The notes under the pieces are model-generated. The model was not told the DNA's origin. It saw nothing but the letters and a program-made list of their open reading frames with translations, and searched no databases. From Artemia franciscana (lineage: Eukaryota; Arthropoda; Branchiopoda; Anostraca; Artemiidae), in the NCBI RefSeq assembly GCF_032884065.1, contig NW_027063679.1, positions 248,001 to 312,000 of the forward strand: a stretch of DNA of 64,000 bases. The letters are read 5' to 3'. This document shows, one piece after another, positions 1 through 64,000 of this stretch. Position 1 is the first letter of the stretch. Every line of letters starts with the position of its first letter. The translations under genes and the position numbers were made by a program.

Positions 1-9
1 CCAATCCAG

Positions 10-395
10 AGGCGTGTTCCAAAAGTCAATTATCATTCATTATTTGCTTTTGTCTTCAGCCTAAAATTGGAGATGAACAGTAAATTGAGACCCTAAAAGG
101 CCAATACAAGGGGCGTATCTGTTGGGTGGGGTTACTCGATTTTAGCCCACCCTTATCTAAGTATTTCTCTGACTTGTAAATTTCATATAAAGGAAATTCC
201 CTCCCCCCCCTCCCCCCAAAAAAAATTCTTCGACATCCTCTTCTTGCACAACTATTCTGTTGGTAAACCCCACTTTCCGAGCAAACATCCTGGGTAAGGA
301 TATTATCCCTGGATAATATCCCTGGGTCCTACAAATTGCTTGTAAATTTGACAAATTATTGCTATTAATGATAATTGTGTTTTGGAACGCTCCCT
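10..395. mobile_element. MITE-like element with ~35-bp terminal inverted repeats
   Basis: The stretch beginning near base 10 (cgtgttccaaaa, then aattatcatt) recurs in reverse complement near 358-395 (aatgataatt, then ttttggaacgc). The arms are about 35 bp with a few mismatches and enclose about 310 bp without a credible gene. This is the layout of a non-autonomous DNA transposon. No clear target-site duplication is visible because the left edge is close to the start of the window. The superfamily is not identified. Confidence 0.5.
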
Positions 396-844
396 CGGAG
401 AATAGCCCACTTTTAGGATAGTAGAAAGAGCATCGTACCTTGATGAAGATTCGGCTGTACTAACTTGCTCGTTTTGCCTACGTTGGAAGTTCCGAGTTTT
501 TTGCTTTGTGAGTGATTTTTGGGGATGTCTTTTGTAAGCTTGTCCGAATGTCTATGTAAGTACCTCTCTTTATATTTCTTTATTGAATTTAATTTTTTCA
601 TATTTTATTTTGTTTACTAGATTACACCGTAAAACAAAACTCAATTTTTGGCTAAATAATTTAAATACAGAATTTCAATAGAATTTGGTTCGCCAGATTT
701 TAAAATACAACCAGTATATCATGAACAATTTTTGTCCAAACATTTTTGAATTTTTTTTCTGAAAGATGTGGACATGTTTTTACGACCATAATTTTCTACC
801 AAGGTAATAAATTTTCTACTAAGGTACTAATATTTTCTTTGTAA
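396..844. other. AT-rich stretch, nothing recognised
   Basis: AT-rich sequence with short poly-T runs. A 62-residue minus-strand frame at 413-601 is Lys/Ser-rich, has no recognisable domain, and is treated as chance. Confidence 0.3.
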
Positions 845-1090
845 GTGTTCGAATCCTAGTGTACCCAATTATTTAGTTTGGGACGGAGGGTCAGTGGCGT
901 GACTCTGTAAGCTCAGCCGGAGTCGACCCAGCTCTAAATGGGTACCTGGAAAAATATGGGGAAGATAAACAGGAAAGGGTGTGCGAAATCACAGGATGGT
1001 TGGCCCCCAACCCCCCATTGCACTTCCTGGCTGAAGGGCCAAGAAACGGAGATCAGCACCGCCGGTAGGGACTGTAAAGTCTAATGCCGT
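845..1090 (+). mobile_element. tRNA-derived SINE, copy 1 (5' truncated)
   Basis: It starts with a B-box-like pol III sequence (gttcgaatcc, 848-857) and continues into a body shared with the copies near 3.2 and 27.3 kb. Shared blocks are taagctcagcc, gagtcgacccagctc and aaatgggtacctgg, followed by a purine-rich part and aagggccaagaaacgg. The A-box half is missing or degraded in this copy. Three copies in one 64-kb window with the same block order support a SINE family. Confidence 0.7.
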
Positions 1091-1547
1091 ATTATTTACC
1101 TTTTACCATATTAAAAAAAATTATTTATTTAAATATTTGCGGTGTTAAAACTGAATAAAAAATCATTTTGCAGAAATGGTGTCTGCTAGATTAAAATCTG
1201 GCTGTATTTTTGGATTCAGTATTAAAATTTGCGTCAGGAAATTACCCACTGGTGATTGCCTTGACTTAAGCCTTCTATTGGGCATTTCCCTGCATTGAAT
1301 GCTGCTAGTTCTGGCGCATAGCTAACCTTGATATTATCGAGCTTAAGTATTTTTTAAGAAAATATGGGGGTCTGGTGAAAAAACTAAATTTTTCTAATCG
1401 ATCAAATCTAAACATTTGTAAAATTATCAAACGCATAAATTTTTGGGTGGAGGAATTAAAAAATGATCCTCAAAAATTGCGGGTGTCTTTTAACTTCTGA
1501 AATTACAATTTCTTAAGGATTTTTTTTTTCCTTGAATGATATTTCAG
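1091..1547. other. AT-rich stretch, nothing recognised
   Basis: No coding, RNA or repeat structure is recognised here, apart from a polypyrimidine tract and an acceptor-like AG ending at 1547. Confidence 0.3.
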
Positions 1548-1762
1548 TTAAAGATTCCAATGAAAATGAAGAAATAAATGAAAAAATTGCAAATGTAAAT
1601 TTCATTAGGGCAAAGATAATTACTGAAGCTGCTATATTTAAAAAAAAAAAAAAACTTAAAAAGCAGAAAGGAAATAATGTAAAAAAAAAATTACAAAAAC
1701 GTAGTATTTTCATTTGTTTCTTTAAACTACTTAAATTGGACAAAAATTTTATGTCTATTTAA
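1548..1762 (+). other. Possible exon-like open frame, very weak
   Basis: A polypyrimidine tract and atttcag end at 1547. The open frame that follows would complete a G|TT codon, the same phase as the two zinc-finger exons at 5.6 and 26.7 kb, and runs to a stop at 1762. The predicted peptide is rich in Lys, Glu and Asn, has no zinc finger and no recognised domain, and includes poly-A-encoded lysine runs. In AT-rich DNA this can arise by chance. It is recorded only because of the matching phase. Confidence 0.12.
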
Positions 1763-3109
1763 ATTTGTTGAATAGTTACTATATAAAAAATAAATGAAGA
1801 TAAAATATCGAATAAATTTTATTTTTAAGTTAAAATTTTGAATAAGCTTAAATTGTAATAGATACGATAAAATGAAATAAAAAGAGCTAGACTATCTTGC
1901 TTACAGGGTTAGTGTTATTGTTTGTGGTTTGCACTGCTTGTGTTATTTTATTTATTTTGCATGCTATATATGGTATGTGCACGAAATGTTAATTGACCGC
2001 ACTAATTAATGAGACTCATATTCGAATAGTTTTTAATATTACTCATATTTAAAACTATTCTTATGGTGTGCTCTACTTTTCTTTTTGTACCTGATCATTT
2101 TAGTTTGTACTTTTTTAGATTTTATTTTTAATATTTTCCTTTTAATAATTTTCTAGAGCCGTATTTCTTTTTATTTATTATTTTAGTGCATAAAAAACAC
2201 TAAAAAAATAAAACATAAAATTATGGTGGATCCAGGAGGGAGGGGGACTCGCGCCTAACCTAACCTTGTATGCCGGAAATAATTCTCGTCTTTAAGACGG
2301 AATTTTTTTGGTGTTATTTCAACTTGCCTGGTTCATTTTTTAATGCACAAAGAAAAAATATTCACATAAATGTAATTGAATTAATTAATTGGTATAATTT
2401 GGATCGAGTAAAAAGTATATTGTTTGCCGACGAAAGGACAACCATCTACAAATGAATGAATGAAACTTCATTAACCCAATAAACACACAATGGTGTCAAA
2501 ATGGAACATACAAGGGGAAAAAAGAAGGAAACAACTTCAATAGGACAAACTTTTATTAAAAGGCACTAAATAAACAATTGGAAGTAGCCAAATTCTATTC
2601 AAAGCGTAACTTACACTCCCCAATAACAGCAAAAGGATCGACAAGACCATATACAGGAACGATTTGCCGATTTTTGGCCCACAGAGGTACACTCAGTAGG
2701 ACAATTAACCGACATGCTCCTTTATCTGACTTACTAAAAACATCCCAAAAAGGTGACAAAGCTACCAAATGTGGCACAGAAAACGTGTTTTAAATATAAT
2801 ATATCAACATCTAGTTTACGTTATCGTAAACGAATCTAAAAATTTAATCAGATAATTTTTTCCGTCATTGGACATACGAGCTATGAACTACAACGAGCTT
2901 TAAGAAACCGTTCTTTGTGTGTTAATCGCAACGGAATTTAATCGGAATCGAAATAATTAACGCTATTCGTAATCTTTATTCAGTTATGAGCTATAAAAAA
3001 TCGTTAATTACCAAAATGTAAATTTTAGACAGAATTTTTATTTTATTGAAGAAACGCTGGTGACTTATAGATGCCATCTCAGCAAGGGAGCAGTCTTATT
3101 CTGTTTTTT
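1763..3109. other. Non-coding stretch, nothing recognised
   Basis: AT-rich DNA. Short frames at 2270-2455 and on both strands of 2578-2793 have no domain and overlap one another, so they are treated as chance. Confidence 0.3.
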
Positions 3110-3420
3110 AGTCTTTTCTTATGATAATATCCTGTAGACGAGGGTTCGAGTCCTGGAGGTTCTGATTATTTTTTAGTCTTTTCTAATGATAATGTCTTAT
3201 AGACGAGGGTTCGTCCTTGAGTTTCTGATTATTTGCTTTGGGAAGGGTGAGTTTTTGACTCTGCTTGCTTAGCCAGGGTTAACCCAGCTCCAAATGGGTA
3301 CCTGGAGAAACCTAGGGAAGGTAAACAGCAAGGGAGTGCGAAAGCAAAGGATGACCCCCCCCTTTTTTTTTTACTTCACTACTGAAAGGCCAAGAAACGG
3401 TGTGGAGAAGCCAGGATTTA
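3110..3420 (+). mobile_element. tRNA-derived SINE, copy 2 with duplicated B-box
   Basis: The same body as at 845-1090 is present (agccagggttaacccagctc, then aaatgggtacctgg). Upstream, a segment of about 70 bp containing the B-box-like gagggttcgagtcc is repeated in tandem. The second copy reads gagggttcgtcc, with bases lost inside the B-box. The head is therefore rearranged and probably inactive. Confidence 0.6.
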
Positions 3421-5638
3421 ATTTCCCAATAAAAGAAAATAATGCACTGAAAAAAAGGTGATCTATTGAAAAGAAAATTCTCAAAAAAAATAGTAAATGA
3501 TAAAAGAAAGAACAACCTAGGAACATACCTATCTGGCTTCGGTGACAGATATTTTTTGTGCCGTTTCTGAACTATGTTTGAAATTTGTCTTTGTTTCCTT
3601 TCTCAAACGCAATCTGTCAAAATTATGATGTACATTGAACATATTTCCATTTAATGCGTATTTTGTTTTTCCGAAATAAATGTCTTATCTTACATTACTT
3701 TTAGTTTGCCCTCATTTGCGCAAAAAAATCTCAGATCTGAGAAAACCTCAATTTCAGAAAAATCTTCACTGCCATCTACTACAAAAATTTTGAACTTAAA
3801 ATTCTCACAGAAAGGAAGAATATTTTCAAAACTAACTGAAAAGGTATCTCCTACCCGAGAATGTGTGATAATTCTATACCTATTATTTCATTATGTATTA
3901 TAAGTAAGACTCAAATTTATCAAAATTAAATTCTACTCAGTTTTGTCAATTAAATCCAAGATTCATTTTTTTATTTTTGGACAATTTTATATCTGGTTAT
4001 TGTTAATGCTTACAAGAAAAGTCTACAGAAAGATATTTTTATTTTTCAGCTGAAACTATTCTTAATTTTTAAAAAGGGTGAAAGGATGACTCTGGAAGAA
4101 TTAATTTTCTATCAATCGAATTACCAAAATATCAAGTATCTCTATAAAAGCAATTACTGAAAATAGTTATTCCTAAGATTGTCCGTTAGGTTTTTTTTTA
4201 CTTTCATTTGAAAGTACTTTTTGATATTTTCACTGGAAAACTAAAAAAAAACCATCGATATTGCCCCCCCCCAATTTTGAAACAATAGAGTCCGCCCAGC
4301 CCCTTTAATTTTGTGAATTAATGCCATGGCTCATTTTAGCCCTTGAATTGGAATCCATTTGTCAGTGTTGCCTAATGATTTTTGATAAAGATTGGTATCC
4401 TATAATGCGTCAACTTACATCAATCAAGAGTTGCTTTAGCACAAAAGTAATGTAAAATAACTACTACCAGCGTGTATTTTAATATCCTACTTTTGACAAA
4501 ATAATTGACTACTGTAACCCTAAAAAAGGTATATGTTGCTTTGTCTATTTGGAATAAAAGTAATTAATGCATAAACAAAAATATAACAGTCATTCATAGT
4601 AACGTTAAGCATGGGATCTCAAGTCTGATGTTGGTTAGACATTGGCTTTAAAGAATTATGCATGTCTATTAGGATGATTTTCTTAGTTATTCCTTGTTCA
4701 AGTTTGGATTTGGATAAGAAATGAGGAACTAATAATTAATTAATGAATTCGATGAGTTGGAAGACTTACAAGAAATGTGTGGCGAAGTTGAACGTAGTAT
4801 AAGAGCGACATAGAACGTTATTACACACAATCCCATATTGCCGCTTCTATTTCTAAAATATACTGTCGTTAAATATTTTTTTTTATTTCAGTATTTCCGC
4901 TTTTACTGTGCTTTTCTTTTTTGTTTTTTTTTCTTTTTCTCTTTGTTTCCTTCTGAATGTCAAGTGGTTCCCATAATCCTTAACTTTCTATTTTTTAAGA
5001 ATATATTTTCTATTAATTTTTTCTTTCTCATTTTTGTCTTCACAATGAATCGTAAACGAAAATTGTTTTTGCTGCATCTTAAAGATCTCGAAAAAAATTG
5101 TACCAATGATGGTCTTTAATTCCAGTTGTATAGCCAGAATTATACATAATTCTAGCAAATAATACATTTGTTAAATTTACTTCATATATCTTATGTATTT
5201 AATTGAATATGTTTAAATTTTACCAGAAATTTTCAAATTCATATTCTTAAATGTTCACTAGAAGAACAAACATGCATGATGTATAGATAATAAAGAAAGG
5301 GGAACCGAAGCAAATTGAATATTCGCTAACGAAAAGATGTTTATTTTCATGGGTGACGTGAATTCAGACCGATTTCAGCTCCTGTCGGCGACTAACTTAA
5401 ATTACGCTCAGATAGAATCTTGCTCAGGTTCAGTTCTTGGATCGAGTCGCGAAGTTCAACATTGCTAAATTTGCAAACAGCCAGTTTCAAGATTCTAGCC
5501 TATATGATTTAAATTTCTAAGAGTTGAGAGTTGTCAAAATTCATGGACTAACCGCCGGCTTAATAAACCATTTGACATTCAGATGCAATTTGGTCACAGA
5601 CTTATTTTGTTTTTGCGCTTTAACTTGTTTGTTTGTAG
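3421..5638. other. Non-coding stretch upstream of the zinc-finger exon
   Basis: AT-rich DNA with poly-T tracts, including a long T/C-rich block at 4865-5045 that produces a hydrophobic Phe-rich frame of low complexity. An acceptor-like tttag at 3700-3704 precedes a short Ser/Lys-rich frame without a domain. Nothing here can be supported as a gene. If the zinc-finger exons belong to a lola-type gene, this is intron. Confidence 0.35.
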
Positions 5639-5865
5639 TTGATCAAGTTTCTTCTGTATATCCATGCACACAATGTGACAAGAGGTATAGACGGAGAGAC
5701 TCCTTGGCAAGGCATGCAAAGTATGAATGTGGTGGGCGACGATTATTTGCTTGTGAGTTTTGCGGTCGGTCGTTTACACAAAGGACGAATGTAAAGAAGC
5801 ACGTGTTTGCTATTCACTTAGCGAAATCTGCTGGAGGAAGTCAGGTAAGAAGGACGATTTTTTAA
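5639..5865 (+). CDS. lola-type alternative 3' exon encoding two zinc fingers
   Basis: The exon follows a strong acceptor (ttgtttgtttgtag, ending 5638) and opens two bases into a codon (G|TT). It encodes two adjacent fingers. Finger 1 is C-x2-C-x12-H-x4-C (YPCTQC, then the YEC of KYECGG); finger 2 is C-x2-C-x12-H-x4-H (FACEFCGRSF, then HVFAIH). A C2HC finger ending in an ECG motif, followed by C2H2, is typical of the alternative 3' exons of longitudinals lacking, a BTB transcriptional regulator of axon guidance. The BTB exon is not in this window, so the gene assignment is by family pattern only. The frame stops at 5863-5865. A consensus donor, cag|gtaaga, falls at 5844/5845, phase 0 and just before the stop, so the exon could also splice onward. 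The open frame continues upstream to 5524, but that part is probably intron. Confidence 0.75.
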
Positions 5866-6675
5866 AATATAAAGAATTTAGCTACACCTTCCATATTGCC
5901 TTTCTGTGACCATATATGGTCACAAAAATGTAGATTACGCTTAGCTCTAGATAAAAGCGAAATTGTTTCGCTGAAAAAGCGTGATTGTTTTTCACAAAGA
6001 GGAAATCGTAAGTTCCTTTCGCTCTAAAATATATGACCAACCGATTTTTGCGGAAATACAGTTAGACCACCTTGGGGTCATATTATACTTTTAGATAAGC
6101 GGGAAAGCTCCCTATAAAAAAGAATTTATCAAAGCCATAGCTTCCTTTATCGAATTCCAACGATGGATGGGGAGGAACCAGGGTTTAGCTCCAAATAAAA
6201 CTATTTATCTATGTAAGACTATAGTCAAACTGCATTTGTCATATGGAGCAGTGGAATAGGTCTATTCTAGTTAGATTAAAAGCCACATTACCCCTCTAAT
6301 AAGGGTTGGGAGGCTGACGTGGCTAATGATTATCTCAGCATACCATCGTGTAGTCAAGACATCCCTGTAGCTAATACAGGGATATCGACCCGTAGAAAAT
6401 TTCAGGTTGTAGGTTGTAGGTTATCAGGTTGTAAATGTCAGGTTGTAGGTTATTGGTCAATGGACAAATAGGCAGCAATTTCAAAGTGTTAAAATCGAGA
6501 ACCGTTTTGGTATTTGCAACTCAATGATGCTTAGAAGTATGCAGCTGCTAATGCCTAAGGATAATATCATCCGTGTTAAATTGCCCGAGACGCAACTGTA
6601 GATTGCCTTAAAGGATAGGAGAGAAGTTGGGCAGGAGCTAGAGCTGCTCCATGAAAGTAACAATATAATTTGCTT
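5866..6675. other. Non-coding stretch with short G/T-rich repeats
   Basis: A simple run of caggttgtaggtt-like words lies at 6404-6455. The rest shows no gene. A minus-strand frame at 6481-6663 has no domain. Confidence 0.3.
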
Positions 6676-7200
6676 TAATAATAATAATAATAATAATTTA
6701 TTCCAGAAAAGGCCCGTGGGCCATAGGAAATTTACACAACAAATTAACTAAATTAAATTAATACTACTTAAAGAAAACGCTCCCGATGTGCCGCTGCAAT
6801 CCTTAGAAATCTTGCTATCCTTTTAATACTCAGGAAATTGGTCTCTTTCATTCTATCTACCATCCATATCACCATCCTATCTACATATAGCACAGGATTT
6901 CGAAGAAAAATCAGAAAACGATTAGTAATAGACACCTATTAGGAAGTAAAAGAGGGGAACATAGTGATACTGAGGCTTTCACTCCCCTCCCCATGTAAAA
7001 TAAACTATGTAAATTATGCCTCAAGGGGTTATATCCTTATAACCTACGGTACACCGTCCCGGAGAAGAAGAAATTTGTCTTTTGGAATTCCCTTTTGATA
7101 TCCCTACTCAATCGCTGGGGTGTCCCTCTCATGAAATTGAAATGGTAACTTTTATCTATACTCAAGAATCCCATGGATATCTAATGTCATAAGATGAATT
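6676..7200 (-). mobile_element. 3' end of a non-LTR retrotransposon with (ATT)n tail
   Basis: Read on the minus strand, the sequence ends in ggcccacgggccttttctgg, then aataaatt and a tail of ATT repeats (aat repeats at 6676-6700 on the + strand). A trinucleotide tail after a short GC-rich motif and AATAAA is usual for Jockey/CR1/I-like elements of invertebrates. Upstream in the element (6960-7160) the minus strand shows short broken coding pieces. The copy is 5' truncated and its clade is uncertain. Confidence 0.5.
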
Positions 7201-9239
7201 CCTCAAAATAGGTGGCGAATTTCTCCTAAAACAAAAATCTTATCAAAACCTTCTAAAATCTAGGTTGGGAGATAAATTTAGGCCAATAAAATTCGAAGAA
7301 ACTTACTATTTGTCTTCTTGTACGTAGAGAAATGAACTAACAAAAATAAAATGAAAAAAAAAGAAAGACAAAGAACACGCTGTATCTCTGCGGTTCTGGT
7401 CCTTTGATATCCTGATGTACCATGACAATTCTGACCAAGGTCTAACCTACGCAGCTTATGAGAATCGACGATTCAAGCTAAATGGCATTTGGCAACCCTG
7501 CTTTCCGATTGTCCAGACTTACGAATAAGTTACTGTCTGTCTGAATTTTGTGTTTGTCTTAATTAGAAGTTTTTTCTTTACGTAAAAGATTATCGTGGAA
7601 AAAGGCATAGAAAGACTTATTAACGAATGAAAAGGCCATTCAGGTAATAATTAAGGTCAGGGGTAAAAAGACAGTTGTGGAATAAGCTATGAATAGGATA
7701 TTTGTGGGTTAATCAGGGTCAAGGGCCCAACATCTTTCCCCTAAGATAAATGGCCGTAACCTGCCACCACGGTTCTGTATCTCAAAGGCTAATACAACAG
7801 CAAACAAAAACACAAAACAGAAAAACACTATCTCCAAAATCTTGAATAAACCTTCCAATCTTCCACTCGTCAATGTCTTGCTGTGGCTACGAATAAGCTA
7901 GGCCCAGGATCCACTGCCATACAATGTGTTTGTAGAACAATCGGTGGCATTTGCTTTATAGCCATCTCAAAGAGGCATGGGACTTTGAAGAAGGGAATCC
8001 GTAAGAATCGCGCCGATTTAATGATGAAACTGACGGGCTTTGCCCGAGGGGATGCCCAAATATACCCAAAAACTTACCATCAAAATGAAAAAAAAACAAA
8101 AAAACAAGAAATAGCAAATTTTATTGGTTCTAGGTTAGGACCTTTTAGGGCCTTGTAGCACGATTAAATAAGAAACTATTTCGCCCTTTGGAATTTACTT
8201 TTGAGAAAAACGAAAAACAGAGTTCGGGTATGTGAAACTATATCAGGTGGCTAGAGGAACTGGCTCCACTAACATCTAAGGAGATTCGACACCATTAAGA
8301 ATCATCCTATCTTGTCTGTTATTGACGTTTTTAGTTTGTCTGGCTAAACTATTTCAAGCTGATTGGGTGGTCTTGTCATAGCTTGTAGAGCTTGGATAAG
8401 CGATCCGAGTAAACGGCAGAAAACTAGAAACCGACATCTACTTTGCTTGAAATCTTCAAGAAACCTTGTAACTTCTCTTGTTTTGTGCTGGAGATAGAGA
8501 TATTCAGTTTTAATGAAACTTATATTAATAGGATGTGTGAATTTTGTTGAATTAAACGGAGCAAAATTGTCTTTTAAATTTCAGGAAAGGATAGTCCCTA
8601 AAAAATTCGTGCATAACTGCTTAGAAAATGCCAAAAATCATCTGAATTTTTTTTTTTTTAAGTCAGTTTCGTAACTCTGTGAGTTTGGTTTGGTGCAACC
8701 CGTTTTCATTGGAAAAGTTTGTCGACACGATCCCATTGTTTTTCAGTCAAATTTCATAGTCAAACGACAAGTTCTTGATAAGTTTTAGTGATAATTATTC
8801 CTCTGGGAGAATTTGCCTAATGGACCGTATGTCTTTGGGACTGGCTGCTGAATTAAAACTTGCAAATTCGTGTTTAAAGTATCGAATCCCTTCAATCTCC
8901 ATCAGTTAAAAAACGTTCACATCTGAATATTAACAAAACTTGACCTATAGCCGAGCTTAAAAGTACTCATGGCTAAAGACACAATGTTTGGTGGTAAGGA
9001 TTGGGGTACAGACGAATGGTTACAATTCTGAGAGATAAATAAATAACATTCTTCTGGGTCCCACTCCATGGGATAGTCGAATGAGGAACAAGTTTTGATA
9101 CCAACACAGGGTAAGAAGGGGGCATGGAGCTTCAGGGTAAAGGTTTAGAAAAATAGGTAGTGACTGGCAATGGGACGAAATATTCCCATGGACCATAATT
9201 AGATAAGGTTATATATTCATAAGGGTATCACAACTGTCG
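7201..9239. other. Non-coding stretch, probably old repeat sequence
   Basis: No gene is recognised. A 91-residue frame at 7883-8158 has no domain. The sequence is less AT-rich than its surroundings, which fits decayed transposon DNA, but no family can be named. Confidence 0.25.
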
Positions 9240-9603
9240 AGGTAAGGCCACTGTCAGCTGTTGCTTGAACGGTCTGGCTATAATCCCTGACCTCCTGCAG
9301 GGTCACTCGTCCCTCCATCAGTTGGGACCAAATGTCTAAGAAAGTCCGCAGGACAGGCCTCAGCTCCTTCCGAGGTTTTCCCGATCCAACCACTACCTTT
9401 CCAAAGCCTGCTGTAGTCCTGTAATTTTTAGCTCCAGATTATCTCTGTTTTACGCCAAGACGACAGAGAACTCCTCTATACCCTTTGAGTTCTCTCTTTT
9501 TGCAGTTGTGGACTAACTCAACTGACTCCCGTAAAGTTTTCTTGTCCTCCCGTGCAGACTGGATTTCCAAATTATGTCTCTTTTTCCTTTTTCTCTTCGT
9601 CAT
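9240..9603 (-). pseudogene. Decayed coding fragment with coiled-coil character
   Basis: On the minus strand a frame opens at an ATG (9603-9601) with a basic start (MTKRKRKK) and a charged heptad-like stretch (LEIQSAREDKKTLRESVELV). With one frame change and one internal stop it continues through RDNLELKITGLQQALE and then, after another shift, LRTFLDIWSQLMEGRVTLQE. This amphipathic, Leu/Glu/Lys-rich pattern kept in pieces over about 360 bp is unlikely in random DNA and points to a broken gene, perhaps the gag-like part of a retroelement. No family is recognised. It lies beside the 333-bp tandem array, which may derive from the same source. Confidence 0.4.
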
Positions 9604-9927
9604 CAAATGGAAACTAGAATCTACTATCTGCTCTTCCCGACTGAATTTTTAGATTGTAGTTTTGTTTTGCAGATCTTTTCTTTCCTTTAGATTATCTTTA
9701 CTTTTGCCAACGGGAATAACAGATCGTCACTGAATTGGAAATCAATTCTCACTTTGGGTTTTTCGTATTGAACTCTAATTTCTTGGACTTAACGAAGAAA
9801 AGCACGCACTTTAAACTTGTGTTTATCCTTCCCTATTACAGAGTGCTTCATCTTGGTAATATAAGGTTCCAAGTTTTTTCAACCTCGGTATTGTCATTGC
9901 CATAAGACATTGTCATGCAACAGTACA

Positions 9928-11245
9928 ACACTTTCGAAGTAATCTTCTGTGTTTGCTTCGAACAGTAGGTTTTAGCTTGTCAATAAGCTTCTCATTGTTA
10001 CGTCTTATTTGTTGCTGCCGCTCGTCTATTCACTGTTATTGTTATTTCTATCTGCTGATAAGACCCTTGTACTGGACCTTCTGTTTCCCAGTGAATAGTG
10101 TCAGTTTTCCTGTGGAAGTTGGGCTCAGGACTTCCCTTGCTGAGTTATTCGGTGGATGTTTTCCTTTCACACTCTGCTGTTTGCTCTCTGGCTCGTAATG
10201 ATGATGATTTGGTTTGACAAGCTGTCATCTTTGTTACGATTATTTCGACACTTTGTTACGACACTTTCGAAGTAATCTTCTGTTTTTGCTTCGAACAGTA
10301 GGTTTTAGCTTGTCAATAAGCTTCTTATTGTTACGTCTTATTTATTGCTGGCGCTCGTCTATTCACTGTTATTGTTATTTCTATCTGCTGATAAGACCCT
10401 TGTGCTGGACCTTCTGTTTCCCAGTGAATAGTATCAGTTTTCCTGTGGAAGTTGGGCTCAGGACTTCCCTTGCTGAGATATTCGGTGGATGTTTTCCTTT
10501 CACACTCTGCTGTTTGCTCTCTGGCTCGTAATGATGATGATTCGGTTTGACAAGCTGTCATCTTTGTTACGATTATTTCGACACTTTGTTACGACACTTT
10601 CGAAGTAATCTTCTGTGTTTGCTTCGAACAGTAGGTTTTAGCTTGTCAATAAGCTTCTCATTGTTACGTCTTATTTATTGCTGCCGCTCGTCTATTCACT
10701 GTTATTGTTATTTCTATCTGCTGATAAGACCCTTGTGCTGGACCTTCTGTTTCCCAGTGAATAGTATCAGTTTTCCTGTGGAAGTTGGGCTCAGGACTTC
10801 CCTTGCTGAGATATTCGGTGGATGTTTTCCTTTCACACTCTGCTGTTTGCTCTCTGGCTCGTAATGATGATGATTCGGTTTGACAAGCTGTCATCTTTGT
10901 TACGACTATTTCGACACTTTGTTACGACACTTTCGAAGTAATCTCCTGTGTTTGCTTCGAACAGTAGGTTTTAGCTTGTCAATAAGCTTCTCATTGTTAC
11001 GTCTTATTTATTGCTGCCGCTCGTCTATTCACTGTTATTGTTATTTCTATCTGCTGATAAGACCCTTGTGCTGGACCTTCTGTTTCCCAGTGAATAGTGT
11101 CAGTTTTCCTGTGGAAGTTGGGCTCAGGACTTCCCTTGCTGAGTTATTCGGTGGATGTTTTCCTTTCACACTCTGCTGTTTGCTCTCTGGCTCGTAATGA
11201 TGATGATTCGGTTTGACAAGCTGTCATCTTTGCTACCATTATTTT
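9928..11245. repeat. Tandem array of a 333-bp unit, about four copies
   Basis: The word acactttcgaagtaatc starts successive units near 9928, 10261, 10594 and 10927, a constant spacing of 333 bp. Copies are almost identical; visible differences include gttgctgccgctcg/attgctggcgctcg and gtgtcag/gtatcag. The period is a multiple of three, so frames repeat: a + strand frame of 105 codons (10214, 10547, 10880) and a minus-strand frame of 76 codons recur. Neither matches a known domain, and both are read as products of the periodicity. Confidence 0.95.
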
Positions 11246-12311
11246 GCATTTGTTTAAACTTGTTTGTTTATGAAACACTCTTGCTTGTTTTTGGAATCCA
11301 TGTCTACCAGATCTTGTACCCCGTCTTGTACAGACTTTAGGAAACCCAAATCTACTGTGAATGATTTGTTAGGAAGAACCATGAATAATTTGTACGGGAT
11401 GTGCCAGCCACTTCATCAGGATTAACTCGGGTTTGTAGTAGATCCGTGTCAAATGGAAGATAATGTTTTATTCATCCGGAACTTCAGATATTAACATTTG
11501 CAAAATTTGGGACCGGGTAGAAAGTCATAGTTTAAAAGAAGGGTTCATTTCAATATTTTGATGCAACCATTAAACCTTCATCACATAGGAGCTTTTAGTG
11601 AAAACAAACGCAAATAAACACTAAAACGAAGGTTTCTCCACCTCAAAGTTGTTTGAACATGCGACATTTCTATAATTTTTCGTTAAAATAAATTTTCATC
11701 AGCTGGGTAACTAATCACTAATCACTAAACTACCCCTGAGGTAACTCACTGAATTCCGTAAATGGCACTTAAAGCTGAATTTTTTGTAACACGTTGAAGT
11801 TTAACGTGGAGTGAGAACGTTCCAGACTAAATGGAAAATCTATATAATAATAAGCATTATTTAAATATTATTTAAAATGTCTATTTATGTTTTTAATTCT
11901 AACCGCTTTTAAGGTTGTCATTTTCTGGTCTTTAAAACGGTAGGACATAAACTCATGAGTGAAGATAAAGTATTAGAGTACACTAATCACTAAACTACCC
12001 CTTAGGTAACTCACTGAATTCCGTAAATAGCACTTAAAGTCGAATTTTTTGTAACACATAGAAGTTTAACGTGGACTGAGAACGTTCCAGACTGAATAAA
12101 AAAGCTATATAATAATAAGCATTATTTAAATATTATTTAAAATGTCTATTCATGTTTTTAATTTTAATCACTATCGTTTTTCATTTAAACCGCTTTGAAG
12201 GTTGTCATTTTCTGGTCTTTAAAATGGTAGGACATGAACTCATGAGTAGACATAACTTATTGGAGTACACTACTCACTAAACTACCTTTTACATAGCTCG
12301 CTGAATTTCGT

Positions 12312-13980
12312 AAATCAAGCAGTTCGTGGTAACGAACTGTAGTAACGACCCAGCTCAATAGTAACCGGAACTCTAAAAAACGGAATTTTGATACCAATAG
12401 TTACATCAAAAGAATCGCATTTTAATGCTGATTTAAATATATAAGTTTCATCAACTTTAGTCTTACCCATAAAATTTACGAGCCTGAAAAAATTTCCCTT
12501 ATTTTAGAAAATAGGGGAAAACGCCCCTTAAAAGTCATAGATTCTTACCGAAAATCACACCGTCAGATTCAGCGTATCAAAGAGAAGTTCTACAGTAGAA
12601 GTTTCAAGCTCCTGTCTACAAAAATGTGGAATTTTATATTTTTTTTTTGCCACAAGACAGATCACGTATGCGTGTTTTTTTTTGTTTTTGTTTTTTTTCA
12701 AGGGTGATCGTATCGACCCAGCGGTCCTAGAATGTCCTCATTAGAATGCGGTCCTCATTCTAACAGAAAATAAAAGTTCTAGTACCCTTTGTAAGTGACC
12801 GAAAAAATTGGAGGGCACATAGGCCCCCTCCCACGCTCTTTTTTTCCAAAGTCATCGGATCAAAATTCTGAGATAGCCGCTTTATTCAGCATAGTCAAAA
12901 AACCCAAAGACTATGTTTTTGGGGACAACTTACTCCCCCACAGTCTCCGTGGGAGGGGCTGCAAGTTACTAACTTTGACCACTGTTGTTTACACATAGTA
13001 ACAGTTATTGGGAAGTATAAAGACACTTTCAGGGGGATTTTTTTGGTTGGGAGGGGGAGGGGGTTATGTGGGGGGAACTTTCCATTGAGGAATTTGTCAT
13101 GGGGGAAGAGAATTTCCATGAAGGGGCGCAGGATTTTTTAGCATTTTTTTAAAGAGCAATGAAAAAATAAATATGAACAAGTTTCTTCAACTGAAAGTAA
13201 TGAGCAGCATTAAAACTTAATACGAACAGAAATTATTACGCATATGAGGGGTCCACCTCCTCTTAATACTCTTTACGCTAAAATAATTTTATTAATATCA
13301 ACTATTTATTCCACAGCCTTTGTGATTCAGGGGTCATTCTTAAGGAATTAGGACAAAATTTTAGCTTTAGTGTAAAGAGCGAGGTATTGACGAGGGGGCG
13401 AACCCCCTTATACACATATTAAAAACATACAGATTTAGAAGTTCGTTACGTAAGTTAATTTGTGAATTACATATATTTTTACTTATGAAAACATTCGTAA
13501 AATTAAAAGTTCTGGTTGCCTTTTTAGTAAACAAAAAATTGGAGGGTAACTAGGCTTACTCCCCCGCTCCTTTTTTTCAAAATCACCCGATCAAAACTAT
13601 TCGAAAGCCATTTAGCCAAAAAAAAATGATGTTCAAATTTTGTTTTAATTATTCATGCGCGGAGAGCCAAAATCAAAACATGTATTAATTCAAAAACGTT
13701 CAGAAATTAATTTAAAAAAACCAGTTTTTTTACTGAAAGTAAGGAGCGACATTAAAACTTAAAACGGATAGAAATTACTCCGTATATGAAAAGGGCTGTT
13801 CCCTCCTCAACGCCCCCTTTTTACGCTGAAGTTTTTTACTGTTTTAAAAAGTAGAGTTGAGAGAAAGAGTCAAACTTTAGCTTAAACAGCGGGGCGTTGA
13901 GGAGGGAACAGCCCCTTTCATATACGCAGTAATTCCTGTCCGTTTTAAGTTTTAATATCGCTCCTTACTTTGAGTTTTAT
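12312..13980. mobile_element. 1.7-kb dispersed repeat inserted in a tandem array (copy A)
   Basis: It shares block order and high identity with 16855-18400: cagttcgtg near the left end, aaaaaacggaattttgat, then ttggagggcac with taggccccct, gacaacttactcccccac-like sequence, gaatttgtcatgggggaag, and ggagagc with aaaaacgttcagaa near the right. It has no long frame with a domain. It interrupts one unit of the surrounding tandem array between gtaaat and cttaaagctg, which marks it as an insertion. The superfamily is unknown. Internal inverted repeats suggest a foldback or other non-autonomous element. Confidence 0.7.
13735..13975. repeat. Imperfect inverted repeat with ~100-bp arms
   Basis: The left arm (aaagtaaggagcgacattaa, then gggctgttccctcctcaacg) recurs in reverse complement (cgttgaggagggaacagccc, then ttaatatcgctccttactt). 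The unpaired centre is about 40 bp. It forms the right end of the 1.7-kb repeat copy A. Such a long hairpin fits a foldback-type end. Confidence 0.8.
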
Positions 13981-14930
13981 TTAATACCTCTTAAAGCTGA
14001 ATTTTTTGTTACACGTAGAAGTTTAACGTGGAGTGAGAACGTTCTAGACTAAATAGAAAAACTATACAATAACAAGTATTATTTAAGATTGTTTAAAATG
14101 TGTATTAACGTTTTTAATTTTAATTGCTATCGTTCTTACTTTAGACCGCTTTTAAGATTGTCATTGTCTGGTCTTTAAAATGGTAGGACATGAACTCATG
14201 AATAAATATAACTTACTGAAGTACACTAATCTTTAAACTACCCCTTACATAACTCACTGAATTCTATAAATAGCACTTAATTTTCGGGACACATGGAAAA
14301 GCTATCTAATAATAAGCATTATTTAAATATTATTTAAAATGTGTAATAACGTTTTTAATTTTAATCACTGTCGTTTTTAATCTTAACCGCTTTGAAGGTT
14401 GTCATTTTCTGGTCTTCAAAATGGTAGGACATGAACTCATGAGTAAAGACAATTTATTAAAGTGCACTAATCTCTAAACTACCCCTTATGTAACTCACTG
14501 AATTCCGCAAATAGTATTTAATTTTCGAGAAAACATGGAAGTTCAACATGAGAACGTTCCAGACTAAATAGAAAAGCTATATAATCATGAGCATTATTTA
14601 AATATTATTTAAAATGTGTGTTAATGACAAAATAGAGAAGCTATATAATAATAAGCATTATTTTAATATTATTTAAAATGTGTATTAAAATTTTTAATAC
14701 CAACCTCCACCGTTTTTAATTTAACCGCTTTGACGTTTGTCACTTTCTGACCTTTAAAATTGTAGAACATGAACTCATGAGTAGACCTACTCACTAAACT
14801 ACCTTTGACAGAATTCACTGAATTTCGTAAATAGCACTTAAAGCTGATGTTTTGACGACACGCGGAAATTTAACGTGGAGTGAGAATGTGTCAGACTAAA
14901 TAGAAAAGCAATATAATAATAAGCATAAAC

Positions 14931-15119
14931 CGAAGAAAAATATAAAGTCTTGAGAATTTTTTTTCTGGAAACTGATATAGAATCTTCTAATGAATTTCCT
15001 TGCAACTCTTCATATTATGTTCGGTACATGCTGTGAAAACTTAAATTCACATCCGTTTTTTCACTGAGATGTGTCACAGGTGTTTCGTCCCCCAAAATAG
15101 TAATTTTCTGTCGCCTTCA
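14931..15119. other. Short non-coding spacer
   Basis: Nothing is recognised between the two tandem-repeat regions. Confidence 0.3.
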
Positions 15120-15625
15120 GGCAGATGGGCTTTAAATTTAACGTTGCTAGGCTGTTGTGGATGTTTTCATTCCGCTTTCTGTTGTTTTCCTCCAACAGGA
15201 AAACAAATTTTCTTGTTATTTTCCTCTGTTGTTTTCCTCCAATAACGATGAATCCAGATTATGCTACCAGTGATAAATCTGGTAGAGAAGTTGTCACTCG
15301 TTACTAAAGTGACCCAAATGTCTTTGGAATTTGTCCAATTGTGTTTTTTTACACTTGAAGTTGTTTTAGATCCCGTCATGGATTGAGTTTACGGAACTCA
15401 TTGTGGATGATTTTGCAGGAACGACCAGATGCAGACAGCTGGACTTTGAATTCCCCCTTGCTAGGCTATTTTGGATGTTTTCATTCTATATGCCTTGCTC
15501 TATGACTCATTATTTTGGATTGTCACTCTCGTTACTGTAGCGATCCGAATATTTTTGACATTTGTCCGATTTTGTTTGTATACAATTAGAATTGTTGTGG
15601 AACCCATCATGGAATCAACCTATTG
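15120..15625. repeat. Two degenerate tandem units related to the 333-bp array
   Basis: A block (ttgctaggctgttgtggatg near 15145; ttgctaggctattttggatg near 15458) occurs twice about 310 bp apart. Both are followed by sequence resembling tcactcgttact and then ttgtggatgattttg. The phrase also resembles the 333-bp array (ttgctgagttattcggtgga), so these look like old relatives of that satellite. Confidence 0.6.
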
Positions 15626-16120
15626 CGGATGATTTTGTAGTAACGACTGATAATAGTTTGCAGGCGATGTGCCTGCAAATTGTTCGTCAACAGTCTTTTG
15701 TCTTTCTAAAGCAGCCATGCCCAATGGACGCTCAATATTGCTATTAGTTGTAGATGATTGCCCAGCTGATTCCCCATTGATAACACTCTAATATGCGCAG
15801 ATACATTTTGGAGAACATGCAAAGGTGCTTGGACTTAAAATGTTCCAGATTAAACAGAAAAGCAACGTCTTTCATGAGTCAATTTTAAATTCTCGATCAT
15901 CCCTAAAGTTCTATGACTATCTATCTTATTTCTGTCCTAAGATGGCTGGATGGATGGATGATAGACTGTCTATCAACAAATGGAAATGATATCATTTTTA
16001 TACGGCTCAGGACAGCTGTGCCTCTCACTCAGACTATCTGTCTTGGCTTTTTCTCCAGTTAGTGATGGATTGATGGAAAATTGATTTTAATTCAAACGGC
16101 GAGTTACCGTTGCCATCTTA
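15626..16120. other. Non-coding stretch with ggat/ggatt words
   Basis: It contains a short run of tggatgga words at 15945-15960. No gene is seen. Confidence 0.3.
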
Positions 16121-16354
<234 letters not shown>

Positions 16355-16358
<4 letters not shown>

Positions 16359-16854
16359 CCAAATGCACAAATTTATATTCTTATTTTGTTGAACAAATTA
16401 TTTACATTAATTTAGTTACACAAACAAATTTACAACCGACGGGGCTTCTTCTGCAAAAAAAAAACTAAGTTCCATTTTTTCATTCATAGTATCAAAAACA
16501 AAATTCCCTATCCTTATTTGGTGGAAATATTATCGGAAATAATGTATTTGGAAAATATGATATTAGATAGAATATTTTTTAGCTCAGTCTTCTGAGGTGT
16601 AATACAGCACTTGCCAAAACTTTTTTGCCGTCTCGGCTTTTTTGCTTTTTCTTTACTCTCTCAGTCCGACATAGCTTTTGAAAAGAAGGGAGATAAATCT
16701 TTCTCGTTTTATCCCAAACTAAGAGTTTTTTTTTTAACTTTTTGTATTTTGAGGAAATATGAGCTCCAGATCTTTCGATTCTGATTGCCCTGTCTTATTG
16801 TGTAGAAAGATGGTCTTAGAAACTTAGGAGGGGACTTTTTCCATCGTAGAGTGA
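16355..16854. other. Non-coding spacer
   Basis: AT-rich and without a recognised feature. It ends where the second 1.7-kb-type repeat begins. Confidence 0.3.
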
Positions 16855-18400
16855 AATATCTTGTCAAACAGTTCGTGATAACGAGCTGTAGTAAGGAGCG
16901 ACCCGGCTCAATAGTAAACGAAAGTCTAAAAAACGGAATTTTGATGCTAATAGATACATCAAAGGAATTGGATTTTTATGTTGATATTAAACATGTAAGT
17001 TTCATCAAAAATAGTCTTACTCATCAAAATTTACGAGCCCGAGAAAATTTGTCTTATTTTGGAAAATAGGGAGAAAACCCCTAAAAGTCATAGAATCTTA
17101 ACGAAAATTACACCAACTCATTCAACGTATCAGAGAACCTTATTGTAGAAGTTTCAAGCTCCTATCTACAAAATGGAACTTGGTATTTTTTGCCAGAAGA
17201 CCGATCACGGGTGCGTGCTTGTTTGTTAGTTTTTTTTCCAGGGATAATCATATTGACCAAGTGGTCCTACTATGTCACGAGTACCTATGTTCTAGTACCC
17301 TTTTTAAGTGACCAAAAATTGGAGGGCACCTAGGCCCCCTCTCACGCTCATTTTTCCCAAAGTCAACGGATCAAAATTTTGAGGTGGCCATTTTGTTCAG
17401 TATAGTCAAAAAACATAAGAACTATGTCTTTGGGAATGACTTGCTTCCCCACAGTCCCCGGGGGAGGGGCTGCAAGTTACAAACTTTGACCAGTGTTTAT
17501 ATACAGTAATGGTTATTGAGAAGTGTACAGACGATTTCAATGGATTTTTTTGGTTGGGGGGTGAGGGCAGAAGGCTACGTGGGAGGATCTTTCCTTGGAG
17601 GAATTTGTCATGGGGGAAGAGAAATTCTATGAAGGGGGTACAAGATTTTCTAGCATTATTTAACAATGAAAAAATAAACATGAAAAAGTTTTTTCAACTG
17701 AAAGTAAGGAGCAGTATTAAAACTTGAAACGAACAGAGATTATTACGCATATGAGGGGTTCATCTCCTCCTAAATACCTCGCTCTTTACGCTAAAGTATT
17801 TTTAGTAATTTTAACTATTTTTTCTATGGCCTTTGTGATTTTTGGGTCACTCTTAAAGAACTGGGACAAAATTTAAGCTTTAGTGTAAAGAGCGAGGTAT
17901 TAACGAGGGGCCAAACCCCTTCATATACATAATACAAATATACAAATACAGAACTTCGTTACTAAAATTAATTCATAAGTTACGTATGTTTTTACTAATA
18001 AAAACATTCGTTATAAATTAAATGTTTTAGTTGCCTTTTTAAGTAAACAAAAAATTGGAGAGTGACTAGGTCTCCTCCCCCACCCCTTTTTTCTTAAAAT
18101 CGCCTGACCAAATCTAAGCGAAAGCCATTTAGCCCAGGAAAAAAATTAATATGCAAATCTTGTTTTAATTATTCATGTGCGGAGAGCAAAAATCAAACAT
18201 TCATTAATTCAAAAACGTTCAGAAAGTAATTTAAAAAAATATGTTTTTTTAGCTGAAAGTAAGGAGCGACATTAAAACTTAAAACGAACTGAAATTACTC
18301 TGTGTATAAAAGGGGCCGCTCTTTACGCTAAAGTTTTTTAAATATTTTATAAAGTAGAATTGAGAGAAAGAGCGTTAGAAAGAACTTTGGCGTAAAGAGC
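16855..18400. mobile_element. 1.5-kb dispersed repeat (copy B)
   Basis: It is homologous along its length to 12312-13980: cagttcgtgataacgag, aaaaaacggaattttgatg, ttggagggcacctaggcccc, gaatttgtcatgggggaag, ggagagcaaaaatcaaac. Within it, 17778-17910 forms an inverted repeat (tacctcgctctttacgctaa against gtgtaaagagcgaggta). The minus-strand frames at 12895-13119 and 17406-17681 are homologous between the copies but show no domain, and mutations between copies do not look constrained. Confidence 0.75.
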
Positions 18401-18630
18401 GTAAAGAACTTTCCTTGAGGCTACTTCCAAAGGCTTTTTTTATAGTACAGTCTATGTATTTTCTGAGCACTGGAGACAGTTTAGCGTTGGTCTTTGCCAA
18501 AATATCCCCTTTGTTTTTGTTATTTACAGATTAAGAATTATCTTAAAATTGTCTTTTATCTATTTGAGTCTTCTTTTTTTTCAGTCCATCTTTTTTTTGT
18601 GCGTGTATATTACTAAACAAATTCTCTACA

Positions 18631-18669
<39 letters not shown>

Positions 18670-19399
18670 GGAGAGGACCTGTCTATGGATCAAAAGACAA
18701 TAGATCACCAAAGCACATCAGAAGTTGAAGGATGATTTTTCCTTTTTTATTCGTTTTTTTTATGTTATCTGTAGGCCCAATTGAGTAATGTTAGCCAGTA
18801 TTTCATGCCCCAGTTGTTAGTTTTATCGAACTTCGCACATCTGATCTATTGTTGTTTCTGCGTATTATGTTGTATTCTTTAAGATAATTGGATGATAATA
18901 TAGTTTGTTTTATGGATGATTATGTTTATTTACGAGCTTTTTTTTAACGAATGTCTTTTGGTAGCTGCCCAAGTTATTAAGACTTGTTTATATTTCAAAA
19001 TTATGTTAAATCGTGTTTGTAAACCTACTCACCTTGAAAATTGTATCGTCAATATAAATCAGGCATTTTCGAAGATCACACTGCTTTTCCGTGACGTATA
19101 AATAACAGTTCAATACAATGCCACTGGGTATGTGACCGAAATAGCGAAAGATTTTTCTTCTTTTTTTTTCACTGTCAAATAAAAGGATTTTATCTATTGA
19201 ACGGTTATTTATACGTCAATATAAATTAACTATATAACACAAGTAACTGCAGGCAGTTACTTTCGAGAGGAGATCTGATGAGTTATAAAGGGTAAGGGGG
19301 GAGGCTTCACAGAATCTTCAAGGTACACCTCTGATTTGAGTTATCTGAAATCGTGTTTGATGCAAGCGTAGCTAAAAATTTGGTAGGTTATTTCATGGT
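18401..19399. other. Non-coding stretch with a poly-T tract
   Basis: A pure T run of about 31 bases lies at 18634-18664. No gene is recognised. A short frame at 18916-19101 has no domain. Confidence 0.35.
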
Positions 19400-19990
19400 T
19401 TTCTTGCACTTTCTGATAGCTCTTTCGGAACTGAATTGTCTCACCAAATTTTTTTATTCTTGTACTCTCTTGTCTGTATGTGTGTATTCTTTGTTTATTT
19501 TTCTTCTTTTTTCGGGAATACATTTTGGTAGTTCCTCACTAAAGATTAAGACCAGCGACTCTCGAGAGCTCGTTGGGAACTGAATTGTCCTGTTACATTT
19601 CTTTGCACTCTTTGTCTGTATGCGTGTGTTGTTTATTTTTCTTTCTTCTTTTGGGAATACATTTTGGTAGTTCCTCACTAAAGATTAAGACCAGCGGCTC
19701 TCGAGAGCTCGTTGGGAACTGAATTGTCCTGCTACGTTTCTTTGCACTCTTTGTCTGTATGCGTGTGTTGTTTATTTTTCTTTCTTCTTTTGGGAATACA
19801 TTTGGTAGTTACTAACTTAAAATTAAGACCAGCGGCTCTCGAGAGATCGTTGGGAACTGAATTGTCCTGCTACATTTCTTTGTACTCTTTGTCTGAATGC
19901 GTGTCTTGTTTGTTTATTTTTCTTTCTTCTTTTAGAAATGCATTATGGTAGTTCCTCCCTTAGGATTAATTTGATCAAAGTTGAGAATAG
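19400..19990. repeat. Tandem array of a 139-bp unit, about four copies
   Basis: The phrase ggaactgaattgtc recurs near 19428, 19574, 19713 and 19852, about 139-146 bp apart. It is accompanied by ctttgtctgtatgcgtgtgt, gggaatacattttggtag and ctctcgagag. The ctctcgagag palindrome is kept in three inter-unit junctions. Confidence 0.92.
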
Positions 19991-20183
19991 TGGCTCTCTA
20001 GAGGGAGACGTGCTTGAGCAAAAAGAGAGACATTTTTAGATTGTTGATTTTATCGTTTTGTTTGTATTTTTGACACACAAACATCCCCCCCCCCTGTGTG
20101 TAGCCCAAGGCTATATAGAACATAAAAAAAAGCAAAAAACCATCTTTTCTGTTCTTTTTCTACATTATTGTCGCTATTCTGAC

Positions 20184-20241
<58 letters not shown>

Positions 20242-20410
20242 CCTAGGGCTATATTATACGATCATGCAGGGACTGGGATGATTTGTCGGAAACGTGAATA
20301 AAACATTAAAAATGAGCATAAAATTAGCTGTCCAGAAATTTTTTTCTTTTTTGTATCTAGCATTTCTTCTTCTGGAGAGCCACTACTCTGTACCAATTAA
20401 TTTTGAAAAT
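19960..20410. repeat. Inverted repeat flanking a (TA)n tract
   Basis: The stretch ending the 139-bp array (gattaatttgatcaaag, then agtggctctctagagg near 20000) recurs in reverse complement near 20360-20405 (cttctggagagccact, then aattaattttgaaaa). A pure TA run occupies 20188-20240 inside. This may be a small MITE that accumulated a microsatellite. Confidence 0.5.
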
Positions 20411-22129
20411 TATAGACTCCTTGTTTAAGCCTTGAGGGTGAGCTTACAACTTCGCTACTTTATTCTTGCAATTAATTCTTAATATAGTGGAGCTTTGATA
20501 AATGGAATCAGATATGTATAATAAGGATTTTTTACCCCCTCCCCCTCCCCCGTCTTTCATTGATGTCTCATCAATTTCTTCCTAATTTTCTTTATAGTCC
20601 TGTTTAATGTATCGTGTATCTGCTATTCTTAAGAATATTTATCTTTCGGTCCCCTCCCTCCGTGGATTTTTACTCGGTGGGGCTTTCTTTTAGGAGTTTA
20701 ACGACCAATTAACTGAACTGTTTTCATCAGTAGATACTGAAATGACTGAATGGATCACATGGACGCCATAAGCGAACTGTGAATAGTGTCTAAAATCAGC
20801 AGGGAATAGATGGTTGTGTGCATTTTCAATAATTCAGGATAATCATTCCAAACGCCGTTTATGCCTGTATATGACATTTTTGAGCTAGAAAAAAAGTAGA
20901 TGTCTTGCTCATGCTGACGCCATGCATTCAAAAAGGCCACTTAAATTCTGCCTGCCTTCGGCACGTTTATATTCCTCTGACGTTTCCAATTGGTACCATA
21001 GCTGCTTGAAAAATTGAAAATGTTGGTACGGTTTGACCTCATGACGTTTGTGCCTTTTGATGGGTCTTTGCCCTCTTTTTTTACCTTGTGACCTTTAATG
21101 AGCTTACTATCTATGTGCTTATCACTTAGCTTTATCTTTCAAGCAAGGGGAAAATATATTAATCTCTAAAAAACTGTAAAACATCGATTTCGTTGTATTA
21201 TGCAGATATATCATGTGCTTTTTAAAATAACTGTTTCTAGTCTGTTGACTGTTTAACAAGAGGGAAGAAAAGGACGAACTAATCTCTCAAGAGTACAAGT
21301 AATAACTGTTCGATCACACAGTTCTGCACCGTTACTATATTTTTTACCATTTCACGGCTAATAGTTTTTTTTTTCTTTCAAGCAACCCATGGACGTGTTA
21401 AATCATATTATGGGTATAAAAACATGGGCATATGCAGTAAATATTCCTCGGGTTGCTACCAGATTTTTTTTATTTTTGTTTTCGTTTTACCTAGATTCGA
21501 ATTAGAAGTAGACACATTTTCGTTCTTTAATACATTTCTCAACGTCTCTTTTTCTAAACCGGAGGGGGCGGGGCATCGCTCCTTCTCGACGGTCATAGTG
21601 TATTTTCCATGGCCTCATTAATATAATTAACTATGGATGGACAATATTATGTTTGTTGCATGTCGCATTTTACTTTCTTGTCTTATTTGTTTCTATCATA
21701 TTTCAAACTAAGCACATATATTTCAACCGTTCGTTTAAGGGTGAAGGATAACATATTGTAAACAAGGAGCGTATCTCTATCCATTTTTCAAATTTTGGAA
21801 ATAAAAGAAAAGGTTGGGGATAAATTAGAACTATAAAATACCTGAGGGTGTATCGAGATGCCAGCCTTAAGCAGGTCTTCCTAAAGACTGTGTGCCTGGG
21901 AGCATTTCTGGTATGTAGTTCACATTTGTTCTTCATCTTGCGCTTGAATCGGGTGGCTTGTTGGTTTAGCAGGGGCGTCCATCCAAGAAAATATGGGGAC
22001 ATCTTTTTTCAAAATCTAGGAGGTTCTTTTTGTTTTTTAATATCTCTTAATGAACATACAAAAGAAAAGTATTTTCCAATAGGATTTGCAAAATGATATA
22101 ATTTTCAAAATCTGGAGCGTAGTGTCTAG
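20411..22129. other. Non-coding stretch, nothing recognised
   Basis: Several short frames on both strands lack domains. An element-like phrase, cgtccatccaagaaaatatg, lies near 21976, but no copy is found in the window. Confidence 0.3.
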
Positions 22130-22214
22130 ATCCGTGCTTCCAGACGTAGGACATGGCAATGTTTTGGTGGATCATGGGCAGGTAGTACACCCTTCGACTG
22201 ACTATACTTTAGAG

Positions 22215-22374
22215 CAATGGTTCCCAATCGATTTTATACCCTGTCCCACCATTTCTAAAATCCTGAGGCCCCCCTCGAGATGTTTGAGTTTTGTTACCCA
22301 AAACATAACGCGTAATCACCTGAAGGAAGTTTTGAAGGAAAAGACCAGTATGTTTTTTCGAGCTGTCCTCTAGC

Positions 22375-22429
<55 letters not shown>

Positions 22430-22901
22430 AACACCTTTCGTACAATGCATAACGCCGTTACAATACTATCATGCATCTCTTTTGCTCTTTAAATGTATAT
22501 GAACGTGACGTCATTTACATGAAAATGTTCTTTTTTTTTAGTTATAGCTCTAGAATATTGTCAGTCGAAGGGTGTAAGTCCTGCCCATGACTCATGAAAA
22601 TATTCACATGCCCCATCGTTGGGTTGTGTGCCCCACATTGAGGATCACGGCTTTGGAGTATTCATTTTGAAAAAAAAAATCGTGTGGATGACGTTAAGTT
22701 CAAATGCATTTAGAGATAAAAAAGATACATGATATTATTGGAATAATTTTATAGATTGTATAAAAGGTGATATATTCAGACAACATTTTTATTAGCATAA
22801 AATATGCCTAGAGAACAGCACCAAAAGACACCAAGTCAATGGCCTTTTAAAATTAGAAATGCCTAGGTGGGGCATGACCCAAAATTGGTTGGGAACCACT
22901 G
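22215..22901. mobile_element. hAT-type non-autonomous element with TIRs and 8-bp target duplication
   Basis: The left end caatggttcccaatc (22215) matches the reverse complement of the right end ggttgggaaccactg (ending 22901) at 13 of 15 bases; CAGTGGTTCCCAACC-like ends are characteristic of hAT (Charlie-like) elements. The flanking octamers are ctttagag (22207-22214) and gtctagag (22902-22909), matching 6 of 8; the right one fits the nTCTAGAn target preference known for this group. A second possible right end lies at about 22650 (gaggatcacgg) with following octamer ctttggag, 7 of 8 with the left. Two nested or overlapping copies are therefore likely. There is no transposase. Confidence 0.75.
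22379..22427. repeat. Poly-T tract, about 49 bases
   Basis: An uninterrupted T run inside the hAT-type element. It could be the tail of a reverse-strand retroposed insertion or a slippage-expanded tract. Confidence 0.95.
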
Positions 22902-22909
22902 GTCTAGAG

Positions 22910-24189
22910 CGAATAATTGGCCTTCCCATTCCCGCATCTTTTTCTATTTACACTCCTGATTTTAACGTTTTCAGAACGTCAACCTGTAGTCTGGAGTTGA
23001 CTGGTTGGTCAGATAGAAAACTTGAAAACTTGGATCGAAAATAATAATGAGGATCGCTTATATTTAGTTAATTTTTGCCTTTTGGGGCGTTTGAACGACG
23101 TACTGTCCCTCTTTGCTCTGCCTTTCTCTTTCTAGGCCTCATTCAACGATCCAAGTTTCGTCTCGACTTTGTCTACACTAATATCGTCTAAACAAATCAG
23201 ATAGCTTTCACATCGCTGCAATAGCTCTTGACATCCTTTCAGCTAATTATTTTTTTGGCGATCGATGAACATTATTGAGACAAGTTTGGCACAAACCTTC
23301 GCATTTTAAAGTTTTTCTTCTAAATCTTGTGGGCAATGGTCTTCTTAATGTGAATCAGGTGAACACTCATTCTTCGATCAGGGTTCAAGAATTCGCGCTG
23401 CTTTTAACCAAACTTCTATCTCATGACATTGAGGGATGATCTGATTTTCGTTCGTTGGTGGTTTCCGAGACATTTACTCCACCTCTTGCGCTGTGAATAT
23501 GACATTTAAACTGCGCCAAAAGTGTCCTATACAACGCAAAAGTCATCGAAGGTCGTTTCTTAAGTTTGAAACTAACTTTTTTGTGTTCGCTGCTCTAGAA
23601 TTTTTTCACTTGACAATGTAATATTTTTACTAAACAAGTGCCGTCGAACAGGATTTTTCAAAAATCTTAAGATGTAGTTTAATATAATTTATTTGAAGGA
23701 GTAATAAGATTAGTTTTAATTTATTACTTAAACAATAGAACACAAAATAGGTTAACCTAGTTGCACACCAATTTAGTTTCATGGAACGCATTCCTAATCG
23801 TTACTCTTCCAATCGTTTGCACATCAAAAGGTCTTCATCTAGTTATTTTGCATCGTTTTAAAATGACAAACTGTTCCCTCGCAAATACATATGATGTCCT
23901 TGTGATTACCAGGACATCGTGTTCATATCCTTGATTACCTTGTATTCATAACAATTTTTTCAAGCGATACCCTGCTACAAATTAGCCTAATGGATTTAGT
24001 GGCTTCAATAAGGTGAGAGGCAAGGGGTTCTGTGTCCTCTAAATTTTTGCCCCGTCCCCATGACTTGGGAAAAACTTTTTGTGGTATTTTCTTTGAAGTT
24101 GAATTTTTACAGAGAAAATTGGAAAAAAGACAAATTATTCGTTCCTCTAGATATTCGCCCTTCTCCCTCTACATTTACTTAGTAATAAA
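22910..24189. other. Non-coding stretch with one small hairpin
   Basis: A short perfect stem, gatgtcct/aggacatc, lies at about 23893-23920. No gene or repeat family is recognised. Confidence 0.3.
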
Positions 24190-25393
24190 ATAGCGGTTTT
24201 GGGAAGCGTAGAGGATGTGTCGACCAAATTTTCTTTCTTAGGTTAATAATTGAGAAGTACATGAGTTATCATTTTGGTCCTGAGTTTTACAGATTATGAG
24301 CAAGCGTTCCATTCTGTTGATAGAAGAGCTTTAGCAAAGGTTTTTTTCTTGTATGATATACCTGACAAACAATAAAATGATTAGTGCTTTGTACGAGAAT
24401 GACACTTCTGAGGTTAGCAGCTGGTTTCGTAATAAATCAGGCGTTAAGCAGGGTTGTGTTTTATCCCCCCTTATATGGATCATTTTGATGGACTTTGTCT
24501 TAAGGAGCTTAGGAAAGGCAATGGGAGACCGTGGAATCAAATTAGGAGGAAGAAACTCCTGGAGTTTATATTATGCTGATGATTTAAGCATCCCAGAGGA
24601 AAGTGTGAGCAAAATGAATGAACTTTTAGAGGTTCTGCGGGTTCAGGGTGCTAGAATGAGTTTGAAAATTAATGCTAAGAAGACTAAGTCGCTAAGGCTA
24701 GTAATAATTAAAGATGAAAAGGTGACGTTGGATAATGAAAAGATTGCTCTAGTGAACAGCTTCAATTACCTTGGTAGTATTATTAGTAGAGATGTTGGGA
24801 GTTTTGAAAATGTTAAAAGTGGAATAGCCAACAGGCTCAGGGTGTGTTTTTTCACAGTTGATAAGAGTTTAGAAGAATAGGGAGAGAAGTTTGCAAATCA
24901 AGATTAGAATATTTGAAGATTCGAACCAGTGATGACAGTGGTCAAATAGGTCTCTGAAGCATGGGTGCTCAGAAAAGCGAAAGAAGATTTACTAGATGTT
25001 TTCCAGAGAAATTATACACGGTTTTTTTTTTGTTACCCGGCTGACTGACCGTATTTCAAACACTAAGCTGTATGAAAAGTGTGGTTTAATCCCGCTTTCT
25101 AATGCTATAATGAGAGAAAGGTTGAAGTGACTTGGGCACTTTCTGTGGATGAATGATGACAGATTGCCAAAGTTTGTCGCTTTCCGACCAACCGTCTCGG
25201 GCTAAAAGGAAAGCAGTTCGTCCATGGTTGGGGCTGGAGGATGCCGTAAGGAAAGATTTAACGGAAATGGGAACTTCCTGGGAAGGTAAAAAGACGGAGG
25301 CTTTGAATAGACTAGGGTGGAGAAGGAGCGTGCGTAGCTGTGTTGGCCTCAAGTGGCTTGATGCTGCGGTGAACTGTTGTTAGTAGTAGTAGT
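24190..25393 (+). mobile_element. 5'-truncated LINE (RTE-like), copy 1, with TAG-repeat tail
   Basis: It encodes part of a reverse transcriptase. The thumb-side motif GVKQGCVLSPLIW and the catalytic YADD (frame at 24353-24880) are intact, followed by the KTKSLR and NYLGSII motifs. It continues with frameshifts through a C-terminal conserved tail (RLGWRRSV, near 25305-25340) and ends in tagtagtagtagt at 25379-25393. The endonuclease and the fingers of the polymerase are missing. The element is related to 57555-59395 and 46095-46312. Several stops and frameshifts make it non-functional. The clade is uncertain (RTE-like by motif wording). Confidence 0.8.
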
Positions 25394-25789
25394 TTCAAAT
25401 TTTTTTTGACGATTGCAGCCAATTCCTTCGTGTGTAGCTGTTAATAAATTTTTATCTTTGAATTTTTGCCGCTTGTGGTAAGTGGAACAGCACACAGGAA
25501 AATAGCTCATCAGTCTAGGAACCAGTCACTTGACCTGGGAAAACTAAGTTTTGACTTTCTATGTTTCTTCTTCTTCTTTTGTTCTTTCTCCTAGAAAAAA
25601 AAATTTCAAATTGAATCTTTTTCTTTCTTTTTTTTAGAGTCGCGTCAACCGTTCCTCCACGTGTATCATTACATTGTATGATAGATGCATTTCAAATATT
25701 CCATCGATATTTAGTTTTACCACTTGTCTGCGTCTGAATTACACGCAGTATCTTTTATTTATATTTCTACCTCAAATCTTTTCTTCATA
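25394..25789. other. Non-coding spacer before the decayed zinc-finger exon
   Basis: AT-rich. A stretch near 25640-25700 shows faint likeness to the beginning of the 26.7-kb exon, but too weakly to call. Confidence 0.25.
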
Positions 25790-25960
25790 TTTCATTTGTA
25801 GTAACCATTTTCCCGACAAAAGGGTTATCCATGTATCACTCATATAGCAGGATTTTCCTCCGACAAAAAATTGCGCAAACGCAAAACCGAGTATCAAAGT
25901 TGTGTTATCTCAGCGCGCCTTTAATGTCCATTTACCTATTTATTTGAAAACCGAGGATCA
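25790..25960 (+). pseudogene. Decayed duplicate of the lola-type zinc-finger exon
   Basis: This stretch aligns to the start of the 26668-27005 exon. Shared words are taaccatttt, gacaaa-gg, atgt-tcactcatat-gca, gattt, ctccga and cgcaaaac. An acceptor-like tttgtag is kept at 25795-25801. In the aligned frame the first finger's two cysteines have become tyrosines (MYHSYSR instead of MCHSCNR), and stops and shifts follow. The part coding for the second finger is mostly deleted, while a tttaatgtccattt block near 25920 still matches the later coding sequence. It is therefore a local duplicate that lost metal-binding residues. The identity is clear by eye but no score was computed. Confidence 0.7.
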
Positions 25961-26667
25961 AGTTTTGGCATAAGAAAAACATTCTGTGAAAAATGAAGGT
26001 GGTGCCAATTTCGGGGGGGGAACGTTTTCCTCTTTAGTCTTTTTTGTCCCCCCTCTCTCTCCCTAAAATAGGGGGGGGGATCTTGGCATTTTCATTGAAA
26101 ATTTACCTTTTTCGGTCCTTTGACTGAAAAAAAGCTTTAAAAAAATTGTCCTGCCTCCCTAGTTTTGAAAACGCATTGCTCCCTTCCCTACTTTTTCGTG
26201 AATTTGCACCTATTGAAAAAAAATCTCTGTAATTTATGTAATTTGTGTTACTCACGGTTGTTGTTAAGCGCATGATATCCCAGCACGTGATATATGTCAA
26301 TATTGCCACGAGTTAACTTTGGGACTGAGCATCGGGTATGTGTTTTAAGAAAAAGACTCAGAGAAAAAATTGCTGGTGCTTGTTGAAGGGTGGAATTCTC
26401 CTTCCCTGGATCCTATTCCTGACTCTTCCTTGATTTGTAAAAATACGTTTTTTATGTTCTCATTTTTTTAATACCTCTTTTTTGCTATATTCATTAAAAA
26501 ACTAAAATTACAAAATGCCCCTTCCCCCCATAAACTACATTTTGCCCCTCTCTGTGTTTTTTTGAATTGGTACCACTTGAAAAAATTTGCTCTGTTTTTT
26601 TTCTTTTCTTTTTTTTTTTACTTGCCTTGTTTGTCAGAATGTATCAAACATGTTCCTTTAATTTCAG
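25961..26667. other. Non-coding stretch with G/C homopolymer runs
   Basis: Contains runs of G or C (for example near 26016, 26050 and 26075) and a T/C-rich tract before the acceptor of the next exon. Confidence 0.3.
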
Positions 26668-27005
26668 TTGTTGCAACCATTTTACAGACAAATGGATTCT
26701 CAATGTGTCACTCATGTAACAGAGGATTTCACTCCGATGAAGAATTGATGAAACACAAAACGGAGTGTGAGTTAGAAAAGCGATTTCCTTGCCCGAATTG
26801 TACTCGTCGTTATAAGAGGAAGCCTGCTTTAATGTTTCATTTGAAATTTGAGTGTGGTGGAATTAAATTATTTCATTGCCCACACTGTCCGTATCAAGCT
26901 TCACGGCGAACTACACTCAGAAGACACATTAGTACACGACATAATATAAACTTAGACATTTTTGGAAATGAAATCAAGGAAGAAAAAGTGGTGGTTGATG
27001 AATGA
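26668..27005 (+). CDS. lola-type alternative 3' terminal exon encoding three zinc fingers
   Basis: The exon follows tttaatttcag (ending 26667) and begins two bases into a codon (G|TT), the same phase as the exon at 5639. It encodes three fingers: FSMCHSCNRGFH ending KTEC; FPCPNCTRRY ending KFECGG; FHCPHCPYQA ending HISTRH. The first two end in Cys (C2HC) and the last is C2H2. The last two, with ECG between them, match the paired-finger pattern of longitudinals lacking alternative exons; the extra N-terminal finger looks like an internal duplication of the C2HC type. The reading frame ends at a TGA (27003-27005) after an acidic tail, so this is probably a terminal exon. By family knowledge the product would be a nuclear BTB DNA-binding isoform. 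The common 5' exons are not in the window. Confidence 0.8.
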
Positions 27006-27093
27006 AACATTTGTTTTATTCGATATGAACTTATCTAGTCTTAACTCGTAACAGTCATTTTCTTTTAGATATGTAGAGTTTGTTGGTATGAAT

Positions 27094-27140
27094 CAGGGGT
27101 CTCCAAGCTACAGAATGTGGGCCAGATCTGGCCTCTGTAA
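27094..27140. mobile_element. hAT terminal fragment
   Basis: The sequence caggggtctccaagctacag and gtgggccagatctggcct resembles the well-known left end of hAT elements (CAGGGGTCNCCAAAC, then a ggccagatctggcc-like palindrome). No partner end was found nearby, so it is either a solo end or a longer decayed element. Confidence 0.45.
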
Positions 27141-27222
27141 ATATTGAAAAGATTCAGGTATGAATATGTTCAATAATATTGCAACCTTCGTATTTCTTAT
27201 GATATACCTACATAGCTTACGA

Positions 27223-27505
27223 GCCGTCCTAGCCAAGTGGTTAGTGCGCTAGACTTGAAATCCTTTGTCCGTGAGAACAAGAGTTCGAGTGCTGGTGTTG
27301 CTGGTTATTTGGCTTGGAACAAGAGTCAGCGGTGTCACTGTAAGCTCAGCCAGAGTCGACCCAGCTCTAAATGAACTGGAGAAATCTGCGGGGAAACACG
27401 GGTAGCGTCGGATAGTTTGCCGCCAACCACGCTTTGCACTCCCGGCCAAAGGCAAAGAATTTGGAGACCGGTACTTGCGCTACGTAGGTCATTGATCAGA
27501 ATGTG
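27223..27505 (+). mobile_element. tRNA-Ser-derived SINE, copy 3 (with A and B boxes)
   Basis: The head resembles tRNA-Ser(UGA): an A-box-like tagccaagtggttag, an anticodon-loop region gacttgaaatcc, and a B-box-like gagttcgagtgctgg. It is followed by the body shared with copies near 0.9 and 3.3 kb (taagctcagccagagtcgac, then agctctaaatg). This is the most complete copy here. It sits about 220 bp downstream of the zinc-finger exon stop. Confidence 0.8.
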
Positions 27506-27881
27506 AAAAAGTTAAAAATAAAATTTATGAATAAATTTATATAAAATTTATGAAAAAGTTTTTAAATTTATGAATAATAATACGACTGTCACCTGTCGAA
27601 ACCTAGTAGGCTGACCTACGCAAAAAATTGAGTTTGAGTTAAGGAGAAACCTTACCTTATTTTGACACCGCGATACCTTTTTCTTCTGCTTCTTCTTTGA
27701 TTGCTCGGAGGTAGTAAAACGTAATCTTCATGATAATCCAGGCCCTGCGGGAGATGAGACCGAACTGTGGGTCCCGTGTTACCAATCAAAGGTCAATGTC
27801 ACTGCGCCATCACTGGGTGACAACGCGAGTTCAGTGTTGAAGACAAATCTTTCTATTTGTTATATTTTCTGTGATAAGACC
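27506..27881. other. Non-coding spacer
   Basis: Includes AT-rich repeats of aatttatga. It contains two AATAAA-like words near 27517-27545 that could serve as poly(A) signals for the zinc-finger exon, but this cannot be proven. Confidence 0.3.
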
Positions 27882-28047
27882 AGGCCCGTATCCAGGATTT
27901 TTGTCGGAGAAAGGGGGTGTGTACAAAAAAAATTTAAAAACGCATTAAGTGTGTTTTTGATTACCCAATTTTTACAAATCAGGTAAACATTTCGGGTGGG
28001 GGGGCTGTGCGAACCCTCTGACCCCTCCCCTGAATACGGCCTTGTAT
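27882..28047. mobile_element. Small MITE with caggcccgtatcc-like ends
   Basis: The left end ccaggcccgtatccagg and the right end cctgaatacggccttg are inverted and imperfect, about 165 bp apart. The related phrases gaccgtatccaggggg (about 45198) and aaggccgtatctgggggg (about 49179) indicate a family. The internal part is G-rich. Confidence 0.55.
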
Positions 28048-30039
28048 ACGAGCCCCGGTTGGAAACTGAATACAGAAATGTGAAGAAGAAGACCACCGAA
28101 ATAACTATTCATAAAAAATTTGTTGCTTTACTTATATAGAATAGCTTAACTTCACTTTTTTTTTACAAAAGCAAAAAAAAAACAGCATATCTGGGTTTTT
28201 TTTCGAAAATATGGGAACCGCAAATGCTTTTACCAGATGATAAACGAATATCCCTATTAACTAAGAACAATTTCAGTTATATTTTTCTTTCAAAATTCAG
28301 CCGCTGAATTCGAAGACAGATCGTTTTAAAAATCATTTTGAACCGTACTGTGTAAATACGAGTTGTCAAAATTTTTAGATCATTTTAGATTTTAGATTTT
28401 TGTTCTGCTCACAATCTAGATCTGCTGGAGACCTTAGTTCAATTGTATATTCACCCCTGATGGCAATTTCTGTTGCTGTGCTAAGCTCTTCGTAGTATTA
28501 TATCGTAATTTGTAAACTGTGATGTGATTGTAAGAAAGTTTAAATAGTTCTAGAAGACGTGTTTTTTTTTAGTTGTTACCATGATCTCAAGTTGTAAAAG
28601 TCCTGTGCAAAAGCTATATGTAACACGGTGCGAAAGTGTTTATGACTATGTTAAAAAAAAAATATTAGTTATCTTTAGTTTTCTTTATAAATATTTGTGA
28701 TCTTTCCTTGTTTATTTTTTAATCCCTTTTAGCTTCCTCATGGGACGTTTTGGGGACGCTCCTTTGAAAATTTCAATTATTAGAGTTCACCATTGAACAC
28801 TGAACACGTTGAGTACCTACTGCTCCCTGTAAGTTCTTGATAGGACCGGTGTTAGGCCTCTTAATCTGAGGGGGGACAAGGTACCTAAATAGGAGTATGA
28901 AAATATAAAATAAAAGGAATTTAATGTCAGAAAGACGAAGGTACCCAGGCCTAGGACTGCCTCTGGTTCTTGATCCATGCCAAAACTCTGGTACCGTATT
29001 ACTTTCGACATTTTCCTATGATTTTGCATAACTCATCCATTTTATGTTTACCGACGGACAGTTATGTGTCATGTGTGGTTTAGTAAGATATTTTTCAAGA
29101 TACATTTGTCTCTTAGTATTATAATCTCGGCTATATTTCATTTCGTCTACAATTTCGCTCTTTCATCTGTACTCAGTTTTTGCTGTGTTTTTATGCTGGT
29201 TCTTATCTGGAAAAATCTTAATCTATATGCACAATTTTTGTCAATTAATTTGTCTGATTTGATTTTAATTGCTTTTTAAGGGAGGGGATTCAAATCGATG
29301 GATTAGTCTATACATCATAATATGATGGATAAGTCTATACATCAAATTAGTTCTATAATCAAGGACTTGAAATCTAAGGTTTAGATTTTATCTGTTCAGG
29401 ATTCCTATCCCCCTAGAGGGACACCTAACACATTTATAGATAATATATATGTTAGGGGCTGATTAATGAGTCTATCATTTGGTACAATTGCCACACTTAG
29501 ACATATAAACTGGATTGAGGGGGGGGGGTCTGTCAAAATTGTAAGGGAAAGGCAATTTTATTGAAATTTCAGTAGGAAACTTAAAACAATTTTTTAAATT
29601 TGGGGGGTTTTGTATGGATAGGCCTAAAAAATGTGCGTTGGGTTGCAAAAGCAGGCTAGTTCAGATAATAATAAAACTGAATTATAATATCATATTATAT
29701 TATATCATATTAAGATATATTATAGTAAAGCAATGAATTATAATATCATTATATATAAACACTACGTAAACCCGATTGCCTAATAATAATAAAACTGAAA
29801 ATGTCAAGGCTCCTATATTAAAGTAGACTAAATAAATAAAAACAAAAGAAACAAAACCTGAAATACGACGTCAAAGTTTTATTAACTGAAGTTTAGTCTT
29901 TACCTTTGTAGAATTTTTGGATCACTGCCAGAGTTCTAGGCTTAATTCGAGTCCTGTAGTGACTGGTTTTTGTGAAGATTGAATTTAATATGGGTCGTTA
30001 TAATATTCGTGAGAAAAAATAGACCTGGTTTTCATTAGT
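28048..30039. other. Non-coding AT-rich stretch
   Basis: It includes near-palindromic ATTATAATATCATATT-like DNA at 29680-29755. No gene is recognised; frames at 28817-29029 and 29064-29279 lack domains. Confidence 0.3.
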
Positions 30040-30485
30040 TCTGGACTTACTTACTTAGATCCCGACCATCCTCGTCAGACGTTTTGGGACCATCATCCTG
30101 CTAGCTCATGGGTTAAGTCTCGGTGGATTATTCATTCAGGTGCGGTACGGAATAACTGGGTTAACTTGACGTCGCCGAAATTGAAGTTATTATCCATCGC
30201 TTCCATGGTCTGCCTCGTGGACCAAGGCCATGCAGAGATCCTTCAAGTGTGATTTTTGGGAAGCAGATCCTCGATAAAATTTAATTTTTGATTTTGTCTG
30301 GTCTTATTATTTACTTATTATTATTATTATTTACTTGATTATTAATATTATTCTCATCATGGCAGTGTTAGATTCATAATTTGTTGAAACCATGATCGAT
30401 TATTATTTGTATTATTGTTTGATTATTATTATTATTATTATTGTGACGCTGTTTGATTCATAATCTTGTTGAAACCATATAAAAA
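30040..30485. repeat. Repeat block with (ATT)n runs and a ~100-bp direct duplication
   Basis: A moderately GC-rich unit (acttacttagatcccgacca through cgtggaccaaggccatg) is followed by ATT runs. The phrase gattcataatttgttgaaac recurs as gattcataatcttgttgaaa about 90 bp later, each copy preceded by an ATT run. It looks like the 3' end of a retrotransposon with a trinucleotide tail that expanded and duplicated. Confidence 0.45.
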
Positions 30486-30949
30486 AAAATTAAATAACAT
30501 CTAAGAATATTGTGGATACTTGCAAACAGGGACTTGCCTTGAATTTTAAGCTTTTGCGGGGGGGGGAGTATTCTTTGATGGAAATGGGATATTTAAACTG
30601 AAAAATACTAACAGTAGCTCCTTCCTTCCATCATTCGAGCTACGATCTGGCTTTTAAATTTTATTTTATTTTTCGTCTTGTTTTTCTTTCACCATTTGAT
30701 TTATTTCTGGTTTTTGATTTAATTATTTTTTGTTATACTTTTTTCTCTGTTGCCCGAATTGCTGCTTAGTTTCTTTTTATGTTCTTTGTTTTCTAGTCGC
30801 TCGTAATCTGAGATTCGAGGTGCTACGTGAACTAGTCGATATGTGTGTATAATTTGTATTGCATATAAATTGTGTACTGCTTGTATTCTTTTAATTATAC
30901 TAAATCAAAAGTATATACATGTTTCTATTTTGTTTCTCTATTTGTTAGT

Positions 30950-31715
30950 AGTGTTGCCCAAACAGTAAAGGCAATTTATTGGAGTGGAAATCGGCTCTAG
31001 TGCCGACAAAAAGCTACCAGCGCCATCAAGTGTTTGGTGTTCTTCGGTTTTTTCTCCAGCTACGTAACTGTTTTTTTTTTTTTTTTTTTTTTTACTGATA
31101 TCAGTTGCTTGTTCCTCTACCAATTTGCCAATTACACTAATTCCACTAACTTTAGGTTTTCACGAAATTCCCGGAAACACCTTCCTTCTCGGTCGCACGT
31201 CTCGAAAACCGCTGGAAAGTGACAATGGAAATGTGGAAAGCCAAGACGACGCTTGGAGCACGAAGACTAGTGGAATACCTCTGATATGGCTATCTAGCTT
31301 ACCTGCACTTTGGATCAGGAATTGGCCCTTTTCATTTGTGCCGCAAATATTTTCTTCCACAAATGTAGCCAATTTTTGCAACATCTTTCGCTCTGTTTAA
31401 AAATTACGCCAGAAATGTGATTTCCAGACTCACCTTCCACGATCTGTCTGGATTCACTATTCAAAGAAGCGGAAAGCGCTTCCGAGTCCTTGGAACCCGA
31501 ATGGAAAGTCATTCCTGTCCGGTTTCATTCGTGGAAACATATGTGAAGTAATTCTGGATCTATTTTTTCAAGTTGTGAAAACCGACCTTTTGTCTTACAA
31601 GCAAAATGGAAAAGACCAATGGACTTAAGATGCTAGATGGCGTTAGTGTTAATTTTTTGACGACACCTAATGTTAGTTTCGATCCTTATAGTTTGCCCAT
31701 ACTCTTTTGGTGTTG
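30950..31715. mobile_element. MITE family M2, copy 1, with internal insertion
   Basis: The left arm (ggagtggaaatcggctctag, then tgccgacaaaaag) and the right arm (gatgctagatggcgttagtg, then ttttttgacgac) are inverted and imperfect and match the arms of copies at 42756 and 44590. Between them, besides MITE interior (tgatatcag, then ccaattacactaat), lies an extra piece of about 450 bp (31155-31600), GC-richer than its surroundings, that the other copies lack. A poly-T run lies at 31071-31093. Confidence 0.6.
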
Positions 31716-32069
31716 CCAATGTATTGTGAATATCACCTTTTGACACTATTCCGTAGTGCGAAAAGGATTCACACAGAATTATATATAACATGTATACGCA
31801 CATACAGAGGTGGGTTTCTTGTCCTTCAAGATCGGCTATCTTAGAAAATAAACATATAATTTGGTCTGATAACGTACTTTATCGTATTTTGATACATGGC
31901 TAAATGTTGTATATCGCACTGTTTGTTGTTGCACCAGTAGATGGGTAATAGTTAAAGCAAGTAGTGTATTCATTTGGCATTTCTGTCGGCTTTTGAATTT
32001 TACTTGAATTGCCAATCATCAATTTTACTTGAACTGAAGCGAAAGTACAGCTTATTTTGAGGGTTAGGA
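31716..32069. other. Non-coding spacer
   Basis: Nothing is recognised. Confidence 0.3.
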
Positions 32070-32760
32070 GTGTAGTTTGGGGTAGATTGGTTTAATGCAG
32101 CTGATATTTCATCGAGGGGCAAAGTCCAATGTGCCTTTTGGATTCAGACAAGGCTCCAAATTCTCTCTTGAGCTCCTCAACTTTTTAATGAGTGGATTAT
32201 AAAGATCGAAATGAATAGACAGCATTCATGTTAAGGTTGATTCTCAGTGAGCCCTAATTTGTAGCGACTGACTAATCATACAGACGACATGGTCATTATA
32301 AGAAGCTCCTCTCAAACGCTAAAAAAAGTCAGTTAATCGGTAATTGGCTGGAAAGCTGGCATTGAAAGACTAGACGGATGACAAATAACGAGTCTTGCTA
32401 CCTCTCTCAATCTGAGCCAGTTAGAAGTGGGTTGTGATATTCAGTAACTGGATCTATTATGCACGTAATTAGGGTTAGGACCTGAGAGACTTGCTCCTGT
32501 ATTTGCCTGACTCTGAAGACCTTTGTAGGAGACCGATGACTCACAAATCAATTCAGAACTGAGTCACATGTGAAGTTCCTCTATGTTCTATTCTTTTATA
32601 TGATTGTGAGACTTGGCCTCTGAAAGCAGCCGAGATACACTTGCTCAACGCCATCAATCCACATGCACTTAAGGTAAGTACTTGACTTACATTTGCGAGA
32701 CTACCAGTAAAATTGCTCTATCTGCTAGTGTTGTCAATTGAAGCTGAACATCAGCTTAAT
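32070..32760 (+). pseudogene. Heavily decayed non-LTR reverse transcriptase relic
   Basis: Translation in shifting frames retains landmarks of LINE reverse transcriptases: a GFRQGSKFSLELLNFLM-like stretch corresponding to the GVRQGCxLSP motif (about 32140), and further on a clear CETWPLKAAE (about 32608-32640), the counterpart of the YGCETWPL motif downstream of the polymerase core. The catalytic YADD is not recognisable (acagacgacatgg-like DNA at about 32281). Stops are frequent. It is a different family from the LINE copies at 24 and 58 kb, judged by wording. Confidence 0.6.
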
Positions 32761-34319
32761 CCACCACCATCATCTGCTCTTGGCCACGAGCAGAAATAAA
32801 GTTGTAGTATGTTTAAATTTATAATGGGAAACTGGGACTAAGAGGGGCACAGCGATTCTAGAGACACCATGAGCCCGTTTCATGCTTCCAATTACGCAAC
32901 GAGAAAATGCCTCCATCATTTGGCAAAAACAAGACCAAACTGTGGCTTTCACCAGAATAATTAATAGAGAACAGGCGCAGGGAGAGGTGATGGAGTGAGT
33001 TTGGTCCTTCATTCAATCTGATTGAAAAATTATCGTACATTGCCGGTTTAAGATTCAAGGTGCTGCATGCTAATTTTTAACAAAAAAAGGTTGTGGTGGG
33101 GGAAGGGGAAGAAACTATCGGTCGTTTCAGCTCTCTCTCTCTCTCTCTCTCTTCATATAGATTGAAAATCCCTGCATGAGTTTTTCTCTTTCAAATGAGT
33201 TTGAATGTCACTAATTTTCTGCTATAAACCTGGAAGTGGCAGTTTTTCGGAAACGGGTGGGTGAGTTTTGAGGGGGCCATAAATATCCCTTAAGTTTGGA
33301 TCGATACAGACTGAAAACCCTCGCATTTATCCGAATTTGATCAAATTATAACATGTCTGATTTTTGTACCAAATATGTTGATGTGAAGGTTAGAGTAGGG
33401 GGAGGGGCAGTTCGATCATTGGCCAAGCCGGAAAAATTCTGGTCCTACCTATAAATCATAGAAAGGTCTTGGTTGGAGATACCTTGAAGTGTTATCTTTT
33501 GTAATTCCATATTCAGAACGTTGGGCTTCAGATCAACACCCGGCTGCTGCTTAACATCATGAGAACCCAAAATGTAAGCCGATTCTCTTCAGCCTGGTCA
33601 AAAATTTTTTACTTTAAGTTTTGACATTTGGTTTTCTACATTTTCAATGGGGTCTTTAAGATTCTTTGTAAATACCAACAATCATTCTGGCTTGATATTA
33701 AAATGGAGCAACACAGACGAGAATATTTCGGTCACAGCTTTCGCACCAAAAGGAGAAATTACTTTTCATTTATTATGGTTGCTAACTGCAGCCTGGTAAA
33801 AAGCTAAACACAACCCACAGTAACCAACAATAAAAAAGTTTTTAAAATAAACTGGCTATTGAAAAAAAAATACGATTTTTAGCTGATTCTTGAGTGTTAT
33901 TAGTTTCAGATTTGTCCAATTACCAAGCCAAAACTGTGATATTTTATTTGAGAATCACTTGAACTTGTTTTAAAAATAGGAAATTATCCTTTTTTCAACG
34001 ACGTCCAACGTATTTTACAACCAAAAAAATCCTGTAGTCTAGATTTCAAAATTTAATTCCATAGATGCAAAGACTGTATCTCACTCATCCATAAAGTGAT
34101 AGCCAGATTTTCGTTTTTGTGGAAATATTATAATCGTAACAGAGCAGAAAAATAACAATCTGAAACTTGCACAAACAAAATAAACATTAATTCGAAGAAT
34201 TTTTTTTTTTTTACATTGTAAGACGATTGGGTATATAGATATCTATATCGTAAATTTTTTCTGTGGTCCTGAGATTTTAAGAGTCAAATTGGAGCGTAGT
34301 TGGTGCTGCTATCTATAAG
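32761..34319. other. Non-coding stretch with a (CT)n microsatellite
   Basis: A CT run of about 22 bases lies at 33131-33152. The sequence up to about 33060 may be the tail of the preceding LINE relic. No gene is seen. Confidence 0.35.
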
Positions 34320-34391
34320 CCAGTCATAGCCCTCAAACTTTCGCCTTTAAACATTCGTTTGTTCTTCTTATTCCATATTTCCGTATTGAAA
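34320..34391 (+). promoter_or_regulatory. RpL22: Probable RpL22 5' UTR / transcription start zone
   Basis: Pyrimidine-rich words (ctttcgccttt, ttcttcttattcc) precede the start codon by 20-65 bases. Ribosomal protein genes usually start transcription in such tracts and have short 5' UTRs with the ATG near the end of exon 1, as seen here. No TATA box is evident. The exact start is not determinable from sequence alone. Confidence 0.4.
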
Positions 34392-34400
34392 ATGGCACCT
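34392..34400 (+). CDS. RpL22: RpL22 exon 1 coding part (Met-Ala-Pro)
   Basis: Only ATGGCACCT is coding, followed directly by the donor gtaagt. The three residues MAP are also the start of vertebrate L22. It joins exon 2 in phase 0. No other upstream ATG with a donor fits as well. Confidence 0.8.
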
Positions 34401-37400
34401 GTAAGTTGTTACATAGATTTTTTATTTTATTTTAATGTTGTTTTACACCAAGAAAAAATCTTCCAATATGAAGAATGTTTCTCATTGTTTTAACTTTTTT
34501 GAGAATGTCACATCTTTACCGTGAGATGTGGCTAATCTGTGATGGTGCTTAAAGCAAAGTATTCAATGCTATGGGCCTTCTCCTTTTGTCTATGTCTAGG
34601 TGGCTGAAGCTCCCTAGTACACAATCACAGCCTAGTTTTGACATATGTTTTGATTGAAAAGACCCCACAGGTTAAACATGGACAGCACATTCCTATTCTT
34701 GGATGTAAGGTTGCCCAGTTGACTGCTGGGTAGTCCAGTTCAAAGTAGGCCTAGGTAGCAGGGATTTACTAACCCTGAAAATTTTTGTATCTGCTTAGAT
34801 AACTAACTGGAGAGGAAAAAATGTGTTTGAAATCAATTCTCACTTTGTATAATTAGCCAGTGCCTAATTTTGGCCAGATATTCTGATTAAAAAGCATCTT
34901 TCCTATACATTCACAGCAGGCTCCTAATTGTGGACTTAATGTGTATAGTGTTAGATACACCTAGTTATGATTGGCTAATGGTGAGGACTAGATCAGTTGG
35001 TATTGACTTACTACAATCTAAAAAAGATCTGATTTTCAACTATTTGAATTCAGACTGAAGTTGTCTCTACACTATAGCCTATCTAAATGCAACTATTCTG
35101 TTTCATTAGACTTTTCTTAGTTTGAAACTACTCAAGGTTGACTGTCTGTGATTAGGATATGTTGTTGTAACTTCCAGACCCTATATAAAAAATTAGACAA
35201 CATTTTCTGAGGTTCAAAAGTTCTGATAGCCTTGGCTACTTAACCTTAAGTACACCACTCACCCCTCTGCCCCAATTTGTAAACATGGAGCCCAATTCAA
35301 ACTCTTATCAATTTTCCATAGACAAACTTCTTCAAATTATGAGATAATGTCAATCAACGGATTATTCAGATAACCAAGAAACAAACTTACCTTTTTACCT
35401 TAAATTGCAGCTTTGGGTGATAAGGATTATCCATCCTTGTGATGCTCCATGAAAAAAGAATTTGTTTGGTATAAATTGTGGCTGTTAGATTAGACTCTTG
35501 TGGAGGACTCTGCAGCTTCCCAATTGTAAAGGAACTCCTGGCAGAGCCATTCCATATCAAGGTGGGACTTGAACATGTCAGTTGAAGTAGCAGAAACTGT
35601 TTCTTCAGAGTGCTGGTTCCACATATTGATGATTCTTTGGCTGAAGAAGTGGCTTCTATGTCTACTCATGGAACACTGCATGGAGAGCTTCAATGAATAT
35701 CCTCTAGTACCAGAATGCAAGGGCTGTGCAAAGAGACCAGGAAGTGTGTTTTTAGAGAGAATTTTTTGGTTAAAATGTGACCCCTTTTCCATTGGTATGT
35801 CAGCATTGGCAGCTTCAAACAATGTAATCTTTCTTTGTATGGAAATCTATTCATGTTGCTAACCATCTTAGTGGCATGATGCTGGACATGCTCATGCAGC
35901 TTCTTATCTTTTTTGAAGAAAGGGGCTGCCAATGACATTCCAACCTCCAGGCATGGATGTACAAGCACCTTATATAACTTCATAAGAACTCTAGGGTGTT
36001 GGCTAGAGATGGTTCTTTTTATGATACCAAGGGTTTTATTTGCAGAATGGATTACATGGCATTTATCAACATTGAAAGTCAGAAGCCACATGTTAGCCCA
36101 TCTTCCTAGACTGTCAAGATCTGTTTGAATTGATTGCTGGTCAGAGGGAGTAGCTGCTTTTCCAACTAGTTTTGAGTCATCAGCATAAAGAAAGTTTTGA
36201 GTCATCATAATCTTTCAGAAAGGAAGCCCATAATCCACTGTACAACACCTGCAGCCCTCAATTTGATTATGAGGAAATCATGACAAACTTTGCACCCATA
36301 TCTGAAATTAACATTCATTTGTATTATAATTGAATCTAACCATCACCACTGTATATGTACCAAATTAGGGCAGGCTATATATTTGCACATTAGTGGGGTG
36401 AGGTGAGGGTAAAGTTCAAACTTAGCTCTATAGTCAGTCACATCCTGAATCCAAATTTACATTCATTTGTATTAGAAATGAAATTTACACCCCCTTAAAT
36501 GTGCAAATATATACCTTGAATTGGTATATATAGGGGTGAGGGTAAATTCATTTACAACAGAAATTAATGTCATGTTTGTCAGGATGAAATAGCCTACTGA
36601 TGATTGCTGTAAGTTTGTTTCTTAGCTCTCTGAATAATCTATTAAATATAAACATTATACAAATTAAGGCTCTAGTTTAGGCTATAATTAGGCCTAGTTA
36701 GAAAGACACTATCAAATTCTAACAATGACTTAAACAAATTTTGTATCCTGCATATATAATTTCCTAAAGGGTAAATATTTTAATCAGCCCAATAATGAGA
36801 TAGGATAGCTAAGGAATAGATATATGTTAAACCTGATAGATACTGTATTTCATTCTGTATACAATTACTTTCATTTATGTTCTTAATGAAATAACCAAAA
36901 ACAAGTTTTTGACCAAAAAGATCTTAGAAAAAAATTTCCAATACTGCCTTCATTTTAATCTAGAAACTACATCTGTCACAACAAAATTCTTACTTATCTA
37001 CATTTATATTTTTTTCAAGTTTTCCAAGTTACATCTAATATGTAACTGGTGGACAGGAAATAAGTGAAAAGGACAAAAGAAGATGTATCAGTAAGGACCT
37101 CTGCCATGTTTTCTTCAGTGCTAAAAAAAAGAAAATACCAACCTTTGAAGTAAATTTCTGACAAAGCAGAAGAAACACTTCTTCTGCTTGTGTTTGAATG
37201 CTATGGATGAAAAGCATTTTCAAATCCTACTAAATATATTATCAGTTATTCTGACAGAACAGGTTGTCAATACTGATGAAAATGCTGTATTGCTGTTAAA
37301 TTTCATGTTTTTATGAATACAGTTTTTGAGCATTTAATGGATTTATGCTCTTTTTTTATGTTCATTAGAGTGGAAAAGCCTTGTTTGCACAAATATCTTG

Positions 37401-40400
37401 TTTCAAATGGCAGCAATTTTTTGTAACTGCCTCTTCATGCAAAGGCCATTTCAGCCTTCTTTGAAAGCCTTTGAAGCTTTTGACATCCAAAAAGACAACA
37501 GGTTTACTCTTAAATTGAAATCAATCAAATTAGATGGAAGTTCAAGAATTGCTTTTGCCAAACCTGAAGGCTATTCTGGTATCATAGCAATTTCATATTT
37601 AAAAAGATCTACAATCCAACTGACAGTACGAGTATCAAGTTCTGGAAAGTAATCTGAAATTGTATCCTTGATGTTGGCAAAAGTAATATTTTTGCAATCT
37701 TCCAAAAACTAAGCTAACCTTGAAAAAGAAGTTATATTGTTCTGTTCCCAGTGTTGCAGCTTTAATCTAAATGCTGAAATGATATTAATATTCTTTCCTT
37801 GCGATTCTTTGTTTAATATATTTATACCCTCAAAATATCTGCTAAATATGGAAGATGTACAACCCAGGAAAAGTTAGTAAACTTATATGCAAGAACTTTT
37901 TTTTGATGAAGCATAACAACTTCAACTTCAGTTTTGAGAGTCCATACTCAATTTAGTACATTTCTGCAAAAGAGCCACTTTACTTCTGTAAAATAAAGCA
38001 GGTCTGTATATTCAGCTTCACCATCCTGGCATAATTCATGAAATAGCTGTGTGTTTTGTGCATGTCCCTTGATATAATTTACAATCTTGATGACACCATG
38101 CATGATGGCTTCCAGTGTAGGTTCTAAATATTTGACCATAAGGGCCTGGCAATGGATCATATAGTTAGTAACTGCAATATTTGGGTTACTTTTTTTTTAC
38201 AATCACTGAAAAACCATTTATATGACCCAGCATAGCTGGAATTCCATCCAAAGATACAGAAATACAGTTTTCCCATTTAAACTCTTTACTTTATTTTAGA
38301 CATCAATTCCACAAGATTTTGACTCAAGAGAACAAAACAGCAATTTCTATTCAAAATTATCTACACCTTTGTAGTGAACATGTACCATTGAACGTGAATT
38401 GCTACTAAAATCAGTCGTCTCATCAAGCTGATTTGCAAAATATTTAGCCTGTTTTAATGCAAAAATAACCTGTTCCTTCACATTTTCTGCTAATATAGAA
38501 ATTCGTTCTTTCATAATTCTTATAGACAAGGGCACTGAATTCCGTTTCTTTGCTTCTTTTTGACTGCACATAATCCCTGCCATTTTTACTGCAGCTTGTT
38601 CAACCAATTCTTCACCAATAGTGTACAGTTTCTTATTTCAAGCAATCAACCAGGCTACTTCATAGGTAGCCCTTGATGCTGATCAAATATACCAAACAAG
38701 TTGCTATTCAATCTTTTTCTTTTAACAGATATTTCTAAATTTGCAAAGTATTCTGGCAGTTTGGAAGGCAGATGTGAATGCAAATTAGCAATTTTTCTTC
38801 TACCTACTTTTTCTGAAGTCAATATCTTCATGCATACAACACACTGTGGTTTCAATGTACCACTGTCTTCTCTTTATGTAAAACTGTAATTAAAGACTTT
38901 GTCTTGGTATGTTCTTTTCCTATAAAACACTTAGTAAGTGTTCATAAGTTCATGTTCATTAACATATTCAAATAATAATTAAAACACTTGATTAAATTGC
39001 TGCTAACCTTTATTGATATATTGATGATTAATTATAAAATGGTGCTCTTATAGTAAAATGATAAAACTAACAAAAAAACTTATCTTACCTTAAATTGCAT
39101 TTGCCAGCGAGATCAGGTGGCAGATCCTCCTGTAGGTTACTCTGACTTATCAATGTATTTGTATCTTGATGGCATGGACTGAGCAGGTAGCCAGGGCTGT
39201 GCTTTACTGTGCAAAGATTTAACTTGAGAACACTAGTGGTGAGGAGTGATATGGTGTGACCTTCATATGCTGCTAAATTGTTTAAGTTGAAAAATATGAA
39301 CAGGTTTATAGAATAGTAATTAAAAATATGTGCTTCTTACTCATGAAAGTTTTTTGGGTAATTTTTTTTTTACCCATTACCCATTTGGGGTAATTTACCT
39401 TGGTTCCCCAACTGCTAGTCTAGGGGACAAAAACAGTTATATTTTAATGTCTTTGGTACTAAAACTTAGCAATTATAGAGGAACAACTTTGACACCACCA
39501 TTTTGCAAATGTTAGTGCCCCCATTTGCCAACATCAATGTCAATTTTTGTTCTTTCTATTTGTGTCTAATAAGCATCTAATCTCAGTTCTGGATTGAAGA
39601 CAAATAAAGAACATGGAAAAATGCCAAGTATTGCCACATGTCAGATGCTGTTGGTAGTTTTTTTTTTCTGTTGACATTAGCACTAGTACTAGTTAATACT
39701 ATATTTAATTATATAGTTTTATTTCAATGTCTTCAGTACTAAAACCTAACAGTAATGGATGAACAACTTTGACACCATTATTTTTCAAATATTAATGCCC
39801 CCATTTGCCAACATCAATGTCAATTTTTGTTCTTTCAACTTGTGTCAAGAGTTAATCCATATTTTTAAAGCTAATAATTTATTTCAGAAAATGCCTGCAC
39901 CCAAAGCTAAGGTGCCTCCTCAAGCTGCAGGAAAGAAAGCAGCTGTTGAACCTCAACAAAAGAAAGAAACAAAGACACAAGCAAAAGCATCTGAGAAGCC
40001 AGTGTCAGCTGCACCACCCAAATCTGCTGTGAAGCCTTCTGACGTTTCAAAGAAGGCAGCAAAGCCAAGACAACAAATCAAGGCAAAGGGAGCCAAAAAG
40101 AAGAAGTTGAATTTGAAGTTTACCATTGACTCAACACATCCTTGTGAAGATGGCATTATGGATATTGATTCATTTGTAAGTAATTTCCATAAATCAAGTA
40201 AGCACTTGACTTGTTCTGTTCTACAAAATGTCTGTATACATTCTTCAACCTTTCAAGTGTTTTAGACTGCCCAAAAAATTCTTGTCTTTAACATTTTTGG
40301 TCTTTATTTGTTTAGTCCATAGACATATTCTCTAGTTTCAGGATCCTTGAGTTTCAGTTTCAGATTAGTATTTGTTTTGTGTAGATTGAGTTCTTGTGCA

Positions 40401-43400
40401 GCAAAAAGTTTTATAAAAGTTCATTGCTGTTAAAAGAAGTTGGCTTATTTTTATTTATTTTGTAATATTAAACTTAAAAGGGAAAACCAATGATTTATCT
40501 TTTGGGATTATTGTTATTTGTAAATTATTTAGTTTTTGGCGGATTCAAGCAAAGTAGCTTCTACTTCTTAGTTTTTCTTAATTATTTATTTTTACTGAAT
40601 GAACCCTTATCAAAATAAGCAGTATAAAATGTCCATAGAATATTGATAACTTATAAGAGTGGAAACAGGCAATAGTGTCAACAAAAAATAACTCAATAGT
40701 ATCTAGCATTTGGTAACACTTGCTATATTTTTTAGTGCAACAGTAAGAATAATTACTTTAATTAGTGTAATTGGTAAAATTAAGGTAGTAATAAGCATCT
40801 AATCTCAGTTCTGTACTGAAGACGAATACAGAGCATGGAAAAATGCCAAGTATTGCCACATGTCAGATGTTGTTGGTTGTATAAGCACTAGTTGGTTTCT
40901 ATGTAAACCGATGATGCTATCTACTTTTAAATTGCCCAAAAAGTAGATGTTCTGTTAACAATCTACTGGCAACCACAAGGAACTTCAAAAATAACAAGTA
41001 ATTTACAATAATCTATCAATAGCTGATAATGGGAAATGCAAATCAGATGCATTGACATGGTAGATTGTTATTAGTAAATATTATAAGTAATAGTCTGTTA
41101 GCATTTTCCTAGATAAATTGACCAATTGAAAATCGAATAATGATACATTGTGTTTGTCTGCTGAATTATCTGGCTAAACTGTGAAGGGTTTGAATAATTC
41201 AGTTAATTGGGTCAACCTCGCATTTAAATTACCGCCATCTTACATGATAATAAGTTGTCTGTAACCTCCTCTTCTGTCACAATCTTGGATGTCCAGTCAG
41301 AGGCTTGATGCTATTCACCTGCGTTCCAATCTTTGTTTGATTAATTACATAATAGGCACCATTAAGATTTTGACATCTTATATTTTAAATAGAAGATATA
41401 GTGAAAAGGAACAAAAAATTTGAGCTTCAAAACCAATTTGGATACAGATGTTTCAGTTTCCACAGTTGCACACTCTTTCATGCACTCCTTATGAGCACAG
41501 CATCCATGTAACATTTGAGGATTCTTTCTCCTGTGCAGCGTTTCAAGTTCTTTTCAATGTTGTAGTTAAACATTTATTCTTGAAATTCAGGCAGAAAGTT
41601 TTGAAGTATTATCTTATGGAAAAAAATTTACTAACCTCAGGTTATTAATACCTGTATTGACAGTTGAGTCATACTGCTAACAACATTAACAAACAGTGCT
41701 TTCACATAAGTGTATTGATTTATATATGTCAGTTGCAGTTAAGGGCTCACTCAAAGACTAAAAAACGAAAGGAGAGAAAACTCAAGGATGGATTTAAGTA
41801 GACTAGATTCAGTTAGTTATTATGATCAGCTCCGTTAGTATGTATGTTAAGTTATATAGTATAATTAATTGTAATTATTATTAGCTTGGATGGGTTTGCT
41901 TGGGATTGAAGAATATTAGCATCACTATTAGGGGGATTGAAAAGCTTATTAAGCTATTTGTTGATTAACATTTACATTTTTTGATCCAGCTATGAAATCA
42001 AGTCTATGAAAGTAAGCATATTTTATTGAAATCGAGAAGTGCCTTAACTAGAAAAAGCCAAGTCAATTTTTTTTATATTAGCAGCCAAATTTTCAGGTCC
42101 AATCTGAAATCTTCTGTAAGCAAAAGCTAGAAACATTTTTTATACTTTATATCAATTGCATTAATGCTTTCGCTTTTGAATATACAAAGCTCTAGGGGGG
42201 GGGGGTTGTCTGGTTTGAATCCCCCGAATTTTTTTTTGTCTGACGTAAAAAGTAAAAAAAGGATATAAACAATTTTTTTTTTAGTTTTTTGTGTAATTAA
42301 TTTTTTTGGCATCTAGTCTTTTTGTTGATTATTAAGTAGTTAGGGATCAGTTAATTCATTGTGTACTGGCTTGTAAGAAACCACAACTTGCACTTATAGC
42401 CTAATTTTGTTCCCTTTTGGAAAAATAGCTCTTTTATTCCTGTCAATCGATCAGCTTTCCAGATACCAGCTAAATCGAAGGATGGCCAGGCTTTTTATCT
42501 TTTATCCCTGGCCAAAATTAGGCTGAAGAGAAGCAACTGAAAAGATAATATCAAAAATGTGCTAAGTTTTCAAAATTGACTTCGTTTGAATGGATGATGG
42601 TAGATTAGCTTCTCAGATTTGACCCTGTGTTGGTTCATCAAATGAACTGCCTTTTTTAGCGGCTCCAAAAAAGGCAAAATAGATTAGTAATTGTACTTCT
42701 GATAAGAAAGAAATAATTTATCAAGAACTCTTTACTTTGAAGACTAGAGGATGGACAAGATATTGGAGTTGAAACTAGCGCTAGTGTTGACGAAAAGACA
42801 CTAACGCTTTTTAGCTTTGGATGTTTCTTGGCATTGTTTCAAACTACACAGTTTTTTTCTTCAGAAACTAACATCAGATACCTATTACTGCAACGATTTG
42901 CCAATCATGCTGATTAAATTAATTATGCCCTATTGTTACAGAAAAAACGCTACATGCTAGATGGTGTTAGTGATTAATTTTCGTGACAGTAGCGCTGGTT
43001 TCCGCTCTTACTCTCTTATTTGGTTCAGATAGAGATATTATTTTGAACTTCCAATAGATCCTGTCAGACAACAATAAGGAAATAAAGTAATTTGAAGGAA
43101 ATAGTAATGCAAAGTAAAGAATATAAAGCATATTAAAAAAGAACAGCATAGTAAAGAAAAAACTGTAGTACGTACTTTATTTGAGGATTAGGGAGGAAAT
43201 ATGTTACTCTCTTACCTTTAGCACAAGTTCGGAGTTCCCCCTTCTATTCTCATGTTTCGTCAGCTGTGAGACAACAAGGTAGATATACCAAAATTATGTT
43301 TAAAATTTGCTATAACATATAAAATTTGCCACTGTTGGAATTCTGCCTTCTGACTAAATTATTTATTTTAACTGACTACAATTATTTATTATGTAAAACG

Positions 43401-46400
43401 TAGTCTGATTGTTTCTGAAGGTGAGAAAATAGTAACATGACTTGGAAAAATTTAATTTTATAAAAGTAAAGATGCTGATTGGTCAAAGTTATTGTAAAGA
43501 GAAAATGAACAAGTATTTACAATAAAATACAATTAAATATTGTAATGAAAAATGTATGGAGTTCCAATCTGCAAAAGATGGTTCATCAAAAGTTTTCTTT
43601 TAACAGTATTTTTGTATGTTATTAACTTCAAAAAGGACAGCTTTTCCTTCATGGGATGAATTTTGCCTTAAATGCTGATAAATTTTGCTGCTTTTTTTTT
43701 TTTTCTTTACTCTCTTGGTTGAATTTAGTAAGACTTGATGAATTAAAAATTTAACGAAATAGATTAATACTGTTTATATTAAAGTTTTAAGTCATTTTTT
43801 GTATTATCCCTTTTCATACTTTCAAGCTCTTTGAGTATCTTCACTAATACCAGCCTCAGTTAGGGCTAACTTCCCTAACTTATAATAGGGTAAATTTCCC
43901 TATTATAACTGGCTGCTGTGTCATTGCAGAGAAATGGTTCAATCAACCTTGCAATTGTTGACAGTTCGTGACCAAGGTTGGTACCTATCTTTTATATGTA
44001 TATTTTCATATTAGGTTCGATCCGAGGTTTCAAAAATGTTACATAACCTTTTTATTTCTTAATCATTCAACTGATTTGTCCCTTTTTATAATTGAATATC
44101 ACAAGCTCTTGGATTAACTTAAGAAAAATTGTTTTTTTTTACATTAAAACTCAAGGCTTTTTTTGCCTCTTGTGTGTTGCTATTCATTCATTTTCAAAGT
44201 CGATATCCACCTGTTTAGTTTTGAATTTTATGCTAAATGGAGAGTAGTGTAGTACTGTGTTTGATCTTTGTTTGGCAATACCCTGCCCGGGGTTTTCGTT
44301 GTCAGAAGCGGTGGGCCCATCAAATAAAACGGTGGGAGTTGACGTTTAAATAAATTCAAACGAAACATTTATGGATGTTTTGTGGCACAAATGGCCCAGA
44401 AACAATTGTTTAATGTAATGTATATATTCATGTCCCCTATGTTTTTATCTACAAAAATGTTTGGTCGTATGAATTGGAAGCTCAAAAGGCTAGGGATACC
44501 TAACAACTAGGGGAATAAATATTCTAAACAAATTAAAAAAAAATAAACAGTTTCCCGGTGGTGCAAAGCGTATATGTAATTAATCAGAATGAGACTGATG
44601 CGTCAGAAAAACTCGCCACAGCCATCTAGCGTGTGGCATTCCTTAGTAATTTTCTTTTTTTTGTTAGAAACTGATATCAGGTGATTATTATTAACCTAAT
44701 TTTACCAATTACACTTATTTAAAATAAAACCCACATTACATAGTGTTTTTTTTTCTGATATTGGCGACAGTTTCCACTCTGACAAGTTACACATACTTTT
44801 TGCTCTGGTACTTATAACAATATGACTTATCAAGATTAGATCTAGAAACTACTATTATTAATAATGCAAAAGAATATTATTTGGTTATGCCAGATTAGGA
44901 GATTTAGCTCTATGGCTGAAAAGAATTAAATTTCTTCGGTTTTCGTTGAAAGGTAGTGGAGTAAAAAAGAAACAATTCAAAAAGTTTTTTTAAGTAAATA
45001 TCTATGTATTGTAAAATAAGATATATGAATAGATAATACCATTAAGTCACAGTTGCAATAATCTGATGACCTGCAACTTGGATTATTTGAATTTGATCAT
45101 GCTAAAAAAAAACAAAAAAAATATCAGCTAAGTAGTAGAGTGATCATTTATCTCGAGGGCATTCCGTAAAAAAAAAAATAATTACAAAACAAAAAAGACC
45201 GTATCCAGGGGGCTAGGGTGTTCGACCTCCCTCTCCATAAATTTCTGTCCATATCGTAAAAACGTAACAAAAATGCATATAAAAATTTGACCCCTCCCTC
45301 CAAGTTTTTCATACCCCTCCCTCCACCCTCAATGGGGATTTTATTTTCCTTGTACTTAGCTCATTTTTTTGATCTTAGGAGGAATTTTTAAGGAAAAGAA
45401 TCAAGGTCAACAATAGACTCAATAATTTTGGTTCAAGTGTTGGTCTTGAGAAATCCAAGAGCAAATTAATTCTCTCATCTGATATACCATTCTCTAAAAG
45501 GTAAGTCGATTTTCTCCTTTTTTTATGCAAGGCTATATTGTATCTGACATTTGTCATGCATCTAAAATTATAACCATAAACCGTATCCAAAGGGAATATC
45601 AACAGCGTAATGAAGACCAGAATGATTTATATTTATTGTGTTTATATTATTTTAACAGAAATAATATTACTTATATTTGTTTGTTTATTTGATATATCAA
45701 TTACTAACAAAAATTAACATGAACACATCCCCTCTAAATGCCACAGCATGATATGGAGGAGGGATAATCAAACAAATCCAAAAAAAATTACCCTGCATTG
45801 ATTCAACACAACTCTTTGAGTGCTGCAATGTAATTTAACATACACTTTCTGATGATCTTCCCTTTGACTGCACATCAGTGAGTGTTGTCTTTTTATAATT
45901 ATTTAGAAGTTAAGACATCTAGGTAGTGCCAAAAAGATAATGTGTACTGATGAGACACGTAAGACTAAGTTCTTAAATTTAATTTGCATGTGGCCGATCT
46001 ACTTCTACCAAATACATAATATTTATGTTTTTATTTGTTTTTTAATAATATTTTCTAATGACTAACCAAATCTAGATTTTTCAGTCTGTAAATAATAGTT
46101 TCGGCCAACTGTCTAGGGCTAACGAAAAAGTGGGTCTTTTCATTTGGGATGTGATGATGTTGCAAGAAAAGATTTAAGGAACAAGGGAACTTCCTGGGAA
46201 GGTGTATAGAGAGGCTTTGAGTTGATAGGGATGGAGGAGCGTTCGTAGGTGTGTTCGCCTCAGGCGGCCTAGTGCTGCTCTGAGTTGTTAGCAGTAGTAG
46301 TAATAGTTAATAATAGTTTGAAACCGCCTACCTTCGGAAAATTGCCGGTCAAATAATAAATCGAAAACAAAATTTTAATAAAGTAAGATGATTTCTCGAA

Positions 46401-49400
46401 ATTATAAAATTAGTTTTCAAAAGCTTAATTCTGCAAGGTAATTCTGCATTTTTCGGTGCTGATAGTCTGATATCCAATAAATACGTGCAGAAATAGTGTA
46501 AAAATCATTTTAAATGATTATTTTCTATTTTACTTCTTTGGGGGTCCTATGATGAATTAGTAATTTTTTTGACAAGCTCGGTTTCAAAATAAACTAAAAG
46601 GGTAGAAAAAAGCTCGATCTGTTTTGCGCTCCTCGTTTTCACCTGTATTACATGGATTTTAAAAACTAAATTATACATTTACAAAGATAGTAATCTTATC
46701 ATAAAGGGGAAAGTTCGGTTTCATGTCCGCTGCGGAAGGACGCTTGGTTTTTGTAAAATTCACGTGATTTATTTTTCTCTTTTTTTGCTCTAACATTTTC
46801 TTCTTGAAAACTGTTGGCTAAAAGGAGGGTCTATGGGTACTAATAGTTTAAATTTTATAACATTGAATTGAGTATAGGGTAATTTTTGTATTTATTGCCG
46901 CTTATAGAATAAAAATTGAGTTTTCTTGGAAACGATTTGTTTTTATCAAGGATGCATTTTTTAAAACCTTGACAACCCTTGGATTAATTCAAAAAGCACT
47001 GACATTTTTTGAAAATTTAAGCAAATACGTTCTATCACCACTCAAATTCGTTATTTAGTTGTTGTTTTTTTTCCAGAACCTATTATATTGGATTTTTTTC
47101 CCCACTAATCTAAATAAATTAAAAGGGAACTTTCTTTTTGGAGTTTTGTGTTAGAGTTTAAAGTCTTGTAATTTAAATATACATAATCATTACTGGCAAA
47201 TATAATTACATAATTATAAAGGCCAGTAATATGATTATATCCCTCCTCCATATTCAACTGATTATGTATAATCAGTTCAACTGATTATCTAAAAGGCTTT
47301 AAACTCTAAATAGAATTATAAAAAGAGGCAATGATCCAAAGGCAATGTATCGTCTTGGGGTCATATGAGAGTTGAATTGCATTGCTGTTGAGTTAAATGC
47401 TCAGTTGAGAGAACCCCTCGAGAGTCGAAAAAGCGTCCTTTCACCGCTCTGTCTTGCAGGGGTTCAGTTAATTGCACATCTTGGCAACTAGACTATTTTT
47501 AAAGCGCCATCTTCTCTTGTGCACACAAAATGTAGATGCTAGTAATTTAGTCTCGAGAACTAAGATTGCATGTTTTAAAAACCATCTCTATTTGGCCTTT
47601 CCATTGCTTGTCATTGAACTAGTATTTATGATGAATTTTGTTTCGGATGAGTCTCTGATTATTATGAGAGATAAAATTTACCCTGATGGCGTTAGTATAT
47701 ATACTTCATCTTATGACTGTCTTTACATGTACACTAACTTGAGAGTTGATGTTTCAGATACCTCAAGTACCTTACTAAGAAATATCTGAAGAAGAATAGT
47801 CTTCGAGATTGGCTCCGGGTAGTTGCTGACTCCAAGGAAAGCTACCAGCTTAGGTACTTCAACGTAAGTTCTAGGTTTTTTTTATCTATTTGTTTAGTCT
47901 ATTCCAACTTCAGTTCTAACATCTATTCTAATATCAAAATTTTAATATTTATTCCAATGTAAGTTCTAGGGTTTGTTTGTTTCTATTCCAAAAGTGTTTT
48001 GTTTATCTTTATCGAAGTTATAGGGTTGTATCTATTTGCTAAACAGTATTTCTCAAACGAAATATTTTAAGTTGGGAGGGCAAGAAAACTGACTAAATGG
48101 ATTTGGGTACCCTCAGAGCACTGCGAAAGCGACTTTCAGATTTTTATTTGAAGTTCAAAGAGGATGGCCACATTGAACCAGTATTTGATAAATTAAAAAT
48201 CCTAAAATTTGAGGAGGGTAAGAAAACTGATTAAACGGTCTTATGGGTATCTCCGAAGCACTACGAAAGCGAACAGATTTTATTGGAAGTTTTCAGATGG
48301 TTTTATTGGAGATGGTGGCCACAATGAACTAGTATTTAATAAATAAAGAATCCTAAGTTCTGACGAGGGCAAGAAATCTGATTAAATGGACATATGTGCA
48401 TCTCCAGAACACTGCAAAAGTGACCTAGACTTTGTTGAAAGTCTAGAGAGAGTTGACGCAATGAACCAGTATTTAATAAATTGAAAATTCTAAGTTTTAA
48501 CGAGGGCAAGATAGATGATTAAATGGAAAAACGTACTTAAGGAAGACTGTGAAAGCGACTTCCTGCTTTTATTGGAAAGTTAAAGAGGGCGTTCAAGATG
48601 AGCTTGCAAGGTTAAAAAATCCTAAACTTTGAGGAGAAGAAAACTAAATACGGAATTTGGGCTCGTTCAAGGCATGTTGGAAGCAGCCTAAATTTTATTG
48701 GGATTAGAGGGTGGCACGGATGAACCAATATTTGTCAAATTAAAAATTCTAAATTTTGTTGAGGACTAGAAGACTTGAAAGAAAAATTGAATTTGAGGAT
48801 AATTTCTAGCCACTAAAAAAGTGACCCTAGTAAAATGAAAGCGAATATGTTCTGCTGAATTAAAACTCAAGGATTTCGACATAAAATATCCTGCCTATCG
48901 TAGTCGAGAATGGTTAATATATTTAAAATTATTTATTTAAATTATTGAAAAATTGGTATAACTTGTATGTCCAATATATTGGGGGATCTTTCAGTAAACA
49001 GCTAGTGTGGAACAATTTGAACCTTGGGGATGATTAAGGTGATGTATTTTTTTATTATTATTACAAAATAATGCATGATAAAAATGTTGTCCAGTATTTC
49101 ATTAAAAGGAAAAATTATAAAAACTAAATTTCAGTTTTGTGGATTGTTAATTGGGAAGTTATCTGGATTCCTGACAAGGCCGTATCTGGGGGGGAGGGGG
49201 TAACGAGGTTCGAACCCTTCCTATTAAGGTTTCAATTTTTTGTTATGCCTTTTGAAAAAAAACCTATGGTCAGTGTCAGAATTTCTGAAATTCGTATAGT
49301 AGAGGCTTTGTTTTTATGAGATAAATTTAAAGGAGAAATAAACTGGAATATTTTCATGAACCACACGAAGAATTGAAGATAGTACGGATAAACGAGAACC

Positions 49401-51898
49401 CTCCCACTCCTTGTTTTTGAGAAATTTCGATGCTTTTCATTCAAAGTATTTTACACATTTTGATTTTTTTGATGAATATTATCTGATTGATTTGATAACT
49501 CATTTTAATGGTTAATTTTGAAGATAGTAGCTATAAAGTGATTCGAAATCTACTGGAGTTGCGGTAAGGTTATAAAAGTTCAAAATATACATAAATCTTC
49601 ATAGTATTGTATTATAGCGTCTTTGCCATGTGTACTGGCTTTACTACAATTTGTAACTTCGGTCTAAGTGACGTTTTCACAAAAATATTCGTAAATTTGG
49701 TTTATAATGCACGGGTTTCGAGTTTTGGCAGAGACGGTTGAAATTAAAGCCTGTTTGTTAAGATAGAAAACAGTGAATGAATGAGAAAAAAACAGGTTCT
49801 GCTATCTAGCGGGCTGTGAATTGATAAGATGGCACTACCTTTACCCATTCAAAATATGTTTGCTCCAAGTTGTCATGTTCCAGGTTGAACCATCTCGCAT
49901 TAATTCTTAGCCTTACTAAAACAGGTAGCAACAAGCCTTTTAAAAGGATCAATTTTGCTAATGTTGTATGCGTTATTAAATAATTATTTTTAAAATATTG
50001 CCTCTATAGGCATTTCACAGAAAATTTGTTGTTAAAGAAAAAAAAGTAGGACAATGCTTGAAATTTGCTCCATACACGTTACAGTCAGCTCTGATGGTGC
50101 TAAAAAAATATTTTTGGGAGATATGAACTTTCGCCTCCCAGCTCAAATAATCTTTGACTGGAAAATATCCACCATATATGTCTACAACCATCTCTAGTGT
50201 TGCTATCATTTTTTTCCCTTTTCTGTATTGGGAGATATGACATTTCCCTTTGCAACTCAAATAATCTTATGTTGGAAAATAGACGCGGCATACAGCAGAA
50301 ACAGTAAACTAATGTTAAAATTGTTGGTTTTTGTAGTTTTTGATATTCAGTTTTTTTTTTGCTAGGATGGTTGTGAATAATACGTCTAAACTGAAAGGGA
50401 AAATAGTCTTATAGGGGTGGAATTTTCTGTAAGGAGAAGGATCCGTGGAGGAATTTTCTGGAATTTTTTTTTAATACCTACGCCGAAGTATTTATATGAT
50501 GGTACGTTTCACCTTTTTTGAGCGAAACAGGGAGAGGGGCACTCCCCTGTTTTGACTGTGCTTTATATTATCCTAGTGTAAATAACATTTGTATATAGAA
50601 GTAAAATACCCCTTTTTTAACAACAATATAACATTGTTTTAACAATCTGTAAGGATATATTGGTAAAATATGTGTCAAAGTGAAGGAATTTAAGGAGACG
50701 ATGGCTTGTGCAGCCTGTCAGTATCTCGTGATTTATTAGTATTCTCCATCCTTTTGGGATTTGTAACACACATTTATATATATTATATATGTGAATTTTA
50801 TATATATTTATTGATATTTACGTCTATTTATAAGATTTATATTTATTTAGTGTTATGTCTATTTAAAACGGCGTGACCGAGGATATCAAAGAAGTTTGCC
50901 TAAAATTTTTAAGTTTCTCATCTAGCTCTTTTAGATTTTAATAAAAATTGTACGTTAGACCAGGATGGGCTGATTTGATTAAGTCTTCTTGGGTCTGCCA
51001 TTGATCTCAAAGAGCTTCGGCTATTCAAGTTGGCGGTATAACCTGCAGTTTTGAAGACGTTATCTTCAAAATGTTTTGTTTTCGTAATAAATTCACTAGT
51101 AAATATTTTCTCTTAACTGTCTTTAAAAATTAAATATTGTTTCGGTGCACCACTATGCTTAATATCAGTAAGTTATTTTGGTTTAATAATCATTTTGTTA
51201 CTAAATATAAAAATATACCATTTGTTCTGAAGAGTTTTGCTTTCATTTACAAATGTTATAATGCTTACGTTTTATTTTGAACCAAATTTATTAATATGAC
51301 AGATTTGAGAATCAATTAATAAATTTTGAATTTGTGCATTTTGTCTTTTTAAATTAAAAAATATGTTTAATGTTTCGTCATACCGCTTAAGCTGTTCATT
51401 CATTGACGCATCACAGAACTTTTTTTTGTGTTGGTTACTTTCAGCTTAGCATGAGACGAGACAAAGAAAATGAAAGAATAGATGGAAAATATGTACTTTT
51501 GGGTATATATTTGCACATTCGGAGGGGGGGGGTCTATCTCGACAGTGAAGTTGGAAAACAATCCTTACTACAAAATATGTAGAATAATTGTATCTAACAT
51601 ATTAGGTATGTAGACCCGATGTACCTTACCCCCCTCCTAATGTGCAAATATATAGCCCAAATTTGTTTCTAAAGTATTATATTTTTTTCTTACTTTGGTC
51701 TTTCATTTGGGTTGAGGGTCTGAGAAATGTGTTAAAAGAATATAAAGTAGGGTGTGTATCATATAAGTGCAAAAAAATACAGTTTTAGATGTTAATTTCC
51801 AAGTATTTTTCCAAGCATTGTGTTTTCTTAATAGACTGATAAAGTTCTGTTTTTCTGTTCTTTTATAGATTAACAACGAAGAAGAAGAAGAGAAATAA
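34392..51898 (+). CDS. RpL22: 60S ribosomal protein L22 (five-exon gene)
   Basis: Complete gene. Coding exons: 34392-34400, 39888-40175, 45379-45500, 47758-47863 and 51869-51898 (including TAA); 184 codons. All introns are gt-ag and phases join without a break (0, 0, 2, 0). L22e is a non-essential-core, RNA-binding protein of the large cytosolic ribosomal subunit. Residues 1-76 are an Ala/Lys/Pro-rich extension, as in insects and longer than in vertebrates. From about residue 77 the conserved domain runs [17 protein letters not shown], then RIKVN, SKSK, the invariant [36 protein letters not shown], and an acidic EEEEEK end. The middle (residues 104-130) is more divergent. A second in-frame Met at residue 5 could serve as an alternative start. 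Introns of 5.5, 5.2, 2.3 and 4.0 kb carry transposons. I see no inactivating change, so the gene appears functional. Confidence 0.95.
35470..36215 (-). pseudogene. CR1/Jockey-like LINE fragment, antisense in RpL22 intron 1
   Basis: The minus strand from 36208 encodes [10 protein letters not shown] (the YADD catalytic motif of reverse transcriptase), then [20 protein letters not shown] and, after a deletion of about 30 residues, [24 protein letters not shown] and HATKMV. With a frameshift it continues into [23 protein letters not shown] and FKSHLD near 35490, the usual C-terminal landmarks of CR1/Jockey-type polymerases. The N-terminal half and endonuclease are absent. It is a dead 5'-truncated copy in antisense orientation to RpL22. 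Confidence 0.85.
36371..36518. mobile_element. MITE family M3, copy 1, in RpL22 intron 1
   Basis: The ends ggctatatatttgcacatta and the inverted aaatgtgcaaatatatacc enclose about 110 bp. They match the ends of the element at 51501-51658. The interior has no frame. Confidence 0.7.
37316..38870 (-). pseudogene. hAT transposase pseudogene (ZBED5/SCAND3-like), antisense in RpL22 intron 1
   Basis: Reading the minus strand from 38870, in order: a BED-like zinc-finger start ([15 protein letters not shown], then LHSHL and PEYF); [10 protein letters not shown], then [20 protein letters not shown]; the catalytic-region phrase [19 protein letters not shown] near 38430; [20 protein letters not shown] with TEVKWL near 38000; and the C-terminal dimerisation phrase [19 protein letters not shown] near 37330-37390. 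This order is that of hAT transposases of the ZBED5/SCAND3 group. Stops and frameshifts between the blocks and missing segments make it non-functional. TIRs were not found. Domestication is unlikely given the breaks. Confidence 0.85.
38871..39414. other. RpL22 intron 1 remainder
   Basis: AT-rich intronic DNA without a recognised feature. Confidence 0.3.
39415..39850. repeat. Direct duplication just upstream of RpL22 exon 2
   Basis: The phrase gaacaactttgacacca, then atgcccccatttgccaacat and gtcaatttttgttcttt, occurs near 39480-39570 and again near 39760-39850, offset about 280 bp. A further linked piece, agcatctaatctcagttctg to tgccacatgtcagatg (39568-39650), recurs near 40796-40870 in intron 2. 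The functional acceptor of exon 2 lies 40 bp past the second copy. Confidence 0.8.
39888..40175 (+). CDS. RpL22: RpL22 exon 2 (basic extension and start of L22e domain)
   Basis: Acceptor atttatttcag, donor gtaagt, 96 codons in phase 0. It encodes the Lys/Ala/Pro extension and [16 protein letters not shown]. The open frame runs further into the intron on both sides, but the splice sites and homology set the limits. Confidence 0.95.
40655..40795. mobile_element. MITE family M2, copy 2, in RpL22 intron 2
   Basis: Contains gagtggaaacaggcaatag, then gtgtcaac, tatctagcatttggtaac and attagtgtaattggtaaa, all in the order of the M2 copies at 31 and 43 kb. The right arm is missing or degraded. Confidence 0.5.
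40796..42755. other. RpL22 intron 2 sequence, nothing else recognised
   Basis: After the duplicated 39.6-kb piece (40796-40870) the intron is AT-rich without features. A G-run at 42196 and T-runs occur. Confidence 0.3.
42756..43020. mobile_element. MITE family M2, copy 3 (most complete), in RpL22 intron 2
   Basis: The left arm (ggagttgaaactagcgctag, then tgttgacgaaaagacactaa) is inverted in the right arm (atgctagatggtgttagtga, then gacagtagcgctggtttccg). The arms are about 65 bp and the element is 265 bp. The interior is AT-rich and has no frame. This copy defines the family. Confidence 0.75.
43021..44589. other. RpL22 intron 2 sequence with small palindromes
   Basis: Short inverted words such as aataggg/ccctatt occur near 43885-43910. 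No gene is recognised. Confidence 0.3.
44590..44790. mobile_element. MITE family M2, copy 4, in RpL22 intron 2
   Basis: gactgatgcgtcagaaaaac, then gccatctagcgtgtggcatt and aaactgatatcag, and the right part gatattggcgacagtttcca, match M2 arms and interior in order. It is about 200 bp. Confidence 0.65.
45379..45500 (+). CDS. RpL22: RpL22 exon 3
   Basis: Acceptor gatcttag, donor gtaagt, 122 bases, ends in phase 2 inside the Arg of SKR. It encodes [11 protein letters not shown] through IPFSK. It sits on no long ATG-started frame, so it is recognised by homology and splice sites. Confidence 0.92.
46095..46312 (+). mobile_element. 3' fragment of the RTE-like LINE, copy 3, in RpL22 intron 3
   Basis: It matches the ends of the copies at 25.2 and 59.3 kb: ccaactgtctagggctaac, aacttcctgggaaggt, gggatggaggagcgt, then cagtagtagtaatagttaat as the tail. 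Only about 220 bp of the 3' end is present, sense to RpL22. Confidence 0.85.
46313..47757. other. RpL22 intron 3 remainder, with an inverted-repeat segment
   Basis: Between 47150 and 47310, agagtttaaagtctt pairs with aggctttaaactct and attactggc pairs with gccagtaat, which suggests a small foldback of about 160 bp. Otherwise nothing is recognised. Confidence 0.35.
47758..47863 (+). CDS. RpL22: RpL22 exon 4
   Basis: Acceptor gatgtttcag, donor gtaagt, 106 bases. It encodes the most conserved part, [12 protein letters not shown] and [15 protein letters not shown], ending in LRYFN. A longer frame overlapping it (47472-47789) is in another phase and is spurious. Confidence 0.95.
48065..48810. repeat. 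Diverged tandem array (~126-151-bp unit, six units) in RpL22 intron 4
   Basis: The phrase aagaaaactgattaaatgg recurs near 48091, 48229, 48380, 48518, 48644 and 48773. Each is followed by cactgcgaaagcgac-like and aaccagtatttgataaatt-like words. Units are strongly diverged, so the array is old. No frame is conserved. Confidence 0.88.
48811..51500. other. RpL22 intron 4 remainder
   Basis: It includes a phrase of the gtatcc-type MITE family (aaggccgtatctgggggg at about 49179). A duplicated phrase tgggagatatga, near 50117 and 50229, indicates a further short direct repeat of about 110 bp. No gene is seen. Confidence 0.35.
51501..51658. mobile_element. MITE family M3, copy 2, in RpL22 intron 4
   Basis: The left end gggtatatatttgcacattc and the right end aatgtgcaaatatatagccc are near-perfect inverted repeats of about 20 bp, extended by G-rich and C-rich runs. 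The element is 158 bp. Confidence 0.8.
51869..51898 (+). CDS. RpL22: RpL22 exon 5 (acidic tail and stop)
   Basis: Acceptor ttcttttatag; nine codons plus TAA encode INNEEEEEK, the acidic end usual for L22. The poly(A) signal follows 37 bases after the stop. Confidence 0.88.
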   Translation: MNNEEEEEK

Positions 51899-51934
51899 AT
51901 TTGACTTTTCTTTTGTGGCATATTTTTGCTTTGC

Positions 51935-51940
51935 AATAAA
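51935..51940 (+). terminator. RpL22: Poly(A) signal of RpL22
   Basis: AATAAA 37 bases after the TAA, followed by a T-rich stretch. The position is right for a short ribosomal-protein 3' UTR. Confidence 0.8.
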
Positions 51941-52024
51941 AAGTTTGCCATTCATATATTTTGTTTATATACTCCTGTAAGAAAACTTGAGGATATTTGA
52001 ATCATACTATGAACATTGGTAATT

Positions 52025-52105
52025 TAGAAAAGTGGGAACTGACGCTATTGTCGAAAAATGGTCATTTAAGATATGGTACCCTTCAGCTTTTCTCTAGTTT
52101 TGCCG
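52025..52105. mobile_element. MITE family M2, single-arm fragment
   Basis: gtgggaactgacgctattgt, then cgaaaaatgg and cttcagcttttctctag, resemble the M2 left arm. The other arm is not found; the gypsy relic follows. Confidence 0.4.
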
Positions 52106-52239
52106 GATGAATCAGACGTCGTGGGCTGTGAGACCCATTTTCTGAAAACTTGGCCCACTTTATTCGACAAATAGGGGTCTTGTAGGTTCTCCCTGCGTCG
52201 GGGTTTGCGATTTTGAATGTGGTACCATTGAAAATTTTT

Positions 52240-54712
52240 TGATTATTCTATGGGGTCCAGAATATCGATTAGTTTTTTGCCTTCGGCTTTTATTTCATTC
52301 TTTTGGTAAACCCAATCTCCCACTTGGAAGTCCATTTCTCCCTTAATGTTCGGAAATTTTTGTACTTATTCATTTATCTTAGAATTTTGTAACTCCTGTC
52401 TTAAGATTTTATAGGTTTTTCTCATTCAATTCTTAAATTCCTGTTGTTAATCTTCAGTGTCATTGTTATACTGTCTTGATTCAATAATTTGATCATAGGG
52501 TATCCTGGAATTACGGCCAAATAACATATAAAAAGGTTTATCTTTTGTCACTACTGAGAAAGCAGACTTTATCACATTTTCTGAGTAGAGTAAGAATTGG
52601 CCCTAGGCGTTTCTATTGTCTTTAGTGTAGATGCTCTAGACATTGGAAAATATTTCTATGTTTTCTATTAATGCTTAGCCTGTGGATGATAGTGCGTCGT
52701 TACTAATTTCTTTATGTTGAGGGAACCCATCAATTCTTTAGTAACTTTAGAAGTAAAGTTGCTGCTGTTGTCGTTCATTACTATATTTGGTATCCCAAAA
52801 TTCAAAAACAAGCCTTGCTTGTGGCGTATGCACCTTGATTTTTTAATGATTTGCAAAAGTATATCGGAAAAATGTTGGATAACTAAGAGAACACAAATGC
52901 GACCTCTGCTTGACACGGGTAGACCTCCGCTGGTTCCATATAAGTCAAAATGTCACATGGGAATCTTGCTAGTGGGGTTCTTCCCATTGAGGGGTTAGGA
53001 TAAACTTGCGGGTTTTTCTTAGGTTCCATTATTCGCATACATCTATAAGGCCTTTAAGTTTTGTTAAGGGTACGAAAAAATATTGTTTTAGTTTGTGAAA
53101 TGTTTTAGTTATTCCCAAATGTCCACTCGTGTCTGAATGAAAAATTCCAAGGCAGGTATTTCTAGGTACTGAAGTAATATGGGAATTTTAAATGTTTAGT
53201 GTATTCATTTCAGAGGCCACTATTCGGCAAAGAATTTCTTCGTTGAGGTAATAAACAATCATATATTTCCTTTTTGAGTGTTTTTAATTTTTTTGGGTAA
53301 TTCCTTGTCATGCAAAAAATAATAAATTAGAGGCGTACATTTTTTGTCTTTCCTAATTATTTTTTTATATTTGCTACGGATAAGGGAAAATGTCTGTTCT
53401 TGCTTTCTTTTATGATAATCTGAGGTTTACTGTTCTTATTCTTGCGCTTGCCTTTAAATTTAATCCCGTTGATTTTTTCTACTTCAGTTTCTGAGAGACT
53501 ATCACCTGGAAATCTACTTAAGGATCACAGGGGGCGTTTTGTTTACCTTTCAAGCATTCAAATTTATAATCTAAATCCTGTATTTTCATTATCCACCGTG
53601 CGAGAATTCCCTTTTTAAACGTATGTAGATATTGCAAGCTTGTGTGGTCTTATCGTAATTTGAACTTTCGCCCTACTAAATACCGTTTAAATTTATCTAA
53701 GTGGTGAATTATGGACAGTAGTTCTATTTGCGTAGCAGAGTAATTACTATCGCCGGGGGTTAATCTACGAATGGAGTAGGCTGTAATTTTCTATTTACCG
53801 TCTACTATTTGGGAAAGGATTGCCCCAAGGCATTTGGCTGATGCGTCCGTTGTGACTACAAATTCTCCGTTCTTGAAATTCAGCAGCGACAATATTGGCT
53901 CGGAGGTGAGCGCTTTCTTGATGCATTCCAAGGAGGTTTGTGCTTCCTAGGACCAAGTATTATTTTTTTTTTTGTAGGTTGCATCCGGTTAACTCAGTTA
54001 AGGGTCTGGCTATTTGATCATATTTTCGTATGAACTTCCAGAAATATCCCGTAAGTTATAGAATTCCTCGCAATTGTCTTATAATTCATGGAGGTTTAAG
54101 GTTTTCAACACACCCTATTTTCTCTGGGTCTGGGAATATCTGGCCTTGTGTCACAACTAATCCCAAGAATTTAATTTTTGGTCGAAGCAAATACACTTTC
54201 CTGTCGGCATTTTAAATTGGCTTCCCTGAAATTTTCGAAAGCTTGGGCTAAGGCAGCTAAGTGTTCTTCCGTATTTTCGTCTACACATATTACATCAACT
54301 ACGAAGTGAATCATGTTATTCAGACCTCATAGCAAATGCAGGAGGGATCTGCATAGCGCGCTTGAACTTGTTCTAAGTCCAAAGGTCACTTAAATCAGAT
54401 CCACGTTCAGTAGCAGAGAATGCAGTTTTATGAACGTCACTTTCGGCTATTTTTACTTGATGATATCCTTGTGTTAGATCTAGGGAAGGAAATATCTTAT
54501 TTTTATTTGAGATAGAATCAAGGATTTCATCTGTTATAGATAGAGAAAATTTGTCACTAACAACTGGCTTGTTCAGAAATCTACGACTAGCCTAGGGTCA
54601 TTATTTTTCTTTTGTACTAGAATTACAGGGGCAGAATAGGGGCTCACGCTTGCGCGTATTAAATAATTTTTCCCAGTTCTTGAATTTCATTCATTAGCCA
54701 ATTCTTATGTCT
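52240..54712 (-). pseudogene. Broken Ty3/gypsy LTR-retrotransposon pol region
   Basis: The minus strand reads, from 54.70 kb downward: polymerase landmarks (SPYSAPVILVQKK, then a DLTQGYHQV-like phrase near 54.45 kb and, in broken frame, a PFGL-like phrase near 54.33 kb); an EEHLAALAQAFENF-like stretch near 54.25 kb; RNase H-type remains at about 53.5-53.95 kb; the integrase core with FLNFGIPNIVMNDNSSNFTS, then TTHYHPQA, at 52.67-52.9 kb; and a short FQVGDWVYQ phrase of the integrase C-terminal part near 52.33 kb. The order is RT-RNase H-integrase, as in Ty3/gypsy. Stops and shifts throughout make it inactive. Gag, an envelope gene and LTRs are not seen. The 5' side is cut off at the foldback element beginning at 54713. 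Confidence 0.85.
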
Positions 54713-55195
54713 ACAGAAATAATATGAAAAAAACTTCGTTTTCTTAAAGAGTTAAAGAGGCTGCGTCCCAAAGTCGAACCTTAAAACGTACAGGAATTAG
54801 AAGAGGCAGTTGGGGGGCTGCCGCCCCCCAAACCCCCAGCTTTTAAAGACTCTTTTGTACAGGTTTTTTTTTTGGGGAGGGACTTCATTGTTACTAATTA
54901 CTAGTTTCGGCGCAATGGTTCTCCTGTCCTCTTTTGTTTAACATTTTTCGAAGTTATTCCATTATTCATTCATTTCAATTTTTTGTTAATTAAAAGAGGG
55001 CCTTTCCGAAGCCAAGAGCTGGGGGTTAGCAAAAAAACAAAAAACCTGTACAAAAGAGTCTTTAAAAGCTGGGGGTTTGGGGGGCGGCAGCCCCCCAACT
55101 GCCTCTTCTAATTCCTGTACGTTTTAAGGTTCGACTTTGGGACGCAGCCTCTTTAACTCTTTAAGAAAACGAAGTTTTTTTCATATTATTTCTGT
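54713..55195. mobile_element. Foldback element with ~160-bp nearly perfect inverted arms
   Basis: 54713-54873 (acagaaataatatgaaaaaa, then cctgtacag-like and gggggctgccgccccccaaa words) is repeated almost exactly in reverse complement at 55036-55195. The unpaired centre is about 162 bp. The arms contain their own small GC-rich palindrome (gctgccgcccc/ggggcggcagc). No frame is present. The high arm identity implies recent insertion or gene conversion. A related half element and direct repeats follow. Confidence 0.92.
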
Positions 55196-55860
55196 ACGTT
55201 TTTCTACAATCCATGGTGGATGTAATTTAATAATTCCTGTACTCCTCGTACAGGAATTAGGAGATGAACTTGGGTGGCTGCCGCCCCCCCCCCCCGCTTT
55301 TAAATCATTGTATAAAATAGAAAAAAAATAGATAGAATGACCGAAATGTTTCTTTTGCTCATAAGAAGCTAATATTCTGTTATCTCTCAAATGATAAGCT
55401 GTCCAGGTGTTATCAAAAATTTTTCTGGAATGGAGCTGGATTTTTATGATGCTTGCAGTCATTCTCGCCGTGCCGAGCTGATTATTTTGATGTACTTGAA
55501 TGTTGATATTCGTAACTTTTAAGAATTTCAAAAATTAACATGGGACTATTAGACTATTAGGACTATAAGAAGACTATTAGAAGAGGCAAACCCCCCGCTT
55601 TTAAAGACTCTTTTGTACAGGTTTAATTTTTTTTCATATTAATTCTGTACGTTTTTCTACAATCCATGGTGGATGTAATTTAATAATTCCTGTACTCCTC
55701 GTACAGGAATTAGGAGAGGAACCCCCCCCCCCGCTTTTAAATCATTGTATAAAATAGAAAAAAAAAATAGATAGAATGACCGAAATGTTTCTTTTGCTCA
55801 TAAGAAGCTAATATTCTGTTATCTCTCAAATGATAAGCTGTCCAGGTGTTATCAAAATTT
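55192..55860. repeat. Direct duplication of a ~220-bp segment
   Basis: The segment ctgtacgtttttctacaatc through gctgtccaggtgttatcaaa occurs at 55192-55424 and again at 55644-55858, almost identical, differing near the C-run. Each contains the small palindrome ctgtactcctcgtacag. The stretch just before the second copy (gcttttaaagactcttttgt) matches the arm of the foldback element, so the duplicated unit probably includes its edge. Confidence 0.9.
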
Positions 55861-55879
55861 TTTTGATGTTGTGAAAAAA

Positions 55880-55953
55880 AACCGCCCGTAAGGGACTTGA
55901 ACCCTTGACCCGAGGATTTAAAGTCTCACGCTCTACCAACTGAGCTAATAACT
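55880..55953 (-). pseudogene. tRNA-like sequence (tRNA-Lys-like, degenerate)
   Basis: The minus strand has a perfect D arm (gctcagttggtagagc) and a perfect T arm (aagggttcaagtccctt), with Lys-tRNA-like wording between. The anticodon position reads TTA rather than TTT or CTT, the anticodon stem has mismatches, and the two acceptor strands do not pair (aagttat against acgggcg). It is probably a tRNA pseudogene or the head of a SINE that retains internal pol III promoter boxes. Confidence 0.6.
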
Positions 55954-56039
55954 TGCATGTGTGTAAATATAACTTCTCAATAGCTTTTAAAAATTTCAAA
56001 TTAACATGGGCTCTTATGGAGAGAAATCCGTTAATTTAA

Positions 56040-56510
56040 ATAGCTAATGGGTGGTTTCTGGAAAACAGGGAAGGAGTAATCGGATCAAGCTGAAATTTCG
56101 CGGATAAGCTCCTGGGCCGTAGGGGACCTTAACTTGTGAATTTCAGCCCGATCTGACAACGTTAAAAGGGGTGGGGGGGGGTTGGGTTGGAGGGTCGAAA
56201 CTTTCGGGGGGTTAAGATTTTCCTACGAAACTTTCATGGGCACTTACTCGGAGAATTCCGCATCGAATGAGTCTTCGTACACCCAGATCCGATGTCGGAT
56301 GTGACCTGTAGGCGTCTAGAAAAAAAAAAGTAAATGAATTTTAAGTGGCTATGCGTGGTTTCTGGAAAACAGGGAAGGAGTTATCGGATCAAGCTGAAAT
56401 TTCGCGGATAAGCTCCTGGGCCCTAGGGGACCTTAACTTGTGAATTTCAGCCCGATCGGACAACGTTAAAGGGGGGCTTGGGTTGACAGGTCGAAACTTT
56501 CGGCCAGATT
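56040..56510. repeat. Two direct copies of a ~150-bp hairpin-containing repeat
   Basis: ggtttctggaaaacagggaa through gatctgacaacgttaaa (56050-56175) recurs at 56350-56470 with only a few changes, about 303 bp apart. Inside, gatcaagctgaaatttcgc pairs with gtgaatttcagcccgatc, giving a long imperfect stem around a conserved loop. A related C-rich downstream part holds small palindromes such as aggcacgagtgtgcct (56659-56674). The family is unknown. Confidence 0.85.
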
Positions 56511-56679
56511 TTCCCCATGAAGAAAAAGTTGGAGGGGGATGAAATTTTGCAGGTTTCTTAGTTGGAGCTCGGGCTACGAAATGCATCCCTCCCCATCCGT
56601 CTGCGACCACTGGAACCGAAGATCGCTTAACATTGTCGTGTGTCGCCTCTTTATAGAGGCACGAGTGTGCCTCCTTGAT

Positions 56680-57554
56680 ATGGGATACGGTAAGGCTGTT
56701 TCGCCACAGGGGAATTTATATAATTAATGCTTTGGGGTATTTATTTAAATCTCCTTTGTCATTCTGACAAGAATTATGGTTAGTGGGTTTATTGGCCCAA
56801 GACTACTTCTTTGATAAACTTTCTAGACTTTACTGTTCAAGGCGCAAGGCTTATAACACAAGGAACGTGTTTCTTAAACAGCAATTCCAGCCAGGATAAT
56901 CGGAGTCACGGAAACCAATCCCTGAGACCTACTACTATTTTGTTCCTACCTACGTGCCTAATGTTTTCTTCGTGGGAGTTTAAGAATTCAATTATATTTG
57001 GTTACTTGCCTGGTATCAAACACTATAAATTTCACCTAACAAATTGATTTAATGCTACTTACAAAAGACCACATTCGATATTCCACCTAATCTAAATATT
57101 TTGCTTACATGCCTTAGAATTCAAATGTTAAAAATGCGCTTTACTAATTTCTTTGATAATTAAATTGCATTTTTGGTAGTGAACATTTTTTCGCTGATAG
57201 TGTTTTAAAATAAAGTATTTATTCACACTAACAAACATTTTTTCATTAATAGCGAAATAAATTTATCTTTACTAAGTTCAGACACAATCCAACAAAATCC
57301 AATTTTCTCTGCTTCATTTATAGTTAATAAAATTCTTTTCCAATCAACGCAAAATTGATAATTCTAATACTGTAAGATTCAATGGCATTCATCGCAGCAT
57401 TCTAGTCTCACTCCATATCAAAGAAAGCGAGACTTATTTTATTGCTACTCCAATCAAGCGAGTCACTAAGAAAGTGAATGCTGAAATTATGTTAACCTTC
57501 CATTTAAAAATAAGACTGGCAAATCCTTAATTATCAAAAATGTCTATGCTTATA
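56680..57554. other. Non-coding AT-rich stretch
   Basis: Nothing is recognised. A 78-residue frame at 56811-57047 has no domain. Confidence 0.3.
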
Positions 57555-59395
57555 ATATCTTAATTTCTAATTATGCTACAAAAAGACAGGGGAAGGGGCT
57601 CCTCAGACAGGAGAAAAGTTTTCTGAGTAATCGATCATGTGAAAATAAAAGGAATGTAAAGAAAGCATTAAAACATGAACTAAGAAGGTGTGAAGTGGAG
57701 GCCGAGGATTTGAAGATGCAGCTAGGCGGCATAATGGTAAAATATTGTACTGGCATATTCACAAACAGAGAGGGAGTAGTCAATCTAGACTTGTCCCAGT
57801 TGGAGATAGGAGCGGGGCCACAATTAGTGATAAGGAAAAAGTTAAAGAGATATTGGCAGAACATTTTGAGATTGTGCTAAACCGCGATAGAGTTGAAACC
57901 GTGAAAGATATAAGGGAAAATGAAAAAGTCTGTGATACCTTGGGTCTGAAGGAATACCTGTTTTGTGAGGAAGAATTAGCGAGATAAGAGTACTAAAAGA
58001 ATAAAAAAATAATATGGCTCCAGGTGGTGATCGTGTGGTAGAAGAGTTTCTTCAATATGGTGGCTCTGAGAATAGGATTTTTGAAGAAGGGGAAGCACCT
58101 ACCGATTTTAGGAAAAGCACAATTAAACCACTGTATAAGAAAAGTGATAAGAATAAGTGTTGTAATTATTGAGGCATTAGTCTGGTCTCTGTAGGTACAA
58201 ATTACTTAGCAATATGATACTTTTAGTCTGAGAGTTGCTGTAGACAAAGTTATGAGAGAAGAACGGCGCAGTTTAAGCGGAAGTAGATGATGTGTCGATC
58301 AAATTTTTTCCCTTAAGCTAAGAATTTAGAAGTGCCTGAGTTATCAAACAGCTTTAGTCCTCAGTTCTATAGATTATGAACAAACGTTCAATTCTATTAA
58401 TAGAAGAGCTTTAGCGTAGATCTTATCCTTGTATGGTATACCAGACAAATACACTAAAGTGATTAGTGCTATGTAAGAGCATAACACTGCTGCGGTTAAG
58501 ATATGAAATGAGGTTAGCAGGCGGTTTTGTATTAAATCCTCTCCCTTTCTATGAATCATTTTGATGGAGTACAGAAAGGAAATGGGAGACCACGGAATCA
58601 AATGGAGAGGAAAAACTCTTGAACTTAGATTATGCTGATGATTTAAGCATCCTAGATGAGAGTGTGAGCAAAATGCATGAACATATAGAGGTTTTGCGAG
58701 TTCAGAGTGCTAGGATAGGTTCAAAAATTAATGTTAAGAAGACTAAGTCACTAAGGATAGAAATAAGTGGAGATGAAAAGGTGACATTGAGTAACAAAAA
58801 GATTGATCAAGAAAGCTTCACTTACCTTGGTAGTATTACTAGTAAGACAGTGGGAGCAGTGAAAATGTTAAAAGTAGAATAGCTAAGGCTCAGGGTGTTT
58901 TTCATGGTTAAAAAAAGTGGAAAAATACGAAAATAAGAATGCAAACCAAGATTAGAATTTGGAAGCTGAAGTGATGGCAGCGGCCAAATATGGCTCTGAA
59001 TCATGGGTGTTTCTAAAAGCGGATGAAGATTAACCAGATGTTTCCCAGAGAAATTGCCTACGAATTGTTCTGGGTAGCCGACTGACTTACAGTATTTCAA
59101 ACAGTAGGCATTTACGAAAAGTTAAGCTCAACCCCGCTTTCTAGGGCTATAATGAGAGAAAGGTTGAGATGGCTAGGACACGTTCTGCGGAATAAAGGAT
59201 GACAGATTACCGAAGATTTTCCTTTTCGGCCAACCGTCTAGTGCTAATCGGAAAGCAGGTCGTCTGGGGTTAGGGTGGGGGTGGAAAGAGGGAGGCTTTG
59301 AACAGATTGGGATGGAGGAGGAGCGTGCGCAGATGTTTGCCTCAAGCGACTTGATACTGCGGTTAGTTGTTAATAGTAGTAGTAGCAGTAAATAG
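57555..59395 (+). mobile_element. RTE-like LINE, copy 2 (longest), with TAG-repeat tail
   Basis: It begins in the region between endonuclease and polymerase (NKRNVKKALKHELRRCEVEA-like frame at 57650), then, with a frame change, DKEKVKEILAEHFE and CEEELAR (57745-57987), and broken polymerase fingers (YKKSD, then YRGISLVS-like near 58140; DYEQ near 58375). It has the catalytic YADD (58628) with KTKSLR and FTYLGSI, the ESWVF-like and GHVL regions, and finally the conserved end and a tagtagtagtag tail near 59378-59395. Multiple stops make it inactive. The endonuclease is missing. It shares its 3' half with copies at 24.2-25.4 kb and 46.1 kb. Confidence 0.88.
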
Positions 59396-59479
59396 AGGTG
59401 CAGGCTTAATTTTGGGGAAGTTTTTAATATTAGTGAACTTAGATTTATATCTGTTTCGCTTATTTTATCCGTACAGACA

Positions 59480-59556
59480 AGCCTACTTGGCACAGTGGAT
59501 AGCGCATGGGACTTATAATCTGAAGGTCATGGATTCAACTCTTTTAGTAGCCGAAT
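59480..59556 (+). pseudogene. tRNA-like sequence (anticodon loop reads TAT)
   Basis: gcctacttggcacagtggat, gcgcatgggacttataatct and agtagcc give an acceptor stem with one mismatch (gcctact/agtagcc), a D-arm-like gcacagtggatagcgc, and an anticodon loop cttataa. The T stem pairs poorly. It resembles tRNA-Ile(UAU) but is probably a pseudogene or a tRNA-derived repeat head. Confidence 0.4.
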
Positions 59557-60204
59557 TTTTCCTATATTTGTTATATGAATTAATGGCAAAAATACTTCAA
59601 ATAGTTTTAATAAATTTTATTGAAGAGGAATATATTTCTCTGCAAATATTTTAAAAGCACATTACAATTAAATTTGATAACCGATTTACAGAGAATAATT
59701 TGTAAAAATAATAAGTTGTAATAATATGCAAAAAGGTTGGAATAAATGAAAAGCAATCAGAGTCCAGAAAATCTGTATTTGTTTTCACCAAGCAAAGCTC
59801 AGTTTCCTGATTCTATTTTTTTTAAGAATAACAATTTCTTTAACAACAACAACAACATCACTACATACTTATATATGATTTTTATATGTTGTTTGATGTT
59901 TATACTGATTTTGTTCAATAGAAGGTATGTATTTTTGAAATCTCTAATGCGTTCACTTTAGAATAGTAGGCTATATACTTTCTAAATTTTATTATACCCA
60001 AAAGGATATTCTTCTAAACACCACCCCCCCACCCCATTTGGGACTCCTGATTATACTTAAGCAATGCAATAAGCAGTGTGTTTTATTTCTGTTGTCTCTT
60101 TTTTGTTTTTGTTTCTTTTCTGAAATTTACTGTCTTTTTCTTGGCTTACTGCCCAGTTTTTTGTGATGGGTTATAAATAGAATGATGATGATGATGATAA
60201 TTCG
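59557..60204. other. Non-coding stretch with small microsatellites
   Basis: Short runs of aac (59840-59855) and atg (60180-60198) occur. No gene is recognised. Confidence 0.3.
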
Positions 60205-60300
60205 GACTATATATTTGCGCATTCGAAGGGGTGGGGGTAAAGTATTGCGGGTCTGCATTCAAAATGTGTTAGCTACAATTATTCTACGTCTTATGAAGAA
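60205..60300. mobile_element. MITE family M3, one-ended fragment
   Basis: ggactatatatttgcgcatt, then the G-rich run and gtgttagctacaattattct, match the M3 element at 51501-51658; the latter word is inverted relative to that copy's interior. The second end is missing. Confidence 0.5.
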
Positions 60301-61990
60301 AGAATGGTTTTCTAACTTCACTTGTCGAAATACATTTATCCCCTGTTTCCCAAAAAAGGAATTAAACGTATAAAAAAATCGATACCCGAGCCTCATCATC
60401 ATTGTACGTGCTGATAGTAAAGCCAAGATTTATGATTGACACGTATGTTTTTCCTTGATTTTAGCTTCCACATGTGCCATAGAAGTGGGAACTTAGATTG
60501 ACAAGCAATTGGTTTGAAAAAAAGAACACAAACTTTATTTGTACAAATAATATCAATAAATAATTAGTATTTGATATAATTAATTAAATTTCTCTTTAAA
60601 AACTTCATAAATTTCCCCCTACATTTTTTTCTCAAATATTACCAACAAATGCTATCTTTTTGTATCTCTTACAGTATCTCTATTACAGTATCTTTTTGTA
60701 TCTCTTACAATGCTATCTTTTGTATTTTTGTTACATATATTTATCATATGTATAAAAATCGCAGCTCCATCTTATCTAATTAACAACAAAAATTATACAG
60801 TTGACTTTCACTCTGATTGATCAGACATAAAGTATAGATCAGATATAATCGTAAAGATCAGCCACAATCACGCAGTTTTGCATTTAGTTAAAAATAACTA
60901 TAAATATAGCTCGGGCATTAAGCATCAGCTCCCTTTTTATATTTCTAACTCCTTTGTTTCTATATGTTTCTCTCCGCCTTTAATATATATCTCTTTGGTT
61001 TTATATATCTCTCCTTCCAAGTTCATCCGCCAATTTATTAAATTTCAACCGTCGGAGCGCTGTTAAGAGCAAATTTGTTGCTGACGTCTCGTCTTTATCC
61101 ATATAGAAGATTTTGAGAAACTAAAAAGGAACATATAAACACAAATAAATTGGATTAAACATAATGATAAATAAAAACAACGACAAATAACATAAAGCGT
61201 AACGAAAAATTTCATAAGTAAAAGGAAACGATAACACATCGCAGCAACACAAACAAACACTAGTAAAAGACCCATATTATGGAACCAAACCCTTCTCAAG
61301 GGTTTAAAGTTGACACTCCCGCATAAAAGTGACTTCCAAATGAATTTCAGTGATGGTTGGGAACAACTAGAGGCCCCTATTAACAACTAACTTTCTATAC
61401 ATCAAAAGAAAGGGTAGAGTATAAACGGCAGGAAAAGATTGTCCCATTAAAATTTTCCTGCTTTACCAGCACATTTCCTAGTAAGCCTCTTTACAAATAC
61501 CTCATACAATAATGTATTTCTGTAACTGGTACCCGATCCAGTCAGAGAGTACTCTCTCGCTGAGAAAGTCTAGCAGAAGTTTCGAGTCCAACCTAAATTT
61601 AAAGAAGCCACTGATTTAAATGAGAAATAATTTATTGGGATATCTATTTGTTAACAAAACTATTAGTTTACTTGCTTTTTTTCTCTTGAAGGTTAGGCAA
61701 AAACAAGAAATGAGGTCAATTCAACAGAGATTGCGCAATAGGAAATATTTCGGGTTTCCAAATTGCATTAATAACAAATATAGGCACATTTATTTTCAAA
61801 ATTTTTTATACCCACAAAAATTTTGAGATATTCTTCAGATTTTGAATATTTCATAGCCCTTAGGGAAAAACTATATTGGCCAAACGCTCTTTGTGCTGCC
61901 ACAAGTTCTTGTTCTATCCTTTGTAACTCTGTAACTGACAAGTCAACAGGCATTGTTTAAGAAATTAAATATTTACTAAGTCTATTTTAG
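60301..61990. other. Non-coding stretch, no supported gene
   Basis: A short tandem of tatctttttgtatctcttac words lies at 60650-60720. A minus-strand frame from an ATG at 61953 (start MPVDLSVTELQRIEQEL, to 61768) looks amphipathic, but I cannot assign it to a family. A hydrophobic minus-strand frame at 61063-61386 has no further support. Confidence 0.25.
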
Positions 61991-62170
61991 ATGTACTGCC
62001 ACAGTGAGCTACCTGATGAACTGGCAGAAAATATTGACCCTATTAAAAATTTACTTAGCCCGTCTCGGAAAAAAAGAAGAAAAGATAACACATGTATACA
62101 AAATGGGCCAAAATTTTATATCTATACCAAGGAAAATAAAATAAAAGATTACTACTTTGCGAAAAATAAG
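61991..62170 (+). CDS. Candidate internal exon of an unrecognised gene
   Basis: Acceptor-like tctattttag ends at 61990 and donor-like aag|gtagtg follows 62170. The 60 codons between are open and begin MYCHSELPDELAENIDPIKN, followed by a basic SRKKRRKD that could act as a nuclear localisation signal, and end in KIKDYYFAKNK. The composition looks more protein-like than most frames in the window and there is no low-complexity run. No family is recognised. It could join in phase 0 to the candidate exon at 62969. This could be chance. Confidence 0.3.
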
Positions 62171-62644
62171 GTAGTGATGGTTATTTCTATTCCTAATCCG
62201 ACGCTAACACAAAAGTCCACACAGAAGGGCAAACAGGGCGCTGTTGGCTCACTGCGGCAATTTAGGTGGGGACATCAACAATCGTATGTGTTCTATTAAG
62301 AGTTAAATCGAGTTGCACTGGAAATACCTAATTGTAATACAGTTGAGAATAGCCAATTTTTTTGAATAACAGCAATGTAACATAAAATTGTTTATTTAAT
62401 TGAAAAGCTTATCAGAAGCGTGAAAATTGGACGACATAGAAATCCTGCACAAGGATAGTGACCATTAAGATTGTTCATTGATACAACTGACGAATATTCC
62501 TACTGGAGTAACTGATTTTCTTTATTGAGAAATAAAAGTTTTATAATTTCTTTCCAAATATAATACTACCCTACATACTGCTTTAATGAATTCTCTTGTG
62601 TGAAGGACAGAGTTGAGTAATTTAGCTCTATTTAATTCGGTATT
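62171..62644. other. Non-coding spacer between candidate exons
   Basis: It includes a moderately GC-rich patch near 62215-62280 and otherwise AT-rich DNA. Confidence 0.25.
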
Positions 62645-62787
<143 letters not shown>

Positions 62788-62968
62788 TGACATCAGCGTC
62801 CTGCTGGACTTTAGGGCTATTTTTTATACTATGCAAGGACAATCCCTCAGTCAATTACAGTGCTAATAAAGAAGGAACTTCAATAATTTTTATACTTTTT
62901 TTTTCTACTATAAAAACTGTCCAACTCTACAATAATTTTTATTTTTTAGTATCTTGTTTTTTTTTCAG

Positions 62969-63043
62969 ATCCAAAAAATTACCTACGAATACACCATGTT
63001 GAAAAAAGAAGTCTCAAACATACTGGATAGAAACAATCATTGA
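62969..63043 (+). CDS. Candidate terminal exon of an unrecognised gene
   Basis: A strong acceptor (cttgtttttttttcag, ending 62968) is followed by 24 open codons and TGA at 63041-63043. The phase is 0, matching the candidate exon at 61991-62170, and the peptide is [20 protein letters not shown]-like and may be helical. It has no recognised family and weak support. Confidence 0.25.
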
Positions 63044-64000
63044 TCAAAGTTCAGCTAAGCCAGTCAATTAAATACAAGGGTCAAGGGGGAGGGGCTCAGG
63101 TAAAATACTTCCTCGAGCTGTTTTTTCCCATTCAAGCACTTCGAGGATTAGGTGCCATTTTATCCCCTTTACAAAAACAAAACTGCTCTTTTCTTTGACT
63201 AGGCCTCCTCAAAAAAGTATTTTTGTTTGTGTTTCCAGAAGATCTTTGATAAATCCTAAATTTTCATCCATTTCTAAATGCTTATTATTCGTATTTCTGG
63301 ATAATGTTCTGGTCATCATTGTTTACATTTCGTATTTTCATCACATTTGCCTTCTGATGGCGTTGGAATACGACAGTGTAATTCTATCCGACTGTCAGGG
63401 CTCCAAAATAATATTTTATTGTTTTCCCCTGAAATAAGTAGGCTAATTGATATCAAAAGGTACTGATAACTATGGTTGTGCTAACTTTTGCCTTTGGAAA
63501 CATTTTTGCAATCCTTATTTTGTTCATCAAAAGGTAATATGTTATTTTTTGACTAATCCCTGTTTGATTTTTTGTATAAAAAGGACCTTCAAGACTAGTT
63601 TCCAGAAATAGAAAAAGGGGTATTTCAGTTAGTCATTTTTCGATATTTAAAGGAAAAATCCTAATTTTTCCAGAGATACTCCGTTCCCACCTCTCCTTCG
63701 TCTACAAATATACCCCCTACTCGCCTTCTATATTACATACTGGACCTTCCCCAATGAGACGAGTTACGTCTCTATTTAAAAGATAAAATCAAGAAAACGT
63801 AACTTTAAATCGTGCAATCTTAGTTTAAATCTTTCATAATTGATTATTGTTGTTCATACAATGGATGGTTTTAGACAACCTCTTCATATTGACCCTCTCT
63901 TGGCAAAAATTGAGGTTTGGTGGCAGAAAATATCACTTTGCTGTAGTTTGAAATTTCTCTTTTTTTTTACAAGTCATATCTGATGGCATTTTTTAATTCA
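63044..64000. other. Non-coding stretch to the window end
   Basis: AT-rich with T-runs. No gene or repeat is recognised. Confidence 0.3.

What the first reader, a model, noticed from the sequence alone, without database searches (positions are those of the whole stretch)
5639..27005. Two phase-matched lola-type zinc-finger exons 21 kb apart
Seen: exons at 5639 and 26668 each follow a good acceptor, each begin G|TT, and each encode a C2HC finger, an ECG motif, then a C2H2 finger. Known: longitudinals lacking attaches many alternative 3' zinc-finger exons to one BTB exon, which requires a common phase. Inference: this is part of such an alternative-exon locus, in an animal with very large spacing between alternatives caused by transposon growth.
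Basis: partly seen in the sequence, partly recalled or inferred. Interest (0 to 1): 0.75.

Follow-up and report, generated by a model that had tools for sequence, protein, structure and literature searches.

The report
Extra lola-type gene in brine shrimp
The two zinc-finger exons look like alternative endings of an overlooked brine-shrimp relative of the fly gene lola, whose shared first exons lie just outside the window and fit both endings, so it is a good new example of a known gene design.

Summary
At 5639 and 26668 two + strand exons each follow a YAG acceptor, start TT in phase 1 and encode the lola-type C2HC(ECG)+C2H2 finger pair; the second has an extra finger. The window lies on a 681-kb scaffold (C1093) of a genome matching the published female Artemia franciscana assembly. 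Joined to either zinc-finger exon they give open proteins (327 or 364 aa); joining the two zinc-finger exons to each other breaks the frame. The annotated proteins of this gene found here stop before both. The main lola array is elsewhere (C4): 49 finger-pair frames on one strand, median 2.4 kb apart, 46 of 48 scored in phase 1. So the window holds a small lola paralogue, one of about seven such BTB loci, with wide spacing partly filled by repeats. Use of the exons in RNA is untested. New member of a known kind.

The parts
5639..5865 (+). Alternative zinc-finger exon z1 (phase 1 start, [G]|TT; stop TAA 5863-5865; alternative end at donor CAG|GTAAGA after 5844)
5665..5730 (+). z1 C2HC finger ending in the YECG motif
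5752..5817 (+). z1 C2H2 finger
26668..27005 (+). Alternative zinc-finger exon z2 (phase 1 start, [G]|TT; stop TGA 27003-27005)
26790..26855 (+). z2 C2HC finger ending in the FECG motif
26877..26942 (+). z2 C2H2 finger
5866..26660 (.). Interval between z1 and z2; at least 8088 of 20795 bases have another copy in the 285 kb compared (window included). The common exons lie OUTSIDE the window on the same scaffold and strand: exon a C1093:227392(ATG)-227568, exon b 230850-231375, exon c 241737-241790 (window starts at C1093:248001).

Best explanation
z1 and z2 are mutually exclusive alternative 3' exons of one lola-type BTB zinc-finger gene on scaffold C1093 of Artemia franciscana. Common exons a and b encode a lola-like BTB domain and an acidic linker; a 54-bp common exon c follows. 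Donors b and c both end in phase 1 on a G, so splicing to z1 or to z2 gives a split Val codon (G|TT) and one of two transcription factors (327 or 364 aa; 309 or 346 aa if c is skipped) that share the BTB part but differ in DNA-binding fingers. The gene is a paralogue of the large lola array on C4. Shown: exon positions, frames, phases, domains, parallel layout of the paralogues read. Inferred: that both exons are really spliced, that the choice is regulated, that the BTB part oligomerises as in fly lola, and that the products are DNA-binding regulators.
For: BTB halves at C1093:227464-227577 and 230841-231023, + strand, upstream of both ZF exons; BTB in the joined protein, 81.5 bits. Donor of exon b AAG|GTAATA in phase 1; both joins open to a stop; joining z1 to z2 is out of frame with stops. 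Exon c (TTTCTAG|GG...CAAG|GTAAGT) is phase 1-1 and is in the annotated proteins. Paralogues share the layout: exon b donor in phase 1 in 5 of 5 loci read (C1093 gene 1; C4 minus, C4 plus, C9:3.1 Mb, C1093 gene 2; for C9:3.1 Mb and C1093 gene 2 the donor was picked by eye, without an annotated protein). C4 ZF acceptors are in phase 1 in 46 of 48 frames scored and in 8 of 8 annotated tails that map to the fetched stretch, of 11 tails tested. Isoform 2 aligns over 93-98% of its length with several annotated Artemia lola-like isoforms at 35-37% identity; of the 120 proteins listed, by my count 90 bear lola as their first name; insect lola hits aligned over the BTB part alone are 52-63% identical.
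Against: No transcript data could be searched. Annotated proteins of this gene (P0001, P0002 = QYM36_019410) end before the window, although that annotation used RNA-Seq and Iso-Seq (PMC11492255, passages). No protein holding z2 was found at 62-196 aa or among the 120 best of 982 at 190-605 aa, nor one holding z1 at 170-541 aa. z1 has a strong donor that may make it internal. The donors of exons a and b match the consensus at 7 of 9 places, as do 7 or more places in 181 sites of the same 84.8 kb. In the joined z2 protein no zinc-finger family reaches its Pfam cut-off. No orthologue in another species was available to test coding constraint on z1 and z2.
Confidence: 0.75

Rival explanations
1. 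Relic exons: z1 and z2 were alternative endings of this gene once but are no longer spliced; the gene now makes only short BTB proteins ending at exon c or at a small exon near C1093:245093.
For: Annotated proteins end that way: P0002 reads on past exon c to a stop, P0001 ends in GY, for which the better of 2 candidate acceptors is at 245093. The C11 partial copy has lost the exon b donor and has a frameshift, so decay happens in this family.
Against: Both ZF exons keep an open frame, all zinc ligands, an acceptor and the right phase, which decay would erode.
Confidence: 0.15
2. z1 and z2 are successive exons of a single transcript.
For: z1 has a strong donor, CAG|GTAAGA, 8 of 9 consensus positions; only 19 such sites occur on the + strand of 84.8 kb.
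Against: z1 leaves in phase 0 and z2 enters in phase 1; the joined product hits stops and loses all z2 fingers.
Confidence: 0.03
3. z1 and z2 are endings supplied in trans to another BTB transcript, for example the C4 lola common exons, as in fly lola and mod(mdg4) trans-splicing.
For: The loci read share the phase-1 junction, so products would be in frame; trans-splicing of lola is described in fly (PMC4667647 and PMC1947980, passages).
Against: A BTB gene in cis, same strand, lies directly upstream. Annotated C4 isoforms use C4 endings in the 8 cases mapped.
Confidence: 0.05
4. Independent zinc-finger genes unrelated to the upstream BTB gene.
For: No annotated protein found links them; the distances from exon c are 12 and 33 kb. 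I made no full gene prediction between 231 and 254 kb, only a list of + strand open frames.
Against: Phase, finger type and order copy the C4 locus, and the upstream donors fit.
Confidence: 0.02

Closest known systems
lola (longitudinals lacking), insects
   Same: Common BTB exons joined to alternative 3' exons that mostly carry C2HC/C2H2 fingers; at least 20 isoforms in fly, 17 of them with fingers (PMC1947980 and PMC11426971, passages). Insect lola hits aligned over the BTB part are 52-63% identical.
   Different: Only two ZF endings found instead of about 17; short protein; a paralogue beside a much larger array in the same genome.
Artemia lola-like genes on C4 (minus and plus strands), annotated among others as longitudinals lacking-like and tramtrack-like isoforms
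   Same: Same exon a/b/c/ZF layout and phase-1 junction; BTB 62-63% identical.
   Different: 49 finger-pair frames within 143 kb on the minus copy, a second head-to-head copy on the plus strand; the window gene has 2 and wider spacing.
mod(mdg4)
   Same: One BTB part with many alternative 3' ends, partly by trans-splicing (PMC4667647, passages).
   Different: Its variable ends mostly carry FLYWCH domains; none matched in z1, z2 or isoform 2.

Membership tests
lola-type BTB zinc-finger gene | N-terminal BTB domain of the lola kind in common exons | tested here: met
   PF00651 81.5 bits over residues 25-117; 90 of the 120 best hits first named lola by my count; BTB tree places it with Artemia C4 and C9 genes (91/90, below the star threshold) and these with Daphnia (98/94), but without non-lola outgroups
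lola-type BTB zinc-finger gene | Two or more 3' exons sharing the acceptor phase of the common donor | tested here: met
   Donors b and c phase 1, z1 and z2 phase 1, open joins
lola-type BTB zinc-finger gene | C2HC finger followed by C2H2 finger in the variable exon | tested here: met
   Pfam finger scores fall just under cut-off in the joined z2 protein
lola-type BTB zinc-finger gene | Transcripts joining the same common exon to each alternative exon | not testable with these tools
   No RNA reads; annotated proteins found for this gene do not include z1 or z2
lola itself (one-to-one orthologue) | The main lola locus of the genome | tested here: not met
   Large array with BTB exons is on C4; the window gene is a paralogue
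lola | Trans-splicing of variable exons | not testable with these tools
   needs allele-specific or long reads
mod(mdg4) | FLYWCH domain in the variable exons | tested here: not met
   no FLYWCH match in Pfam scans

The most novel reading that the evidence does not exclude
Artemia has broken the single-locus lola system into a dispersed set of about seven BTB loci whose junction phase is kept the same, so that endings such as z1 and z2 could be used by several BTB parts (in trans, or in mixed TTK-type oligomers), giving a combinatorial set of regulators far larger than the isoform list of any one locus.
Probability: 0.07. Interest if true: 0.65.

Novelty: new member of a known kind. Interest (0 to 1): 0.35.

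Why it matters
If true, the current annotation of this brine-shrimp gene lacks its DNA-binding ends, and the lola design (one BTB part, many zinc-finger ends) has been copied to several loci in a crustacean rather than staying in one. The family, from a 49-frame array to a two-exon locus and a copy with a lost splice donor, is a natural series for asking how alternative-exon arrays grow, shrink and keep a common phase.

Tried and rejected
Rejected: z1 and z2 as successive exons (out of frame). Rejected: the window as part of the main lola array on C4 (different scaffold; C1093 is 681 kb). Rejected: C11:88-93 kb as a full second copy. In the stretches read it is nearly identical to exons a and b and their flanks, but exon b has a 1-base deletion and its donor GT reads AT, and exon c, z1 and z2 gave no near-identical match on C11. 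Ignored as chance: a weak Pfam match of z2 to Nairovirus NSm below its cut-off. Led nowhere: PDB comparison of z2 gave other zinc-finger proteins, and that of the BTB part other BTB proteins, among them fly CG6765 (8rc6) (the best 60 of each shown). The tree of finger pairs has only 51 columns for 62 rows and many weak forks; it places z1 and z2 apart, which fits two old exons but proves nothing. Papers: no paper held both Artemia and longitudinals lacking; lola with Artemia gave 9 listings, none of whose titles or abstract beginnings concern this; a barnacle paper says lola genes are expanded in barnacle genomes (PMC11331182, passages). The assembly paper does not mention BTB or zinc finger in its main text. 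The other paper listings used were. A genome-wide copy count of the reverse-transcriptase fragment did not complete, nor was a DNA search with the z1 region.

Full report
WHAT IS THERE. The two exons are coding-type sequence. z1 (5639-5865) and z2 (26668-27005) follow YAG acceptors, begin TT and are read in phase 1, so that a G from the upstream exon makes a Val codon. A strict finger pattern finds only these two exons in six frames of the window and nothing in 20 shuffles; a wider one also hits two other places. z2 carries three fingers, not two. z1 has a strong donor 18 bases before its stop codon. Taken singly the acceptors are not rare: 293 and 127 YAG sites on the + strand of 84.8 kb score as high as those of z1 and z2; the case rests on fingers, frame, phase and context together.

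WHICH ANIMAL. The window is C1093:248001-312000 of a genome of 1,270,528,402 bases in 6468 contigs. The published female Artemia franciscana assembly has 1,270,721,445 bp in 6486 scaffolds and 34.71% GC (PMC11492255, passages). The protein library gives Artemia franciscana proteins on contigs of 681242, 63039847, 50985676 and 48312810 bases, the lengths of C1093, C4, C9 and C11. I take this as the source; the small difference in size and contig number is unexplained.

THE PREDICTED BTB EXON. A BTB scan of the genome gave two half-domain matches on C1093, + strand, at 227464-227577 and 230841-231023. The DNA shows exon a with ATG 227392 to donor CAT|GTAAGA after 227568 and exon b 230850-231375 with donor AAG|GTAATA, phase 1, last base G. 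A 54-bp exon c at 241737-241790 enters and leaves in phase 1. Exons a, b, c plus z1 give 327 aa (read to the stop), plus z2 364 aa; without c, 309 and 346 aa. Splicing z1 to z2 is out of frame.

THE SAME LAYOUT ELSEWHERE. On C4 the BTB exons lie at 34372501-34372668 and 34368249-34368410 on the minus strand, followed by 49 finger-pair open frames down to 34214826 (the profile used was built from finger pairs of this same stretch). For 48 of the 49 a YAG acceptor could be scored in the open stretch; the best-scoring one is in phase 1 in 46 and phase 2 in 2. The remaining frame is phase 1 according to an annotated protein. Eleven annotated tails were tested; 8 map to the fetched C4 stretch and all 8 are phase 1; the other 3 belong to the plus-strand copy, whose endings were not in that stretch. 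A second BTB pair lies head to head on the plus strand at 34404729 and 34407514, with finger hits at 34.44-34.49 Mb. Further pairs: C9:38602733/38608311 and C9:38711033/38716607 (equal scores; finger hits at 38.741-38.747 Mb), C9:3109411/3116649 (no finger hits seen near it), and a second gene on C1093, minus strand, with exon a at 376045, exon b at 370645 and a finger exon at 345803. These seven, with the window gene counted and C11 left out, are the best-scoring pairs; other BTB genes with split domains score lower, and the cut is mine. Exon b ends in phase 1 in the 5 of 5 loci whose DNA I read; for C9:3.1 Mb and C1093 gene 2 the donor was picked by eye. A partial copy of the window gene on C11 has a frameshift and a lost exon b donor, and exon c, z1 and z2 gave no near-identical match there.

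RELATIONSHIP. The 346-aa isoform found 982 proteins; of the 120 listed, the first three are this gene and its C11 copy, and by my count 90 bear lola as their first name; the others are called tramtrack-, broad-, bric-a-brac- or zinc-finger/ZBTB-like (most of these Artemia C4 or C9 isoforms), hypothetical, unnamed, uncharacterized or nothing. In a tree of 21 BTB rows, the gene and 20 that I chose from that list, it groups with the Artemia C4 and C9 genes (91/90, not at the star threshold), these with Daphnia (98/94), and the 14 insect rows form the other side. No BTB proteins chosen as non-lola outgroups were included and the root is a midpoint, so the tree shows an expansion within the sampled set, not its outer limit.

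SPACING. z1 and z2 are 21 kb apart; the C4 frames are 2.4 kb apart at the median and 12 kb at most. At least 8088 of the 20795 bases between z1 and z2 have another copy in 285 kb compared, the window itself included, among them a 1.7-kb element found many times in the C4 stretch. So repeat growth is a fair part of the reason for the local spacing, but wide spacing is not a property of all such loci in this animal.

WHAT IS AGAINST. The annotated proteins of this gene, 254 and 284 aa, share a, b and c but end before the window. The annotation used RNA-Seq and Iso-Seq (PMC11492255, passages), so z1 and z2 may be rare, stage-specific or unused. Searches for annotated proteins holding z1 or z2 found none in the length ranges covered. 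In the joined z2 protein the finger families score 23.2 and 24.7 bits, just under their cut-offs of 25.2 and 27.

VERDICT. The locus is a small lola paralogue of a known kind. Its use in RNA is the open point.

Noticed in passing
window 39891-47863, + strand: Ribosomal protein L22 gene: exons at about 39891-40175, 45379-45500 and 47758-47863 (PF01776: third exon 67 bits, first exon 19.7 bits, under the cut-off of 23.6; middle exon read by eye; last exon not located). It lies between the two lola-type genes of C1093, which point towards each other.
   Followed up: partly
C1093:345803-345982, 370645-370836, 376045-376158, - strand: A second lola-type BTB gene on the same scaffold in opposite orientation, with a phase-1 exon b donor and a phase-1 finger exon as read by eye.
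   Followed up: partly
C4:34214826-34357582 (-) and about 34404729-34489037 (+): Two head-to-head lola-like loci; the minus copy has 49 finger-pair frames, more than the 20 isoforms described for fly lola (PMC11426971, passages).
   Followed up: partly
C11:87901-88300 and 92201-93100 (L044, L045): Partial near-identical copy of exons a and b with a 1-base deletion and the exon b donor GT changed to AT; the annotated QYM36_001579 fits it. Recent duplicate or partial haplotype copy, not decided.
   Followed up: partly
window 9924-11244: Four tandem copies of a 333-bp unit, 98% matches.
   Followed up: no
window 24335-24880 and 58565-58882: Reverse-transcriptase fragment (PF00078, 57 bits) and a second open frame similar to it by eye.
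   Followed up: no
window 55889-55948 (-) and 59481-59553 (+): tRNA-like matches in Rfam but not in ARAGORN; possibly tRNA-derived repeats.
   Followed up: no
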